From assembly GCA_903847585.1 (NCBI GenBank), contig CAINEC010000090.1:1-49277 (forward strand): 49,277 nt of DNA, read 5' to 3'. This stretch comes from an uncultured Bacteroidota bacterium (GTDB lineage Bacteria; Bacteroidota; Bacteroidia; AKYH767-A; OLB10). The position numbers were made by a program, and so were the translations under genes. Within the stretch, counting starts at the first letter, position 1, and each line of letters begins with the position of its first letter. Of the stretch, positions 1 to 49,277 are shown piece by piece. The notes under the pieces were generated by a model. The model did not search any database, was not told the origin of the DNA, and was given only the letters and a program-made list of their open reading frames with translations.

Positions 1-651
1 AGCACCACCATACAAAGGTTGAAGAATAGGAGTTTCTACTTCTAAATATCCTTTCTCATTTAAAAATGAGCGCATGCTATTCACCAACTTCGAACGCTTC
101 ACAAATGTTTCGCGCACGTGAGGGTTTACAATTAAATCGATGTAACGTTGACGATAACGTTGCTCAGGATCACTGAATGCATCGAATACCTCTCCGTCTT
201 TTTCTTTCACTGTTGGCAATGGATGCAACGACTTTGAAAGAATTGTAAATTCAGAAACGTGAATAGAAAGTTCTCCCATCTGCGTGCGGAAAGCATATCC
301 TTTTGCACCGATGATATCACCTGTATCAATTAATTTTTTGAAAACTGTATTGTATAAAGTTTTGTCTTCACCAGGACAAATTTCATCACGCTTAAAGTAA
401 AGCTGAATTCTTCCTTGTGCATCTTGCAATTCAGCAAACGATGCATTTCCCATGATGCGGCGCGACATAATACGACCTGCAACAACCACCTCTTTAAAGG
501 CATCTGGGTTAGCATCAAATCCTGCATGAATTTGTTCTGAATAACAATTCACGGGATATAAGTCAGCAGGGTAAGGATTAATACCCATGCTTAATAATTC
601 TTCAAGACTCTTACGACGAAAAATCTCTTGTTCTGATAAATGTTGCGACAT
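1..651 (-). CDS. lysS: Lysine--tRNA ligase, class II, N-terminal part (cut by window edge)
   Basis: Reading the minus strand from the ATG at 651 gives an uninterrupted 217-residue frame that runs off the left edge. It has an N-terminal OB-fold anticodon-binding domain, recognisable by [21 protein letters not shown] at about residues 61-81, followed by the start of the class II catalytic domain ([13 protein letters not shown], then [13 protein letters not shown] at the edge, the motif 1/2 region). The enzyme charges tRNA-Lys in the cytoplasm. A full protein is about 500 residues, so a little under half is present. It lies 90 bp downstream of rpoN on the same strand, with no clear terminator between them, so co-transcription is possible but unproven. 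Identification is firm. Confidence 0.96.
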
Positions 652-741
652 ATTTCTTTTCCTTCACAAAGTAGAGTGCAAAGGTAAGTTTTTTACCCTA
701 TTTTTTAGAATCAGAAAAAGGGAATAACACAAAAATTAATT

Positions 742-2229
742 TTAAACTTCTTTACGAAGGCGAGCTACCGGAATATTCAACTGTTCGCGGTATTTAGCCA
801 CGGTACGGCGGGCAATATTATAGCCTTTGCTATTGAGTAATTCGGCCAGTTTCTCGTCTGGTAATGGCTTACGTTTATCCTCTCCACCAATAGCATCTTC
901 CAATATTTTCTTGATCTCACGGCTCGATGCTTCTTCGCCTGAATCCGTTTGTAATCCTTCGGAGAAAAAATATTTAAGTAAGAACGTCCCGTAAGGCGTT
1001 TCCACATATTTACTATTCGCAACCCTCGATACTGTCGAAATATCCATCTGCACCATCTCAGCAATATCTTTCAAGATCATTGGCTTCAACTGACGCTCAT
1101 CGCCATTTAAAAAATAATCTTTTTGATGCTCCATGATGGCTTGCATGGTAGTATATAAAGTTATTTGTCGCTGGCGAATAGCATCAATAAACCAACGCGC
1201 TGAATCAATCTTCGATTTAATAAAAGTGATGGCTTCTTTGTTCACACTTTTTTTATCGCGAGCGTAGGCCTGCAACATCTCTTGAAACGAACGACTCACT
1301 CGAAGATCAGGTTCGTTACGAGAATTTAGAGAAAGCTCTAACTCGCCATTGTTCACCATCAAAATAAAATCAGGAATAATCTGCTGCGAGCTACGTGTTT
1401 CTTCAGCAGAACCTCCTCCTGGTCGGGGATTTAAACTAACGATATCATGAATCGCTTCTTTTAGTTGTTCGTCTGTTAATTCTAAATTCTTCTGAATTTT
1501 CTCGTAATGTTTTTTACTGAATTCATCGAAATAATCATGAACGATAAGATAGGCAATTTCATGTGGATGATGTTCTAGTTTCTTCCTATCTAACTGAAGC
1601 AATAAACACTCACGTAAATCACGCGCTGCAATCCCAGCAGGATCTAATGTTTGAATTACTTTTAATGTTTCCTCTAACTCTTCGCGTGTAGTTTGAATAT
1701 TTTGCGAGAACGATAAATCATCTACGATGGAATTCAAATCACGACGTAAATAACCATCATCATCTAAGCTACCAATTAAATGTTGTGCAATAATGTAATG
1801 ATGATTATCGAGTGGTAAAAGTCCGAGTGAAGAAAGTAAAATATCCTGAAAAGAAACACTTACCGTTATTGGCGTTTCTCTTTTTTCATCATCGGGAGAA
1901 GAATTATTTGCATTCGTTTTATAATAAGGAACGTCATCATCATCTATATAATCTTCAATATCGAAGTCGTCATCCTTATCAATTAAATCCTCTTCTTTCT
2001 CATCCTCAAAATCATCTTTTTCTTCTTGCTCATCTTCGGATGTTTCCTCGTCGGTATCATCAAGTTCAAGTTCTTCTTCATCACCTTCTTCTAACGCTGG
2101 ATTAATTTCTAACTCTTCTTTGATGCGTTGCTCCATCGATGCAGCAGGCACCTGCAACAATTTCATCAACTGAATTTGCTGTGGCGATAACTTCTGAAGA
2201 AGCTTCTGATGGAGTCCTAATTTTTGCAT
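742..2229 (-). CDS. rpoN: RNA polymerase sigma-54 factor
   Basis: The 495-residue product has all three regions of sigma-54. Region I is a Gln/Leu-rich activator-responsive segment at residues 1-45 (QKLLQKLSPQQIQLMKLLQV). Region II is a very acidic linker at about 50-115. Region III contains the core-binding domain and, at the C-terminus, the RpoN box ARRTVAKYRE (about residues 476-485), which recognises the -24 promoter element. Length is normal for Bacteroidota. The start ATG at 2229 fits the family's N-terminus. It depends on AAA+ enhancer-binding activators, none of which is encoded in this window. It sits downstream of asnS in the same orientation, separated by 352 bp containing palindromes and a terminator-like hairpin, so it is probably transcribed separately. 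Confidence 0.97.
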   Translation of the reverse strand: MQKLGLHQKLLQKLSPQQIQLMKLLQVPAASMEQRIKEELEINPALEEGDEEELELDDTDEETSEDEQEEKDDFEDEKEEDLIDKDDDFDIEDYIDDDDVPYYKTNANNSSPDDEKRETPITVSVSFQDILLSSLGLLPLDNHHYIIAQHLIGSLDDDGYLRRDLNSIVDDLSFSQNIQTTREELEETLKVIQTLDPAGIAARDLRECLLLQLDRKKLEHHPHEIAYLIVHDYFDEFSKKHYEKIQKNLELTDEQLKEAIHDIVSLNPRPGGGSAEETRSSQQIIPDFILMVNNGELELSLNSRNEPDLRVSRSFQEMLQAYARDKKSVNKEAITFIKSKIDSARWFIDAIRQRQITLYTTMQAIMEHQKDYFLNGDERQLKPMILKDIAEMVQMDISTVSRVANSKYVETPYGTFLLKYFFSEGLQTDSGEEASSREIKKILEDAIGGEDKRKPLPDEKLAELLNSKGYNIARRTVAKYREQLNIPVARLRKEV

Positions 2230-2323
2230 AACCGAAAGTACAAATATAGGTTAATAGGGGAGGGAATAAAAGGTTTTTTGTAATTGTGCAGGACAAAAAA
2301 TAAATGTAATTTGATTTAAATTT

Positions 2324-2355
2324 AAACAGGTGTGGGTTTAAACCCGCACCTGTTT
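2324..2355. repeat. 32-bp palindrome, GTGGGTTTAAACCC family
   Basis: Arms 2324-2339 and 2340-2355 are complementary over 16 bp with a single G-T mismatch and no loop. The centre is GGGTTTAAACCC. It lacks a T-tract on either strand, so it is not an obvious terminator. It shares its core with the elements at 2409-2463 and 2502-2533, which suggests a dispersed REP-like repeat. Confidence 0.7.
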
Positions 2356-2408
2356 GTTAATCATGATTTTATTTGTCGCTTCCGAAATAACAAATAGGGT
2401 GGTGTATA

Positions 2409-2463
2409 ATTAGGTGTGGGTTTGCCTATAGTAGTTCAAGCACAATATAGGCCCACACCTAAT
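2409..2463. repeat. Interrupted palindrome with the same GGTGTGGGTTT core
   Basis: Outer arms 2409-2420 and 2452-2463 (ATTAGGTGTGGG / CCCACACCTAAT) pair perfectly. A second stem, CCTATA (2425-2430) with TATAGG (2446-2451), lies inside, and the 4-nt TTTG (2421-2424) bulges between the stems. It would fold as a two-step hairpin about 55 nt long. It looks like a diverged or insertion-bearing copy of the neighbouring palindromes. Confidence 0.65.
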
Positions 2464-2501
2464 TCGTTAATCATAAATTTTATTTGTTTGTTCCGCACAA
2501 A

Positions 2502-2533
2502 AAAAAGGTGTGGGTTTAAACCCACACCTTTTT
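2502..2533 (-). terminator. Perfect 32-bp palindrome, likely asnS terminator
   Basis: Arms 2502-2517 and 2518-2533 form a perfect inverted repeat. On the minus strand it lies about 50 bp past the asnS stop, and the 3' arm runs into eight or more T residues (plus-strand A-run 2498-2506), the form of an intrinsic terminator. The arms meet without a loop, which is unusual and links it to the repeat family here. It may be a repeat co-opted as a terminator. Confidence 0.6.
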
Positions 2534-2581
2534 ATATCGAAATGCTTCATTATCAAATTTTCAAATCAGCAAATTATCTCA

Positions 2582-3967
2582 TTAGAATTCCGCATTCTTC
2601 GGTGTCCTTGGGAAAGGAATCACATCACGGATATTGCTCATGCCTGTTACGAATAAAACTAATCGCTCAAAGCCTAATCCGAAACCAGCATGCGGACAAG
2701 CACCGAACTTACGTGTATCTAAATACCACCATAATTCGTGCTCAGGAATATTCATTTCGTCCATACGCGTTTTTAACTTCGTATAGTCTTCTTCACGCTG
2801 AGAGCCACCAATGATTTCTCCAATCCATGGGAATAAAACATCCATCGCACGAACTGTTTTGCCATCGTCGTTTTGCTTCATGTAAAACGCTTTGATATGC
2901 TTTGGATAATCTGTTAAAATGACCGGACCACCAAAGTGTGCCACTAAAAAGTTCTCATGCTCTTTTTGTAAATCAGTACCCCATTCTGTTTTGAATTCAA
3001 ACTTGTCGTTATGCGGCATTAACACATCAATCGCCTCAGTATAACTCATGCGCTTAAATGGCTTTTCTACTACCGATTGTAAGCGAGCTAATAATTCTTT
3101 GTCGTACATGTTATTTAAAAACTCCACATCGTCTTTGCAATTGTCGAGTGCATATTGAATTAAATACTTCAACATATCCTCCGCTAAATCCATGTTATCA
3201 TGAATATCATAAAAAGCCATCTCTGGTTCAATCATCCAGAACTCTGCTAAGTGACGCGGTGTGTTTGAATTTTCCGCACGGAAAGTAGGACCAAACGTAT
3301 AAATCTTACCAAGTGCCATCGCTCCTAATTCTCCCTCTAACTGACCCGATACTGTTAAGTTGGTTTCTTTTCCGAAGAAATCCTGTGTATAATCAATTTT
3401 TCCTTCTTCGTTACGTGGAGGATTCTCTGGATTTAATACCGACACACGAAACATCTCTCCTGCACCTTCCGCATCCGAACCTGTGATAATCGGTGTATGC
3501 AAATAGAAAAATCCACGATCATTAAAATATTTGTTAATCGCGTAAGCCATATTATGACGAATACGCAATACTGCTCCAAACGTGTTAGTGCGCGGACGTA
3601 AATGTGCGATTTCACGAAGGAATTCTAAGGTATGTCCTTTCTTTTGTAAAGGATACGTCTCTGCATCTGCCTCTCCGTAAATCGATAATTCCGTTACCTG
3701 CATCTCCGTTGCCTGACCAGAACCCTGAGAAGCCACAATATTTCCAACGGCACGAATACAAGCACCTGTGGTAATGCGTTTTAAAAGCTCTTCTCCTATT
3801 TGATTAGGATCAATTACCAATTGTAAATTATGAATTGTACTTCCGTCGTTTAACGCTACGAAAGCAACATTTTTATTTCCACGCTTCGTGCGCACCCATC
3901 CTTTCGCGATTGCCGATTGACCAATCGAGGCTGCATTCAATAATTCCTTTACCTGTGTATGTTCCAT
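2582..3967 (-). CDS. asnS: Asparagine--tRNA ligase
   Basis: A 461-residue class II aminoacyl-tRNA synthetase. An N-terminal OB fold ([24 protein letters not shown]) is followed by the catalytic domain, with motif 2 around [20 protein letters not shown] and motif 3 [15 protein letters not shown] near the end ([10 protein letters not shown] at the C-terminus). Those C-terminal residues and the APNT-type signature separate it from aspartyl- and lysyl-tRNA ligases. I chose the ATG at 3967 ([10 protein letters not shown]), 36 bp inside the longest frame, because the extra N-terminal residues do not resemble the family. It is divergent from dxs, with about 190 bp between the starts. Confidence 0.96.
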
Positions 3968-4158
3968 AATTTTAAAATAGCAATTGCTTAAATTGCGATG
4001 CAAAGAAACTGCTTTTCACGTACAAATTCAACCTTTACAGCCTTTTAGAAGGGATTAAAAAACAATATCACTAAAAAATTGTTAATTTTACATCGACGGA
4101 TACAAAACGCCAGTGCTGTTCGTTGATTAAGCGTTTTGAACGAATCAAACCCTCATTT

Positions 4159-6084
4159 ATGCCTAAAGAAATTCAAGCCGGACCCCTTTTATCTACTATT
4201 CAAACCCCGCACGATTTACGCAAGTTAAAAAAGTCGCAGTTAGAGCAGGTATGCAAGGAACTTAGAGAATACATCATCGATATCGTTTCTGTGAATGGTG
4301 GTCACTTTGGTGCAAGCTTAGGCGTTGTAGAGTTAACCGTTGCATTACATTATGTGATGAACACGCCCGATGATCAGTTAATCTGGGATGTAGGACATCA
4401 GGCTTACGGACATAAAATTTTAACAGGACGTAGAAATGTTTTTCATACCAACCGAATTTATCAAGGTATCAGTGGTTTCCCAAAGCGTTCCGAGAGTGAA
4501 TACGATACATTTGGAGTAGGCCATTCATCTACTTCTATTTCTGCTGCCTTAGGTATGGCGGTAGCTTCGCGATTGAAAGGTGATAAAAAACGTCAACACG
4601 TAGCCGTTATAGGTGATGGTGCAATGACAGCAGGAATGGCGTTTGAAGCCTTGAACCACGCTGGTATTGAAGATTCGAATGTTTTGGTAGTACTGAATGA
4701 TAATTGCATGAGCATCGATCCTAATGTAGGTGCTTTAAAAGAATATTTAACCGACATCACTACTTCTGAAACTTACAACAAAGTAAAAGACGAAGTATGG
4801 AAGATGTTAGGAGCCATCAGTAAATTTGGTCCTAACGCACAGGCAGTAGCGCAAAAGGTAGAAAACGCCATGAAGAGTGCGCTCTTACAGCAGAGCAACC
4901 TTTTTGAATCGTTGAAGTTCCGTTATTTTGGTCCTATTGACGGACACGACGTGAACCACTTAGCAAAAGTGTTAAACGACTTAAAGAAAATCCCTGGTCC
5001 GAAAATTTTACATTGTGTAACGGTGAAGGGTAAGGGCTATGAATTAGCAGAGAAAGATCAAACCAAATGGCATGCACCAGGATTGTTTGATAAGATTACA
5101 GGAGAGATTTTTAAACCAGTAGATACTACACCGAAGCCACCACGCTATCAGGATGTTTTCGGACATACCATTGTGGAGTTGGCAGAGATGAATAATAAAA
5201 TTATTGGTGTTACACCAGCAATGCCTTCGGGATGTTCGTTGAACATTATGATGAAAGCTATTCCAGACCGTGCGTTTGACGTAGGTATTGCAGAGCAGCA
5301 TGCAGTAACGTTCTCTGCGGGCATGGCTACGCAAGGTATGATTCCGTATTGCAACATTTACTCATCGTTTATGCAACGTGCCTACGATCAGGTGGTGCAT
5401 GATGTAGCATTGCAGAAGTTAAATGTTGTTTTTTGTTTAGATCGCGGTGGATTAGCAGGAGCAGATGGACCAACACATCACGGTTCGTTTGACTATGCTT
5501 TTTTCCGTTGCATTCCGAATATGATTGTATCGGCACCGATGAACGAGCAGGAATTAAGAAACCTGATGTACACGGCGCAGCATCCGAATATGGGTCCGTT
5601 TAGCATTCGTTACCCGAGAGGTAATGGTGTGATGGTAGACTGGCGCAAACCATTTGAAGCAATTCCGGTGGGCAAGGGTAGAATGTTACGTGGAGGAGAA
5701 GGAGTAGCGATACTTACCATTGGACATCCAGGAAATTTTGCTGTAGAAGCATGCGATCAATTAGCGCAAGAGGGATTATATCCGGCGCATTACGATATGC
5801 GTTTTGTGAAGCCCTTAGATGAAGCGATGTTACACGAGATTTTTAACGAGTACAAAAAAGTGATTACCGTAGAAGATGGCTGCTTACAGGGCGGCTTTGG
5901 AAGCGCGGTAGCAGAGTTTATGCTCGACCACGGCTATTCATCACAGTTAGTCCGCCTAGGCATCCCAGATCGCTTTATAGAGCACGGCGAACAAAAAGAA
6001 TTGTACGACGAGTGTCACTTCGATACCAACGCCATTAGACAATCGGTGAGAGTGTTGATGGAGAAGAGTAAGGTAGGGGTGTAG
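4159..6084 (+). CDS. dxs: 1-deoxy-D-xylulose-5-phosphate synthase
   Basis: A 641-residue thiamine-diphosphate enzyme that condenses pyruvate and glyceraldehyde-3-phosphate in the first step of the MEP isoprenoid pathway. Visible features are NGGHFGASLGVVELTVALHY (His49), the ThDP/Mg motif GDGAMTAGMAFEALNHAG with the distal Asn pair LNDNCMSI (about 152-185), and the transketolase-like pyrimidine domain IAEQHAVTFSAGMA carrying the catalytic Glu. I preferred the ATG at 4159 to the TTG at 4123 because family members begin close to LLSTIQTPHDLRKL. Its last 51 bp (6034-6084) are repeated at 10046-10096, making the dxs 3' end the left border of the accessory island. I see no clear terminator after the stop. 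Confidence 0.96.
   Translation: MPKEIQAGPLLSTIQTPHDLRKLKKSQLEQVCKELREYIIDIVSVNGGHFGASLGVVELTVALHYVMNTPDDQLIWDVGHQAYGHKILTGRRNVFHTNRIYQGISGFPKRSESEYDTFGVGHSSTSISAALGMAVASRLKGDKKRQHVAVIGDGAMTAGMAFEALNHAGIEDSNVLVVLNDNCMSIDPNVGALKEYLTDITTSETYNKVKDEVWKMLGAISKFGPNAQAVAQKVENAMKSALLQQSNLFESLKFRYFGPIDGHDVNHLAKVLNDLKKIPGPKILHCVTVKGKGYELAEKDQTKWHAPGLFDKITGEIFKPVDTTPKPPRYQDVFGHTIVELAEMNNKIIGVTPAMPSGCSLNIMMKAIPDRAFDVGIAEQHAVTFSAGMATQGMIPYCNIYSSFMQRAYDQVVHDVALQKLNVVFCLDRGGLAGADGPTHHGSFDYAFFRCIPNMIVSAPMNEQELRNLMYTAQHPNMGPFSIRYPRGNGVMVDWRKPFEAIPVGKGRMLRGGEGVAILTIGHPGNFAVEACDQLAQEGLYPAHYDMRFVKPLDEAMLHEIFNEYKKVITVEDGCLQGGFGSAVAEFMLDHGYSSQLVRLGIPDRFIEHGEQKELYDECHFDTNAIRQSVRVLMEKSKVGV
6034..6084 (+). repeat. Direct repeat, left copy (3' end of dxs)
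   Basis: The last 51 bp of dxs, including the stop codon, recur at 10046-10096 in the same orientation with 47 of 51 bases identical. Similarity stops at both edges. The two copies enclose module A of the island. Confidence 0.9.
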
Positions 6085-6189
6085 GATTTTAGAAGAGGGT
6101 AATTTGCAATTGAGAAAATAAACTTTAATAATTAAAATTAGTTACCTAATAATAGGATTAGGTTGTCTATAAATTCGGTTTAGAAACCA

Positions 6190-7383
6190 CTAATACTTAT
6201 TTAAGAGTTTTTTAGTAACATCATTATCTAACATAAATTTTTCTAAAGTAGAATATGGCAGATATATTTGTGTATCACTTTCTGACCATGATAATTCCCA
6301 TCGTGTATTAAAAATGAAAACCAGACCATTTTCTTTAATAGCAAATTCAAGTTCATCTTCAATTTCATAATCACTCAATTGTTTATATTTTCTAATTAAT
6401 TCTGCTTTTAAGATTTTTTTTAGTCTATCAATATTATGTGGAGCAAATAAATCTCTCATCAGTAGCAATTTTTGACCCTCAATATCAAAAGAGTAATGCA
6501 ATATTTCAGGAGGTGCTAAAATACCACCATCAAAAGTCTCATTGTCATAGAAATATTCAATAGTTATGAATCCATGACCATAATAATAAATTCGCGATTT
6601 AATTTCTGTAAGATCATATGCTGTTTCCCTTTCAAGATAATTTAAATTTATTGATTTAAGTAAAGAAGCCAAAAATGGAAGTTCATTTATTTGGGTTATT
6701 AAACTGATATTATTACTGTACTTGTAAAACTCGCCCTCATCATTGACTTCAAATGCGCATGTATCACAAGTTTTCACTTTGCCTTCATTGTAAATTAAAT
6801 TTGCTTGCCAAGTCAATGACTGATTATTAGGTTCTAAAATAATGTCATTGCAATTAAATCTTAGCATAATTGATTTGTCGTTTTTATATTTAAGTCCTTG
6901 CCACCCTATAGGAATTAAATTACCCATTGAATCTTTATTAAAATTCAATTCTTTATCATTTAAAAATAATTGAATATTGTTAACAAATCTTTTATTATTG
7001 TAATCGTATACGCTGTCCTTAATTATAATTAACCTAAAATATTCATCATTACTGTGGTAACTTTTATAAAAAAATGGAATAGAATTTAATGGGCCTAAAT
7101 TTATTTCATTTTCAATATTAAGGGTATCTAGTGTAAATTTTAAATTATATATTTCCTTTTTTAATGCCTTCGTTGCTTTCTCTTTTTCCCCCTTTTCTTT
7201 CTGAAATGTACTCTTTAATTCACCTAGATTTTTATTTAATACTATAGTTTCTTTTTGTATGTTCGAAAGCAAGTTAATAAGACTATCTCTTTCAATTATA
7301 AGAATCGCAATTTGCTCTTTCTTTGATTGACCAAATGCCACATTTAATTTTACAAACAGTAAAAACAGAATTATATAACGCAT
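6190..7383 (-). CDS. Exported coiled-coil protein of unknown function, paralog of 8107-9165
   Basis: About 397 residues. I take the ATG at 7383 because it places a good signal peptide (MRYIILFLLFVKLNVAFGQS) at the N-terminus; the longer frame from 7431 buries it. Residues about 20-105 are Lys/Glu-rich heptads predicted to form a coiled coil. The rest is a mixed domain with a CDTC pair. The C-terminus, DLFAPHNIDRL...ENGLVFIFN...LPYSTLEKFM, resembles the layout of DUF3298/RsiV-type domains, but that is only a pattern impression. The protein 8107-9165 shares its order: AQSKKE after the signal, LGP, a Cys-containing segment, YYG.., and a final FM.DN..TK.LL. Base composition is much more AT-rich than dxs. 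Function unknown. Confidence 0.72.
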   Translation of the reverse strand: MRYIILFLLFVKLNVAFGQSKKEQIAILIIERDSLINLLSNIQKETIVLNKNLGELKSTFQKEKGEKEKATKALKKEIYNLKFTLDTLNIENEINLGPLNSIPFFYKSYHSNDEYFRLIIIKDSVYDYNNKRFVNNIQLFLNDKELNFNKDSMGNLIPIGWQGLKYKNDKSIMLRFNCNDIILEPNNQSLTWQANLIYNEGKVKTCDTCAFEVNDEGEFYKYSNNISLITQINELPFLASLLKSINLNYLERETAYDLTEIKSRIYYYGHGFITIEYFYDNETFDGGILAPPEILHYSFDIEGQKLLLMRDLFAPHNIDRLKKILKAELIRKYKQLSDYEIEDELEFAIKENGLVFIFNTRWELSWSESDTQIYLPYSTLEKFMLDNDVTKKLLNKY

Positions 7384-7442
7384 AATGTAATAAAATTGAA
7401 TAGTAATGTTATATGATTTTGAATGCCTCACATTAATTAAAA

Positions 7443-8117
7443 TTATTTACCGAAAAGATCGATATTATAATCAAATTTAGTAGATGTATTAAAATCTTTA
7501 TCAACTTCCCAAACGATTTTATCGTAAGTCACCGAAAAAACAATTTTATCATCGATAAACTCAGGTGCTTCAAAAATGCGACAATCACCAGCGGGCCATG
7601 AATCTGTGAGTTCTAATTTTTTAAAGCTTTTATTTTTAATGTTGTATCGGCAGGCATATAATACATCATCCATTCCAAAATAGTAAATGTTATTATCTGA
7701 AAAATTAAAACCTGAAAAATAAGTACTAAATAATGGGGGATTTATTACATTAAAATTTTTATTATCGTAATATATTAGTTCTCCAAGTTCAGTATTTCCA
7801 TACAGACCATCATCATTATTTTCCGTACAGATTAAATTCACCTGTATGTATAAAATAGTAGTATCATTGATGATGACAGGCATGTAATCAATTAAAACCG
7901 TATCTACTACTTCTGAATTTTTATACAAAACCGCATATGTGTTTCCAAGCATATGATCTTTTCTATAAACTGGTAAAGAAAAACTATAATGAACCTTTCT
8001 TTTTACAATTGAATTTTCTGTTTGAGCAATTGATTCATTGATAAATAAAGTATTCAGAATTAATAATAAGACTAAAAAATCTACGCTTATATTGACACTT
8101 AGTATTTTAATTTTCAT
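7443..8117 (-). CDS. Exported protein of unknown function
   Basis: A 224-residue frame with a long hydrophobic N-terminus ending in SIAQ (about residue 32), consistent with a signal peptide. The remainder is rich in aromatic and beta-type residues with a GLYGNTELGELIYYD stretch and no motif I recognise. It may be a beta-propeller-like fragment, but too little is present to say. Its start overlaps the end of the upstream coiled-coil gene by 11 bp and its stop is about 60 bp before the next paralog, so 9165 to 6190 probably forms one minus-strand operon. AT-rich like its neighbours. Confidence 0.65.
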   Translation of the reverse strand: MKIKILSVNISVDFLVLLLILNTLFINESIAQTENSIVKRKVHYSFSLPVYRKDHMLGNTYAVLYKNSEVVDTVLIDYMPVIINDTTILYIQVNLICTENNDDGLYGNTELGELIYYDNKNFNVINPPLFSTYFSGFNFSDNNIYYFGMDDVLYACRYNIKNKSFKKLELTDSWPAGDCRIFEAPEFIDDKIVFSVTYDKIVWEVDKDFNTSTKFDYNIDLFGK

Positions 8118-9165
8118 TTTTTAATAGGTGTTTAGTAAAACTGTTATCATACATAAAAGGCTTTAGTTGTTTATAAGATAAAAAAACAACAAGAAACCCA
8201 TAGCTATCTTTATAATCATATGCATCTAATATAAAGTTTATTCCCTTGCGGGCAAATTCAAATTCTAAATTAGTTGAGGTTATAATAAAGTCAGAAAATA
8301 TTTTATCTTGCTGAATAATTTCTTTTTTTATTAGTCCTTTTAATTTGGTGTACTTATCTTTTGAAATTATATCCGGTAATTCGACTTCTTTATTATTAGC
8401 TAAATCTAAGTTTAAGTAATAACCATTATCAATATTTGAAAAATGAATTGTTAATATATCTTTTCCATAGTATACTATCCTCTCAAATTCGAACATTGAA
8501 CTTTCATCAACATTTGTGTATTCGTTACTATAAAAAGATTTGTTTACTTTACTTATATAGCTTCTATTATTTAGTGTTTTTCTTTCCCATGATAAACCAC
8601 TTCCATATGCTCGCATGGGGATGTCCATACAATTATTTTTAAAAATCAATTTATTTTCATTTATGAATGTGATGTTTTGCAAAGGCGTTCTTTTTAAATT
8701 ATCGGATGTATCGTTATTTATTTCAATATTTTCAGATTGGTCATCGAAATATAAATTAACTTCTTTTTCGATACCATAAATATTACTATCAATAATAATG
8801 ACTAACCGATGTTTATAATCTTCTGATTCGTACAGCTTCGCTAAATAACATTTATTATTAAAGGGGCCTAAATCAAACGGGTCTTTATTTAAAGAATCTA
8901 TTTTTTCTTTTAAATATTTGATTGTTTTTTTTAGATAATTTTGTTCAATAATCATATCAGTAAGATATAGATCCTGATTAATACTAATGCTGTCGATTAC
9001 TTTTGTTAAAACCTCATTTTCTTTTTTGCTTTTATAAATTAGATTTATAATACTGTCATTTTCATTTTTAAGATTTATTATCCGCTCTTTTTTTGATTGT
9101 GCATAAAGTATATCACTAAATGCTAAGAACAAGATTAAATTAAATAAGCAAAATTTGTAGGTCAT
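8107..9165 (-). CDS. Exported coiled-coil protein of unknown function, paralog of 6190-7383
   Basis: A 352-residue protein with a signal peptide (MTYKFCLFNLILFLAFSDILYAQS), a coiled-coil segment at residues about 24-95 rich in K, E, N and I, then a globular region. Shared landmarks with the 6190-7383 product are AQSKKER, DLGPFN, an NCMDIP segment, LSWE, YYGKDILTIHF and a C-terminal FMYDNSFTKHLL. The two genes bracket an unrelated exported protein. The arrangement suggests duplication followed by divergence, or two related polymorphic surface proteins. No catalytic motif is visible. First gene of a probable three-gene operon. Confidence 0.72.
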   Translation of the reverse strand: MTYKFCLFNLILFLAFSDILYAQSKKERIINLKNENDSIINLIYKSKKENEVLTKVIDSISINQDLYLTDMIIEQNYLKKTIKYLKEKIDSLNKDPFDLGPFNNKCYLAKLYESEDYKHRLVIIIDSNIYGIEKEVNLYFDDQSENIEINNDTSDNLKRTPLQNITFINENKLIFKNNCMDIPMRAYGSGLSWERKTLNNRSYISKVNKSFYSNEYTNVDESSMFEFERIVYYGKDILTIHFSNIDNGYYLNLDLANNKEVELPDIISKDKYTKLKGLIKKEIIQQDKIFSDFIITSTNLEFEFARKGINFILDAYDYKDSYGFLVVFLSYKQLKPFMYDNSFTKHLLKNEN

Positions 9166-9360
9166 AGTTTAGTATAAAACACTTAATCAAATTTATAAAA
9201 TTGGATTGGAAGTGATATTTAATAATACATAAATAATTTTGTCTATCTAATGAAGATAAATAAGGTAGAGTTTAAAAATATTGATGGTGAAAACATTTTT
9301 TAAATCAAATTAAAACCTAATTAAAAATCAATAAATATTGTAAGTTTTAATTATTTTGTT

Positions 9361-9897
9361 TCAACCGCAAGTTTCTGATCTTATTTCAGCTTTGAAAATT
9401 TCTTTGTTGTTTTCCTTGATAATTAAAAGATAGTCCTCAGGACTTTCTATTCTCATATCTTTCCCAGTTAAAATAGCTTTCCCATCTAAAATCAATATAT
9501 CTTTTTTAAAAACGACAGTTTTTAAATCATATTTTTTTGTTGCAGAGTTATATCCGACTTTATAAAGTTCAATTAAAATATTAGAAGCTTTACCATTGAA
9601 CTCTATCTTGCCGAATTTCATAAAATCGTAGCATAATAATGCACTTTTTTCTTCGTTAAATCCCTTAATTTCAAAATACTTACCATCATCCAATCCAATG
9701 AAAAACAATCTTACTTTTATATTATCTTCTATTTCTTTTTGGAAGAAAATAATAGCATCATTACGATTTTTTAAAATTTGTTTAATTGGTTTTATTTTAA
9801 TCTGTTTCACATTCATTGCATTTTGATTATTTGCGTTGAGTGAATTATTAAAAGATAAATTCAAAATAAAACAGAATAAGAATAGTTTGTAGTTCAT
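9361..9897 (-). CDS. Exported protein of unknown function
   Basis: The ATG at 9897 gives 178 residues starting with MNYKLFLFCFILNLSF and a probable signal peptide ending near SLNA. The upstream ATG at 9921 would add eight residues before it and is less likely. The mature part alternates lysine and hydrophobic residues in a beta-sheet-like pattern (VRLFFIGLDDGKYFEIKGF) and ends RSETCG. I recognise no family. It is separated from the operon on its left by about 195 bp of AT-rich DNA without further coding frames, and it is the last gene before the dxs scar at 10046. Confidence 0.62.
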   Translation of the reverse strand: MNYKLFLFCFILNLSFNNSLNANNQNAMNVKQIKIKPIKQILKNRNDAIIFFQKEIEDNIKVRLFFIGLDDGKYFEIKGFNEEKSALLCYDFMKFGKIEFNGKASNILIELYKVGYNSATKKYDLKTVVFKKDILILDGKAILTGKDMRIESPEDYLLIIKENNKEIFKAEIRSETCG

Positions 9898-10045
9898 AGA
9901 TGAGGAGATAGGAGTAATCAAATTTATTAAATTGAATGGAGAAAATCTTATTTAGTTTTATTAAAGAATTTTAGACTGGTTAGACCCTTTATATTTTCAA
10001 GATAAAAACAAAGTAAACAATTATTGCTTATACGATTCCAAATGA

Positions 10046-10096
10046 ATTAAACAATCGGTGAGGGTGTTGATGGAGAAGAGTAAGGTGGGGGTGTAA
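10046..10096 (+). pseudogene. Remnant of a second dxs 3' end (direct repeat, right copy)
   Basis: This 51-bp segment matches the end of dxs (6034-6084) at 47 positions. Read in the dxs frame it gives IKQSVRVLMEKSKVGV and a stop. Against dxs the changes are AGA to AAA (Arg to Lys), AGA to AGG, GTA to GTG, and stop TAG to TAA, so all but one are silent and that one is conservative. A TGA immediately upstream shows it is not part of a longer frame. The pattern indicates a piece of a functional dxs allele that evolved separately, not a recent copying of the resident gene. It marks the boundary between modules A and B. Confidence 0.85.
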
Positions 10097-10125
10097 AACA
10101 ATGACCTTTTGTAATTACATTCTAC

Positions 10126-10593
10126 TTACTTAGAACAACTCCATTCAGAATAAATAAAATAAAATGGGCTATGTTCCATTTTACCGCCTCGTGGGGAATA
10201 TAAATCGCCATATAAAAACACCCCTTGATTATTTGTGATTTTCTTTGAAACGATTATCGACCATGCTGTACCCACTTCGCTTCCTTTCCAATCTGGATGT
10301 ACTGAATTTGAATCGGGATTAGCAAGAACTTTTGGGTTGTAAATTAAGGGAGAGCAATAGTAAGTACCTTTTTCTTCAATTTGACTATCTGATGACTTGT
10401 CTTTATTCGATTGCATTTCCTTTTTTAGCAGTTCATTTTCTTTTGACAATAAACTGTTTTCTTTTGCCATTAATTCTTTTTCCTTAACAGCAAGTTCTTT
10501 TTCTTTGGTGGAATTATTTTGCGAATTATTACATGAAACTATAAATAAAATTATGGTTAATAAGGAAGCTATTTTTTTTAGTTTAGTTATCAT
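10126..10593 (-). CDS. Lipoprotein with heptad repeats, unknown function
   Basis: 155 residues with a lipoprotein signal (LTIILFIVSC, Cys about 21), so probably membrane-anchored. Residues about 30-62 repeat the unit KEKELxxKExxLL, a short parallel coiled coil. The C-terminal 80 residues (TYYCSPLIYNP...FYFIYSEWSCSK) contain two cysteines that could form a disulfide. No family recognised. First gene on module B's side of the dxs scar, transcribed toward it. Confidence 0.68.
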   Translation of the reverse strand: MITKLKKIASLLTIILFIVSCNNSQNNSTKEKELAVKEKELMAKENSLLSKENELLKKEMQSNKDKSSDSQIEEKGTYYCSPLIYNPKVLANPDSNSVHPDWKGSEVGTAWSIIVSKKITNNQGVFLYGDLYSPRGGKMEHSPFYFIYSEWSCSK

Positions 10594-10677
10594 AATTACT
10601 TAACCGTTCGAAAATCTAATTTTAGATATAATAGAGTTTTGTTTTATTTCAATCATATTTAAAAATTGAATTAATTA

Positions 10678-13600
10678 TCACTTTGAACTTTCTTCCACAA
10701 TCTTTATCTCCTCTTCTGTTAGCTCATATAGCTCATACACCATACGATCAATCTCTCGGCCGGTTTGGTCTATTTGAGTTTTGAGTTCAAGTACTTTTTT
10801 CTTGTTCTCCTCGAACAATTCCATCCATTCAAATTCATCTGATTTTGTAAGTTTCTTACCGCCTGTTTTCTCATATGCCTTATTAAGTTCTTTTATAAAA
10901 TCGATAAATTCTAAATTGTACCAGTTTTGGAGTTTTTTGGTGAGTATTTCTATCTTCAGTTTTACTATATAATAATCTATAAATAAGCGTGATGATTTTT
11001 GAAACCCAATATTCAATTGCTGCATATTATTAGCCAATTGCGATAGTTCTAATTGATTTTTCTCACCTGCTTTAACAATTGGAAATTCGCGTACATCTTC
11101 AGGATAGACACTTGAATATGCCCCTTGCAAGGTGTCTGTACTTAAAAATTTGCTGAAATAATACGTGATTAATTTTGAGCATAATATTGCCAGAACAAAT
11201 TTCTCATTAATCTTAGTTTTTGTGTCAATAGCCCACCTTTTATCTGGTTGTTGATATGATATAATTTCTTCTGACCATCTAACTAAGTGCATAATACTAT
11301 CGTTCGTATAATATTGATCCTCATCGTAATAAGCAATAATCGAATTATTGTTTCCACTTGTCCTTCTAAGAATTATTTTTTTGCTTTCAAAAAGCAAATT
11401 GAATTTTGGTCGATGGAAATATTCTTTATTATTTTCATAATCCATGAACTGCCCATCAAATAGTAATGAATATCTGCTAAAATTAGGTCCAATAACATAT
11501 TTTTTAAATCCATCTTTGTATTCATTGTAAATAACATCGTCTTTCTTAAACTGTATAGGACTCTCTGCTTTAGAATGGGCAACAACGCCTACATTAACAC
11601 AAAACAATTCTCCGGTCTTAAAAGAGTTCTGAATTAATTTGTTGTAAATGCTAATATCATTCGAAGAAACATTGGTTTTATATGTACAGTTTTTTAGCGT
11701 GCTAAAAAATCTTTGGGGTACGCTTGTTCCAATATCATCCAAACCAAATTTAATTTTAACTTTATTTTCCGGTGATCTTTTTTTTCTTAAGTTGTAAATA
11801 AAGATTTGTCTGGCAACATTTTCAAAAATCACCTCCTCACCAAAATCAATAATTTCAACTAACTCTTGTTCATTGATGATTCTCTCCCGAATTAACTTAC
11901 CATATTTTTCCTTCAAGAATGAAGTTGGCAGAATAAAAGCATTATATCCTCCATCTTTAAGGTATTTGAGACTGATTGAAATAAAACAAATAAACAAGTC
12001 CCAGTGCCCAGTCAAATCATCTTTAAAGGCTTCGCTAAGCCATTCAACTATTTCTCTATTTGAATCTGACAAGGTCCAATTTGATACATATGGCGGATTT
12101 CCAATCACTACATCAAATCCACCTCTGTTAAACACATCCGGAAACTCTTTTTCCCAATTAAATGCTTTGTCGCCAGCTACGGCAGGATCATCAATTAATG
12201 AGTTACCGCATTTAATGTTATTGGATAAATCAGAAAGTTTTCTTCCCGGCTGTGCTGTGCGTAACCATAGCGAGAGTTTAGCAATCTCAATACTTTCTTC
12301 GTTAATGTCCACACCAAAAATATTGTTCTCTAAAATTTGTAAATCGGTATCAAACAAACGTAAAGGCGTGTTGGTTAGCTCTGCAATAATATCATCCACT
12401 AACTTATGCTCTTCAATAAAAAAAGAAAGTGCTTGGTTTAAGAATGCTCCACTACCGCAAGCAGGATCACATACTTTAATGGTCAGCAACCAATCTTTGT
12501 ACTCGTTTAAGCGTTCAAATAATTCTTTTCCTTTTTCATTCAGCTTGCCATCTGCTTTCTGATATTCAAAGATGGCAATGTCCTGGTCTAATTGTAACTC
12601 CGCTTTTTTCTCAGCACATAATTTCCCAAGAGTATTATCAACGATGTATTTGGTAATGTATTTTGGAGTATAAAATACACCATCTTTCTTCCGCTTACTT
12701 TTAGTTTTGTCCAACTGTTCCCCACGCAGCTCCGCCTCTACATCATCAATCTCATTTAAGGAATGTTCGAAAATATGTCCAAGAATATTTACATCCACAT
12801 CTGTATTAAAGTCGTATTTAGAAAGCACTAATAAATCATTCTTCAAAATCTCATCATCAATTTTGAGTGATTCTAAAACATCATCCGGCGCAAACAACTC
12901 ACCTCCAAACTGAGGAATTACCTCTCCTGTTTTCTGATAAGTATAACCACGATACAAGTGACCAAAATATTTGTTCACCATTTCGTAAAGTGGCTGGTAG
13001 TAATCATCATCGGCTACCGCCCATTTATCCACTATATTCACAATTGAATTAGTCCCTACTAATCCTTTATCTTCTGCAAACAATAAAAATAGAATGCGGT
13101 CTAAAAACTTCTGACTTTTCTTAAATAAGATAAGTTTATCATGCTGCGGATTATTCATTACAGCATTCTCATAAAAGCTTCGCTTAAATTGCGAGTAATC
13201 CTTATAAAGCTTTTTAGAAATCTCTTCTTCGTGAAACTTTGTTTCTTGTCGCAGAAGCTTGGGTAAGTTTTTATCTAATAACCCCTCCTTTCTCAGATAA
13301 AGGTAAAACCGCTTAAAGGTTTCTTTATCGAGATTGTAAAGGTCAAACTCTTCGTATTCGGTAGCATCATCAATATAAAAACGCAGCTTATGAAAATTAG
13401 AAGATATTACATAACTACATTCTTTATGGTTGTTTTTATAACTAAATGCCTGGTCCTTGACTGCATCGAGATTTTTTGTTTTGTTATCCTTTAACTCAAT
13501 AACGCCCACCACTTTTTCATCTCTCAGTATAGCACCATCGGCCTTTTTTGAATTTGTTTCGTTTTTCTTTTCTGTTTCAATATTAAACGGATGCTCTGGA

Positions 13601-13797
13601 TAAACAGAATATCCCAACACTGACCCAAATACGTCTTTAATAAATCCTTCCTGGTATTGCTCTTCCTTGGCAACTCTGATATTTTTTATTTTGTCAGGAG
13701 AGTAAACGCGCTTATATTCACTAAAAGCCGCCTCAATGATTTGCTCATCAATTAAACTTAAATGCTTTTTTATAATAGACTCTTGAAATAATGCCAT
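10678..13797 (-). CDS. Type IIG-like restriction-modification enzyme (Eco57I-type N6-adenine methylase)
   Basis: A 1039-residue single polypeptide. Residues 85-105 carry a PD-(D/E)xK-like signature, DGAI (Asp87) then VIELKDNK (Glu101, Lys103), consistent with a nuclease domain. The methylase core has motif I VCDPACGSGAFLNQA at about 440-455 and motif IV FDVVIGNPPYVSNW at about 560-575, the NPPY form typical of N6-adenine methylation. The last ~350 residues resemble TaqI/Eco57I-like target-recognition domains. Such enzymes both cut and modify, with specificity set by the C-terminal part. No separate R, M or S gene is adjacent. The frame is intact. Whether the nuclease is active cannot be told, and a phage-growth-limitation or BREX-like methylase is a less likely alternative because the N-terminal nuclease residues are present. 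Confidence 0.85.
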   Translation of the reverse strand: MALFQESIIKKHLSLIDEQIIEAAFSEYKRVYSPDKIKNIRVAKEEQYQEGFIKDVFGSVLGYSVYPEHPFNIETEKKNETNSKKADGAILRDEKVVGVIELKDNKTKNLDAVKDQAFSYKNNHKECSYVISSNFHKLRFYIDDATEYEEFDLYNLDKETFKRFYLYLRKEGLLDKNLPKLLRQETKFHEEEISKKLYKDYSQFKRSFYENAVMNNPQHDKLILFKKSQKFLDRILFLLFAEDKGLVGTNSIVNIVDKWAVADDDYYQPLYEMVNKYFGHLYRGYTYQKTGEVIPQFGGELFAPDDVLESLKIDDEILKNDLLVLSKYDFNTDVDVNILGHIFEHSLNEIDDVEAELRGEQLDKTKSKRKKDGVFYTPKYITKYIVDNTLGKLCAEKKAELQLDQDIAIFEYQKADGKLNEKGKELFERLNEYKDWLLTIKVCDPACGSGAFLNQALSFFIEEHKLVDDIIAELTNTPLRLFDTDLQILENNIFGVDINEESIEIAKLSLWLRTAQPGRKLSDLSNNIKCGNSLIDDPAVAGDKAFNWEKEFPDVFNRGGFDVVIGNPPYVSNWTLSDSNREIVEWLSEAFKDDLTGHWDLFICFISISLKYLKDGGYNAFILPTSFLKEKYGKLIRERIINEQELVEIIDFGEEVIFENVARQIFIYNLRKKRSPENKVKIKFGLDDIGTSVPQRFFSTLKNCTYKTNVSSNDISIYNKLIQNSFKTGELFCVNVGVVAHSKAESPIQFKKDDVIYNEYKDGFKKYVIGPNFSRYSLLFDGQFMDYENNKEYFHRPKFNLLFESKKIILRRTSGNNNSIIAYYDEDQYYTNDSIMHLVRWSEEIISYQQPDKRWAIDTKTKINEKFVLAILCSKLITYYFSKFLSTDTLQGAYSSVYPEDVREFPIVKAGEKNQLELSQLANNMQQLNIGFQKSSRLFIDYYIVKLKIEILTKKLQNWYNLEFIDFIKELNKAYEKTGGKKLTKSDEFEWMELFEENKKKVLELKTQIDQTGREIDRMVYELYELTEEEIKIVEESSK

Positions 13798-13925
13798 TTT
13801 ACTAAAGTACGAACATTGAATTAATTGAAGGAAGAAAGAATAGCTATATTGAAGATATCTTTAAAATACTACAACAAATAAATAGAATTCGAGAAAAGTT
13901 ATTAATTGCAATTATTAAGTTAGGA

Positions 13926-14627
13926 TTAATAGGTAGTTGCAGAAATCACATTCCAGCCAATAGAGTTTACTTCTTTATAATTTTCAATTTTCAATTCAAA
14001 ATTGACTTCAGAATTTGGCGGAAAGTTTTCATAAATTGTATAATTATTACTTCCTAATACTGTATTTGTTTTACTGTAATAAGTTACTGTAACAACTGCG
14101 TCTTTGTAGGTAACTTTAGTAGCATTGTTTTTAATTACTCCATGTACTTTAAGTTTGTCGCCCCAAAAGTTCTTATTATAAGTGCCATCAGCTTTTAAGA
14201 AATTACTTGGTTGTGATTTCTCTATTTCTTCCACAGTCATTACTTTTTCCTGGTAGGTGCTCTCATCTAAATTGTTACTATTATGGTTTAGCGTAGTAAT
14301 TATGTTAATTATAATTAAGATAGCTATAACTATTGCAGTAATCTTCAATAAAATATATTTTTTCTTTTTTGGAGTTTCGGAGTTAAACGAAGGTTGAGTT
14401 ATGTTAGCTTCTTTGGCAATTGGTGGAGGTGTATGTATCTGGTTTGAAAAAGGTGGTGGTGCTGATGCAAATAAAATTTTCAATTCAGGAACTTGGCCAA
14501 TTATTGTCCATGAGCTTAAACCATCAAACCAAACTGGTGATTGACTATTAAGCCCCATTGATTTTAATTCTTCAATATCAAAAGGCCCAGTTTGTTCACT
14601 GCCGTTATGTAAATAATATTTTTTCAT
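13926..14627 (-). CDS. GYF_2 (DUF4339) domain membrane protein
   Basis: A 233-residue protein. Residues 1-55 match the GYF_2/DUF4339 pattern (YYLHNGSEQTGPFDIEELKS...PVWFDGLSSWTIIGQVPEL), a small domain thought to bind Pro-rich peptides. A Pro-rich linker (APPPFSNQIHTPPP) follows, then a Lys-flanked transmembrane helix at about 93-118 and an outside domain of about 110 residues with TYNKNFWGDKLKVHG and VTYYSKTNTVLGS, resembling the FxLD/DUF3426-like beta domains that follow such helices. The inside-to-outside arrangement suggests a membrane sensor or adaptor. Genes on both sides are exported proteins on the same strand. Confidence 0.75.
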   Translation of the reverse strand: MKKYYLHNGSEQTGPFDIEELKSMGLNSQSPVWFDGLSSWTIIGQVPELKILFASAPPPFSNQIHTPPPIAKEANITQPSFNSETPKKKKYILLKITAIVIAILIIINIITTLNHNSNNLDESTYQEKVMTVEEIEKSQPSNFLKADGTYNKNFWGDKLKVHGVIKNNATKVTYKDAVVTVTYYSKTNTVLGSNNYTIYENFPPNSEVNFELKIENYKEVNSIGWNVISATTY

Positions 14628-14806
14628 AATTAAAATCCAATTAATTTAATAGGGCCTTGTAGCGCTTAAAATCTCTTTAAAGTAATCCTCAAAAGTAAAG
14701 TATAAAAATGGGAAACCAAAGATTTTATGTTTGGATGATTGTAGTTAAGATATTATATTGGATACCGCGAGTTTACAGTTAATTATTTTTTAGACTAACT
14801 TAATTA

Positions 14807-15421
14807 TTATTGATTTTCATTTTCTAGCTCGCTCTTGCAATAATCACAATAATCATCGTAAGTGTTAGATCTGTATCCGCCGCATTTTGGACAAGTATGT
14901 TCAATTTTACGTTTGCAATCATCACAATACTCTTCATAAGAGCTTTTTTCTTCACCACATTTCGGACAGGTAGTCTCTTCAACATCACTGTTAACATCTC
15001 TTCTTATTCTGTTTCCGTCAGTATATCCACAACCCCCGAAATCACCCAGCGTTACGGTATAACGATATCCTCTATCAGATCTGAATGAACATTCACCCGA
15101 AGAAATATCAGTTGAATGGAAATGTGTTTCATCAAGCCACCCACCATTGGGCCAATGGATTTTGGTTAACTCGCCATTTTCAACTTCTACATCTAAGTTG
15201 TAGGTATTTCGCGTTCCTGTATTAGGGTTGTAATATTCAACATCAGCGCAATAAGTTCCGTCTTTTAATTCATCCGAGTTTTCATCCTCAGATTCAATTG
15301 GCGCTTCAATATCTTCATCATTTTCAATATGTGAATCATTCTTTAATGATTTTGAAGTGTTATCACCACATGAAAATAAAACAAGAAATAGAATTATCTG
15401 TATGAGTAATTTTCTTAACAT
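14807..15421 (-). CDS. Lipoprotein with two C-terminal zinc-ribbon motifs
   Basis: 204 residues with a lipoprotein signal peptide (IILFLVLFSCGD, Cys about 18), an acidic linker, a domain at about 55-130 (TYCADVEYYNPNTGTRNTYN... GGWLDETHFHS) and a C-terminal tandem of CPKCGxxxSxxxxxCDxC units (CPKCGEEKSSYEEYCDDC and CPKCGGYRSNTYDDYCDYC). Zinc ribbons are normal in the cytoplasm but unusual after a lipobox. If the lipobox is used, the ribbons sit in the periplasm or outside the cell. Its stop is 178 bp upstream of the GYF_2 gene. No enzymatic motif seen. Confidence 0.72.
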   Translation of the reverse strand: MLRKLLIQIILFLVLFSCGDNTSKSLKNDSHIENDEDIEAPIESEDENSDELKDGTYCADVEYYNPNTGTRNTYNLDVEVENGELTKIHWPNGGWLDETHFHSTDISSGECSFRSDRGYRYTVTLGDFGGCGYTDGNRIRRDVNSDVEETTCPKCGEEKSSYEEYCDDCKRKIEHTCPKCGGYRSNTYDDYCDYCKSELENENQ

Positions 15422-15448
15422 GAAGAAATAGGGTTATTGTAATTTAAA

Positions 15449-15973
15449 TTAATAGGTAACTATATAGGAAGCTATTTCATTAATGTCAAATTTAGCCACG
15501 GATGATGGATAAATGCATTCACTATTAACGGCATCTTCCAAAAATGATTTATCCCAAATAATAGAGAAGTACATATAGTTTTTATCGACGGTAATATCTA
15601 ATTCGCGAAAACCAACTAAATAAAATTCTTTATAACAAAGCGGGTCTTCTTTTTGTGAAACTATGAAGTCTGCCTTTAATCTTAAATTAATTTTTTCTAA
15701 AAGTTTAATTGCGTTATCCCCAAATAATTGCGCATTGTTAATATAAACATTTTTGCCATTAACCACTTTATTAATAACTGTTGTTGTTATAGGTCTTGCA
15801 ATTCCTGGTGTGTTTGAAAAAAAATAGTAGTTTTTATACCGCCATGTAACTACTTCGTCAGGGCCCATCGCTCCATTGTCTTCTAACTTAGTCCCGATAT
15901 AAGTTGGAATGTTTTGAGCTAATAAATTTGTTTTTATAAAAAAAACAAGAAAAAATAGTGATATGTATTTCAT
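15449..15973 (-). CDS. Exported protein of unknown function
   Basis: 174 residues with a clean signal peptide (MKYISLFFLVFFIKTNLLAQ). The mature part has TYIGTKLEDNGAMGPDEVVTWRYKNYYFFSN near its start and ends in beta-type sequence (FDINEIASYIVTY). No family recognised. It sits 27 bp before the zinc-ribbon lipoprotein and 19 bp after the YwqK-type gene, all on the minus strand, so 18461 to 14807 may be one transcription unit. Confidence 0.62.
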   Translation of the reverse strand: MKYISLFFLVFFIKTNLLAQNIPTYIGTKLEDNGAMGPDEVVTWRYKNYYFFSNTPGIARPITTTVINKVVNGKNVYINNAQLFGDNAIKLLEKINLRLKADFIVSQKEDPLCYKEFYLVGFRELDITVDKNYMYFSIIWDKSFLEDAVNSECIYPSSVAKFDINEIASYIVTY

Positions 15974-15992
15974 ATTTTATATAAATTATTTT

Positions 15993-18461
15993 CTATTTAA
16001 GTATTCCATTCTCGTATTTTTCTTCTTTAATAACATCTCCATTTTCATCATAATATATTGATTTCCCATTTCTCAAGCCATCAGCTATTTTAAACATAAA
16101 TTGTGTTTTCCCATTTGGATATTTTAATACTAGTTTGCCATCAAAAAGTTTATTTGATTTATTGTAATAAAAAATGGGAGTGCTTCCTATATTATTGGTA
16201 TAAATTTGTTCAAAATACACATCTGAATCATTAAAATAGTATTTCCAATTACCTACTTGCATTCGTTTAAGATAATATCCTTCAGTTTGTAACGTAAAAA
16301 TTTTATCATATAATTTATATTCTCCGTCTTTATAACCGTATTTACCGTCTCCTTTTTCACCTGTAATTAATGAGAAATATAAAGGGAAATAGCGATAATT
16401 AATTTTATTATCATCCCCTGTTAAAATTGTATAAACTTGCGATACAATTTGATTGTTAAGAAATTCTGTCACTTTACATTTTATTTGAGAATTAGTCTCT
16501 TCAAATAATTCATATTTAATCAAAACAATATTACCTATAGAATCATATAAATATACGGATTTTAGTTTCCCAAATTCAAAGTACTTTTCTTCTTCAGGTT
16601 TATTATATTTGTTAAAGCTAGTTACTTTACCGTTTAATTCTCCATTGACAAAATTGTACTCTCTAATTATAAAATTTTCTTTCTTAAATTCAACCCATTT
16701 ACCTTGTTGTAAATTGTTTTCATAGTTACCTTTAACAAACACATAACTATTGTCAGATTCTGAGTTATCATTAAAGTAAGTTTCTAACCAAATTCCTTCT
16801 TTAATTCCATTGATATAATTCCCTTTAAATGTTGTTATATTGTTGGAGTCTTTTACTTCAAAAGGGCCATGCAGGACATCGTTTTTATAATAAGCGATTT
16901 CATTAGTCGAGTGATAAATAGATGTAGTACATGTGTCAAGTGGGTTTGCGTTTTTATTACCTGTTGTGTCACATGGAATTTGTTTTTCTTCAACATACCA
17001 ATACCTTACTTCTTTCCCATTCTTTTTCCCATTTAAATAATTTTCTATAAGAAATAATTTTTCTGAATAAGGCAATGGTTTGTTTTTTAATTCGGTCATT
17101 TTTTCAAAATAATATTTCCATTCGCCATCTTCAAGATCATTAAAATATGCTCCTTCTTTTATTAGAGAACTGGTTAAAGAGTAAAATTTCCAGTAACTAT
17201 TTTTCTTGCCCAATATATAAAATCCAGATGTCATTAATACTGCATTATTTGTATCACCGCTTATAGTACCAAATAACCAATCACTAATATTTATATATTC
17301 TTTATAATCGCCAGTTAGTAATTCATTTTTATATGTTCCAAATATGATAGTATCTCCTTTTACTTCTCTAAATGGACCATCTTTAATTCCATTTCTGTAG
17401 TCAAAGTACTCAATTACATTATATTTATCTTTTTCGTACTTCAATGTTACCCAATGACCATTTTTTAAATCGTTATAGTATTCTCCAATTATTTTAAATG
17501 TAAGTTTGTTTTCATTATAGATATATTCTTTATAGTTCCCATTTAGCTTGTTATCAAGCATGGTATATTCCATATTTATTTTATTATCATCATTGTACTG
17601 AATAAATTGACCATCTTTTACTCCATACTTTAAATTACCGGACATAAATAATCGACCCTCTTTATAAATTTTATATGGTCCAATTAATTCATCGTCTTTG
17701 TATGTATAAACTCCTGATAAATTTCCATCTTCATCATATTCTTTTGATTGTCCATTTCGCCTATCATTTATGTAATACGATTCTATCTTAATTTTCCCAT
17801 TCTTATAAAATAATTTAGAAACACCGTTATATTGACCATCTTTAAGTGTTATTTCTGATGATAAATTTCCTTCATCGTCAAATATTTTTTTTATACCGTT
17901 ATTAACATCGTAAATTCCCCTTTTTAAAATTACAACTGTCGTATAAGCCGTTATTGCACTGTTTTCGTATTCACTATCATCTTCTTGCCTACTTGTTCTA
18001 ATGGATACTATATAAGAACTATTTTCATAATTACTTATAATATTATCTTCTTCGATAGTATTCCCAGTTAATTTCAAATTTGCTGAGGCTATTCCATTTT
18101 TTATTTGAGAAAAAGACGATTTATTAAAACAAGTATAGACTATTTTGTTTGGTAATCCATCGTAAGTGTAGATATAAAACCACCCTTTAGCTTTCTCTTC
18201 ATAATATTCTTTTTTATAAGACCAAGTTATTGTGCTATATTCTGTATCATCTCCTTTGGAAGACTCATAATAATCCCATCCGTTATTGGTTAAGTGCTCA
18301 TTTACTTGTGTCCAATTAGTTTTTTTACATAGATTGAATAGTTCATTTAAAGATATGCTTTGACCGAAGGAATAATCAAAAGAGAAACACAAAAACATTA
18401 TCAAAACTTTTGTAAAGTATTTTAAAATTAAGTTTTTTAAAGAGGGAATTAAATATTTCAT
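15993..18461 (-). CDS. Large exported MORN/YwqK-type repeat protein
   Basis: 822 residues with an N-terminal signal segment ending at FDYSFGQS (about residue 34); an internal ATG at 18398 would give a shorter signal. Residues about 35-185 form a non-repeat domain. From about 190 to the end the protein is built of many copies of a 20-25 residue unit of the form Y..G...G....Y...G.L....Y, for example DGQYNGVSKLFYKNGKIK and NDRRNGQSKEYDEDGNLS. This is the MORN-like repeat seen in the YwqK family often labelled antitoxin. At this length and with a signal peptide it is more likely a surface or periplasmic scaffold. No toxin partner is apparent beside it. Confidence 0.78.
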   Translation of the reverse strand: MKYLIPSLKNLILKYFTKVLIMFLCFSFDYSFGQSISLNELFNLCKKTNWTQVNEHLTNNGWDYYESSKGDDTEYSTITWSYKKEYYEEKAKGWFYIYTYDGLPNKIVYTCFNKSSFSQIKNGIASANLKLTGNTIEEDNIISNYENSSYIVSIRTSRQEDDSEYENSAITAYTTVVILKRGIYDVNNGIKKIFDDEGNLSSEITLKDGQYNGVSKLFYKNGKIKIESYYINDRRNGQSKEYDEDGNLSGVYTYKDDELIGPYKIYKEGRLFMSGNLKYGVKDGQFIQYNDDNKINMEYTMLDNKLNGNYKEYIYNENKLTFKIIGEYYNDLKNGHWVTLKYEKDKYNVIEYFDYRNGIKDGPFREVKGDTIIFGTYKNELLTGDYKEYINISDWLFGTISGDTNNAVLMTSGFYILGKKNSYWKFYSLTSSLIKEGAYFNDLEDGEWKYYFEKMTELKNKPLPYSEKLFLIENYLNGKKNGKEVRYWYVEEKQIPCDTTGNKNANPLDTCTTSIYHSTNEIAYYKNDVLHGPFEVKDSNNITTFKGNYINGIKEGIWLETYFNDNSESDNSYVFVKGNYENNLQQGKWVEFKKENFIIREYNFVNGELNGKVTSFNKYNKPEEEKYFEFGKLKSVYLYDSIGNIVLIKYELFEETNSQIKCKVTEFLNNQIVSQVYTILTGDDNKINYRYFPLYFSLITGEKGDGKYGYKDGEYKLYDKIFTLQTEGYYLKRMQVGNWKYYFNDSDVYFEQIYTNNIGSTPIFYYNKSNKLFDGKLVLKYPNGKTQFMFKIADGLRNGKSIYYDENGDVIKEEKYENGILK

Positions 18462-18808
18462 AAGTAGATATTTAGTTACATATTTCCATACTAACTTGAT
18501 GATTTATTACATGTTTTAAGCTAGTCAAATATTCCTTATTTAAAACATTAATCGGGTAATTACTTAAACAAGTTATTGTTTTCGGATTATCTATTTTTTT
18601 TACCTGCATCAAATTTAAATATTTATAAATCTTATTCCAATTGGTTATTAAATGGATTTCATAAACTACCTAATATTTGACTTTAATTGTCTGAAATACT
18701 AATCAAATTAAGTCCCTCAAATCAACTAACCCTTTGAAGCATGGGGGTAAAAGTGTATTTTCGCTACGAGACATTTACAATACTCATTAATCCGATTAAT
18801 AAACAACC
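18462..18808. other. Divergent intergenic region between the YwqK-type gene and the four-gene operon
   Basis: 347 bp of very AT-rich DNA between divergent genes, so it must hold promoters in both directions. AATATTTGACT occurs on both strands (near 18672 plus, near 18530 minus), each one base off the TAnnTTTG -7 consensus, but I could not match a well-spaced -33 element. A 71-codon ATG frame at 18741 overlaps the operon's first gene in another frame and is rejected as a gene. No other coding frame is seen. Confidence 0.5.
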
Positions 18809-19327
18809 TTGTATACCTTTCATCAGCATATTCACAATTACGCGGTATGGACAGCCGCAAGAGCAAGCCAACGTGGTTTTACAACTACTAGAAAAATTAA
18901 AGTGGCAATTAAGTCGACAGACTTACAGCAATTTGCTATCAATTCTCCTAATATAAGCAGCAATCAATTTGATGTATTGCATAAGCAATGGGCCCGACAA
19001 ATTATAAAGTCGTTGAAAAAGCAAAATGTCAATGCCAGTTTAGTAACCTATGGTAGAGCTGCTAAAATCATTGCTATTTATCTGAAAACTGCGGTTATTA
19101 TACGTGATAAAGCAAAATCTAAAATCTGTGATATCATTCACCCACCAATTGATTTTATTTTTATTACTGCAATTTCAAGAAGGACATCTTTACAAGAAAT
19201 CAAGAATAATAAATGGACTAAGCTCAATGAAAAAGAATATTGGTTGCTATGCAGCAAAATAAAAAAGGAGTTTTCTATTTTAAATTGGAAACTAGAAGAG
19301 TTTTGGACCCCTGAATTAGCAGTTTAA
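18809..19327 (+). CDS. Small basic protein, first gene of candidate defence operon (TTG start)
   Basis: 172 residues. The frame has a stop at 18800-18802 and only TTG at 18809 as an initiator before the conserved-looking segment HNYAVWTAARASQRGFTTT (residues 9-27), so the start is TTG. That segment and KIKVAI recall short proteins that accompany helicase/nuclease operons, a memory I cannot verify here. No catalytic motif is evident. The middle (VTYGRAAKIIAIYLKTAVII) is helical. It has a C-terminal EEFWTPELAV and is rich in Lys and Arg. It ends 9 bp before the next gene, so translation is probably coupled. A DNA-binding or accessory role is inference. Confidence 0.75.
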   Translation: MYTFHQHIHNYAVWTAARASQRGFTTTRKIKVAIKSTDLQQFAINSPNISSNQFDVLHKQWARQIIKSLKKQNVNASLVTYGRAAKIIAIYLKTAVIIRDKAKSKICDIIHPPIDFIFITAISRRTSLQEIKNNKWTKLNEKEYWLLCSKIKKEFSILNWKLEEFWTPELAV

Positions 19328-19336
19328 TTTTATCTC

Positions 19337-20518
19337 ATGCAACCACAATATTATTTTACTTCTCCAGATCCTGATTATTTACCTAAGGGCGCAGTAGATC
19401 CACTTGGATTCCAAGTAATATGGCAGCATCAAGGGAAAAAATTAATTCCGTACCTATCAACAGTTAGTATTCTTGCAAGGGATTTTCAAGTCCTTTGCAT
19501 AGCTCGTTATTTATATGGTCATGATAAAGAAGCTGGTTGGCCAAAATATTTTCTGCGATTTGAGCAGCTAATGGCGTATGCTCGTTGTATCAAATTTCCA
19601 CGTGTTGGTTTCAACGGTGTAGATAGAGTTAGAAATCGTGTAAATGAATTAAATCGTTTTCCTATCAGTAATAATCCCAATGATGAAATACTTTCGAATC
19701 AACGTTCTTACGGTGTTTGGGGTAAGTATATTCGTCCTTTTTTGGATATCGGGTTTGATAAGGATGAAATGTTTTATAAAATTTATGGAGATAAATTAAA
19801 TCCACTTTTACAACTTCCCGAATTTAAAAATATCATTCAAAAGCTAAAAACAGGAGAACGTTTTACGATTGATCGTGAGTTAATACAAATAATATTTCCT
19901 TTGTTCGATTTTGAAAAAAATGAAAAAGAATTTTTGGTAAATAAAATTATGCGATTTGAAGCTGCAGATGCATATCAAAATCGTTTATTTGATTTTATTA
20001 GTACAACGAAACAACAAGGAGAATTTAAACTGTATGATTTCCTTGCTCAATTTTCAAATTATTTAAGTAAGGAGGAGACCACATTAAAAGAGATGATTCT
20101 CTGGCATGAACAAACAGAAAAAGTGTTAAGTCCTATAAGTACTATTTTTCGCTACTTGCAAACGAAACCATTGTGGACAAAAGATGAAATACAAAAAGAC
20201 GAATATATTACCAATTGTAAATTAGATACAGGTTTTAGATTTCCATCAGGAGAAAAAAATTATGATTTGTTAAATCATTTTCGAGATCTGATGAAAGGAA
20301 ATAATTGGAATATAATAGAAGCATTGCACGAAAGAAATTGTGAGGTGACTACATGGCGAGGTGGCGCTTCGTGGATAACAATCAATAAAGACTTATTGGA
20401 AGTTCGTCATTCAGATGGGGCTAAAATAAAGAAAGAGTTCAACCCTCAAGTGCATCAAGAGAATGAATACTTCATTCCAACCTTCATTTCTATTTACCAA
20501 CAATTGATGCAAGCATGA
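19337..20518 (+). CDS. Unknown 393-aa component of the four-gene operon
   Basis: The ATG at 19337 begins MQPQYYFTSPDPDYLPKGA, followed by PLGFQVIWQHQGKKLIPYLS and STVSILARDFQVLCIARYLY. The sequence is soluble, mixed alpha/beta, with no signal peptide or membrane helix. I do not recognise the family. KFPRVGFNGVDRVRNRVNEL is charged and helical. The C-terminal RGGASWITINKDLLEVRHSDGAK could be a small beta domain. There is no obvious nuclease, ATPase or methylase signature. It overlaps the next gene by the 4-bp ATGA, a sign of translational coupling, and its conserved position between the small protein and the PLD protein suggests a structural or recognition subunit. Confidence 0.72.
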   Translation: MQPQYYFTSPDPDYLPKGAVDPLGFQVIWQHQGKKLIPYLSTVSILARDFQVLCIARYLYGHDKEAGWPKYFLRFEQLMAYARCIKFPRVGFNGVDRVRNRVNELNRFPISNNPNDEILSNQRSYGVWGKYIRPFLDIGFDKDEMFYKIYGDKLNPLLQLPEFKNIIQKLKTGERFTIDRELIQIIFPLFDFEKNEKEFLVNKIMRFEAADAYQNRLFDFISTTKQQGEFKLYDFLAQFSNYLSKEETTLKEMILWHEQTEKVLSPISTIFRYLQTKPLWTKDEIQKDEYITNCKLDTGFRFPSGEKNYDLLNHFRDLMKGNNWNIIEALHERNCEVTTWRGGASWITINKDLLEVRHSDGAKIKKEFNPQVHQENEYFIPTFISIYQQLMQA

Positions 20519-22530
20519 GTAAAATTGGCGATTATCAATTAAAGCAACAGCTCAAAGATTTAATTGCGGGTAGAACTGTTAAGGCAGCGCTTTTTCATAC
20601 CTTCAATTTTAGTCCTCGATTTTTTGAAAATTACATCATGCCCTTGTTGGTTCCATCGCAACGCTTTCTCAATAATGAAATTGCAAATCATATTGTATGG
20701 CGTAACTTGTATAAAGAACAACACGTTCCTCCCATAACTGTTTATTTCGATCAAGATGCTAAAGATGTAGCTGGTGGTCCTATGCTTGATTATGATTTTA
20801 AGGCTGTGCGAATGCCCACTGTAGGAAAGTACAAAGGGAACTTTCATCCAAAGCATTCTTTTATTTTAGTAGAGAATGAAAATAGAGTAGAGGAGTTATT
20901 AATTATTGTTGGTTCAAATAATATTACGCAAAATGGATGGTGTGAAAACATCGAATGCATCGCACAAATTGTACTGAATCAGCAACGCTATTATCCTATT
21001 TCGCTTTGTTCAAGCTTTCAAGAATTTATTCGTAATACAGCTTCACACTTTGGTGGTAATATTTTATCAGCTGCAGAGGAAAAAGTCATCAAGTCGTTAA
21101 ACAGAATAAATGCTAAGAATCAAAATGCTCCTGTGTTTTATGATTCGATGCAAGGTTCATTTATGGATTTTTTAGAGCAAAATATTTTTGAAAAAGATCA
21201 TATACGCACAATCGAAATTCAAAGTCCTTATTTTTCGAACGATGCCGCATTGGTAGATCAGTTAATTGCAAAGGGAATAAAAGTACATATACAGGCTCCG
21301 CTCCGTGATGGATTAATGCAAATAGAGCAAGAAGTATTTGAGATGTATTCTAACAAAGGAGTAGTTTGGTATTACCCCGATAATACGTCGAGAAATAGTC
21401 ATCGTAAAATTTATCGTTTACATGGCCAAGGGAAAATGTATACCATTATTGGCTCTGTTAATTTTACAAATCCTGCATGGCGAGGATATTCTGAAAAGGC
21501 TAAACAAATTTTTAATATCGAGAGTGCTTTGTTATTTGAACAAAAAGTAGAGAAGCCAATTTATTTACTGGAAAAAATCTTGAAGCCGGAACATTTTCGA
21601 TTTATGGAGCCGGTAAAAACAGAAGAAGCTAATTTTGAACGTAACGAAGTGCCTGAGATATATTTTGAAATCGATTGGACATTAAAGCGATTAACATGGA
21701 ATAATAAGTCTAAGGCAAAATGTATTTTACAATTACCAGGCGATATTGAACAAGAGTTATTTTCAAAAGGATTTATTGATTTCACGCAACAGCAGCATGG
21801 AGAAGCAATGCTCGATGCCTTAGCGCGTAATTCACTACTAACGGTGGTGGAGCAACGAGAAAAGGAAGAAGTAAAGCACTTGTACTACATGACTCAAATT
21901 GGATTTGGGCAGCGTCCTTCTCATTTTTTTATTACTCCTTCGGATATGATTGATGCCTGGGACTTGCTTGGAAAGGATAGTGAAGTATTACGGGAGTGGT
22001 TTGAAAATACATTTGAGCGTTTAACGGATTTAATGCAAGATGAAAGTGGGAAAATAATAGAAGGAGAAGTAGCTAAAAAAAGTTTATTAAACGATATGGC
22101 TCGTCAGTTTTATGGATTATCGAAGCTCGAAGAAAATTTATTTGACGATAAGAAATTGAAACAATCGGAGAAACAAAAACAGAAACATTTTCAATCGATT
22201 GTTTATTATTTAACGCATGATAATGTTGATACGCTCTTGAACTATATACGTGGAATACAAAAGCTGCATCAAGAAGGTGGAATCATGCATAGCTACTACT
22301 GGTTGCTCTTACAAATTGTGAAATTACGTTTTTATGAAAATAACAATTTGAAAAAATTCAGTAAGCAATGCGGAGGAGAAGATGGTTATAAAGCAATTAA
22401 AAAAATGACTGATCAGCGTATCACGATGATAAATGAATTATCGGATAAAGTAGAAAGTAGTTTTGAGGTAGATAAGAAATTATTACAATGGACAATTAAA
22501 AATCTTCAATTCGGAAATGGAGTATATTAA
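20515..22530 (+). CDS. Phospholipase D-fold protein, putative nuclease of the four-gene operon
   Basis: 671 residues. Two half-sites of the PLD fold are visible. The first is HPKHSFI with GSNNITQNG (His111, Lys113, Ser134, Asn135). The second is HRKIYRL with GSVNFTNPAW (His296, Lys298, Ser314, Asn316). Each keeps the HxK and the GSxN element, but the Asp usually four residues after the Lys is missing in both. That is seen in several nuclease-type PLD proteins, so activity is plausible but unproven. Residues 340-671 are a helical C-terminal region. It overlaps its neighbours by 4 bp upstream and 14 bp downstream. In a helicase operon this is the probable DNA-cutting or DNA-binding subunit. Confidence 0.82.
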   Translation: MSKIGDYQLKQQLKDLIAGRTVKAALFHTFNFSPRFFENYIMPLLVPSQRFLNNEIANHIVWRNLYKEQHVPPITVYFDQDAKDVAGGPMLDYDFKAVRMPTVGKYKGNFHPKHSFILVENENRVEELLIIVGSNNITQNGWCENIECIAQIVLNQQRYYPISLCSSFQEFIRNTASHFGGNILSAAEEKVIKSLNRINAKNQNAPVFYDSMQGSFMDFLEQNIFEKDHIRTIEIQSPYFSNDAALVDQLIAKGIKVHIQAPLRDGLMQIEQEVFEMYSNKGVVWYYPDNTSRNSHRKIYRLHGQGKMYTIIGSVNFTNPAWRGYSEKAKQIFNIESALLFEQKVEKPIYLLEKILKPEHFRFMEPVKTEEANFERNEVPEIYFEIDWTLKRLTWNNKSKAKCILQLPGDIEQELFSKGFIDFTQQQHGEAMLDALARNSLLTVVEQREKEEVKHLYYMTQIGFGQRPSHFFITPSDMIDAWDLLGKDSEVLREWFENTFERLTDLMQDESGKIIEGEVAKKSLLNDMARQFYGLSKLEENLFDDKKLKQSEKQKQKHFQSIVYYLTHDNVDTLLNYIRGIQKLHQEGGIMHSYYWLLLQIVKLRFYENNNLKKFSKQCGGEDGYKAIKKMTDQRITMINELSDKVESSFEVDKKLLQWTIKNLQFGNGVY

Positions 22531-25500
22531 CGATAGTACAATTCGAAGAATCCTGAATTTACAGGGGAGTCCGCTCATCCATAAAAGTATTGCCGATCGT
22601 CAAATTGAAGTAATACGAAAGGGGTATAATTATCTTTCACAAGATGGGAATAATGCCCTTTACATAGCGGATGAAGTAGGTTTAGGCAAAACGTATATTG
22701 CTTTAGGAATTGCTTCTTTACTACGCCATTTTTCTACCAATCCAGAAACGCATCAAGATGTAATTATTGTCCCAAAGAATAATTTGCAATTAAAATGGCG
22801 GAAAGAGATTTTACAATTTTCAAATAACAATTATCAATTATTAGATAACCGCGTAAAGTCAGTTATCGGTAAGCCTACCGGAGAAATACAAATTCATCAT
22901 CAGTTGGAAGCTATTGCTGCTGATGTGCCTACATATCATTTGTATCGTAGCTCTAGTTTTTCGTTTGGTTTATCAATTCATGAGAAAACAAATTTAATTG
23001 AAGAGCTGCAAGAATGTTTTATTGATCCTGTTTCAATAGCCTATCTTGAGCAGGCGAAAGTATTAGGATATTTCAGAGAGCAGAATAAAGGTCTTCTGAA
23101 AAAATTCTGTGCGTATTTAATGGCCATCACGAATCCAACAATTGAATTATTGATTGTAGATGAAGGTCATAATTTCAAAACAGGTCCTGGAAGTTTAGAG
23201 AATGCAGAAGTAGCAGCTCGTAATGCAGTGGCATCACGTTTCTTCGGATTAAAAATGAATACAGCGGAAGATGTAAAAATATTTTCAGATTTTCCTGAAT
23301 TAAAAAACCAGATAAAACCTAAGGTTCAAAAACTGATTGTTTTATCGGCTACACCAAAGACGTATAGTTTAATTGAAATTAAAAATCAGCTTGATTGTTT
23401 TTTACCAAATCATATTTTAAGTGGTTGTAAACGCGAAAAAGAAATTCAAGAAAAACTTCCTTACTTTTTAATTCGTGGTAAAATGGAATATACCATTCGT
23501 GATGTGCGACATACACGTAATCAATGTCGCTTTGAACATCGCAATGGAAATGCTATTAAGGCCAAAGATGCCGCACCAATACAATTGCAAGAGGGAGAGC
23601 AAGCGCTTTTCATGGGATTATTACAATACAATACTATCCGACATTTAAATCAAAAACACAATGGCAATGTAGAGATGGGAATGTTAGCTGGATTTGAAAC
23701 CTATCGTTTAGATGCGCAAAAATTTTTGAAAGATGAGCCGGAGTATGAAGACACACGTTCTACAAGAATTAATAAGTCGCAAGACCAACCCATCTTAGAA
23801 CAATTAATGCAATCGTGGAGTGAAGAGTTCGTAGATGCACCACCGCATCCTAAACAATCAGTGATGGTAGATGCATTATTAGAAATGATGAAGCGTGGTG
23901 AGAAAGCATTGATATTTGTAAGGCGCGTTGCTTCTGCTTATGAATTAGAACAACGATTAATGCAACGATGGCAGAAAGAAGTAATAGCACCTGAATTAAA
24001 AAACCATTGGAGTAAGGTGCTACCTAGTGTTCAACTAAATGCACTAATAAATGCTTTTGAAGAACATGAGGAGAATAAACAATTACGTGAAAATATTGAT
24101 GATATTATAGCTAGCACGATTGAGCGCTTATTAAAAAATCGTTTTGGATTCGATTTTCAATTTATAAAACAAGTTTCAGCTAAGGAAACATCAATTGAGA
24201 ATGCACTGAAAACCGGACTTTATTATTTATACCATCATATAAAAATAGTAGATAAAGATGGTTCATTTAAAGACGGATTGATGCGACAAACTCGTGTAAG
24301 TAAATTTAAAGTAGAGTGGTTGGAGCTAGCCTATCAACTGTTGAAAAAGGAATATGGTAATTGGAGTCCATTTGTTGATGACGGAATAAAAGAACACGAG
24401 GAAGAAGAACCAGATGCTTACTTCTTTCACTCCTATTTTCAGACCCCAGCGGCAGGTCCTTTTAAGCGAAAAAGTTTATATCAAAAGGATTGGTTTGATC
24501 CTAATTATTTTTTAATTAATAAACACTTTCAACTCTTCGATTTTAATGAGGAGGCTTTGAAGAAGCAAAATATACATGCGAAAGATCAATCTGACTTAAA
24601 AGAAATTCAAGAAATATTTATCAAACATAGTTTGAAAGAAAATTATGTAGAAAAGCAATTAAACGAAAGTGATTATCCTGGAATGCTTTTTAAAAACAAC
24701 TTAATAACTACGTTGATGACGGATTTATTAAGTGAGGAAGTGTCAGATTTTATTCAAGAGTATTCAAGCAAAGGAATTGAATCGTTAATTCATGAGTTAA
24801 GAACATTATCGACCATATTACGAAGTATATTAAGAAATGGAAGTGGATTTCTTCCTGTGTTTATAGCAGCGCATGTACAAGGAAATATCGAAACAAACTT
24901 TCTAATATTACTTAAAAAGAAAGACAGTATATTTCAACTTGTAACAAACGAGTTAAAAGCAATTGTTCGTGATTATCGTTTATTGCGCGCGGTAAATTTT
25001 CCAGATAGTGATCGAATAAGTGAAATAGAAAATAAGTTATTATATCAAACACCTATTAAAGGTTTAACAGGATCTAACAAGAGCAAGGGCAAATGGGCAA
25101 CACAATTTAGAATGCCAGGATTTCCTTATGCGCTTATTACAACAGATATTTTTAGAGAGGGAGAAGATTTGCATACTTACTGTGATAACATTTATCATTA
25201 TGGAATTGCATGGAACTGTACCGATATGGAACAACGTACAGGAAGAATAGATAGAATTAATTCGCTAAGTCACCGAGCAATGTCGAAAGATCAAGCAGTT
25301 AATTTCGACAATCAGATTCATGTATTTTATCCTTATGTCCAAAAGACATTAGAGGTAAATCAGGTACATAAACTTTTCACGAATATTAACAGCTTTGTAA
25401 AATCATTTGATATTGTTGATTCAATAAATGATGATGGCTTGGTAGAGACAAGTTTGAAAGTAGAAGAGATGCCATCCGTTATTGATAAGCCGCTACATTC

Positions 25501-26011
25501 GCAATTTGAGCATGATAAGTTTAAGAGTGATGTAAAGCAAGGAACTATCAAACATATTCAAAATCGAATTGGTAAATCTAAAGAAGAGGTCCTTCAAGTT
25601 TTAAAAGAAATCAATAAGAAATTAAATACGAATGGCGAATATTATTTCACGCCTTCATTGGATGAAAATGAATTTATTATTCGTGCTGTTATGAAGTTGA
25701 ATGAAGATGATGAACGTCGCGGCCCATTTCAAATAAAAGTTCAAAATGATGATGTGCCGGGGAACTTCAATATTGAAGTTGCTGCTTACTTATTTAAGCA
25801 ATCATCAAAGATCATGAAGGTTGTAGCTAATGAAAAAAGCTTAGAGCATTATAAAGTTATAGAAATAGAGGATTATTATGCGCTATCATACATCGAATCG
25901 TTAAATGAAATCCTAGCTGCTAACTTTTATGAAAGGCTTTATGCATTACTGCGCTATACCGATCATTTAGAAAGACAGTCAACCAATTTTGATTTGAGCG
26001 TATTTGAGTAA
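22517..26011 (+). CDS. SNF2-like DEAD/DEAH-box helicase of the four-gene operon
   Basis: 1164 residues. Motif I is ADEVGLGKT (about 51-59), motif Ia VPKNNLQLKW, motif II VDEGHNF (about 214-220, a DEGH variant of DEAH), motif III LSATP (about 276). The C-terminal RecA domain carries TTDIFREGEDLHTYCDNIYH and EQRTGRIDRIN (about 873-918), motifs V and VI of superfamily 2. A helical insertion of about 500 residues separates the two RecA halves, which is common in SNF2-type enzymes of restriction and defence loci. It should couple ATP hydrolysis to translocation on double-stranded DNA and so supply the motor of the operon. It ends 4 bp before the purN remnant. Codon use is AT-rich like the rest of the operon. 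Confidence 0.88.
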   Translation: MEYINDSTIRRILNLQGSPLIHKSIADRQIEVIRKGYNYLSQDGNNALYIADEVGLGKTYIALGIASLLRHFSTNPETHQDVIIVPKNNLQLKWRKEILQFSNNNYQLLDNRVKSVIGKPTGEIQIHHQLEAIAADVPTYHLYRSSSFSFGLSIHEKTNLIEELQECFIDPVSIAYLEQAKVLGYFREQNKGLLKKFCAYLMAITNPTIELLIVDEGHNFKTGPGSLENAEVAARNAVASRFFGLKMNTAEDVKIFSDFPELKNQIKPKVQKLIVLSATPKTYSLIEIKNQLDCFLPNHILSGCKREKEIQEKLPYFLIRGKMEYTIRDVRHTRNQCRFEHRNGNAIKAKDAAPIQLQEGEQALFMGLLQYNTIRHLNQKHNGNVEMGMLAGFETYRLDAQKFLKDEPEYEDTRSTRINKSQDQPILEQLMQSWSEEFVDAPPHPKQSVMVDALLEMMKRGEKALIFVRRVASAYELEQRLMQRWQKEVIAPELKNHWSKVLPSVQLNALINAFEEHEENKQLRENIDDIIASTIERLLKNRFGFDFQFIKQVSAKETSIENALKTGLYYLYHHIKIVDKDGSFKDGLMRQTRVSKFKVEWLELAYQLLKKEYGNWSPFVDDGIKEHEEEEPDAYFFHSYFQTPAAGPFKRKSLYQKDWFDPNYFLINKHFQLFDFNEEALKKQNIHAKDQSDLKEIQEIFIKHSLKENYVEKQLNESDYPGMLFKNNLITTLMTDLLSEEVSDFIQEYSSKGIESLIHELRTLSTILRSILRNGSGFLPVFIAAHVQGNIETNFLILLKKKDSIFQLVTNELKAIVRDYRLLRAVNFPDSDRISEIENKLLYQTPIKGLTGSNKSKGKWATQFRMPGFPYALITTDIFREGEDLHTYCDNIYHYGIAWNCTDMEQRTGRIDRINSLSHRAMSKDQAVNFDNQIHVFYPYVQKTLEVNQVHKLFTNINSFVKSFDIVDSINDDGLVETSLKVEEMPSVIDKPLHSQFEHDKFKSDVKQGTIKHIQNRIGKSKEEVLQVLKEINKKLNTNGEYYFTPSLDENEFIIRAVMKLNEDDERRGPFQIKVQNDDVPGNFNIEVAAYLFKQSSKIMKVVANEKSLEHYKVIEIEDYYALSYIESLNEILAANFYERLYALLRYTDHLERQSTNFDLSVFE

Positions 26012-26015
26012 TGAA

Positions 26016-26110
26016 TTACATTTTTTCTATTTGCGATATTATCACCCTAGCAAAATGCTCTTTCTCCAACGCTGCAATCTTTTCGGCTACGCGCTCGGGT
26101 GAGTCGGTAG
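26016..26110 (-). pseudogene. Remnant of a second purN 3' end (direct repeat, left copy)
   Basis: On the minus strand this reads TDSPERVAEKIAALEKEHFA then RVIISQIEKM and a stop at 26016-26018. It matches purN (27643-27712) at 66 of 70 bases over 26041-26110. All four mismatches fall at third codon positions and are silent. After VI the remnant continues to a different C-terminus from the intact gene. A TAA lies directly upstream of the fragment. It is therefore the tail of a divergent purN allele, not a copy of the resident gene. It abuts the helicase stop by 4 bp and marks the right edge of module B. Confidence 0.87.
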
Positions 26111-26119
26111 TTTAAAAAA

Positions 26120-27436
26120 CTATTTATCCTGTAATTTCATTACAGCATACAAAGGAATAATTTGTATTTGATTTAATACTCCAAAATTTTCGAGAGAAAG
26201 TCGGTAGCCTAGACTTCGTTTTTTTTCCTCTAAAAACAAGTACATACTTTGCATACTGCCTTTGGTTCCAGATTTCACTTCTAATGGGTAAATGTTATTT
26301 TCTTTTGAAATGACATAATCTACTTCGGCTTGGCTATTACGAGAATCGCGTTGCCAATAGTAAAGTGATAATGGAACGTAAGGGTCGGCAGTTTTAATTA
26401 ACTCTAAGCCTACATACAATTCAGCAATGTTTCCTTTGTTAATCACATCAATATTATCTGCTAACATTAGCGACGAAAGATCAAGACCTAATAAACGTTG
26501 GTAAACGCCTGTGTCGTAAATCAAGTACTTTACTTTTTTCGGATTTATTTCAGCACCCAACGGAACACCATTAGCCGAAGTATGTGTTACCGGATAAATT
26601 AATCCTGCCATTTCTAGCAACTGCAATGCTTCTTTAATTTGTCGGGCATATAAAGTTGCATTTGGATAAGTGTATGAGAATTTGTTTCCTGTTTGATAAA
26701 CAACACTGTTAAACACTTCTATTAAGCGAGAGGAAGGAACCTTTGTTTTGTATTTAGCAAAGTCATCCTGAATAGATAGTTGTAAATCGTTTAAAATGGT
26801 TTGCACCTCCAATAAACTTTTATTCTGTACATAGGTTCGTACCACTTCTGGCATTCCTCCGATCAATAAAAAAACTTTATATAAAGCAATTAGTTTATCG
26901 TGGATGCTATCAGGCAAAGAAGTTTTAATATCGTGTTCGAGCAGATGATTAGAAAGATTGTTTTCTCCCATTGCATTTAGAAATTCTGAGAAGCACATTG
27001 GGTACATAAACAAAGAACGAATTCTTCCAACACCAAACGAAGGTAGTTCGGCAAGTGCAAATTCAAGCAATGAGCCTGCTGCAATTACGTGTAGCGCTGG
27101 TAGTTTTTCATAGAAATAACGCAACGCTTTTAGGGCAGGCAAACACGATTGTATTTCATCTAAAAAAAGTAAGGTCTCACCAGCATGAATAGGAGTATTT
27201 GTTAATAGTTCTAGTTGTTGGCAGATTTCTTCAATCGAGTAATCCTGATTGAACAGTTGATGATAAGTAGTGTTTTCATCAAAATTGATATAAACAAAGT
27301 GCTTAAATTGCTCCCCAAGACGCTTAACAGCACTGGTTTTACCTACCTGCCGAGCGCCTCTTAACAACAAAGGCTTACGGTTGGCCTCTGTTTTCCATTT
27401 AATTAACTGATTATCAATATTTCTTACTAAATACAT
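26120..27436 (-). CDS. AAA ATPase with DUF4143 and PD-(D/E)xK-like C-terminus
   Basis: I place the start at the ATG at 27436 (MYLVRNIDNQLIKWK), giving 438 residues; the longer frame from 27496 only translates the tandem repeats. Walker A is LLLRGARQVGKT (residues 23-34) and Walker B TLLFLDEIQSC (Asp93, Glu94). The C-terminal DUF4143 part contains EVDYVIS and YPLEVKSG, the residues of a PD-(D/E)xK-like fold. Members of this family are abundant and mobile in Bacteroidota and archaea, with unsettled function; nucleic-acid processing and defence roles are proposed. It is the only gene of module C, between the purN remnant and purN. Confidence 0.85.
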   Translation of the reverse strand: MYLVRNIDNQLIKWKTEANRKPLLLRGARQVGKTSAVKRLGEQFKHFVYINFDENTTYHQLFNQDYSIEEICQQLELLTNTPIHAGETLLFLDEIQSCLPALKALRYFYEKLPALHVIAAGSLLEFALAELPSFGVGRIRSLFMYPMCFSEFLNAMGENNLSNHLLEHDIKTSLPDSIHDKLIALYKVFLLIGGMPEVVRTYVQNKSLLEVQTILNDLQLSIQDDFAKYKTKVPSSRLIEVFNSVVYQTGNKFSYTYPNATLYARQIKEALQLLEMAGLIYPVTHTSANGVPLGAEINPKKVKYLIYDTGVYQRLLGLDLSSLMLADNIDVINKGNIAELYVGLELIKTADPYVPLSLYYWQRDSRNSQAEVDYVISKENNIYPLEVKSGTKGSMQSMYLFLEEKKRSLGYRLSLENFGVLNQIQIIPLYAVMKLQDK

Positions 27437-27440
27437 GCAA

Positions 27441-27530
27441 TTTTTGTCGAAAATCCAAACCAATATTACATCATTTTTGTCGAAAATCCAAACCAATAAT
27501 CTCTCATTTTTGTCGAAAATCCAAACCGAA
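27441..27530 (-). repeat. Three 33-bp tandem repeats upstream of the AAA ATPase
   Basis: A 24-base core starts at 27441, 27474 and 27507, an exact 33-bp period, with 9 variable bases after each core. The first two cores are identical; the third differs only in its last bases. On the gene's strand the core reads TTTGGATTTTCGACAAAAA and ends 4 bp from the ATPase start codon. Position and phasing, about three helical turns, fit an operator array or repeat-based leader. There are too few units with too short spacers for a CRISPR. Confidence 0.85.
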
Positions 27531-27611
27531 GGGTTCTATTTGGACATTAAGCAGGTCTAAATTTCAAAAAATCACCTTTTAGTTTTCTCTGCTTTTCGTT
27601 GAGACGATTGC

Positions 27612-28187
27612 TTACAAAGTAATACCTTCCACCACCTCTGTAATCACCCTTGCAAAATGCTCTTTCTCCAACGCAGCAATCTTTTCGGCTACGCGTTCAG
27701 GTGAGTCGGTAGGTTCAACGGCAGTGCGTGCCTGGAAAAGTATTTTGCCTTCGTCGTAATGTTCGTTTACTTCGTGGATAGTGATGCCCGTTTCTGTTTC
27801 GCCGGCTGCTACCACCGCACGATGTACGTGCATTCCATACATTCCCTTACCTCCAAATTTCGGTAATAACGCAGGATGTAAATTGAAGATCTTTCCTGGG
27901 TAATTAGCAATCCACTCATGAGGTACTAACTTCAAATAACCAGCAAGCACTAACACATCAATATGATGCTCCTTTAAAAGTGCTACTACTTGATCGGGAT
28001 TGTTTAATAATTCTTTGTTCAAATAAATTGCTTGCACATGATGCTTTTCAGCAACAGCAAAAACACCTGCTTCTTTTCGATCAGATAATATCAGCGCTAC
28101 CTCAATAGAAGCATGATTCACTAAATGAGAACATAAGCTATCCGCATTACTTCCCTTCCCTGATGCGAAAATGGCGATTCGTTTCAT
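27612..28187 (-). CDS. purN: Phosphoribosylglycinamide formyltransferase
   Basis: A 191-residue GART enzyme that transfers a formyl group from 10-formyl-THF to GAR in purine synthesis. It begins MKRIAIFASGKGSNADSL, the phosphate-binding loop. The 10-formyl-THF site includes VLAGYLKLVP and FNLHPALLPKFGGKGMYG with the catalytic Asn-His pair, followed by TGITIHEVNEHYDEG and the catalytic Asp. I chose the ATG at 28187 because the longer frame from 28268 precedes it with an AT-rich non-family stretch. The last ten residues (ITEVVEGITL) differ from those of the remnant at 26016-26110. Convergent to dxs across the island, which makes the two genes its borders. Confidence 0.94.
   Translation of the reverse strand: MKRIAIFASGKGSNADSLCSHLVNHASIEVALILSDRKEAGVFAVAEKHHVQAIYLNKELLNNPDQVVALLKEHHIDVLVLAGYLKLVPHEWIANYPGKIFNLHPALLPKFGGKGMYGMHVHRAVVAAGETETGITIHEVNEHYDEGKILFQARTAVEPTDSPERVAEKIAALEKEHFARVITEVVEGITL
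27643..27712 (-). repeat. Direct repeat, right copy (within the purN 3' region)
   Basis: This 70-bp stretch of purN recurs at 26041-26110 in the same orientation, 66 of 70 identical, and the similarity stops sharply at both ends. The pair encloses the AAA ATPase of module C. Confidence 0.9.
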
Positions 28188-28562
28188 GTTGCAAAGCAAA
28201 GGATATGTGGAGAGATTGCAAAATAAAATTTCATAATATTTTGCAAATGGCCATTTTAAAAAACGCAATCATCCAAGTTCACATGTTGTAGATTAGATTT
28301 TTTCCACTCAAGCCGTGGGGCTCCAACTTTTTTCTGTAGCAAAAAAAGTAGGCAAAAATGCCACCGCTGTAAAATAATTGCGGAGCTTCCGTCGGTCGCA
28401 ACGGAAATAATCGAACTCATCCCGTAGTGAAAATATACTACGGGACTCAAACACCGCTTATTTCTATTCGTTGCTTTCTCTGTCAGCTCATTCCCGCAAT
28501 TGTTTTAAGGCGGACCTATCGTTTTAAACAATAAAACAAAACGGCCTCATTTTATTCGGTTT
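28188..28562 (-). other. Structured intergenic region upstream of purN
   Basis: No convincing gene is present; a 64-codon minus-strand frame is judged non-coding. Several inverted repeats are present: ACTACGGG with CCCGTAGT (28421-28428 / 28437-28444, loop 8), TTCCGT with ACGGAA (28387-28392 / 28401-28406) and a long-range AATTGCGG / CCGCAATT pair (28376-28383 / 28493-28500). An AAAAAAAGTAGGCAAAAATG block lies at about 28341-28360. The combination suggests a folded RNA or a dispersed repeat on the minus strand. I recall similar text in other Bacteroidota genomes but cannot verify it here. Confidence 0.45.
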
Positions 28563-28581
28563 TTGATGATAAAATTGCGTA

Positions 28582-28692
28582 ACAAATTAGCACATTTTCA
28601 ATCCCGTCCCGATTCATTGGGATCGGGAAGCACATTTTCAAATCAGCACATTTTCAAATCTCCAAATTGTCAAATTTTCAAATCAACATTTT
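28582..28692. repeat. Short-word repeat array (CACATTTTCAAATC type) with ATCGGGA hairpin
   Basis: The stretch repeats words such as CACATTTTCAAATCAG and TTTTCAAATCA four to five times and contains a hairpin, TCCCGAT (28607-28613) with ATCGGGA (28622-28628). Related words occur at about 2549-2581, 31679-31740 and 44229-44290, always next to gene ends, so they form a dispersed intergenic repeat. Confidence 0.7.
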
Positions 28693-28784
28693 TCATCGTA
28701 TACGCCTAACGTTAGAATTATTCGATTTAATAGGAATCGGCTTTAAGGTTGGAATTTTAAATACAAATCGTTTGATAAAATTCA

Positions 28785-28850
28785 ATGACTGCTGAACCTT
28801 GTAATTGCGGAAGTAACGATCGCTTTTGCGAGATGGGAATCCTGAGTTGA
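28785..28850 (+). other. 21-codon frame resembling a SEC-C-type Cys motif (possible remnant)
   Basis: The ATG at 28785 opens MTAEPCNCGSNDRFCEMG and stops at 28848-28850. The PCNCGSNDRFCE text recalls the SEC-C zinc motif (PCPCGSGKKFKKC). It lies in otherwise non-coding DNA with no visible promoter. It may be a small protein, the relic of a SEC-C protein, or chance. No role can be assigned. Confidence 0.25.
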
Positions 28851-28992
28851 ACATAATGTAGTTGTTAGTGATTACAATTTACAAAAGTCGATGTGTGGCA
28901 TTGTTAAGACTTGGACAAAGCCCTCGGATTATCGGGTAAAAGGACAGATTTACGAGGGTAAAGGGTACGTTATAACGAAATAATCAAAAAAA

Positions 28993-29026
28993 TTTGGTCG
29001 TTATATAGTTTTTTTCAATAATTTAG
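28993..29026 (+). promoter_or_regulatory. Candidate promoter for the NUMOD/HNH-like gene
   Basis: TTTG at 28993-28996 and TAATTTAG at 29019-29026 match the Bacteroidota -33 and -7 pattern (TTTG, TAnnTTTG) with one mismatch in the -7 box and a 22-nt spacer. The -7 box ends 21 nt before the start codon. Confidence 0.4.
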
Positions 29027-29047
29027 ATTCGTATTAAAACATAACCT

Positions 29048-29599
29048 ATGATTAAGTCATTGAAAAATGAAAAATGGAAAACCGTTAAATTAGATAGCGG
29101 CGACTTCCGTTTCAAGTATGCTGTTTCCGACCGTGGTCGTTTAGCAAGTTTTAAAACTAATGTAATGGATGGAACTCTTTTGCGTGGTACGCTGATGGGT
29201 GGTTATCCAACATTAAAGTTAAAACCAGCAGGTGAAAACCTTACGTTGTTTATTCACCGTTTAGTGGCTGAAGCTTTTATTGCTAATAGAAGCAGCAAAA
29301 AGGTTTATGTTATTCACTTAAACTATAACAAAGAAGATAACTCGGTTAAAAATCTTCGTTGGGCTACCAAAGAAGAAATGGAAGCACATCAGCAAAAGAG
29401 TCCTGCTGTATTAGCATACCGTTCTATCAACCGTAAGAAAGGTCATAAGTTAACAGAAGGTGTTGTTCGCAAGATTAAAGAAATGATTAACAGTAAAAAT
29501 CGCAAGAAGACAATGCGTGAAATTGCTGAGCATTTTGAAATCAGTGAAATGCAGTTATACCGTATTAAAAGCGGTGAAAACTGGGGTCACGTAAAATAA
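29048..29599 (+). CDS. NUMOD4/HNH-like DNA-binding protein
   Basis: 183 residues. The N-terminal part (EKWKTVKLDSGDFRFKYAVS, then DRGRLASF) matches NUMOD4. Residues about 70-120 follow the HNH_3 pattern HRLVAEAFI...VIHLNYNKEDNSVKNLRWAT, where the usual DH before the loop is IH, so catalysis is doubtful. The C-terminus MREIAEHFEISEMQLYRI is a helix-turn-helix of the kind found after homing-endonuclease domains. It is free-standing between purN and acpP, has no intron or intein context, and has its own promoter-like site and terminator. It is therefore more likely a resident regulator or DNA-binding protein than a homing enzyme. Confidence 0.78.
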   Translation: MIKSLKNEKWKTVKLDSGDFRFKYAVSDRGRLASFKTNVMDGTLLRGTLMGGYPTLKLKPAGENLTLFIHRLVAEAFIANRSSKKVYVIHLNYNKEDNSVKNLRWATKEEMEAHQQKSPAVLAYRSINRKKGHKLTEGVVRKIKEMINSKNRKKTMREIAEHFEISEMQLYRIKSGENWGHVK

Positions 29600-29620
29600 T
29601 CCTCCATTAAACGAATAGTA

Positions 29621-29647
29621 AAAGGTCGCCAATAGGTGGCCTTTTTT
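29621..29647 (+). terminator. Intrinsic terminator of the NUMOD/HNH-like gene
   Basis: AAAGGTCGCC and GGTGGCCTTT pair over 10 bp with two G-U wobbles around an AATA loop, followed by a run of T's. It begins 22 bp after the stop codon. Confidence 0.75.
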
Positions 29648-29658
29648 ATTGGATAATA

Positions 29659-29690
29659 TATTGCGTAATTAAAAAGTAATTGTAGATTTG
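29659..29690 (+). promoter_or_regulatory. Promoter of the predicted small RNA
   Basis: TATTG at 29659-29663 and TAGATTTG at 29683-29690 give a perfect TAnnTTTG -7 box with a 19-nt spacer from TTG. The predicted transcription start, 5-7 nt further on, coincides with the first stem of the RNA at 29696. Confidence 0.6.
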
Positions 29691-29695
29691 ATACA

Positions 29696-29768
29696 ACATC
29701 AGGGCTTCGGCCCAATCCATTCCCATTCTTTTCGGATTGATGTGAAGGGCCCATTTTGGGCCCTTTTT
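29696..29768 (+). ncRNA. Predicted small RNA with three-way junction and terminator
   Basis: No coding frame is present, but the DNA folds compactly. P1 is ACATC (29696-29700) with GATGT (29739-29743). P2 is GGGC-TTCG-GCCC (29702-29713), a UUCG tetraloop. P3 is AATCC (29714-29718) with GGATT (29734-29738) around a 15-nt pyrimidine-rich loop (ATTCCCATTCTTTTC). An intrinsic terminator follows at 29745-29768. A well-formed promoter ends just upstream at 29690. All four parts fit an independent RNA of about 73 nt. The CU-rich loop could be a seed that pairs with purine-rich ribosome-binding regions. I cannot assign it to a known RNA family. Confidence 0.55.
29745..29768 (+). terminator. Intrinsic terminator of the small RNA
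   Basis: AAGGGCCC (29745-29752), loop ATTTT, GGGCCCTT (29758-29765), then further T's. The stem is GC-rich and perfect, the strongest terminator in the region. Confidence 0.78.
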
Positions 29769-29906
29769 GGTTATTTATCGTCTTTATTCGTCGATTTGTG
29801 ATAAACTTTTTTGAAAAAAAACAGATTGCTATGTTTTGGTTTTCAGCTGTTTGGCTAATAAATAGGGGGCTTGGGTAAAGGTATTCGTGCAATTCCCTCA
29901 ATTTAT

Positions 29907-29939
29907 TTTGAAGTTTAAAGTCCTTTTTTTTTACTTTTG
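29907..29939 (+). promoter_or_regulatory. Promoter of acpP-fabF
   Basis: TTTG (29907-29910) and TACTTTTG (29932-29939) match the Bacteroidota -33 and -7 consensus exactly, with a 21-nt spacer. Transcription would start near 29946, leaving a leader of about 24 nt before acpP. Confidence 0.62.
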
Positions 29940-29969
29940 CCCCCTATCTTAACCAAATAACCCACTACA

Positions 29970-30206
29970 ATGTCAGACATTGCAGCACGCGTAAAAGCGA
30001 TTATCGTTGACAAATTAGGAGTTGACGAAAACGAAGTAACCAATGAAGCTAGTTTTACTAACGATCTTGGTGCAGATTCACTGGATACAGTTGAATTAAT
30101 CATGGAATTCGAAAAAGAATTCAGCATTTCAATCCCAGACGACCAAGCAGAGAAAATTGCTACTGTAGGTCAGGCGGTTGATTACATTACAGCTAACGCA
30201 AAGTAA
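29970..30206 (+). CDS. acpP: Acyl carrier protein
   Basis: 78 residues, acidic, with the phosphopantetheine attachment motif [15 protein letters not shown], Ser37. It carries growing acyl chains for type II fatty-acid synthesis in the cytoplasm. Length and sequence are typical. It is followed after 21 bp by fabF, the usual pairing, and preceded by a consensus promoter. Confidence 0.97.
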
Positions 30207-30227
30207 TTAATCAGTTTAGTTCGCGCA

Positions 30228-31481
30228 ATGGAGCTTAAACGAGTAGTAATAACAGGCTTAGGTGCTATCACACCATTAGGTAATAATGTTGCCGATTATT
30301 GGCAAGGTTTACTAGATGGTAAAAGTGGTGCTGCCCCTATTACATTGTTTGATGCATCCAAATTCAAGACGCAATTTGCCTGTGAGGTCAAAGATTTTGA
30401 TCCAGGTAAATATCTAGACCGAAAAGAAGCCCGGAAACTTGATCGTTTCTCTCAATTGGCAATTGCTAGTTCAGAGGAAGCAGTTCAGGATGCCGGGCTT
30501 TTAAATGCCGGCCTTGATCCTGATCGCATTGGTGTGATTTGGGGTTCTGGTATCGGCGGCTTGCGTACGTTTTTAGATGAGGTTTCTAACTTCGCTAAGG
30601 GAGATGGTACTCCACGTTTTAATCCTTTCTTTATTCCGAAAATGATTGCAGATATCGCCTCAGGTCATATCTCAATGCGTTATGGATTCAGAGGACCAAA
30701 CTATACGACCGTTTCTGCTTGCGCTTCTTCTACAAACGCACTTATTGATGCTTTTAATACAATTCGTTTAGGTCAAGCGGATGTTATTTTATCTGGAGGT
30801 AGCGAAGCAGCAGTGAATGAAGCCGGTATCGGTGGATTCAATGCGATGCACGCGCTTTCAGAAAGAAATGACTCCCCTGAAACTGCTTCTCGTCCGTTCG
30901 ATGTAGATCGCGATGGATTCGTTTTAGGTGAAGGTTCTGCTTGTTTAATTCTGGAAGAGTATGAGCATGCTATCAAGCGTGGAGCTAAAATTTATGCAGA
31001 AGTAGCTGGCGGCGGATTAAGCGCAGATGCATACCATTTAACAGCTACACATCCTGAAGGATTAGGAGCGTTTAATGTAATGCGTAATGCTCTTAAAGAT
31101 GCTCAAATGCAACCTTCGGATATTGATTACATCAATGTGCATGGAACATCAACACCAGTTGGTGATCCGAGTGAAGCTAAAGCAATTTTAAAATTGTTTG
31201 GCGACAGCGCATACGATTTAAATATCAGCTCTACCAAATCGATGACTGGCCACTTGTTGGGTGCTGCTGGTGCTATCGAATCAGTTGCAACAGTTCTTGC
31301 AGTTGTGAATGATGTTATTCCTCCAACAATTAATCACTTTACCGACGACCCTGCTTTTGATCCGAAGTTGAATTTCACATTCAACAAAGTTCAGCATCGT
31401 ACAGTGCGCGCCGCTTTATGTAACACATTCGGCTTCGGAGGTCATAATGCCTCTATCATTATTAAGAAGTACAAGGCGTAG
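30228..31481 (+). CDS. fabF: 3-oxoacyl-ACP synthase II
   Basis: 417 residues of the KAS II family, condensing malonyl-ACP with acyl-ACP. The catalytic Cys165 lies in VSACASSTNAL, His305 in NVHGTSTPVGD and His406 in GFGGHNAS, the Cys-His-His triad. The N-terminus VVITGLGAITPLG is typical. It is co-transcribed with acpP. It is followed by 400 bp containing palindromes before rnc. Confidence 0.97.
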   Translation: MELKRVVITGLGAITPLGNNVADYWQGLLDGKSGAAPITLFDASKFKTQFACEVKDFDPGKYLDRKEARKLDRFSQLAIASSEEAVQDAGLLNAGLDPDRIGVIWGSGIGGLRTFLDEVSNFAKGDGTPRFNPFFIPKMIADIASGHISMRYGFRGPNYTTVSACASSTNALIDAFNTIRLGQADVILSGGSEAAVNEAGIGGFNAMHALSERNDSPETASRPFDVDRDGFVLGEGSACLILEEYEHAIKRGAKIYAEVAGGGLSADAYHLTATHPEGLGAFNVMRNALKDAQMQPSDIDYINVHGTSTPVGDPSEAKAILKLFGDSAYDLNISSTKSMTGHLLGAAGAIESVATVLAVVNDVIPPTINHFTDDPAFDPKLNFTFNKVQHRTVRAALCNTFGFGGHNASIIIKKYKA

Positions 31482-31882
31482 TTTTACGTTCAATTCCCGG
31501 ATTTTATTAATAAAATTAAATCTCTATAGATGTGGGGTGTATTTTATTTTATCAATGGAATTGTATTTCATTCAATATAGCCACGGGTTTAAAACCAAGG
31601 CTATTGTTTAAGGTTCGATTCCTGATTCCATAAAAAAATTAATTCTGCATACAGATGTGGGATTAATCCCACATCTGTGCATCGGGAGCTATCGGGATAG
31701 GGAGGTCTGCATTTTCAAATTATTAAAATAGCATATTGCCAACAATTTTTTTATTCCGACTATTAATTTTATTTTTGATAATGATTAAAACAGCAACAGC
31801 AAATACCAATACTTTTTTCTTTAGTGCTCGCAATCTTCAAACAATTCTTTAGAAAAAAGTCTCAGTAATTTCTCTCTAATTC
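31482..31882. other. Intergenic region fabF/rnc with palindromes
   Basis: 401 bp without a credible gene. It holds an imperfect hairpin at 31574-31607, a perfect palindrome at 31651-31678, and an ATCGGGAGCTATCGGGAT plus TTTTCAAAT-type repeat patch at about 31681-31740. A GGTTCGATTCC string at 31612-31622 looks like a tRNA T-arm, but no cloverleaf can be completed. The rnc promoter is not clear. Confidence 0.55.
31651..31678. repeat. Perfect 28-bp palindrome, GATGTGGGATT core
   Basis: ACAGATGTGGGATT (31651-31664) is perfectly complementary to 31665-31678, with no loop and no T-tract. The GTGGG...CCCAC core and loop-less form resemble the palindromes at 2324-2533. A hairpin with a GGGTTT/AAACC centre lies about 50 bp upstream. 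Confidence 0.7.
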
Positions 31883-32605
31883 ATGTTGCTAAAGTCCCTG
31901 TTTAAATTATTATTTTCATCTGATCAGCAAGAGAAAAATCTTATTCGCTCATTGCGTAATCTTTTGGGATTTTATCCTGGAAATATTTCTGTTTATCAAT
32001 TAGCTTTTAGTCATCGCTCAATCTCTCGTGAAACAGATAACGGAGTGCCATTAAGTAACGAACGTTTAGAGTATTTAGGTGATGCTGTATTAGGTGCTGT
32101 AGTAGCAGATATGCTATTCAAAAAATTTCCTTATCGCGATGAAGGCTTTCTAACGGAGATGCGTAGCCGTATTGTGAGTCGTGAGAATTTAAAAAACTTA
32201 GCTGTTAAAATTGGCATCGATGAATTACTTCAAAAAGAAGCAGCCATAGGTACCTATCGTTCTATGTATGGAGATGCTTTTGAAGCGCTCATAGGTGCTA
32301 TTTATCTCGATAAAGGGTATGCAAAAACACAAAATTTTATTCTCGAACGCATCATTCGTATTCATGTCGACTTACACGAAATAGAACAAACAGAAAAGAA
32401 TTTTAAAAGTCTTATTTTAAACTGGGGACAACGAGAGAAACACTCCATCGTTTTTGAAACAGTAGAAGAAGAACAAAAAGATCGCTTGATCAAAGTTCGT
32501 TTATTAGTTGATGATAATGAAGTTGCTGTTGGTATTGATTTCGTAAAAAAGAAAGCAGAGCAAATCGCAGCGCAAGCAGCTTGTACCACATTAGGACTTT
32601 TATAA
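31883..32605 (+). CDS. rnc: Ribonuclease III
   Basis: 240 residues. The family signature NERLEYLGDAVLGAVVAD (about 59-76) and the second catalytic box GDAFEALIGAIYLDKG (Asp131, Glu134) hold the Mg-binding acidic residues. Residues 170-240 form the double-stranded RNA-binding domain, ending KKKAEQIAAQAACTTLGLL. It processes rRNA precursors and structured RNAs. The acpP-fabF-rnc order is common in bacteria, here with a 400-bp gap. Confidence 0.96.
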   Translation: MLLKSLFKLLFSSDQQEKNLIRSLRNLLGFYPGNISVYQLAFSHRSISRETDNGVPLSNERLEYLGDAVLGAVVADMLFKKFPYRDEGFLTEMRSRIVSRENLKNLAVKIGIDELLQKEAAIGTYRSMYGDAFEALIGAIYLDKGYAKTQNFILERIIRIHVDLHEIEQTEKNFKSLILNWGQREKHSIVFETVEEEQKDRLIKVRLLVDDNEVAVGIDFVKKKAEQIAAQAACTTLGLL

Positions 32606-32677
32606 TTTATCTGAATCGCATTTTTTCATTGCAAAAGATTTAGTAATATTACCCTTCAAACCTTAAACTGATTTAGA

Positions 32678-33940
32678 ATGGAACGTTTTACGGGACTCAT
32701 TGGAATGATTGTGATACTTGGTATTGCTTACTTGTTATCCAATAATCGAAAAGCAATTAACCTTCGTTTGGTATTTAGTGGTATCGCATTGCAAATTGTA
32801 ATCGCGGTACTCGTATTAAAAATTCCTCCTGTTACTGCGTTCTTCCAACAACTCGGACATGGAATGGAAAAGATTGAACAGTTTGCACGCAAAGGAGCAG
32901 AGTTCGTTTATGGTGGTGTAGCCGTTCAACAGTTTAATGGCACCGTTGCTTCTTTCATGAGTGGAGGATTCGTTTTTGCATTCAACATTACTGCAACCAT
33001 CATTTTAGTTTGCGTGTTGGTGGCAATCTTATATCATGTAGGATTTATGCAACGCGTGGTAGCAATTGTTGCAAAGGCTATGAACTTTATTATGCGTGTG
33101 AGTGGAGCAGAGGCATTGAGTAATGTTGCAAGTGCATTCGTAGGACAAATTGAAGCTCAGGTAATGATTCGCCCGTATTTGAAAAACATGACCAAGAGTG
33201 AATTGCTTGCGAGTATGGCTGGTAGTATGGCTTGTATTGCTGGTGGAATATTAGTCGTATATGTAAACATGGGTGCACAAGCAGGATTAGATCTTGCACC
33301 GAAATTAATTGCTGCAAGTTTAATGGCAGCTCCAGGTGCATTGGTGATCTCTAAAATTTTATATCCTGAAACAGAGCAAAGCCAAACAATGGGTGAAGTG
33401 AAATTAGAAGTGAAAAGTAATTACGTAAATATCATTGATGCAATTTCTCACGGAGCAAGTGATGGATTTAAAATTTCGATGAATGTAATTGCGATGTTAA
33501 TCGGATTTATTGCGTTAATTGCAATGGTTGATTGGATGTTGATTCACGTTGGACATTGGTTTAGTCCAGATTTAAATTTAAGCCTGAACTGGATTTTTGG
33601 AAAAGCATTTTATCCGTTAGCATGGGCAATGGGTGTGCCTCAACAGGATGTACAAAATGTAGCAACGTTACTAGGACAAAAATTAACAGTGAACGAATTT
33701 GTAGCGTTCCAGAATTTATCAACGAAAGCAGTACCTATTTTAACGGAGAAAGGATTGCTGATTGTATCAATTGCTATCTGCGGATTCGCGAATTTTGCGA
33801 GTGTAGGAATGCAGATTGGAGGTATTGGTGAGTTAGCGCCAGAGCGTAGAAATGAATTAGCACAGCTAGGATTAAAAGCCTTATTAGCCGGAACATTAGC
33901 TTCTTATCTATCAGCTACGATTGCAGGAATTTTAGTTTAA
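32678..33940 (+). CDS. nupC: Concentrative nucleoside transporter (CNT family)
   Basis: 420 residues with about ten hydrophobic helices. The CNT signature appears as SGAEALSNVASAFVGQIEAQ and IRPYLKNMTKSELLASMAGS, followed by ACIAGGILVVYV, the region forming the nucleoside and cation sites. It imports nucleosides with Na+ or H+ across the inner membrane. The symbol is a family-level guess. It lies 72 bp after rnc and ends before a strong terminator that it shares with the convergent hydrolase gene. Confidence 0.9.
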   Translation: MERFTGLIGMIVILGIAYLLSNNRKAINLRLVFSGIALQIVIAVLVLKIPPVTAFFQQLGHGMEKIEQFARKGAEFVYGGVAVQQFNGTVASFMSGGFVFAFNITATIILVCVLVAILYHVGFMQRVVAIVAKAMNFIMRVSGAEALSNVASAFVGQIEAQVMIRPYLKNMTKSELLASMAGSMACIAGGILVVYVNMGAQAGLDLAPKLIAASLMAAPGALVISKILYPETEQSQTMGEVKLEVKSNYVNIIDAISHGASDGFKISMNVIAMLIGFIALIAMVDWMLIHVGHWFSPDLNLSLNWIFGKAFYPLAWAMGVPQQDVQNVATLLGQKLTVNEFVAFQNLSTKAVPILTEKGLLIVSIAICGFANFASVGMQIGGIGELAPERRNELAQLGLKALLAGTLASYLSATIAGILV

Positions 33941-33960
33941 TAAATTACATAGAGTGGGGT

Positions 33961-33990
33961 AAAAGGAGCGTTTTTAAACGCTCCTTTTTT
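33961..33990. terminator. Bidirectional intrinsic terminator
   Basis: AAAAGGAGCGTTT and AAACGCTCCTTTT form a perfect stem with a short loop, with A's before and T's after, between the converging transporter and hydrolase genes. It can serve both strands. Confidence 0.82.
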
Positions 33991-35293
33991 ATTGTTTGAT
34001 AAATCGTATTGCGCGACTCTCATTTTTTATTTGAATCCGTAAAAAATAAATTCCTTTTGATAAAGATGAAATGTCAATTGAAGTTGCACCTTCAAAATTA
34101 AGAATGTCCTTGCCATCATAACTACTAACGCTACCGGAGTAACGAATATTTTCATTGGAACGAATATATAGGATCTCATTCGCAGGATTAGGATAGATAG
34201 AAATAGCAGTTGAGGAATTCACATCTTCGATTCCTGTACTTAAACACATGGCTGCAGTTAATTTACTCCAGATAGAATCAACTAATACAATCGAAACATC
34301 ACCAGTATTCGGATTATTCCCCATTCTTACCAAAACAATTCCTTTGCTTTTCGAGATACTTACTATTTGTCCGTTTTTCCCTATTCCTGAAAACATATCG
34401 TTAGGAGCATGCGGACAAATACTGCCTGGAAATGTAAATGGTATAGTAGGAACCATGAATGAACTCTTTCCATTCAACCACCACAAATAGCCATAAGATT
34501 GATTTAAACTTTGTGACGTATTTACCATTTGATGACGATATGCCGTATCATTTAATAGCGTATCTCCATTCCAGATAAAATCGTTTTGTGCAAGTAATCC
34601 GAAGCGAGCCATACTGCGCGCAGTACTTGCATATACATTATTATATCCACTCGTAAACCATAATCCATCCATGCCCGTAGGTGATTTTAATTTGGCCTGT
34701 GTGTAATTATTGATGGATAAATTTGTCGCATTGGTAATTACAGCTTCGAGTAATGTATAAGGTGCATTGTGATAGGCCCAACGAGTTCCCGCATCGGCGA
34801 TGTAGTTTAAACAGGTATCGATTGTACAATTATCATCGGGTACTAAATCATCTAAACCAGTAGTCATGGTTAACTGATTTTGGATAGTAATCTTTCGCTC
34901 TTTTACTAAGGGACAGTTTGTCCAGCCAAGACCGAGGTAATCGGAAGTTGTATCAGTAATGGATAAATAATTTTCTTCTTGCGCTTTTCCAACTAAAAAG
35001 GCAGTAAGTGTTTTACCTGCCGATGCCCAATACCATAAACTGTCTTTGGTAAATGTTCCGAAATATTTTTCTAATACAATCTTACCATCCTTTAAAACAA
35101 TAAACCCTTTAGTATCTTGATCACTTAAATACGAATAAAGTGAATCAATTTTATCAGGACACCAATTCAATGTAATCGGTGAAATAGTATCCCAAGGTAA
35201 ATTGTTATTTGTTGGAGGGAAGTATAACGGTTGTGAATACCCATTAATACATTTTATACATAAAAATAAGATAACAAAAACTAATCTTTTCAT
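33989..35293 (-). CDS. Secreted beta-lactamase-family serine hydrolase with T9SS sorting domain
   Basis: 434 residues: signal peptide (LVFVILFLCIKCINGYSQ), then a class C beta-lactamase-like domain with the SxxK motif WASAGKTLTAF (about 90) and YHN at about 168 (WAYHNAPYTLLEA), the Tyr-x-Asn motif. The last 80 residues (ISIYPNPANEILYIRS ... GIYFLRIQ) are a type A C-terminal domain used by the type IX secretion system, so the protein is exported across the outer membrane or anchored at the surface. Substrate unknown; esterases and D-amino-acid peptidases share this fold, so resistance should not be assumed. Confidence 0.88.
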   Translation of the reverse strand: MKRLVFVILFLCIKCINGYSQPLYFPPTNNNLPWDTISPITLNWCPDKIDSLYSYLSDQDTKGFIVLKDGKIVLEKYFGTFTKDSLWYWASAGKTLTAFLVGKAQEENYLSITDTTSDYLGLGWTNCPLVKERKITIQNQLTMTTGLDDLVPDDNCTIDTCLNYIADAGTRWAYHNAPYTLLEAVITNATNLSINNYTQAKLKSPTGMDGLWFTSGYNNVYASTARSMARFGLLAQNDFIWNGDTLLNDTAYRHQMVNTSQSLNQSYGYLWWLNGKSSFMVPTIPFTFPGSICPHAPNDMFSGIGKNGQIVSISKSKGIVLVRMGNNPNTGDVSIVLVDSIWSKLTAAMCLSTGIEDVNSSTAISIYPNPANEILYIRSNENIRYSGSVSSYDGKDILNFEGATSIDISSLSKGIYFLRIQIKNESRAIRFIKQ

Positions 35294-35340
35294 ATACTTC
35301 GAATTTAAGAAAAATACTTGACTTATCTAATTGACGAAAA

Positions 35341-36468
35341 TTACTCTTCGGTGTTTTTACTTTTCATAAGAATGCTATAGGCACCTTTAATCACAAACTG
35401 TTTCTGCTCCGGACTAAAATTGCTTTTAAAGGTAATTTGAGTCTTCCCGTTCTCACTATTCCCTGTTTCCACTTCTATCATTTCAAAGTTGTTTTTACTT
35501 TTTTCATAGAATATATAGTGCTTTCCCTCGAAGGTTACAATGCTTTCATCAGCAATAACAAAATCATTTTGACTCGATACTTCTATTTCAGCATTCATGT
35601 ACATTCCAGGAATTAACGTTTTGTCGTATGCATCAAAATGACAGTGCACTTCAACGCTGCGTGTTTCAGAGATGTCTTTTCCAATTAAAATAATTTCGCA
35701 AGGATATTTTTTATCAGGTTGAGAATTCGTATAAGCTAATAACTTTTGTCCAATTTGTAAATTATCAATGTCCTTTTCAAAAATATCTAATGCTAAATGT
35801 ATATCCTGCGGATTTACTAATTCAAATAATACATCTGTAGGACTAGCATATTTTCCAATGTTCACATTTACTTTTGATACATAACCATCAATTGGGGAAT
35901 GGATAGCAATTGATCTCGATATCGTATTTTCATTTAAGTTATCAGGACTAATTCCTATTAGCAATAATTTTTCACTCAGCGATTTTACCAAAACTTTTTG
36001 AGAAGAGTAATTCATTGTTGCTTCTTGAAATACTTTATCGCTCGCAGCTGCACTTTTATTTAATGTCTCTTGTCGACTATATTCATTTTGTAAATAACTT
36101 AACTTAGCTTTGGCTGTAAGATATTCTTGTTGCAACGAGATGTATTGAGGATCTTCCATCACTGCAATACTTTCTCCTTTATTGATATGCATGCCTGGCA
36201 ATAATTTCGTGTATTTTAAATAGCCACCTAACGGCGCTGAAATACTAACCATGTTTTGTGGAGGAACATCAATCACTCCGTTCACTTTCAATAAGCGAGC
36301 GATGGCTTGCTTTTCAATCGTTGCTACACTAATTCCAGCATTCTTAACTTGTGCATCGGTTAATGCCACAGTTGTTTCATTGCTTGCAGTTTCAGTTTCT
36401 GCTTGTTTAGTATCGCCACACGATATTAGGATTAGACAAACAACTATTGAGAGTATATAATTTTTCAT
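35341..36468 (-). CDS. Efflux RND periplasmic adaptor (CusB-like lipoprotein)
   Basis: 375 residues with a lipoprotein signal (LILISCGD, Cys about 17). A lipoyl-like half (GGYLKYTKLLPGMHINKGESI) and its partner (SPIDGYVSKVNVNIGKYASP) flank a helical hairpin at about 110-165, followed by beta-barrel and membrane-proximal domains. This is the membrane fusion protein that links an RND pump to an outer-membrane channel. The start is 7 bp beyond the stop of the pump gene on the same strand. Metal specificity cannot be read from the sequence. Confidence 0.9.
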   Translation of the reverse strand: MKNYILSIVVCLILISCGDTKQAETETASNETTVALTDAQVKNAGISVATIEKQAIARLLKVNGVIDVPPQNMVSISAPLGGYLKYTKLLPGMHINKGESIAVMEDPQYISLQQEYLTAKAKLSYLQNEYSRQETLNKSAAASDKVFQEATMNYSSQKVLVKSLSEKLLLIGISPDNLNENTISRSIAIHSPIDGYVSKVNVNIGKYASPTDVLFELVNPQDIHLALDIFEKDIDNLQIGQKLLAYTNSQPDKKYPCEIILIGKDISETRSVEVHCHFDAYDKTLIPGMYMNAEIEVSSQNDFVIADESIVTFEGKHYIFYEKSKNNFEMIEVETGNSENGKTQITFKSNFSPEQKQFVIKGAYSILMKSKNTEE

Positions 36469-36475
36469 GATGATT

Positions 36476-39400
36476 TTATTTTGATGTAAGGTAATTTAAT
36501 TCGTTGATGCATAAATTAAGTTCATAAACAGCATCAGTATAATTAGTTTTTGTTTGAATAGCATGTTGCATAAGCATGGCCCACTCTAAATAATTGATTT
36601 CTCCTAACGCGAATTTTTTAGTAGCCTTATCAATCATTAAATTGTTATCCGTTAATAGGGCTATTCGATAGTAGTTTACTTTCTCATAAGTAGATTTATA
36701 TCGTGCAATTGCATTTTCAATTTGTATAGATAATGCTTGCTTTTCATAGCCATACTGTTCTTGATAAATCAACTCCTGAACTTTAGCAGCTCTTATTTTG
36801 GCTTGTTGAGTTTGGAAGAATAATGGTAATCCTATTCCAAATTGTAAGGAGTTAAAGCGTGTATTTCCATCGTAAATATTATTATCTGCTCCTGTTCCTC
36901 TAATCGTTGTTGAATAATAACCAAAATGTAATTCTGGTAATAATGAATGTTGTTCTAACTTAGTTTTTGATTGTGCTATTTGCAACTGTTGTTTAAGCGT
37001 ATTTAACTGCGGATGATTTTCTATCGCTGATTTAATTTCTGCAAATACAATAGTGTTAGTTACATCAGTATAATCAGGAATATACTTTTCTTTCGTCTGA
37101 ATCAGTAAATTAAATTTACCCAATAACTCTGATTGTTTTAATTCAAGATCTTTTAACTGAAATCCGATTTGACTTTTTTGTAGCTCAATATCTTTATACT
37201 GCACAAGATCTGTTTCGCCGGTTTCATAGCGTAATTTCGATTTTTGATTGACATTTGAAAATAAACTATCTGCTTCCTTTAAAAGTTGATGTTGTAAATC
37301 CAAATAAACAAGTTGATAATAGATATCGCTAATTTCTTTTTTGATGAGCGCTTCTTTTAATTTAACTGTCGCCTTACTCTCTTCATAAATTGTTTTTTGA
37401 ACTATTTTCTGCTTGGAGTATACAGTCGGGAATTTAAACGATTGATTAACAGAAAAAGAATTATCATTATAAAAAGAATTGTACTGACCATATTGTCCGT
37501 TAATACTAGTATTTGCAATGTCGATGCTACTACCAATTAACTTCTTCTGATAAAAGGCCTGCAATGAAGCCGACTTTAATTCTGAATTATTTTGCAAAAC
37601 CGAATCAATAGCTGCATTTAACTTAATACTTGTTTGCGCTTTTGCTTGCTCTGAAGAAGTAAGTAAAAAGAAGGATGTAATTAAAATTGCAATTACTGAT
37701 TTAGCACCTGAATTCTTCGATTGCTGATTTTCGAATAACATATAAAGAATTGGTATAACAAATAAAGTAAGCAATGTGGCAATCAATAACCCGCCGATTA
37801 CTACAGTTGCTAGCGGACGTTGCACTTCTGCTCCTGCACCATGACTAAGTGCCATTGGTAAAAATCCGAGTGAAGCAACAAAGGCTGTCATTAATACTGG
37901 ACGTAATCGGTGTTTTGTGCCGTTCATTACTACTTGTAGTAAATCATCAGGATATTCATGCTTCAATCGATTAAATTCTGCTATCAAAACAATTCCGTTT
38001 AATACTGCCACACCAAATAATGCAATAAATCCAACACCAGCACTTATACTAAATGGCATTCCACGAAGTGCTAAAAATAATATACCACCAATAGCTGATA
38101 GTGGAATAGCAGAATAAATAATCAATCCGTGTTTAATAGAATTGAAGGCAAAGTAGAGGAAAACAAAAATTAATAATAATGATATCGGCACAGCTAATTT
38201 TAATCGATCTTGCGCTGCTTGTAAATTCTCAAAAGCTCCTCCGTAAGAAATATAATAGCCAGTAGGTAAATTAATTTTTACTGCTGCTTGCTGAACATCT
38301 TTTACTACTGATGCAACATCACGACCATTCACATTAAATCCTACAATAATTCTTCGCTTTGCATCATCGCGTTGAATCTGATTCACGCTTTGCTTGATAG
38401 ATACATCTGCTAATTGATAGAGTGGTACTTGTTTTCCGCTAGGAGTTGGAATAAGTAAGTTTCGTACATCTTCAATTTGCTGACGTTGTTCATTCGCAAT
38501 TCGTACAACTAGGTCAAAACGTTTTTCATCTTCGTAAACTTGTCCGCAACTTTGTCCTGCAAACGAAATATTAACTACACGATTAACATCGCCAATGTTT
38601 AATCCATACGCTGCAATAGCACTGCGATTATAACTTACTATCAATTGAGGTAAGCCATCAATCGGTTCTACGTATAAATTTTCTGCACCTTCAATTTTTG
38701 AAACCGTTTCACCTAATAGGCGAGAATATTTTGAAAGTGTATCTAAGTTCTCCCCAAATATTTTACATACCACATCTTGTTTAGCACCTGTCATCAATTC
38801 ATTAAAGCGCATGGCAACAGGATATTGAAAACTATATTGTACTCCAGGAATTACATTCAAGGCATCACTCATTTTTTGCGAAAGCTCTTCCCATGTATCG
38901 GCGGACGTCCATTGTGATTTATCTTTCAAGATAATCATCATATCACTTGCTTCCATTGGCATAGGATCAGTAGGAATTTCTCCACTTCCTGTTTTTCCTA
39001 CAACTTTTTCTATTTCAGGAAACTTTTCCATTAATACATGTGCTGATTGCATACAGGCCTCGCTCGAAGTACGGATATTGCTACCCGTTAGTACACGAGT
39101 TTCGACTGCGAAGTCGCCTTCAGGTAATTCAGGAATGAATTCGCCTCCTAATTTTGAGAAGACAAATAATGAAATCAATAATAAACCAAAGGAAACACCT
39201 AATGTAGCCTTTGGAAATTTTAAAATCTGCTGAAGCAAACGTTGTTGTTTAGCAATTAGAAAATCCATCATCTTGTCCGACCAGTTTTTCTCTTGATCAA
39301 TTTTCTTGCTTAAGAAAACTGTGCTCATCATTGGGATATAGGTCAACGATAAAATAAAAGCACCAAGTAATGCAAATGCTACTGTTTGGGCCATCGGCAT

Positions 39401-40831
39401 AAACATTTTTCCTTCGATACCTTCTAACGTAAAGATGGGTAGATAAACAATTAGAATTATAATTTGTCCGAATACCGCACTGTTCATCATTTTGCCCGCC
39501 GATTTACCAACGGCATCATCCATTTCATCTTGCGTTACGCTTTTAACTCCCGCAAATGCTTTGTTATGCATTAAACTATGCATAACCGCTTCTACAATAA
39601 TTACAGCGCCATCTACAATCAATCCGAAGTCGAGTGCTCCTAAACTCATTAAATTACCACTCACGCCAAATATGTTCATCATGATAATCGCGAAGAGCAT
39701 CGATAATGGAATGACAGAAGCAACTAAAAATCCTGCACGCACATTTCCAAGAAATAATACTAAAATGAAAATAACGATGAGTGCTCCTTCTAATAAGTTT
39801 TTAGTAACTGTCCCAATTGCACTATCAACCATTTTTGTTCTATCTAAAAAAGGTTCGAGAATAACACCTTTCGGAAGTGTTAATTTAATTTGCTCGATTC
39901 GTGCTTTAACATCTTTGATTACATTGCTACTGTTTTCTCCCTTCAGCATCATTACAACAGCTCCTGCTACTTCTCCTTCATCATTGTAAGTAATAGCGCC
40001 ATATCGCGTTGCCTGTCCAATACGAACCTCTGCAATATCTTTTAAAAGAAGCGGAGTTCCGTTCGGCAATGATTTAACAACAATCGATTTAATATCGTCT
40101 ATTTTCTGAATAAGTCCTTCGGTGCGAATGAATAAAACCGTTGATGATTTTTCAATGTATCCACCACCAGCATTTTCATTATTTTTTTCAAGCGCAGTAA
40201 AAACATCCTCTACTGTAATGTTGTGCGCGTTTAGTGTGGAAGGATTAATAGCAATCTCGTATTGCTTTAGTCTTCCTCCGAAAGAACTAACATCGGCAAC
40301 CCCTTTCACTCCGAGTAATTGTCGGCGAACAATCCAATCTTGAATAGTGCGCAATTCAATGGCGGTATATTTCGATTCATAACCTTTCTCAGGACGTAAT
40401 ACATACTGATAAATTTCGCCGAGTCCAGTTGTCACAGGAGCGAGTGTTGGAATTCCTAATCCTTTCGGAATTTCTTCTTCTGCAATTTTTAATCGTTCGG
40501 TAACTTGTTGACGTGCCCAATAAATATCGACATCATCATTAAACACAATCGTAATGAGTGATAATCCAAAGCGCGAGAAACTTCTGATTTCTTTTAGTCC
40601 AGGAATATTGCTATTAGCTTGTTCAATTGGAAATGTAATCAGACGTTCAATATCGGGAGCGCCTAATGATGGTGATACAGTAATGACTTGTACTTGATTA
40701 TTAGTGATATCAGGTACAGCGTCTATTGGTAATTTAGTGAATTGGTAACAACCATAAATAGCGAGAGCAATGGTTAGAATACCAATGATAAGTTTGTTCT
40801 TGATGGAGAACGCAATAATTTTATTAAGCAT
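36476..40831 (-). CDS. CusA/CzcA heavy-metal RND pump fused to a TolC-like channel
   Basis: 1451 residues. Residues 1-1030 are a heavy-metal-efflux RND transporter with twelve membrane helices, two large periplasmic loops and the HME signature DFGLIVDGAVIIVE in helix 4, which carries the proton-relay acids. After a linker and an internal signal-like hydrophobic helix (SVIAILITSFFLLTSSEQAKAQ, about 1040-1060), residues about 1065-1451 form an outer-membrane efflux domain with the long heptad helices of TolC/CusC. It therefore combines the inner-membrane pump and outer-membrane channel in one gene. The frame is uninterrupted. Proteins of this length are known from Bacteroidota. Confidence 0.92.
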   Translation of the reverse strand: MLNKIIAFSIKNKLIIGILTIALAIYGCYQFTKLPIDAVPDITNNQVQVITVSPSLGAPDIERLITFPIEQANSNIPGLKEIRSFSRFGLSLITIVFNDDVDIYWARQQVTERLKIAEEEIPKGLGIPTLAPVTTGLGEIYQYVLRPEKGYESKYTAIELRTIQDWIVRRQLLGVKGVADVSSFGGRLKQYEIAINPSTLNAHNITVEDVFTALEKNNENAGGGYIEKSSTVLFIRTEGLIQKIDDIKSIVVKSLPNGTPLLLKDIAEVRIGQATRYGAITYNDEGEVAGAVVMMLKGENSSNVIKDVKARIEQIKLTLPKGVILEPFLDRTKMVDSAIGTVTKNLLEGALIVIFILVLFLGNVRAGFLVASVIPLSMLFAIIMMNIFGVSGNLMSLGALDFGLIVDGAVIIVEAVMHSLMHNKAFAGVKSVTQDEMDDAVGKSAGKMMNSAVFGQIIILIVYLPIFTLEGIEGKMFMPMAQTVAFALLGAFILSLTYIPMMSTVFLSKKIDQEKNWSDKMMDFLIAKQQRLLQQILKFPKATLGVSFGLLLISLFVFSKLGGEFIPELPEGDFAVETRVLTGSNIRTSSEACMQSAHVLMEKFPEIEKVVGKTGSGEIPTDPMPMEASDMMIILKDKSQWTSADTWEELSQKMSDALNVIPGVQYSFQYPVAMRFNELMTGAKQDVVCKIFGENLDTLSKYSRLLGETVSKIEGAENLYVEPIDGLPQLIVSYNRSAIAAYGLNIGDVNRVVNISFAGQSCGQVYEDEKRFDLVVRIANEQRQQIEDVRNLLIPTPSGKQVPLYQLADVSIKQSVNQIQRDDAKRRIIVGFNVNGRDVASVVKDVQQAAVKINLPTGYYISYGGAFENLQAAQDRLKLAVPISLLLIFVFLYFAFNSIKHGLIIYSAIPLSAIGGILFLALRGMPFSISAGVGFIALFGVAVLNGIVLIAEFNRLKHEYPDDLLQVVMNGTKHRLRPVLMTAFVASLGFLPMALSHGAGAEVQRPLATVVIGGLLIATLLTLFVIPILYMLFENQQSKNSGAKSVIAILITSFFLLTSSEQAKAQTSIKLNAAIDSVLQNNSELKSASLQAFYQKKLIGSSIDIANTSINGQYGQYNSFYNDNSFSVNQSFKFPTVYSKQKIVQKTIYEESKATVKLKEALIKKEISDIYYQLVYLDLQHQLLKEADSLFSNVNQKSKLRYETGETDLVQYKDIELQKSQIGFQLKDLELKQSELLGKFNLLIQTKEKYIPDYTDVTNTIVFAEIKSAIENHPQLNTLKQQLQIAQSKTKLEQHSLLPELHFGYYSTTIRGTGADNNIYDGNTRFNSLQFGIGLPLFFQTQQAKIRAAKVQELIYQEQYGYEKQALSIQIENAIARYKSTYEKVNYYRIALLTDNNLMIDKATKKFALGEINYLEWAMLMQHAIQTKTNYTDAVYELNLCINELNYLTSK

Positions 40832-40892
40832 AATTTGAGAACGCTTAGCGGATATAATTGTTAAAGTGATTTGTTAAAACCGAAAAGTAAAA

Positions 40893-41273
40893 TTATAGCT
40901 TGGGCGGTTGCCAGATTTTTCCAACAAAATTTTGCAAATAGAAATCGGGCTGTGGTTCTTTTATTAAGTTCGTTAAAAATAACGAAGGTTGATAATGACT
41001 AGACATTATTGTTTGTACAAAAACGATTGCAGCATGAAAGGATGAACAGTCTGTCGATTTAAAAGGCAAGTCATCATGCTTATGATTTTGTGTAGCATGA
41101 CTTTGTTGATCGAAGTAATGTTCGGCAAAAAAATCTGCAAACGACTGATGCTCGTTCTCGCTATGATGCTCAAAGTAATGATGTACTAATGCTGGGAGCT
41201 TTGCAATCTGATGCAGCTCAAAAACATTCGCAATAAACAACGCGATAAAAGAAAGGGTCAATACTTTTTTCAA
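40893..41273 (-). CDS. Small His-rich exported protein of the metal-efflux locus
   Basis: 126 residues with an N-terminal hydrophobic signal (LTLSFIALFIANVFEL). The mature part is rich in His (HHYFEHHSENEHQ, SHATQNHKHDD) and has one Cys, so it probably binds divalent or soft metal ions in the periplasm. It lies 61 bp before the pump gene on the same strand, so a role as metal chaperone or sensor of the pump is reasonable. I know no named family. Confidence 0.7.
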   Translation of the reverse strand: MKKVLTLSFIALFIANVFELHQIAKLPALVHHYFEHHSENEHQSFADFFAEHYFDQQSHATQNHKHDDLPFKSTDCSSFHAAIVFVQTIMSSHYQPSLFLTNLIKEPQPDFYLQNFVGKIWQPPKL

Positions 41274-41328
41274 TTATTCAAAATTAGAGAATTCTATTTG
41301 AATAAGCGAGCGAAATCCAACTAAAGTC

Positions 41329-44100
41329 CTAAAACGCTACTGCCAATCGTGCATATAATCTACGTCCGTTGCCACCCATTTGAACAGCATCCCAAGGGCC
41401 TGCCGATTCATTATTGAATGCATAGTTTTTTGCAATTGCTACAGCGCCTAAATCAGGGTGTATGTTAAAAAGATTATCGATACCAATAATTAAACTAATC
41501 TTTTCAGACATTTTATATGTGCCATTAATATCAGTTACCAATTTGCCTCCGTAAACATATTTATCAGCAACATAAACAGTCGGATCAAAATCGGTTGGCA
41601 CCTGCGGATTAATACCAAGAGCATCTTCACCGTATCCTAACAATGTAACTTCTCCAAAGTAGGTTAAGCGTGCGCCAAAAACAAACTTTTTAAATCCATA
41701 TTCAGCATTGAATGAGAATTTAGAATTAGGTGCTGAAGCAAGAATAAATGATTGTTCACGATCGCTTAAAAATGTTTGCTGATGTTGTTTAGTGTCGTTT
41801 AATTTAGCTGGAACATTAATTTTATCTATCGACATTTTCTGAATATTTCCTGATAATTGTAAACGCAATGAATTTTTCAATGTCACTTTTTTATATTCTA
41901 AAACTATATCAACGCCGCTATTCGTCGTGTTTACAGCGTTGGCAAAAAACTGTGCGTAATCAACTTTGTTTTGTTGTAGTACACTTAAAAATGTTGGATC
42001 AAGTGTAGTATCTGCACCATCAAATTGCCCAGATAATACAACGCGGTCTTTCACTTTTACCTGATAAAAATCTACCGAAATATTGAATTCTTTTGTTGGA
42101 CTCCAAGTCATGCCAATATTGAAATTAGAAGATGTTTCTTGTTTCAATTCATCAATGCCGGCTGCTTTCGTTAATGCGCTATAGTTAGGAGCAATCTTTA
42201 CTTCAGAAACTAAACCGCCTTGCACATTAGTGAATGTTGAACTAAAATTAATTTGTTGTAAGGATGGCGCACGAAATCCTGTGCTAATAGAAGAACGAAT
42301 ATTTAAATTGTCTCTAAGTTTATAACGCGTGCTTGCTTTGTAATTACTTGTGAAGCCAAAGTCGCTGTAATTTTCTGCACGTACTGCAGCTGTGAGCAAC
42401 CATTTTTTTGTAATATCTAATTCAGCATCTGCATAAACTCCAATTGTATTTCGGGATGCATTTACTTCGTCGCTTGGTTGGTATCCTGGGAATCCTTGAG
42501 AGCCTGATGCCTTTACACCACTTGTATCATAATTACGGTAAGAGGCTTCTTCTCCAGCGTAAAGCGTATAATTTTCTAAACGATGTTCTGCACCAAAGGA
42601 AAATTGCAAACCTTGCATTATCTTGTCAAATTTTCGCGACATATCGAAATTAGTAGTGTTTTGCAGGAATGAAAAACCACCATTATCAAAATTAGTTTGT
42701 GCAGTACCAAGTGAAGCATTAAATGTTTGATCACCGTAAAAATGAAAATCATTTCTTCCTATTGTATTGCTAAGATCCCAATTCCAATTATTTTTAGTTT
42801 CTCCACGAGCGCCAAATGCCCATGATAAATCTGAAATAGCAGTTTGGATATGTGGATTGTAATATACCTCGCCATCAGGTGTTGTATGCATGATGCCATC
42901 TACAAAAATCAAATTTCCATTAGCATCTGTTGGGAAACGATTTGGTCTAGCGGAAAAATTACGAGAGTAAGCAAATGCATCTGACTTTTTAAAGCTATAT
43001 CCTCCAAAACTGTAAAGTCTAGTTTTGCTATTCGCTAGAGGTAATTCTCCATTAAAGAAAGTACTGATAGATGTGATTGACGCATCGCCATTTGCACGGC
43101 GATACACATTTATTGGTAATGCATCAGCGTTAGTAAATAGGTTGGAGGTGTCTAAAACTTGACGAAAAGTTTTCTGTTGGTTTAATGCAGAAAGTGAAAA
43201 ATTAAGATAGCCATCTTTTTTACCTAGCTTAATTCCATAGTTTGCATTCAATGAAAATGCATTCCCATCTAATTTATTACCTGTTTCATATTGCATTAAT
43301 TGAGATTTACTTGGATTAAATTCTTTATCTGCATATGCGCCATAACCAACATCCCCAGTAAAAAAGCCTTTTGTTTTTTTAGTTACAATATTTATTACGC
43401 CTGCAATGGCATCCGATCCATATTGAGCCGATGCTCCATCACGAAGAATTTCTATTCGGTCAATTGCAGAAACAGGTATTGCGCTTAAATCGGTTCCCGA
43501 ATTTCCTCTACCACGTGTACCATATACAGCAACAAAAGCAGTTTGATGTCTGCGCTTACCATTTACTAATACTAATGTTTGATCAGGACCTAATCCACGA
43601 AGAGTTGCAAGATCAATATGGTCAGCACCATCAGAACCACTTTGTTTGTTAGCATTGAGTGATGGTGCTGCATAATTAAGCATACTGGTTATATCCGCAC
43701 GACCAGAGTTAGTAAGTAAGCTGCTAACACTTATGACATCTACAGGCGCTGTTGTTTCTGTTCGTGATCTTCCCGCGCTTCTTGTTCCTACTATCACCAT
43801 TTCACCTAATTCTATATCAGAAGAAGCGAGTAAAATTGATAAAGAACTATTATTGCCAACAGCAACTGTTTGCGTATTATATCCAATTAAGGAAACAATA
43901 ATACTATCACTTGATGATGCGTTTATTGTTGCATTACCTTCCATATCTGCTGAAGTACCATTTGTAGTTCCTTTAACAACGATGGTAGCTCCGGGTAAAG
44001 TATTTTTATTTGCATCTTCCACATGCACTTTAATATTGCTTTGTGCAATTAATCCGTTTGATAAAAAAATTAAGACTAGTAAAGTAAATAAATTCTTCAT
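41329..44100 (-). CDS. TonB-dependent receptor
   Basis: 923 residues from the ATG at 44100 (MKNLFTLLVLIFLSNGLIAQ, signal peptide). The longer frame from 44115 adds only MKIPF. A CarboxypepD_reg-like beta domain at about 25-110 (LPGATIVVKGTTNGT) precedes the plug domain (SVSSLLTNSGRADITSMLNY, DQTLVLVNGKRRHQ, GSDAIAGVINIVTKKTKG) and a 22-strand-type barrel ending RRLYARLAVAF. No SusD gene is present, so this is not a SusCD polysaccharide pair. It lies upstream of the His-rich gene and efflux pump, separated by 55 bp. It could import a metal complex, but the substrate is unknown. Confidence 0.92.
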   Translation of the reverse strand: MKNLFTLLVLIFLSNGLIAQSNIKVHVEDANKNTLPGATIVVKGTTNGTSADMEGNATINASSSDSIIVSLIGYNTQTVAVGNNSSLSILLASSDIELGEMVIVGTRSAGRSRTETTAPVDVISVSSLLTNSGRADITSMLNYAAPSLNANKQSGSDGADHIDLATLRGLGPDQTLVLVNGKRRHQTAFVAVYGTRGRGNSGTDLSAIPVSAIDRIEILRDGASAQYGSDAIAGVINIVTKKTKGFFTGDVGYGAYADKEFNPSKSQLMQYETGNKLDGNAFSLNANYGIKLGKKDGYLNFSLSALNQQKTFRQVLDTSNLFTNADALPINVYRRANGDASITSISTFFNGELPLANSKTRLYSFGGYSFKKSDAFAYSRNFSARPNRFPTDANGNLIFVDGIMHTTPDGEVYYNPHIQTAISDLSWAFGARGETKNNWNWDLSNTIGRNDFHFYGDQTFNASLGTAQTNFDNGGFSFLQNTTNFDMSRKFDKIMQGLQFSFGAEHRLENYTLYAGEEASYRNYDTSGVKASGSQGFPGYQPSDEVNASRNTIGVYADAELDITKKWLLTAAVRAENYSDFGFTSNYKASTRYKLRDNLNIRSSISTGFRAPSLQQINFSSTFTNVQGGLVSEVKIAPNYSALTKAAGIDELKQETSSNFNIGMTWSPTKEFNISVDFYQVKVKDRVVLSGQFDGADTTLDPTFLSVLQQNKVDYAQFFANAVNTTNSGVDIVLEYKKVTLKNSLRLQLSGNIQKMSIDKINVPAKLNDTKQHQQTFLSDREQSFILASAPNSKFSFNAEYGFKKFVFGARLTYFGEVTLLGYGEDALGINPQVPTDFDPTVYVADKYVYGGKLVTDINGTYKMSEKISLIIGIDNLFNIHPDLGAVAIAKNYAFNNESAGPWDAVQMGGNGRRLYARLAVAF

Positions 44101-44228
44101 AAATGGTATTTTCAATAAAAGTAGAAAAATAAAATTACTTGAAAAGCAACTTTTAATGTATGTTCAATATGAATTATCGAATTATAATTTTCAAATAGGT
44201 AATATCACGTCTTATCAATGAATTGGGA

Positions 44229-44290
44229 GAGTGCTAAATCATCAAATCATCAATCCCGATATCTATCGGGACAAATTTTCAAATCATCCA
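44229..44290. repeat. TTTTCAAATC-type repeat patch with ATCGGGA hairpin
   Basis: AAATCATCAAATCATCAATCCCG leads into TCCCGATATCTATCGGGA (44254-44271), an 18-bp near-palindrome, and then ACAAATTTTCAAATCATCCAATT. It is the same composite as at 28582-28692, sited between the DUF4236 gene stop and the TonB receptor start. Confidence 0.68.
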
Positions 44291-44907
44291 ATTATTGTTT
44301 CTATCATACAAACACAATCCCCAATACGCATCCTATCGCCAGGCAACTTCGCGAATTTAATTTTACCTGCTTTATTCGCAAGCATTCTACCAATTTTATC
44401 GCCAACAACAAAAGTGGCGACCTCTTGATCTTTTTCTACAATCGATCCGTTCTCAACGAGTGCTCCTTGAAATTTTACTTTCATCGAACGCATTTCTTCA
44501 GGAAGAGAATCAGCTTCAAAATTCAGTACTGTTACAATAGTTGAATCTTTAAATTGTTCAATTTCTTTTTTGATTTGCCTTCTGTATTGAACGCGTTGAA
44601 TAAACTTGATTAGTTCAGTAAGTGCCCAAAAAAATAACTCAATTAATTTCAGAATAATCAATAATGAAATAATCACTAACCAAAAGGCTACGAAAAGTAA
44701 GAGTAAAGCATCTCCTGAATTTCCTTTACGTTTTCTTCCTCCAAAACCACTGCGATAGGTTAGACCTGCAACACCAGTACGAAATGAAAATCCTCTTGGA
44801 CTAATACTGCCATAACGTGTGCGATAGCTGGGAGAAACACCCGACTTGCTGATGTTTAGTCCCAGTCCGCCACCTAATGAAACTCTTTTTTGAAATCGAA
44901 AACCCAT
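44284..44907 (-). CDS. DUF4236 protein with a biotinyl/lipoyl-like C-terminal domain
   Basis: 207 residues. The N-terminus MGFRFQKRVSLGGGLGLNIS with SPSYRTRYGSISPRGFS matches DUF4236. A membrane segment follows at about 74-94 (LLLLFVAFWLVIISLLIILKL). The C-terminal 85 residues (KFQGALVENGSIVEKDQEVATFVVGDK, FAKLPGDRMRIGDCVCMIE) have the hammerhead pattern of a biotinyl/lipoyl domain. No clear lipoyl-type Lys (DKA/MKM) is visible, so it may be an unmodified fold. Placed between the TonB receptor and a lipoprotein. I have not seen this fusion described. Confidence 0.65.
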   Translation of the reverse strand: MGFRFQKRVSLGGGLGLNISKSGVSPSYRTRYGSISPRGFSFRTGVAGLTYRSGFGGRKRKGNSGDALLLLFVAFWLVIISLLIILKLIELFFWALTELIKFIQRVQYRRQIKKEIEQFKDSTIVTVLNFEADSLPEEMRSMKVKFQGALVENGSIVEKDQEVATFVVGDKIGRMLANKAGKIKFAKLPGDRMRIGDCVCMIETIIG

Positions 44908-44952
44908 ATTAATGTATTGACCATAAATATAGGTAATATATTAATTGTATAT

Positions 44953-45993
44953 TTAGTTTAATTTGAAAAGCTCAGAGAATTCAATCATATTTTGATTTCC
45001 TTCTTCGTATTCTCCACTTCGATATACAATACCATGTGTAGCAAAATCTAGAAATTGATTTAGTGCCATTTGATCTTTAGGATGATTGATATAGTATTTT
45101 AGAATTTGTGCAGCACAATTTTCACGAACGCCATCGTATAAATTGTTCGGTATTTCTGAATCTTTCATAGGACCATAAATAAATCCTTGCGTAGCAGCTC
45201 TCCATCTACGCCAAGCCTCGAATTTATAAAGTGAATAGCCAGGGCTATCTAAAACTTCTTTGTATATTTTTAATGCATTAGTAATGCTATTGCTATCAAG
45301 TTTATTCGCATGACAAATCATGTTGTTAGCGAGTTCCATTTGATAAATGGACTTCTCTTGAAAATTTTTTGTGTTGGCAATAATCTTTTTGAGCAATTCA
45401 ATGCTTCCTTTTAAGTCTGTTTTAGTCATTGATAAATAGCGTGCATATTCAGGAGAGTGGATGTACTGTTGCTTATCAATATTTTTCCAGTATTGATCTT
45501 CACTCATTTTTATAAAGTGGTTTGTGGAGTATTTTCCAAACAAAAAGTCAGTGTACTGCTCATTAATTTCTTTGTATTTTACAAAGGAGTCTTGAAGCAT
45601 ATCTGATTGCAGTCCATGTTTAATGATTATTCTGTTGATTCCATTAAACTCGTTAATGTGCATATCCGCAAGAATTCGAATCGAGTCATCATAAAATGGA
45701 AAGTTCTTTAAGCTATCACTGATGGCAAACGATTCTTTTAGAACCTTAGCCGCAGCAACGGAATCATCCATATAGCAAAGCGAAAAATCGTCTTTTATAA
45801 TATCAAGTTGGTCGTTTATTCGAAATACACGGTAAACATCTTTTAGTTCTTTTACAATTCCAGAATCGGTCTTAATAGAGTCTAGCCTGTCGATAGGTTT
45901 TCTTTCAGAAACGGGTGCTGACCCACAAGAAGTAAAAGATAGCGCAATGCCTGCAATAACTACGATTGCAGTTGAAGTAATAAATTTGGTCAT
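44953..45993 (-). CDS. Lipoprotein of unknown function, helical repeats
   Basis: 346 residues with a lipobox (IALSFTSCGS, Cys about 23). The rest is helical and charged, with repeat-like spacing of Tyr and Leu (DLKGSIELLKKIIANTKNF, SITNALKIYKEVLDSPGYS) that recalls tetratricopeptide or SEL1-like helices. No catalytic motif recognised. It ends 46 bp before the DUF4236 gene, so they may be co-transcribed. Confidence 0.62.
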   Translation of the reverse strand: MTKFITSTAIVVIAGIALSFTSCGSAPVSERKPIDRLDSIKTDSGIVKELKDVYRVFRINDQLDIIKDDFSLCYMDDSVAAAKVLKESFAISDSLKNFPFYDDSIRILADMHINEFNGINRIIIKHGLQSDMLQDSFVKYKEINEQYTDFLFGKYSTNHFIKMSEDQYWKNIDKQQYIHSPEYARYLSMTKTDLKGSIELLKKIIANTKNFQEKSIYQMELANNMICHANKLDSNSITNALKIYKEVLDSPGYSLYKFEAWRRWRAATQGFIYGPMKDSEIPNNLYDGVRENCAAQILKYYINHPKDQMALNQFLDFATHGIVYRSGEYEEGNQNMIEFSELFKLN

Positions 45994-46066
45994 AAAGTTT
46001 GGTTGATTTAATGGTGAATTAAATCCCGAACGATACTTTAAAATAAATAGTATATAAACTTGAAAA

Positions 46067-47530
46067 TTATTTTCCTTCGGCTTTCGGCTTAATGAAATAA
46101 TAGATCGGAAGTCCTAATGCTACGATTACTAGTCCACTCACGGTATTCTGTGTTTTTGTGACTAAAAGTATCGCACAAATAGCTGTAGCAATCAATATAT
46201 AAAGGATTGGCAGAATAGGATAGGCAATAACTTTATAAGGTCTCGCTGTATCTGGTTCTTTCTTACGAAGCATAAATAAGCCACCAATTGTTACAATGTA
46301 AAATAACAACGATGCAAAGGTGCAATAGTCTAGTAAGTCGCCATATGTACCAGATAAACATAGAATACTTGCCCATGCAGCCTGTGTCCATAAGGCGAAC
46401 TCTGGAACATTGTTTTTGTTAAGCGTACCTGCCTTTTTAAAGAATAACCCTTCCTTCGCCATTGCATAATAGACACGAGCACCTGATAAGATTAATCCGT
46501 TATTACATCCAAAGGTAGATACCATAATTAATGCTGCCATTAAGAATAATGCACCTTCTCCAAATATTTGAGAGGCCGCCGCTGTTCCAACACGATCGTT
46601 AGTTGCAAACTGAATTCCTTGTTGAATTACTCCGGCTCCGTTAGGATCGCCGTGTACAGGTAATAATCCAAGGTAAGCGATATTTGCCAACATATAAATT
46701 ACTGTAACGATAGCTGTACCGAATAATAAACTTCTAGGAATATTATGATGAGGATCTTTAATCTCTCCAGCGATGAAGGTTACGTTATTCCATGCATCAC
46801 TCGAAAACAGCGAGCCGATAATTGCTGTTCCTAAGGCAAGTATTAATCCCATACCTGAAATTGATTGTAAGCTCCATGTCTTATCAGCATTTTGAAGCCA
46901 CTGCGAACTTTCCCACATATTAGAAAAGTTCTGTGCAAAATAATCTTTATTTAGCCCAACGTAAATTCCAGATACGATAATAAATAACAAGGCCAGTAAC
47001 TTAGCAGAAGTAAAAACCATTTGAATTGTTTTTCCTTCTTTTACTCCGCGGCTATTGATCCACGTTAGAAAGACTATCAAAGCAATAGCAACGATATTAG
47101 CGGAGGAGATTTTAACAAAGCCTAAATCGAGCAATACATTCTGAACATTAATCCATGGAAGAAATACGCCAGAGAACTTGGCAAATCCTACAGCTACAGC
47201 TGCAATTACTCCCGATTGAATAACGGTAAATACACTCCATCCATAAAGGAATCCCGTAAGATTACCCCATGCACGTTGAATGTAAACGAATTGTCCGCCT
47301 GCTTTAGGCATCATACCTGCGAGCTCACCATAACTTAGTGCAGCCATTACCGTTATAACGCCGCTGATTAACCAAAGGAGCATTAACCAACCGGTTCCAC
47401 CTACATTACGACTCATATCAGCACTAACAATGAAAATTCCGGATCCAATCATTGATCCTGCAACCATCATTGTTGCATCTTTAAGTCCTAACGTGCGCGT
47501 AAGACCTTCTTGTTTGGTTTCTTGTTCCAT
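46067..47530 (-). CDS. APC-superfamily amino acid permease
   Basis: 487 residues, about twelve membrane helices. The N-terminal signature LGLKDATMMVAGSMIGSGIF marks helix 1 with the unwound GSGIF substrate site, and SYGELAGMMPKAGGQFVYIQ follows in helix 3. The family moves amino acids, often by exchange or proton symport. The pair with the next gene suggests duplicated transporters. Stop and start are separated by 18 bp. Confidence 0.9.
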   Translation of the reverse strand: MEQETKQEGLTRTLGLKDATMMVAGSMIGSGIFIVSADMSRNVGGTGWLMLLWLISGVITVMAALSYGELAGMMPKAGGQFVYIQRAWGNLTGFLYGWSVFTVIQSGVIAAVAVGFAKFSGVFLPWINVQNVLLDLGFVKISSANIVAIALIVFLTWINSRGVKEGKTIQMVFTSAKLLALLFIIVSGIYVGLNKDYFAQNFSNMWESSQWLQNADKTWSLQSISGMGLILALGTAIIGSLFSSDAWNNVTFIAGEIKDPHHNIPRSLLFGTAIVTVIYMLANIAYLGLLPVHGDPNGAGVIQQGIQFATNDRVGTAAASQIFGEGALFLMAALIMVSTFGCNNGLILSGARVYYAMAKEGLFFKKAGTLNKNNVPEFALWTQAAWASILCLSGTYGDLLDYCTFASLLFYIVTIGGLFMLRKKEPDTARPYKVIAYPILPILYILIATAICAILLVTKTQNTVSGLVIVALGLPIYYFIKPKAEGK

Positions 47531-47548
47531 AGTTTAAATTACTAGCGG

Positions 47549-49006
47549 TTACGATTGTCCGTATTTACTATTCTTTTTACCGTATAAGAAATAAATTACT
47601 ACTCCAAGTGCCATCCATACAATTAGACGGATCCATGTATCACCTGGAAGGAAATACATCAATGCTAATGAAGATAAAATACCTAAAATTGGAACAACAG
47701 GGAATAATGGAGTTTTAAATGGACGGTTTAGTTCAGGTCGCTTATAACGCAATACTAAAATTCCACCACAAACAAGTACGAACGCTAATAAAGTTCCGAT
47801 AGAAACAAGCTCCCCTAATAATCCGATTGGGAATAGTCCAGCAACTAACATTGCAACTGCACCAGTGATGATTGTCGTGATATAAGGAGTTTTATATTTC
47901 TTATGTACTTTACTAAATGATGCAGGAAGTAATCCATCGTTCGACATAGAATAGAAAATACGAGGCTGGCCCATTAACATTACTAATATCACTGAGCTTA
48001 ATCCGGCAATTGCACCCATTTTAATCAAAGGACGTAACCAGTTTAATCCGTCGCCAGCAGCGTTTACAGCTACTGCAATTGGAGCAGGAGTATTTAATTC
48101 TTTGTAGCTAACGATTCCTGTCATAACTAAACCAACAAGAATATAAATAATAGTACATGCTACTAACGACCCCAATATACCCCAAGGCATATCTTTCTGT
48201 GGATTTTTCGCTTCTTGAGCAGCGGTTGAAACGGCATCAAAACCTACATAGGCAAAGAAAATAATTCCGGCAGCACGAACAATTCCGCTCCATCCAAATT
48301 CACCAAATACACCAGTATTTTCAGGGATAAAAGGAGTCCAGTTGTCTGCGTTGATATATTTCCAACCAAATAAAACGAAAAGTAAAATCACAATTACCTT
48401 AACAACTACAATTACATTATTAAAGTTGGCCGATTCTTTAATTCCCACGACTAATAACCAAGTCATCAATCCGATGATGAACATAGCAGGCACGTTAATG
48501 AATGCTCCTGTTGCCTGATAAACATGTGTTGCGGTATCATAGGAGATTGGCGCACTACAGAACGCTTCGGGTATGGTTATTCCAAAATCTTTTAGGAAAC
48601 TGGTTACATATCCTGACCATCCTACTGCCACTGTTGAAGCTCCAAATAAATATTCAAGAATTAAATCCCAACCAATAATCCATGCGATGAATTCTCCTAA
48701 AGTTGCGTAAGCGTATGTGTAAGCACTACCCGCAATCGGAATCATTGATGCAAATTCAGAATAGCATAATCCTGCAAACGCGCAGGCAATTCCAGCAACG
48801 ATGAATGAAATAACTACTGCTGGACCAGCATGCTGAGATGCAGCAGCTCCTGTTAATACGAATATTCCAGCACCGATAATGGCACCTATACCTAGCATCA
48901 CCAAATTGGTTTTACCGAGCGTACGTTTTAAGGTGTGTTCTCCTTCCTGAGATGCTTCTTTTAGTAAAACATCAAGAGATTTTGTGACAAAAATATTTTT
49001 TGACAT
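47549..49006 (-). CDS. APC-superfamily amino acid permease, cationic amino acid transporter type
   Basis: 485 residues, about twelve helices. An N-terminal hydrophilic stretch is followed by TNLVMLGIGAIIGAGIFVLTG (helix 1) and SEFASMIPIAGSAYTYAYAT, then RLIVWMALGVVIYFLYGKK at the end. The GAGIF form resembles the YfnA/CAT subgroup. It is upstream of, and probably co-transcribed with, the other permease. Substrates cannot be assigned. Confidence 0.9.
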   Translation of the reverse strand: MSKNIFVTKSLDVLLKEASQEGEHTLKRTLGKTNLVMLGIGAIIGAGIFVLTGAAASQHAGPAVVISFIVAGIACAFAGLCYSEFASMIPIAGSAYTYAYATLGEFIAWIIGWDLILEYLFGASTVAVGWSGYVTSFLKDFGITIPEAFCSAPISYDTATHVYQATGAFINVPAMFIIGLMTWLLVVGIKESANFNNVIVVVKVIVILLFVLFGWKYINADNWTPFIPENTGVFGEFGWSGIVRAAGIIFFAYVGFDAVSTAAQEAKNPQKDMPWGILGSLVACTIIYILVGLVMTGIVSYKELNTPAPIAVAVNAAGDGLNWLRPLIKMGAIAGLSSVILVMLMGQPRIFYSMSNDGLLPASFSKVHKKYKTPYITTIITGAVAMLVAGLFPIGLLGELVSIGTLLAFVLVCGGILVLRYKRPELNRPFKTPLFPVVPILGILSSLALMYFLPGDTWIRLIVWMALGVVIYFLYGKKNSKYGQS

Positions 49007-49117
49007 AGTGTAATTGGTTTATCAAACAAACCTATTTAAAAAATGTCATTTTACAAACTTTGCTTTTACGACTTGTAATAAGTTTATTAACATCAATTGC
49101 TAATAGATAAAAATAAA

Positions 49118-49144
49118 AAATCCCGAGGTTTTAATTCGGGATTT
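49118..49144 (-). terminator. Hairpin after the small membrane-protein gene
   Basis: AAATCCCGA (49118-49126) and TCGGGATTT (49136-49144) form a 9-bp stem. On the minus strand it lies just past the stop of the partial gene at the right edge and is followed by T-rich sequence, the form of an intrinsic terminator. Confidence 0.65.
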
Positions 49145-49165
49145 GTAATTATTGTTGAGGATATT

Positions 49166-49277
49166 TTAATACCAACCTGGAGAGTTGCGAATGTATCCGT
49201 TGTTTTGCAAGTATATAACAAGGATGACCATCAATACCATACCAATTCCGAAAAGGATCATTAGTGTTTTATATCGG
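49166..49277 (-). CDS. C-terminal end of a small membrane protein (cut by window edge)
   Basis: On the minus strand, from the right edge, the frame reads RYKTLMILFGIGMVLMVILV followed by IYLQNNGYIRNSPGWY and a TAA at 49166-49168. It has one membrane helix and a short polar tail. The upstream part lies outside the window. I do not recognise it. A terminator-like hairpin follows. Confidence 0.6.
   Translation of the reverse strand, partial: RYKTLMILFGIGMVLMVILVIYLQNNGYIRNSPGWY

What the first reader, a model, noticed from the sequence alone, without database searches (positions are those of the whole stretch)
18809..26011. Candidate uncharacterised four-gene defence system (small protein, unknown 393-aa, PLD nuclease, SNF2 helicase)
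Four plus-strand genes are tightly coupled (9-bp gap, 4-bp and 14-bp overlaps) on an island with a restriction-modification enzyme. A DNA motor plus PLD-fold protein resembles DISARM, Mokosh, Dpd and the four-component restriction-like set of earlier surveys, but there is no methylase, DUF1998 or deazaguanine gene in the operon. The first two proteins are not recognisable to me. The operon is a complete, intact unit and so likely selected as cargo.
Basis: inference. Interest (0 to 1): 0.85.

Follow-up and report, generated by a model that had tools for sequence, protein, structure and literature searches.

The report
Divergent PDC-M27 / Azaca-like defence operon
A bacterial gene cluster encoding a DNA-tracking motor, a DNA-cutting enzyme and a partner protein is a far-diverged version of a defence-system candidate already in a public catalogue; it is probably an anti-virus DNA-destruction machine, untested, and carries an optional small extra protein also found beside the related Azaca system.

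Summary
The four ORFs and their 9-bp gap, 4-bp and 14-bp overlaps are real. The three large genes are not an unknown set. In order they match all three components of PADLOC candidate PDC-M27: A 9e-10, B 2e-19, C 2e-62. The A match is only 36 bits, against 605 bits for a typical member, so this is a divergent branch. Seven other M27 loci have the same A-B-C order. None has the 172-aa gene, including the sister MAG at the same chromosomal site. The system is therefore three genes plus an optional accessory. A close homologue of the 172-aa protein sits directly behind a complete Azaca operon. M27 B and C are homologous to Azaca ZacB and ZacC, and A shares a short N-terminal signature with ZacA. 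The operon lies in a dxs-purN insertion hotspot that is empty in one congener and holds McrBC in another. Most likely mechanism (inferred): an SNF2 translocase directs a BfiI/Tdp1-like PLD nuclease to destroy invading DNA, with A as sensor or adaptor. Defence activity has not been tested.

The parts
18809..19327 (+). g1: 172-aa all-helical accessory protein (TTG start), no family in Pfam, NCBIfam or PADLOC
   Evidence: Homologue (45%) directly behind an Azaca operon in L033. Standalone on plasmids pHALHY02, pQBR57 and pPL1. AlphaFold2 pLDDT 77.5, pTM 0.78. Absent from the sister MAG and other M27 loci.
19337..20518 (+). Component A, 393 aa, PDC-M27A-like; possible adaptor/sensor
   Evidence: PADLOC PDC-M27A 9e-10, 36 bits. 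90% and 33% identical homologues in L022, L026, L027. N-terminal signature shared with ZacA: hhalign score 35 vs maximum 23 in 100 shuffles.
20515..22530 (+). Component B, 671 aa, PDC-M27B-like PLD nuclease with two HxK...GSxN...E half-sites (H111/K113/S134/N136/E147 and H296/K298/S314/N316/E336)
   Evidence: PF13091 1.4e-10. PDC-M27B 2.1e-19, ZacB 5e-8. Residues invariant in the four-sequence alignment. Both HxK motifs in the M27B and ZacB proteins checked.
22517..26011 (+). Component C, 1164 aa, PDC-M27C-like SNF2-family helicase/translocase
   Evidence: PDC-M27C 2.4e-62; next best ZacC 2.2e-19, DrmD 5.3e-17. DEVGLGKT (52), DEGH (212-218), SATP (277) and QRTGRIDR (906) present.
6085..27611 (.). 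Defence island inserted between dxs and purN
   Evidence: dxs and purN are 25 bp apart in congener L097; the gap holds McrBC in L096 and a broken McrBC-like remnant plus HNH gene in L095. Low GC: 0.29-0.35 vs 0.36-0.40 in the backbone.
10678..13797 (-). Type IIG restriction-modification enzyme, same island, not part of the operon
   Evidence: REase_MTase_IIG 3.5e-223; Eco57I methylase domain.

Best explanation
Genes 19337-26011 are a divergent member of the catalogued candidate PDC-M27, a three-component (A-B-C) system related to Azaca. Shown by sequence: conserved A-B-C order, B a PLD-superfamily protein with two intact HxK/SxN/E half-sites, C an SNF2-family ATPase with intact motifs, placement in an insertion hotspot, purifying selection. 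Inferred: A, B and C form one complex. C engages and translocates on invading DNA using ATP, A recognises the target or licenses the complex, and B cuts DNA without a metal ion, as PLD nucleases coupled to SF2 motors do in CglI and SauUSI. No methylase belongs to the unit, so self is probably spared by recognising a DNA state or structure (ends, replication intermediates, foreign modification), not by protective methylation. Gene 18809-19327 is an optional accessory, perhaps a regulator or specificity factor, that can also attach to Azaca.
For: PADLOC matches to all three M27 components in order, repeated for relatives. Same A-B-C order in L022/L021, L026, L027, L036, L049, L060, L063. Homology of B to ZacB (E 4e-11) and C to ZacC (8e-23), with unrelated controls at 0.07-0.7. 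Catalytic residues invariant. Hotspot with empty site and McrBC alternatives. Purifying selection. g1 absent from the other M27 loci, and beside Azaca in L033. Mechanistic precedent: PLD nuclease plus SF2 ATPase in CglI (PMC5737866) and SauUSI (PMC7913695).
Against: No experiment known to me shows that PDC-M27 stops phages. The A match to PDC-M27A is weak and patchy (36 bits). The fold of A could not be predicted (pLDDT 39), so its role is a guess. B could act on ends or be regulatory. The absence of a methylase does not exclude use of the type IIG methylase in the same island.
Confidence: 0.68

Rival explanations
1. It is a modification-dependent (type IV-like) restriction system: A or g1 reads a modified base on incoming DNA and the PLD/helicase pair shreds that DNA, as SauUSI does at methylated sites.
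For: PLD plus SF2 motor is the SauUSI architecture (PMC7913695). A ZacB relative matches PADLOC mREase_IV weakly (1.4e-3). Vsr-type endonuclease genes lie a few kb from M27 in L026 and L027 (naming from sequence recall), and McrBC occupies the same hotspot in L096.
Against: No known modified-base reader domain found in A or g1. Neighbouring Vsr and McrBC genes are common island cargo.
Confidence: 0.17
2. All four genes form one system in this lineage, with g1 an essential fourth subunit.
For: 9-bp spacing and same strand. The two strong Bacteroidota chromosomal g1 genes found are both next to a PLD/SNF2 operon, M27 here and Azaca in L033.
Against: The sister MAG keeps A, B and C with 90%, 74% and 79-88% identity but has no g1. 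None of six other M27 loci and only one Azaca locus of those examined has it. g1 also stands alone on plasmids.
Confidence: 0.08
3. A modification-protected restriction system in which the type IIG enzyme (10678-13797) supplies the methylation that marks self for A-B-C.
For: Same island; NCBIfam places its methylase near PglX (4.4e-35).
Against: It is 5 kb away on the other strand, is a self-contained type IIG enzyme, and no such gene was seen beside M27 in L026 or L027.
Confidence: 0.04

Closest known systems
PADLOC candidate PDC-M27 (A, B, C)
   Same: Three components, same order and direction, all three models hit; canonical members in a Rhodoferax antarcticus plasmid (L060) and in a genome of the same family (G016, L036).
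   Different: Component A scores 36 bits against 605 and 235 bits for canonical members and matches the model only in pieces; C groups with L026/L027 apart from L060/L036 in the tree.
Azaca (ZacA-ZacB-ZacC; Millman et al. 2022, from memory; PLD domain noted in PMC10952713)
   Same: A-B-C layout with close or overlapping genes. B and C homologous. A shares the N-terminal 'G..DpLG...STvs' signature. g1 family occurs beside one Azaca.
   Different: A is not DUF6361. ZacB/ZacC models match only in part, whereas true Azaca L033 matches at 1e-84, 6e-133 and 3.5e-252.
CglI and SauUSI restriction enzymes (PLD nuclease plus SF2 ATPase)
   Same: PLD nuclease working with an SF2 translocase (PMC5737866, PMC7913695).
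   Different: No methylase partner in the unit (CglI's cognate methylase is from my knowledge), an extra component A, and RE_NgoFVII only below its cut-off (14.5 vs 23.8 bits).
DISARM (DrmD), Dpd (DpdE), BREX BrxH
   Same: SNF2-type helicase with local similarity (DrmD 5e-17, DpdE 2e-12).
   Different: No methylase, DUF1998, or deazaguanine genes in the operon.

Membership tests
PDC-M27 (PADLOC) | All three components A, B and C present, adjacent, same strand | tested here: met
   PDC-M27A 9e-10, PDC-M27B 2e-19, PDC-M27C 2e-62; order as in L060 and L036.
PDC-M27 (PADLOC) | Full-length match of each component to its model | tested here: inconclusive
   A matches in three short stretches, 36 bits; B and C match in two stretches each. 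PADLOC's own calling thresholds were not available.
Azaca | ZacA with DUF6361 domain | tested here: not met
   No ZacA or DUF6361 match for A; only a 40-50 residue profile-profile signature.
Azaca | ZacB PLD and ZacC helicase matching over full length | tested here: not met
   ZacB 5e-8 and ZacC 2e-19, partial stretches, against 6e-133 and 3.5e-252 in true Azaca.
DISARM | DrmB (DUF1998) and methylase in the operon | tested here: not met
   No such domain in the four genes.
Dpd | Deazaguanine insertion genes | tested here: not met
   None among the four genes by Pfam, NCBIfam or PADLOC.
Mokosh | MkoA/MkoB-type helicase and PLD proteins | tested here: inconclusive
   No Mokosh model among PADLOC matches at E<=1; whether the library names these models otherwise was not checked.
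CglI/NgoAVII-type restriction | NgoFVII-type PLD endonuclease plus cognate methylase | tested here: not met
   RE_NgoFVII 14.5 bits, below the 23.8 cut-off; no methylase in the operon.
Anti-phage defence system | Protects cells from phage | not testable with these tools
   Needs a plating assay.

The most novel reading that the evidence does not exclude
PDC-M27 and Azaca are two deep branches of one unrecognised superfamily of three-component PLD/SNF2 systems whose A proteins descend from a common ancestor, and g1 is an exchangeable accessory that plugs into both branches and changes target choice or regulation.
Probability: 0.35. Interest if true: 0.6.

Novelty: new variant of a known kind. 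Interest (0 to 1): 0.42.

Why it matters
If right, it joins a candidate for which I found no reported mechanism (PDC-M27) to a reported system (Azaca) through shared B, C and probably A parts, and shows that sensitive profile searches can find M27 branches that strict model coverage may miss. It also names catalytic residues to mutate and a small exchangeable accessory protein, and describes a dxs-purN defence hotspot in a Bacteroidota genus.

Tried and rejected
Structure of component A: AlphaFold2 with three sequences gave pLDDT 39, unusable. Fold search for g1: no Foldseek match at E<=0.001; best VIA-align Z 7.7 over 78 residues, within noise for helical proteins. PDB sequence searches with A, B and g1 gave nothing credible. 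Literature: no paper in the held library mentions PDC-M27 or DUF6361. DUF499-centred BREX-related systems (PMC12839542) were considered and set aside: they need a DUF499 ATPase and a methylase. From recall I suspected a uracil-DNA-glycosylase-like domain fused to g1 in L078 and so looked at Brig1 (PMC11078745); Pfam, NCBIfam and PDB gave no support, so no claim is made. M27A was not found in plasmids or by two scans of viral contigs. ZacC in G276, which has a weak partial g1, was not found. M27B of L063 was mistranslated (wrong frame), so the B-ZacB comparison is cited only.

Full report
WHAT IS THERE. I call them g1, A, B and C. Pfam finds a PLD domain in B and SNF2/ResIII plus Helicase_C domains in C, and nothing credible in g1 or A. 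C has intact motifs DEVGLGKT, DEGH, SATP and QRTGRIDR. B has two half-sites of the form HxK...GSxN...E. Both are invariant in the four-sequence alignment, and both HxK motifs occur in the M27B and ZacB proteins checked. There is no classical HKD aspartate; by established knowledge this resembles BfiI/Tdp1-type PLD enzymes.

IT IS A CATALOGUED CANDIDATE, IN A DIVERGENT FORM. In PADLOC-DB 2.0.0, A, B and C match PDC-M27A (9e-10), PDC-M27B (2.1e-19) and PDC-M27C (2.4e-62), and g1 matches nothing. Homologous operons show the same three genes in the same order: a sister MAG of the genus (L022/L021), G080 (L026), G165 (L027), G016 of the same family (L036), a 'Bacteriophage sp.' contig (L049), a Rhodoferax antarcticus plasmid (L060) and a viral-collection contig (L063). 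The Rhodoferax and G016 operons are canonical: A scores 605 and 235 bits. In the window branch A scores about 36 bits. A tree of C separates L060/L036 from the branch holding the window, L026 and L027, with L049/L063 beside it. M27A is rare: 3 of 395 genomes of the class and three clear hits among 345 of the phylum, each count including this genome.

g1 IS NOT A FIXED PART. No other M27 locus examined has g1; in particular the sister MAG keeps A at 90%, B at 74% and C at 79-88% identity at the same site and lacks it. A 45% homologue of g1 lies 52 bp behind the helicase gene of a complete Azaca operon in G031: ZacA 1.2e-84, ZacB 6e-133, ZacC 3.5e-252. In three samples of relatives (149, 296 and 247 genomes) G031 was the only strong chromosomal relative besides the window itself. 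Haliscomenobacter hydrossis carries g1 on plasmid pHALHY02 and Azaca on pHALHY01. g1 also stands alone on Pseudomonas plasmids pQBR57 and pPL1, on a viral contig (L079), and as the C-terminal part of a 432-aa protein (L078). The association with PLD/SNF2 operons is therefore suggestive but rests on two cis cases. g1 is predicted all-helical (pLDDT 77.5, pTM 0.78), with no recognisable fold. Its TTG start is plausible, because the L039 homologue starts at the same point.

RELATION TO AZACA. By profile-profile comparison B matches ZacB (E 4e-11 over about 300 columns) and C matches ZacC (8e-23), with controls at 0.07-0.7. A matches ZacA only over its N-terminal 40-50 residues (E 8e-4). With an enlarged alignment the A-ZacA score was 35.4, against a maximum of 22.8 in 100 column-shuffled controls and 17.1 reversed. 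The matched segment reads 'KGAVDPLGFQVIWQHQGKKLIPYLSTVSILARDF' in A and 'PGTLDELGLGSVRDGFANLFFPGTTTIQTRAKYF' in ZacA. I treat common ancestry of B and C as shown and that of A as likely. A is not DUF6361, so the operon is not Azaca.

WHERE IT SITS. The operon is in a 21.5-kb low-GC island between dxs (ends 6084) and purN (27612-28268). In congener G005 dxs and purN are 25 bp apart, the empty site; in G004 the region downstream of purN holds McrB and McrC genes; in G006 an HNH gene and McrBC-like remnants (McrB/McrC naming from the sequences). In the sister MAG C is 38 bp from purN. In the window a 70-bp copy of the purN 3' end (26041-26110, 94% identical) lies between C and an AAA_14/DUF4143 gene (26120-27496; PADLOC PDC-S01 7e-143), so that gene probably arrived later by insertion at the purN 3' end. 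A hotspot filled by different defence genes in different species supports a defence role. dN/dS of about 0.06-0.08 for A, B and the start of C between window and sister MAG shows that the proteins are maintained (the dS of B and C is near saturation).

HOW IT MOST LIKELY WORKS. Shown by sequence: intact motor and nuclease residues, conserved operon, island setting, purifying selection. Inferred: A, B and C form a complex in which C tracks on DNA, A recognises the target or controls assembly, and B cuts DNA metal-independently. The nearest biochemical models are CglI, a PLD nuclease plus helicase-like ATPase that translocates and cuts on collision (PMC5737866), and SauUSI, which shreds methylated DNA (PMC7913695). 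M27 has no dedicated methylase, so self-protection is probably by DNA state or by sensing foreign modification. Hachiman is a precedent for a nuclease-helicase pair activated by damaged or aberrant DNA (PMC12278908).

VERDICT. A real, intact and probably functional defence operon, but a new variant of a catalogued kind and not an unknown four-gene system. Its value lies in the M27-Azaca link, the exchangeable g1, and the residues and hotspot that make it testable. No defence activity has been shown for it.

Noticed in passing
window 26041-26110 and 26120-27496: A 70-bp remnant of the purN 3' end (94% identical) lies between component C and an AAA_14/DUF4143 ATPase gene (PADLOC PDC-S01, 7e-143); the gene seems to have inserted at the purN 3' end, as it is absent from the sister MAG.
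   Followed up: partly
window 6085-27611; L095, L096, L097: The dxs-purN gap is a variable insertion hotspot in this genus: empty in L097, McrBC in L096, HNH gene plus broken McrBC-like pieces in L095, M27 in the window and L021.
   Followed up: yes
L078 7239-8537: g1 domain is the C-terminal part of a 432-aa protein whose N-terminal half has no family match.
   Followed up: partly
L038 9968-10543 (pQBR57), L039 10001-10603 (pPL1), L079 7962-8543: Standalone g1-family genes on Pseudomonas plasmids and on a viral contig: a small-protein family without a model in the libraries searched, with motifs YGRAAKI and HPPID.
   Followed up: partly
L049 5806-12747 (MT835507.1): A record labelled 'Bacteriophage sp.' carries a full M27 operon with ATPase and WYL-type regulator genes around it (naming from recall); it looks more like a bacterial island than a phage.
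   Followed up: no
window 15993-18461; L022 2-670: MORN-repeat-type proteins lie directly upstream of the operon in both the window (minus strand) and the sister MAG (plus strand), although the rest of the left side differs.
   Followed up: no
window 29048-29599: An HNH/NUMOD-like small gene (naming from recall) between purN and the acyl carrier protein gene is kept at 75-98% identity in the congeners examined.
   Followed up: no
L036 4555-11367 (G016): A genome of the same family carries a canonical PDC-M27 operon, so both M27 branches occur within one bacterial family.
   Followed up: yes
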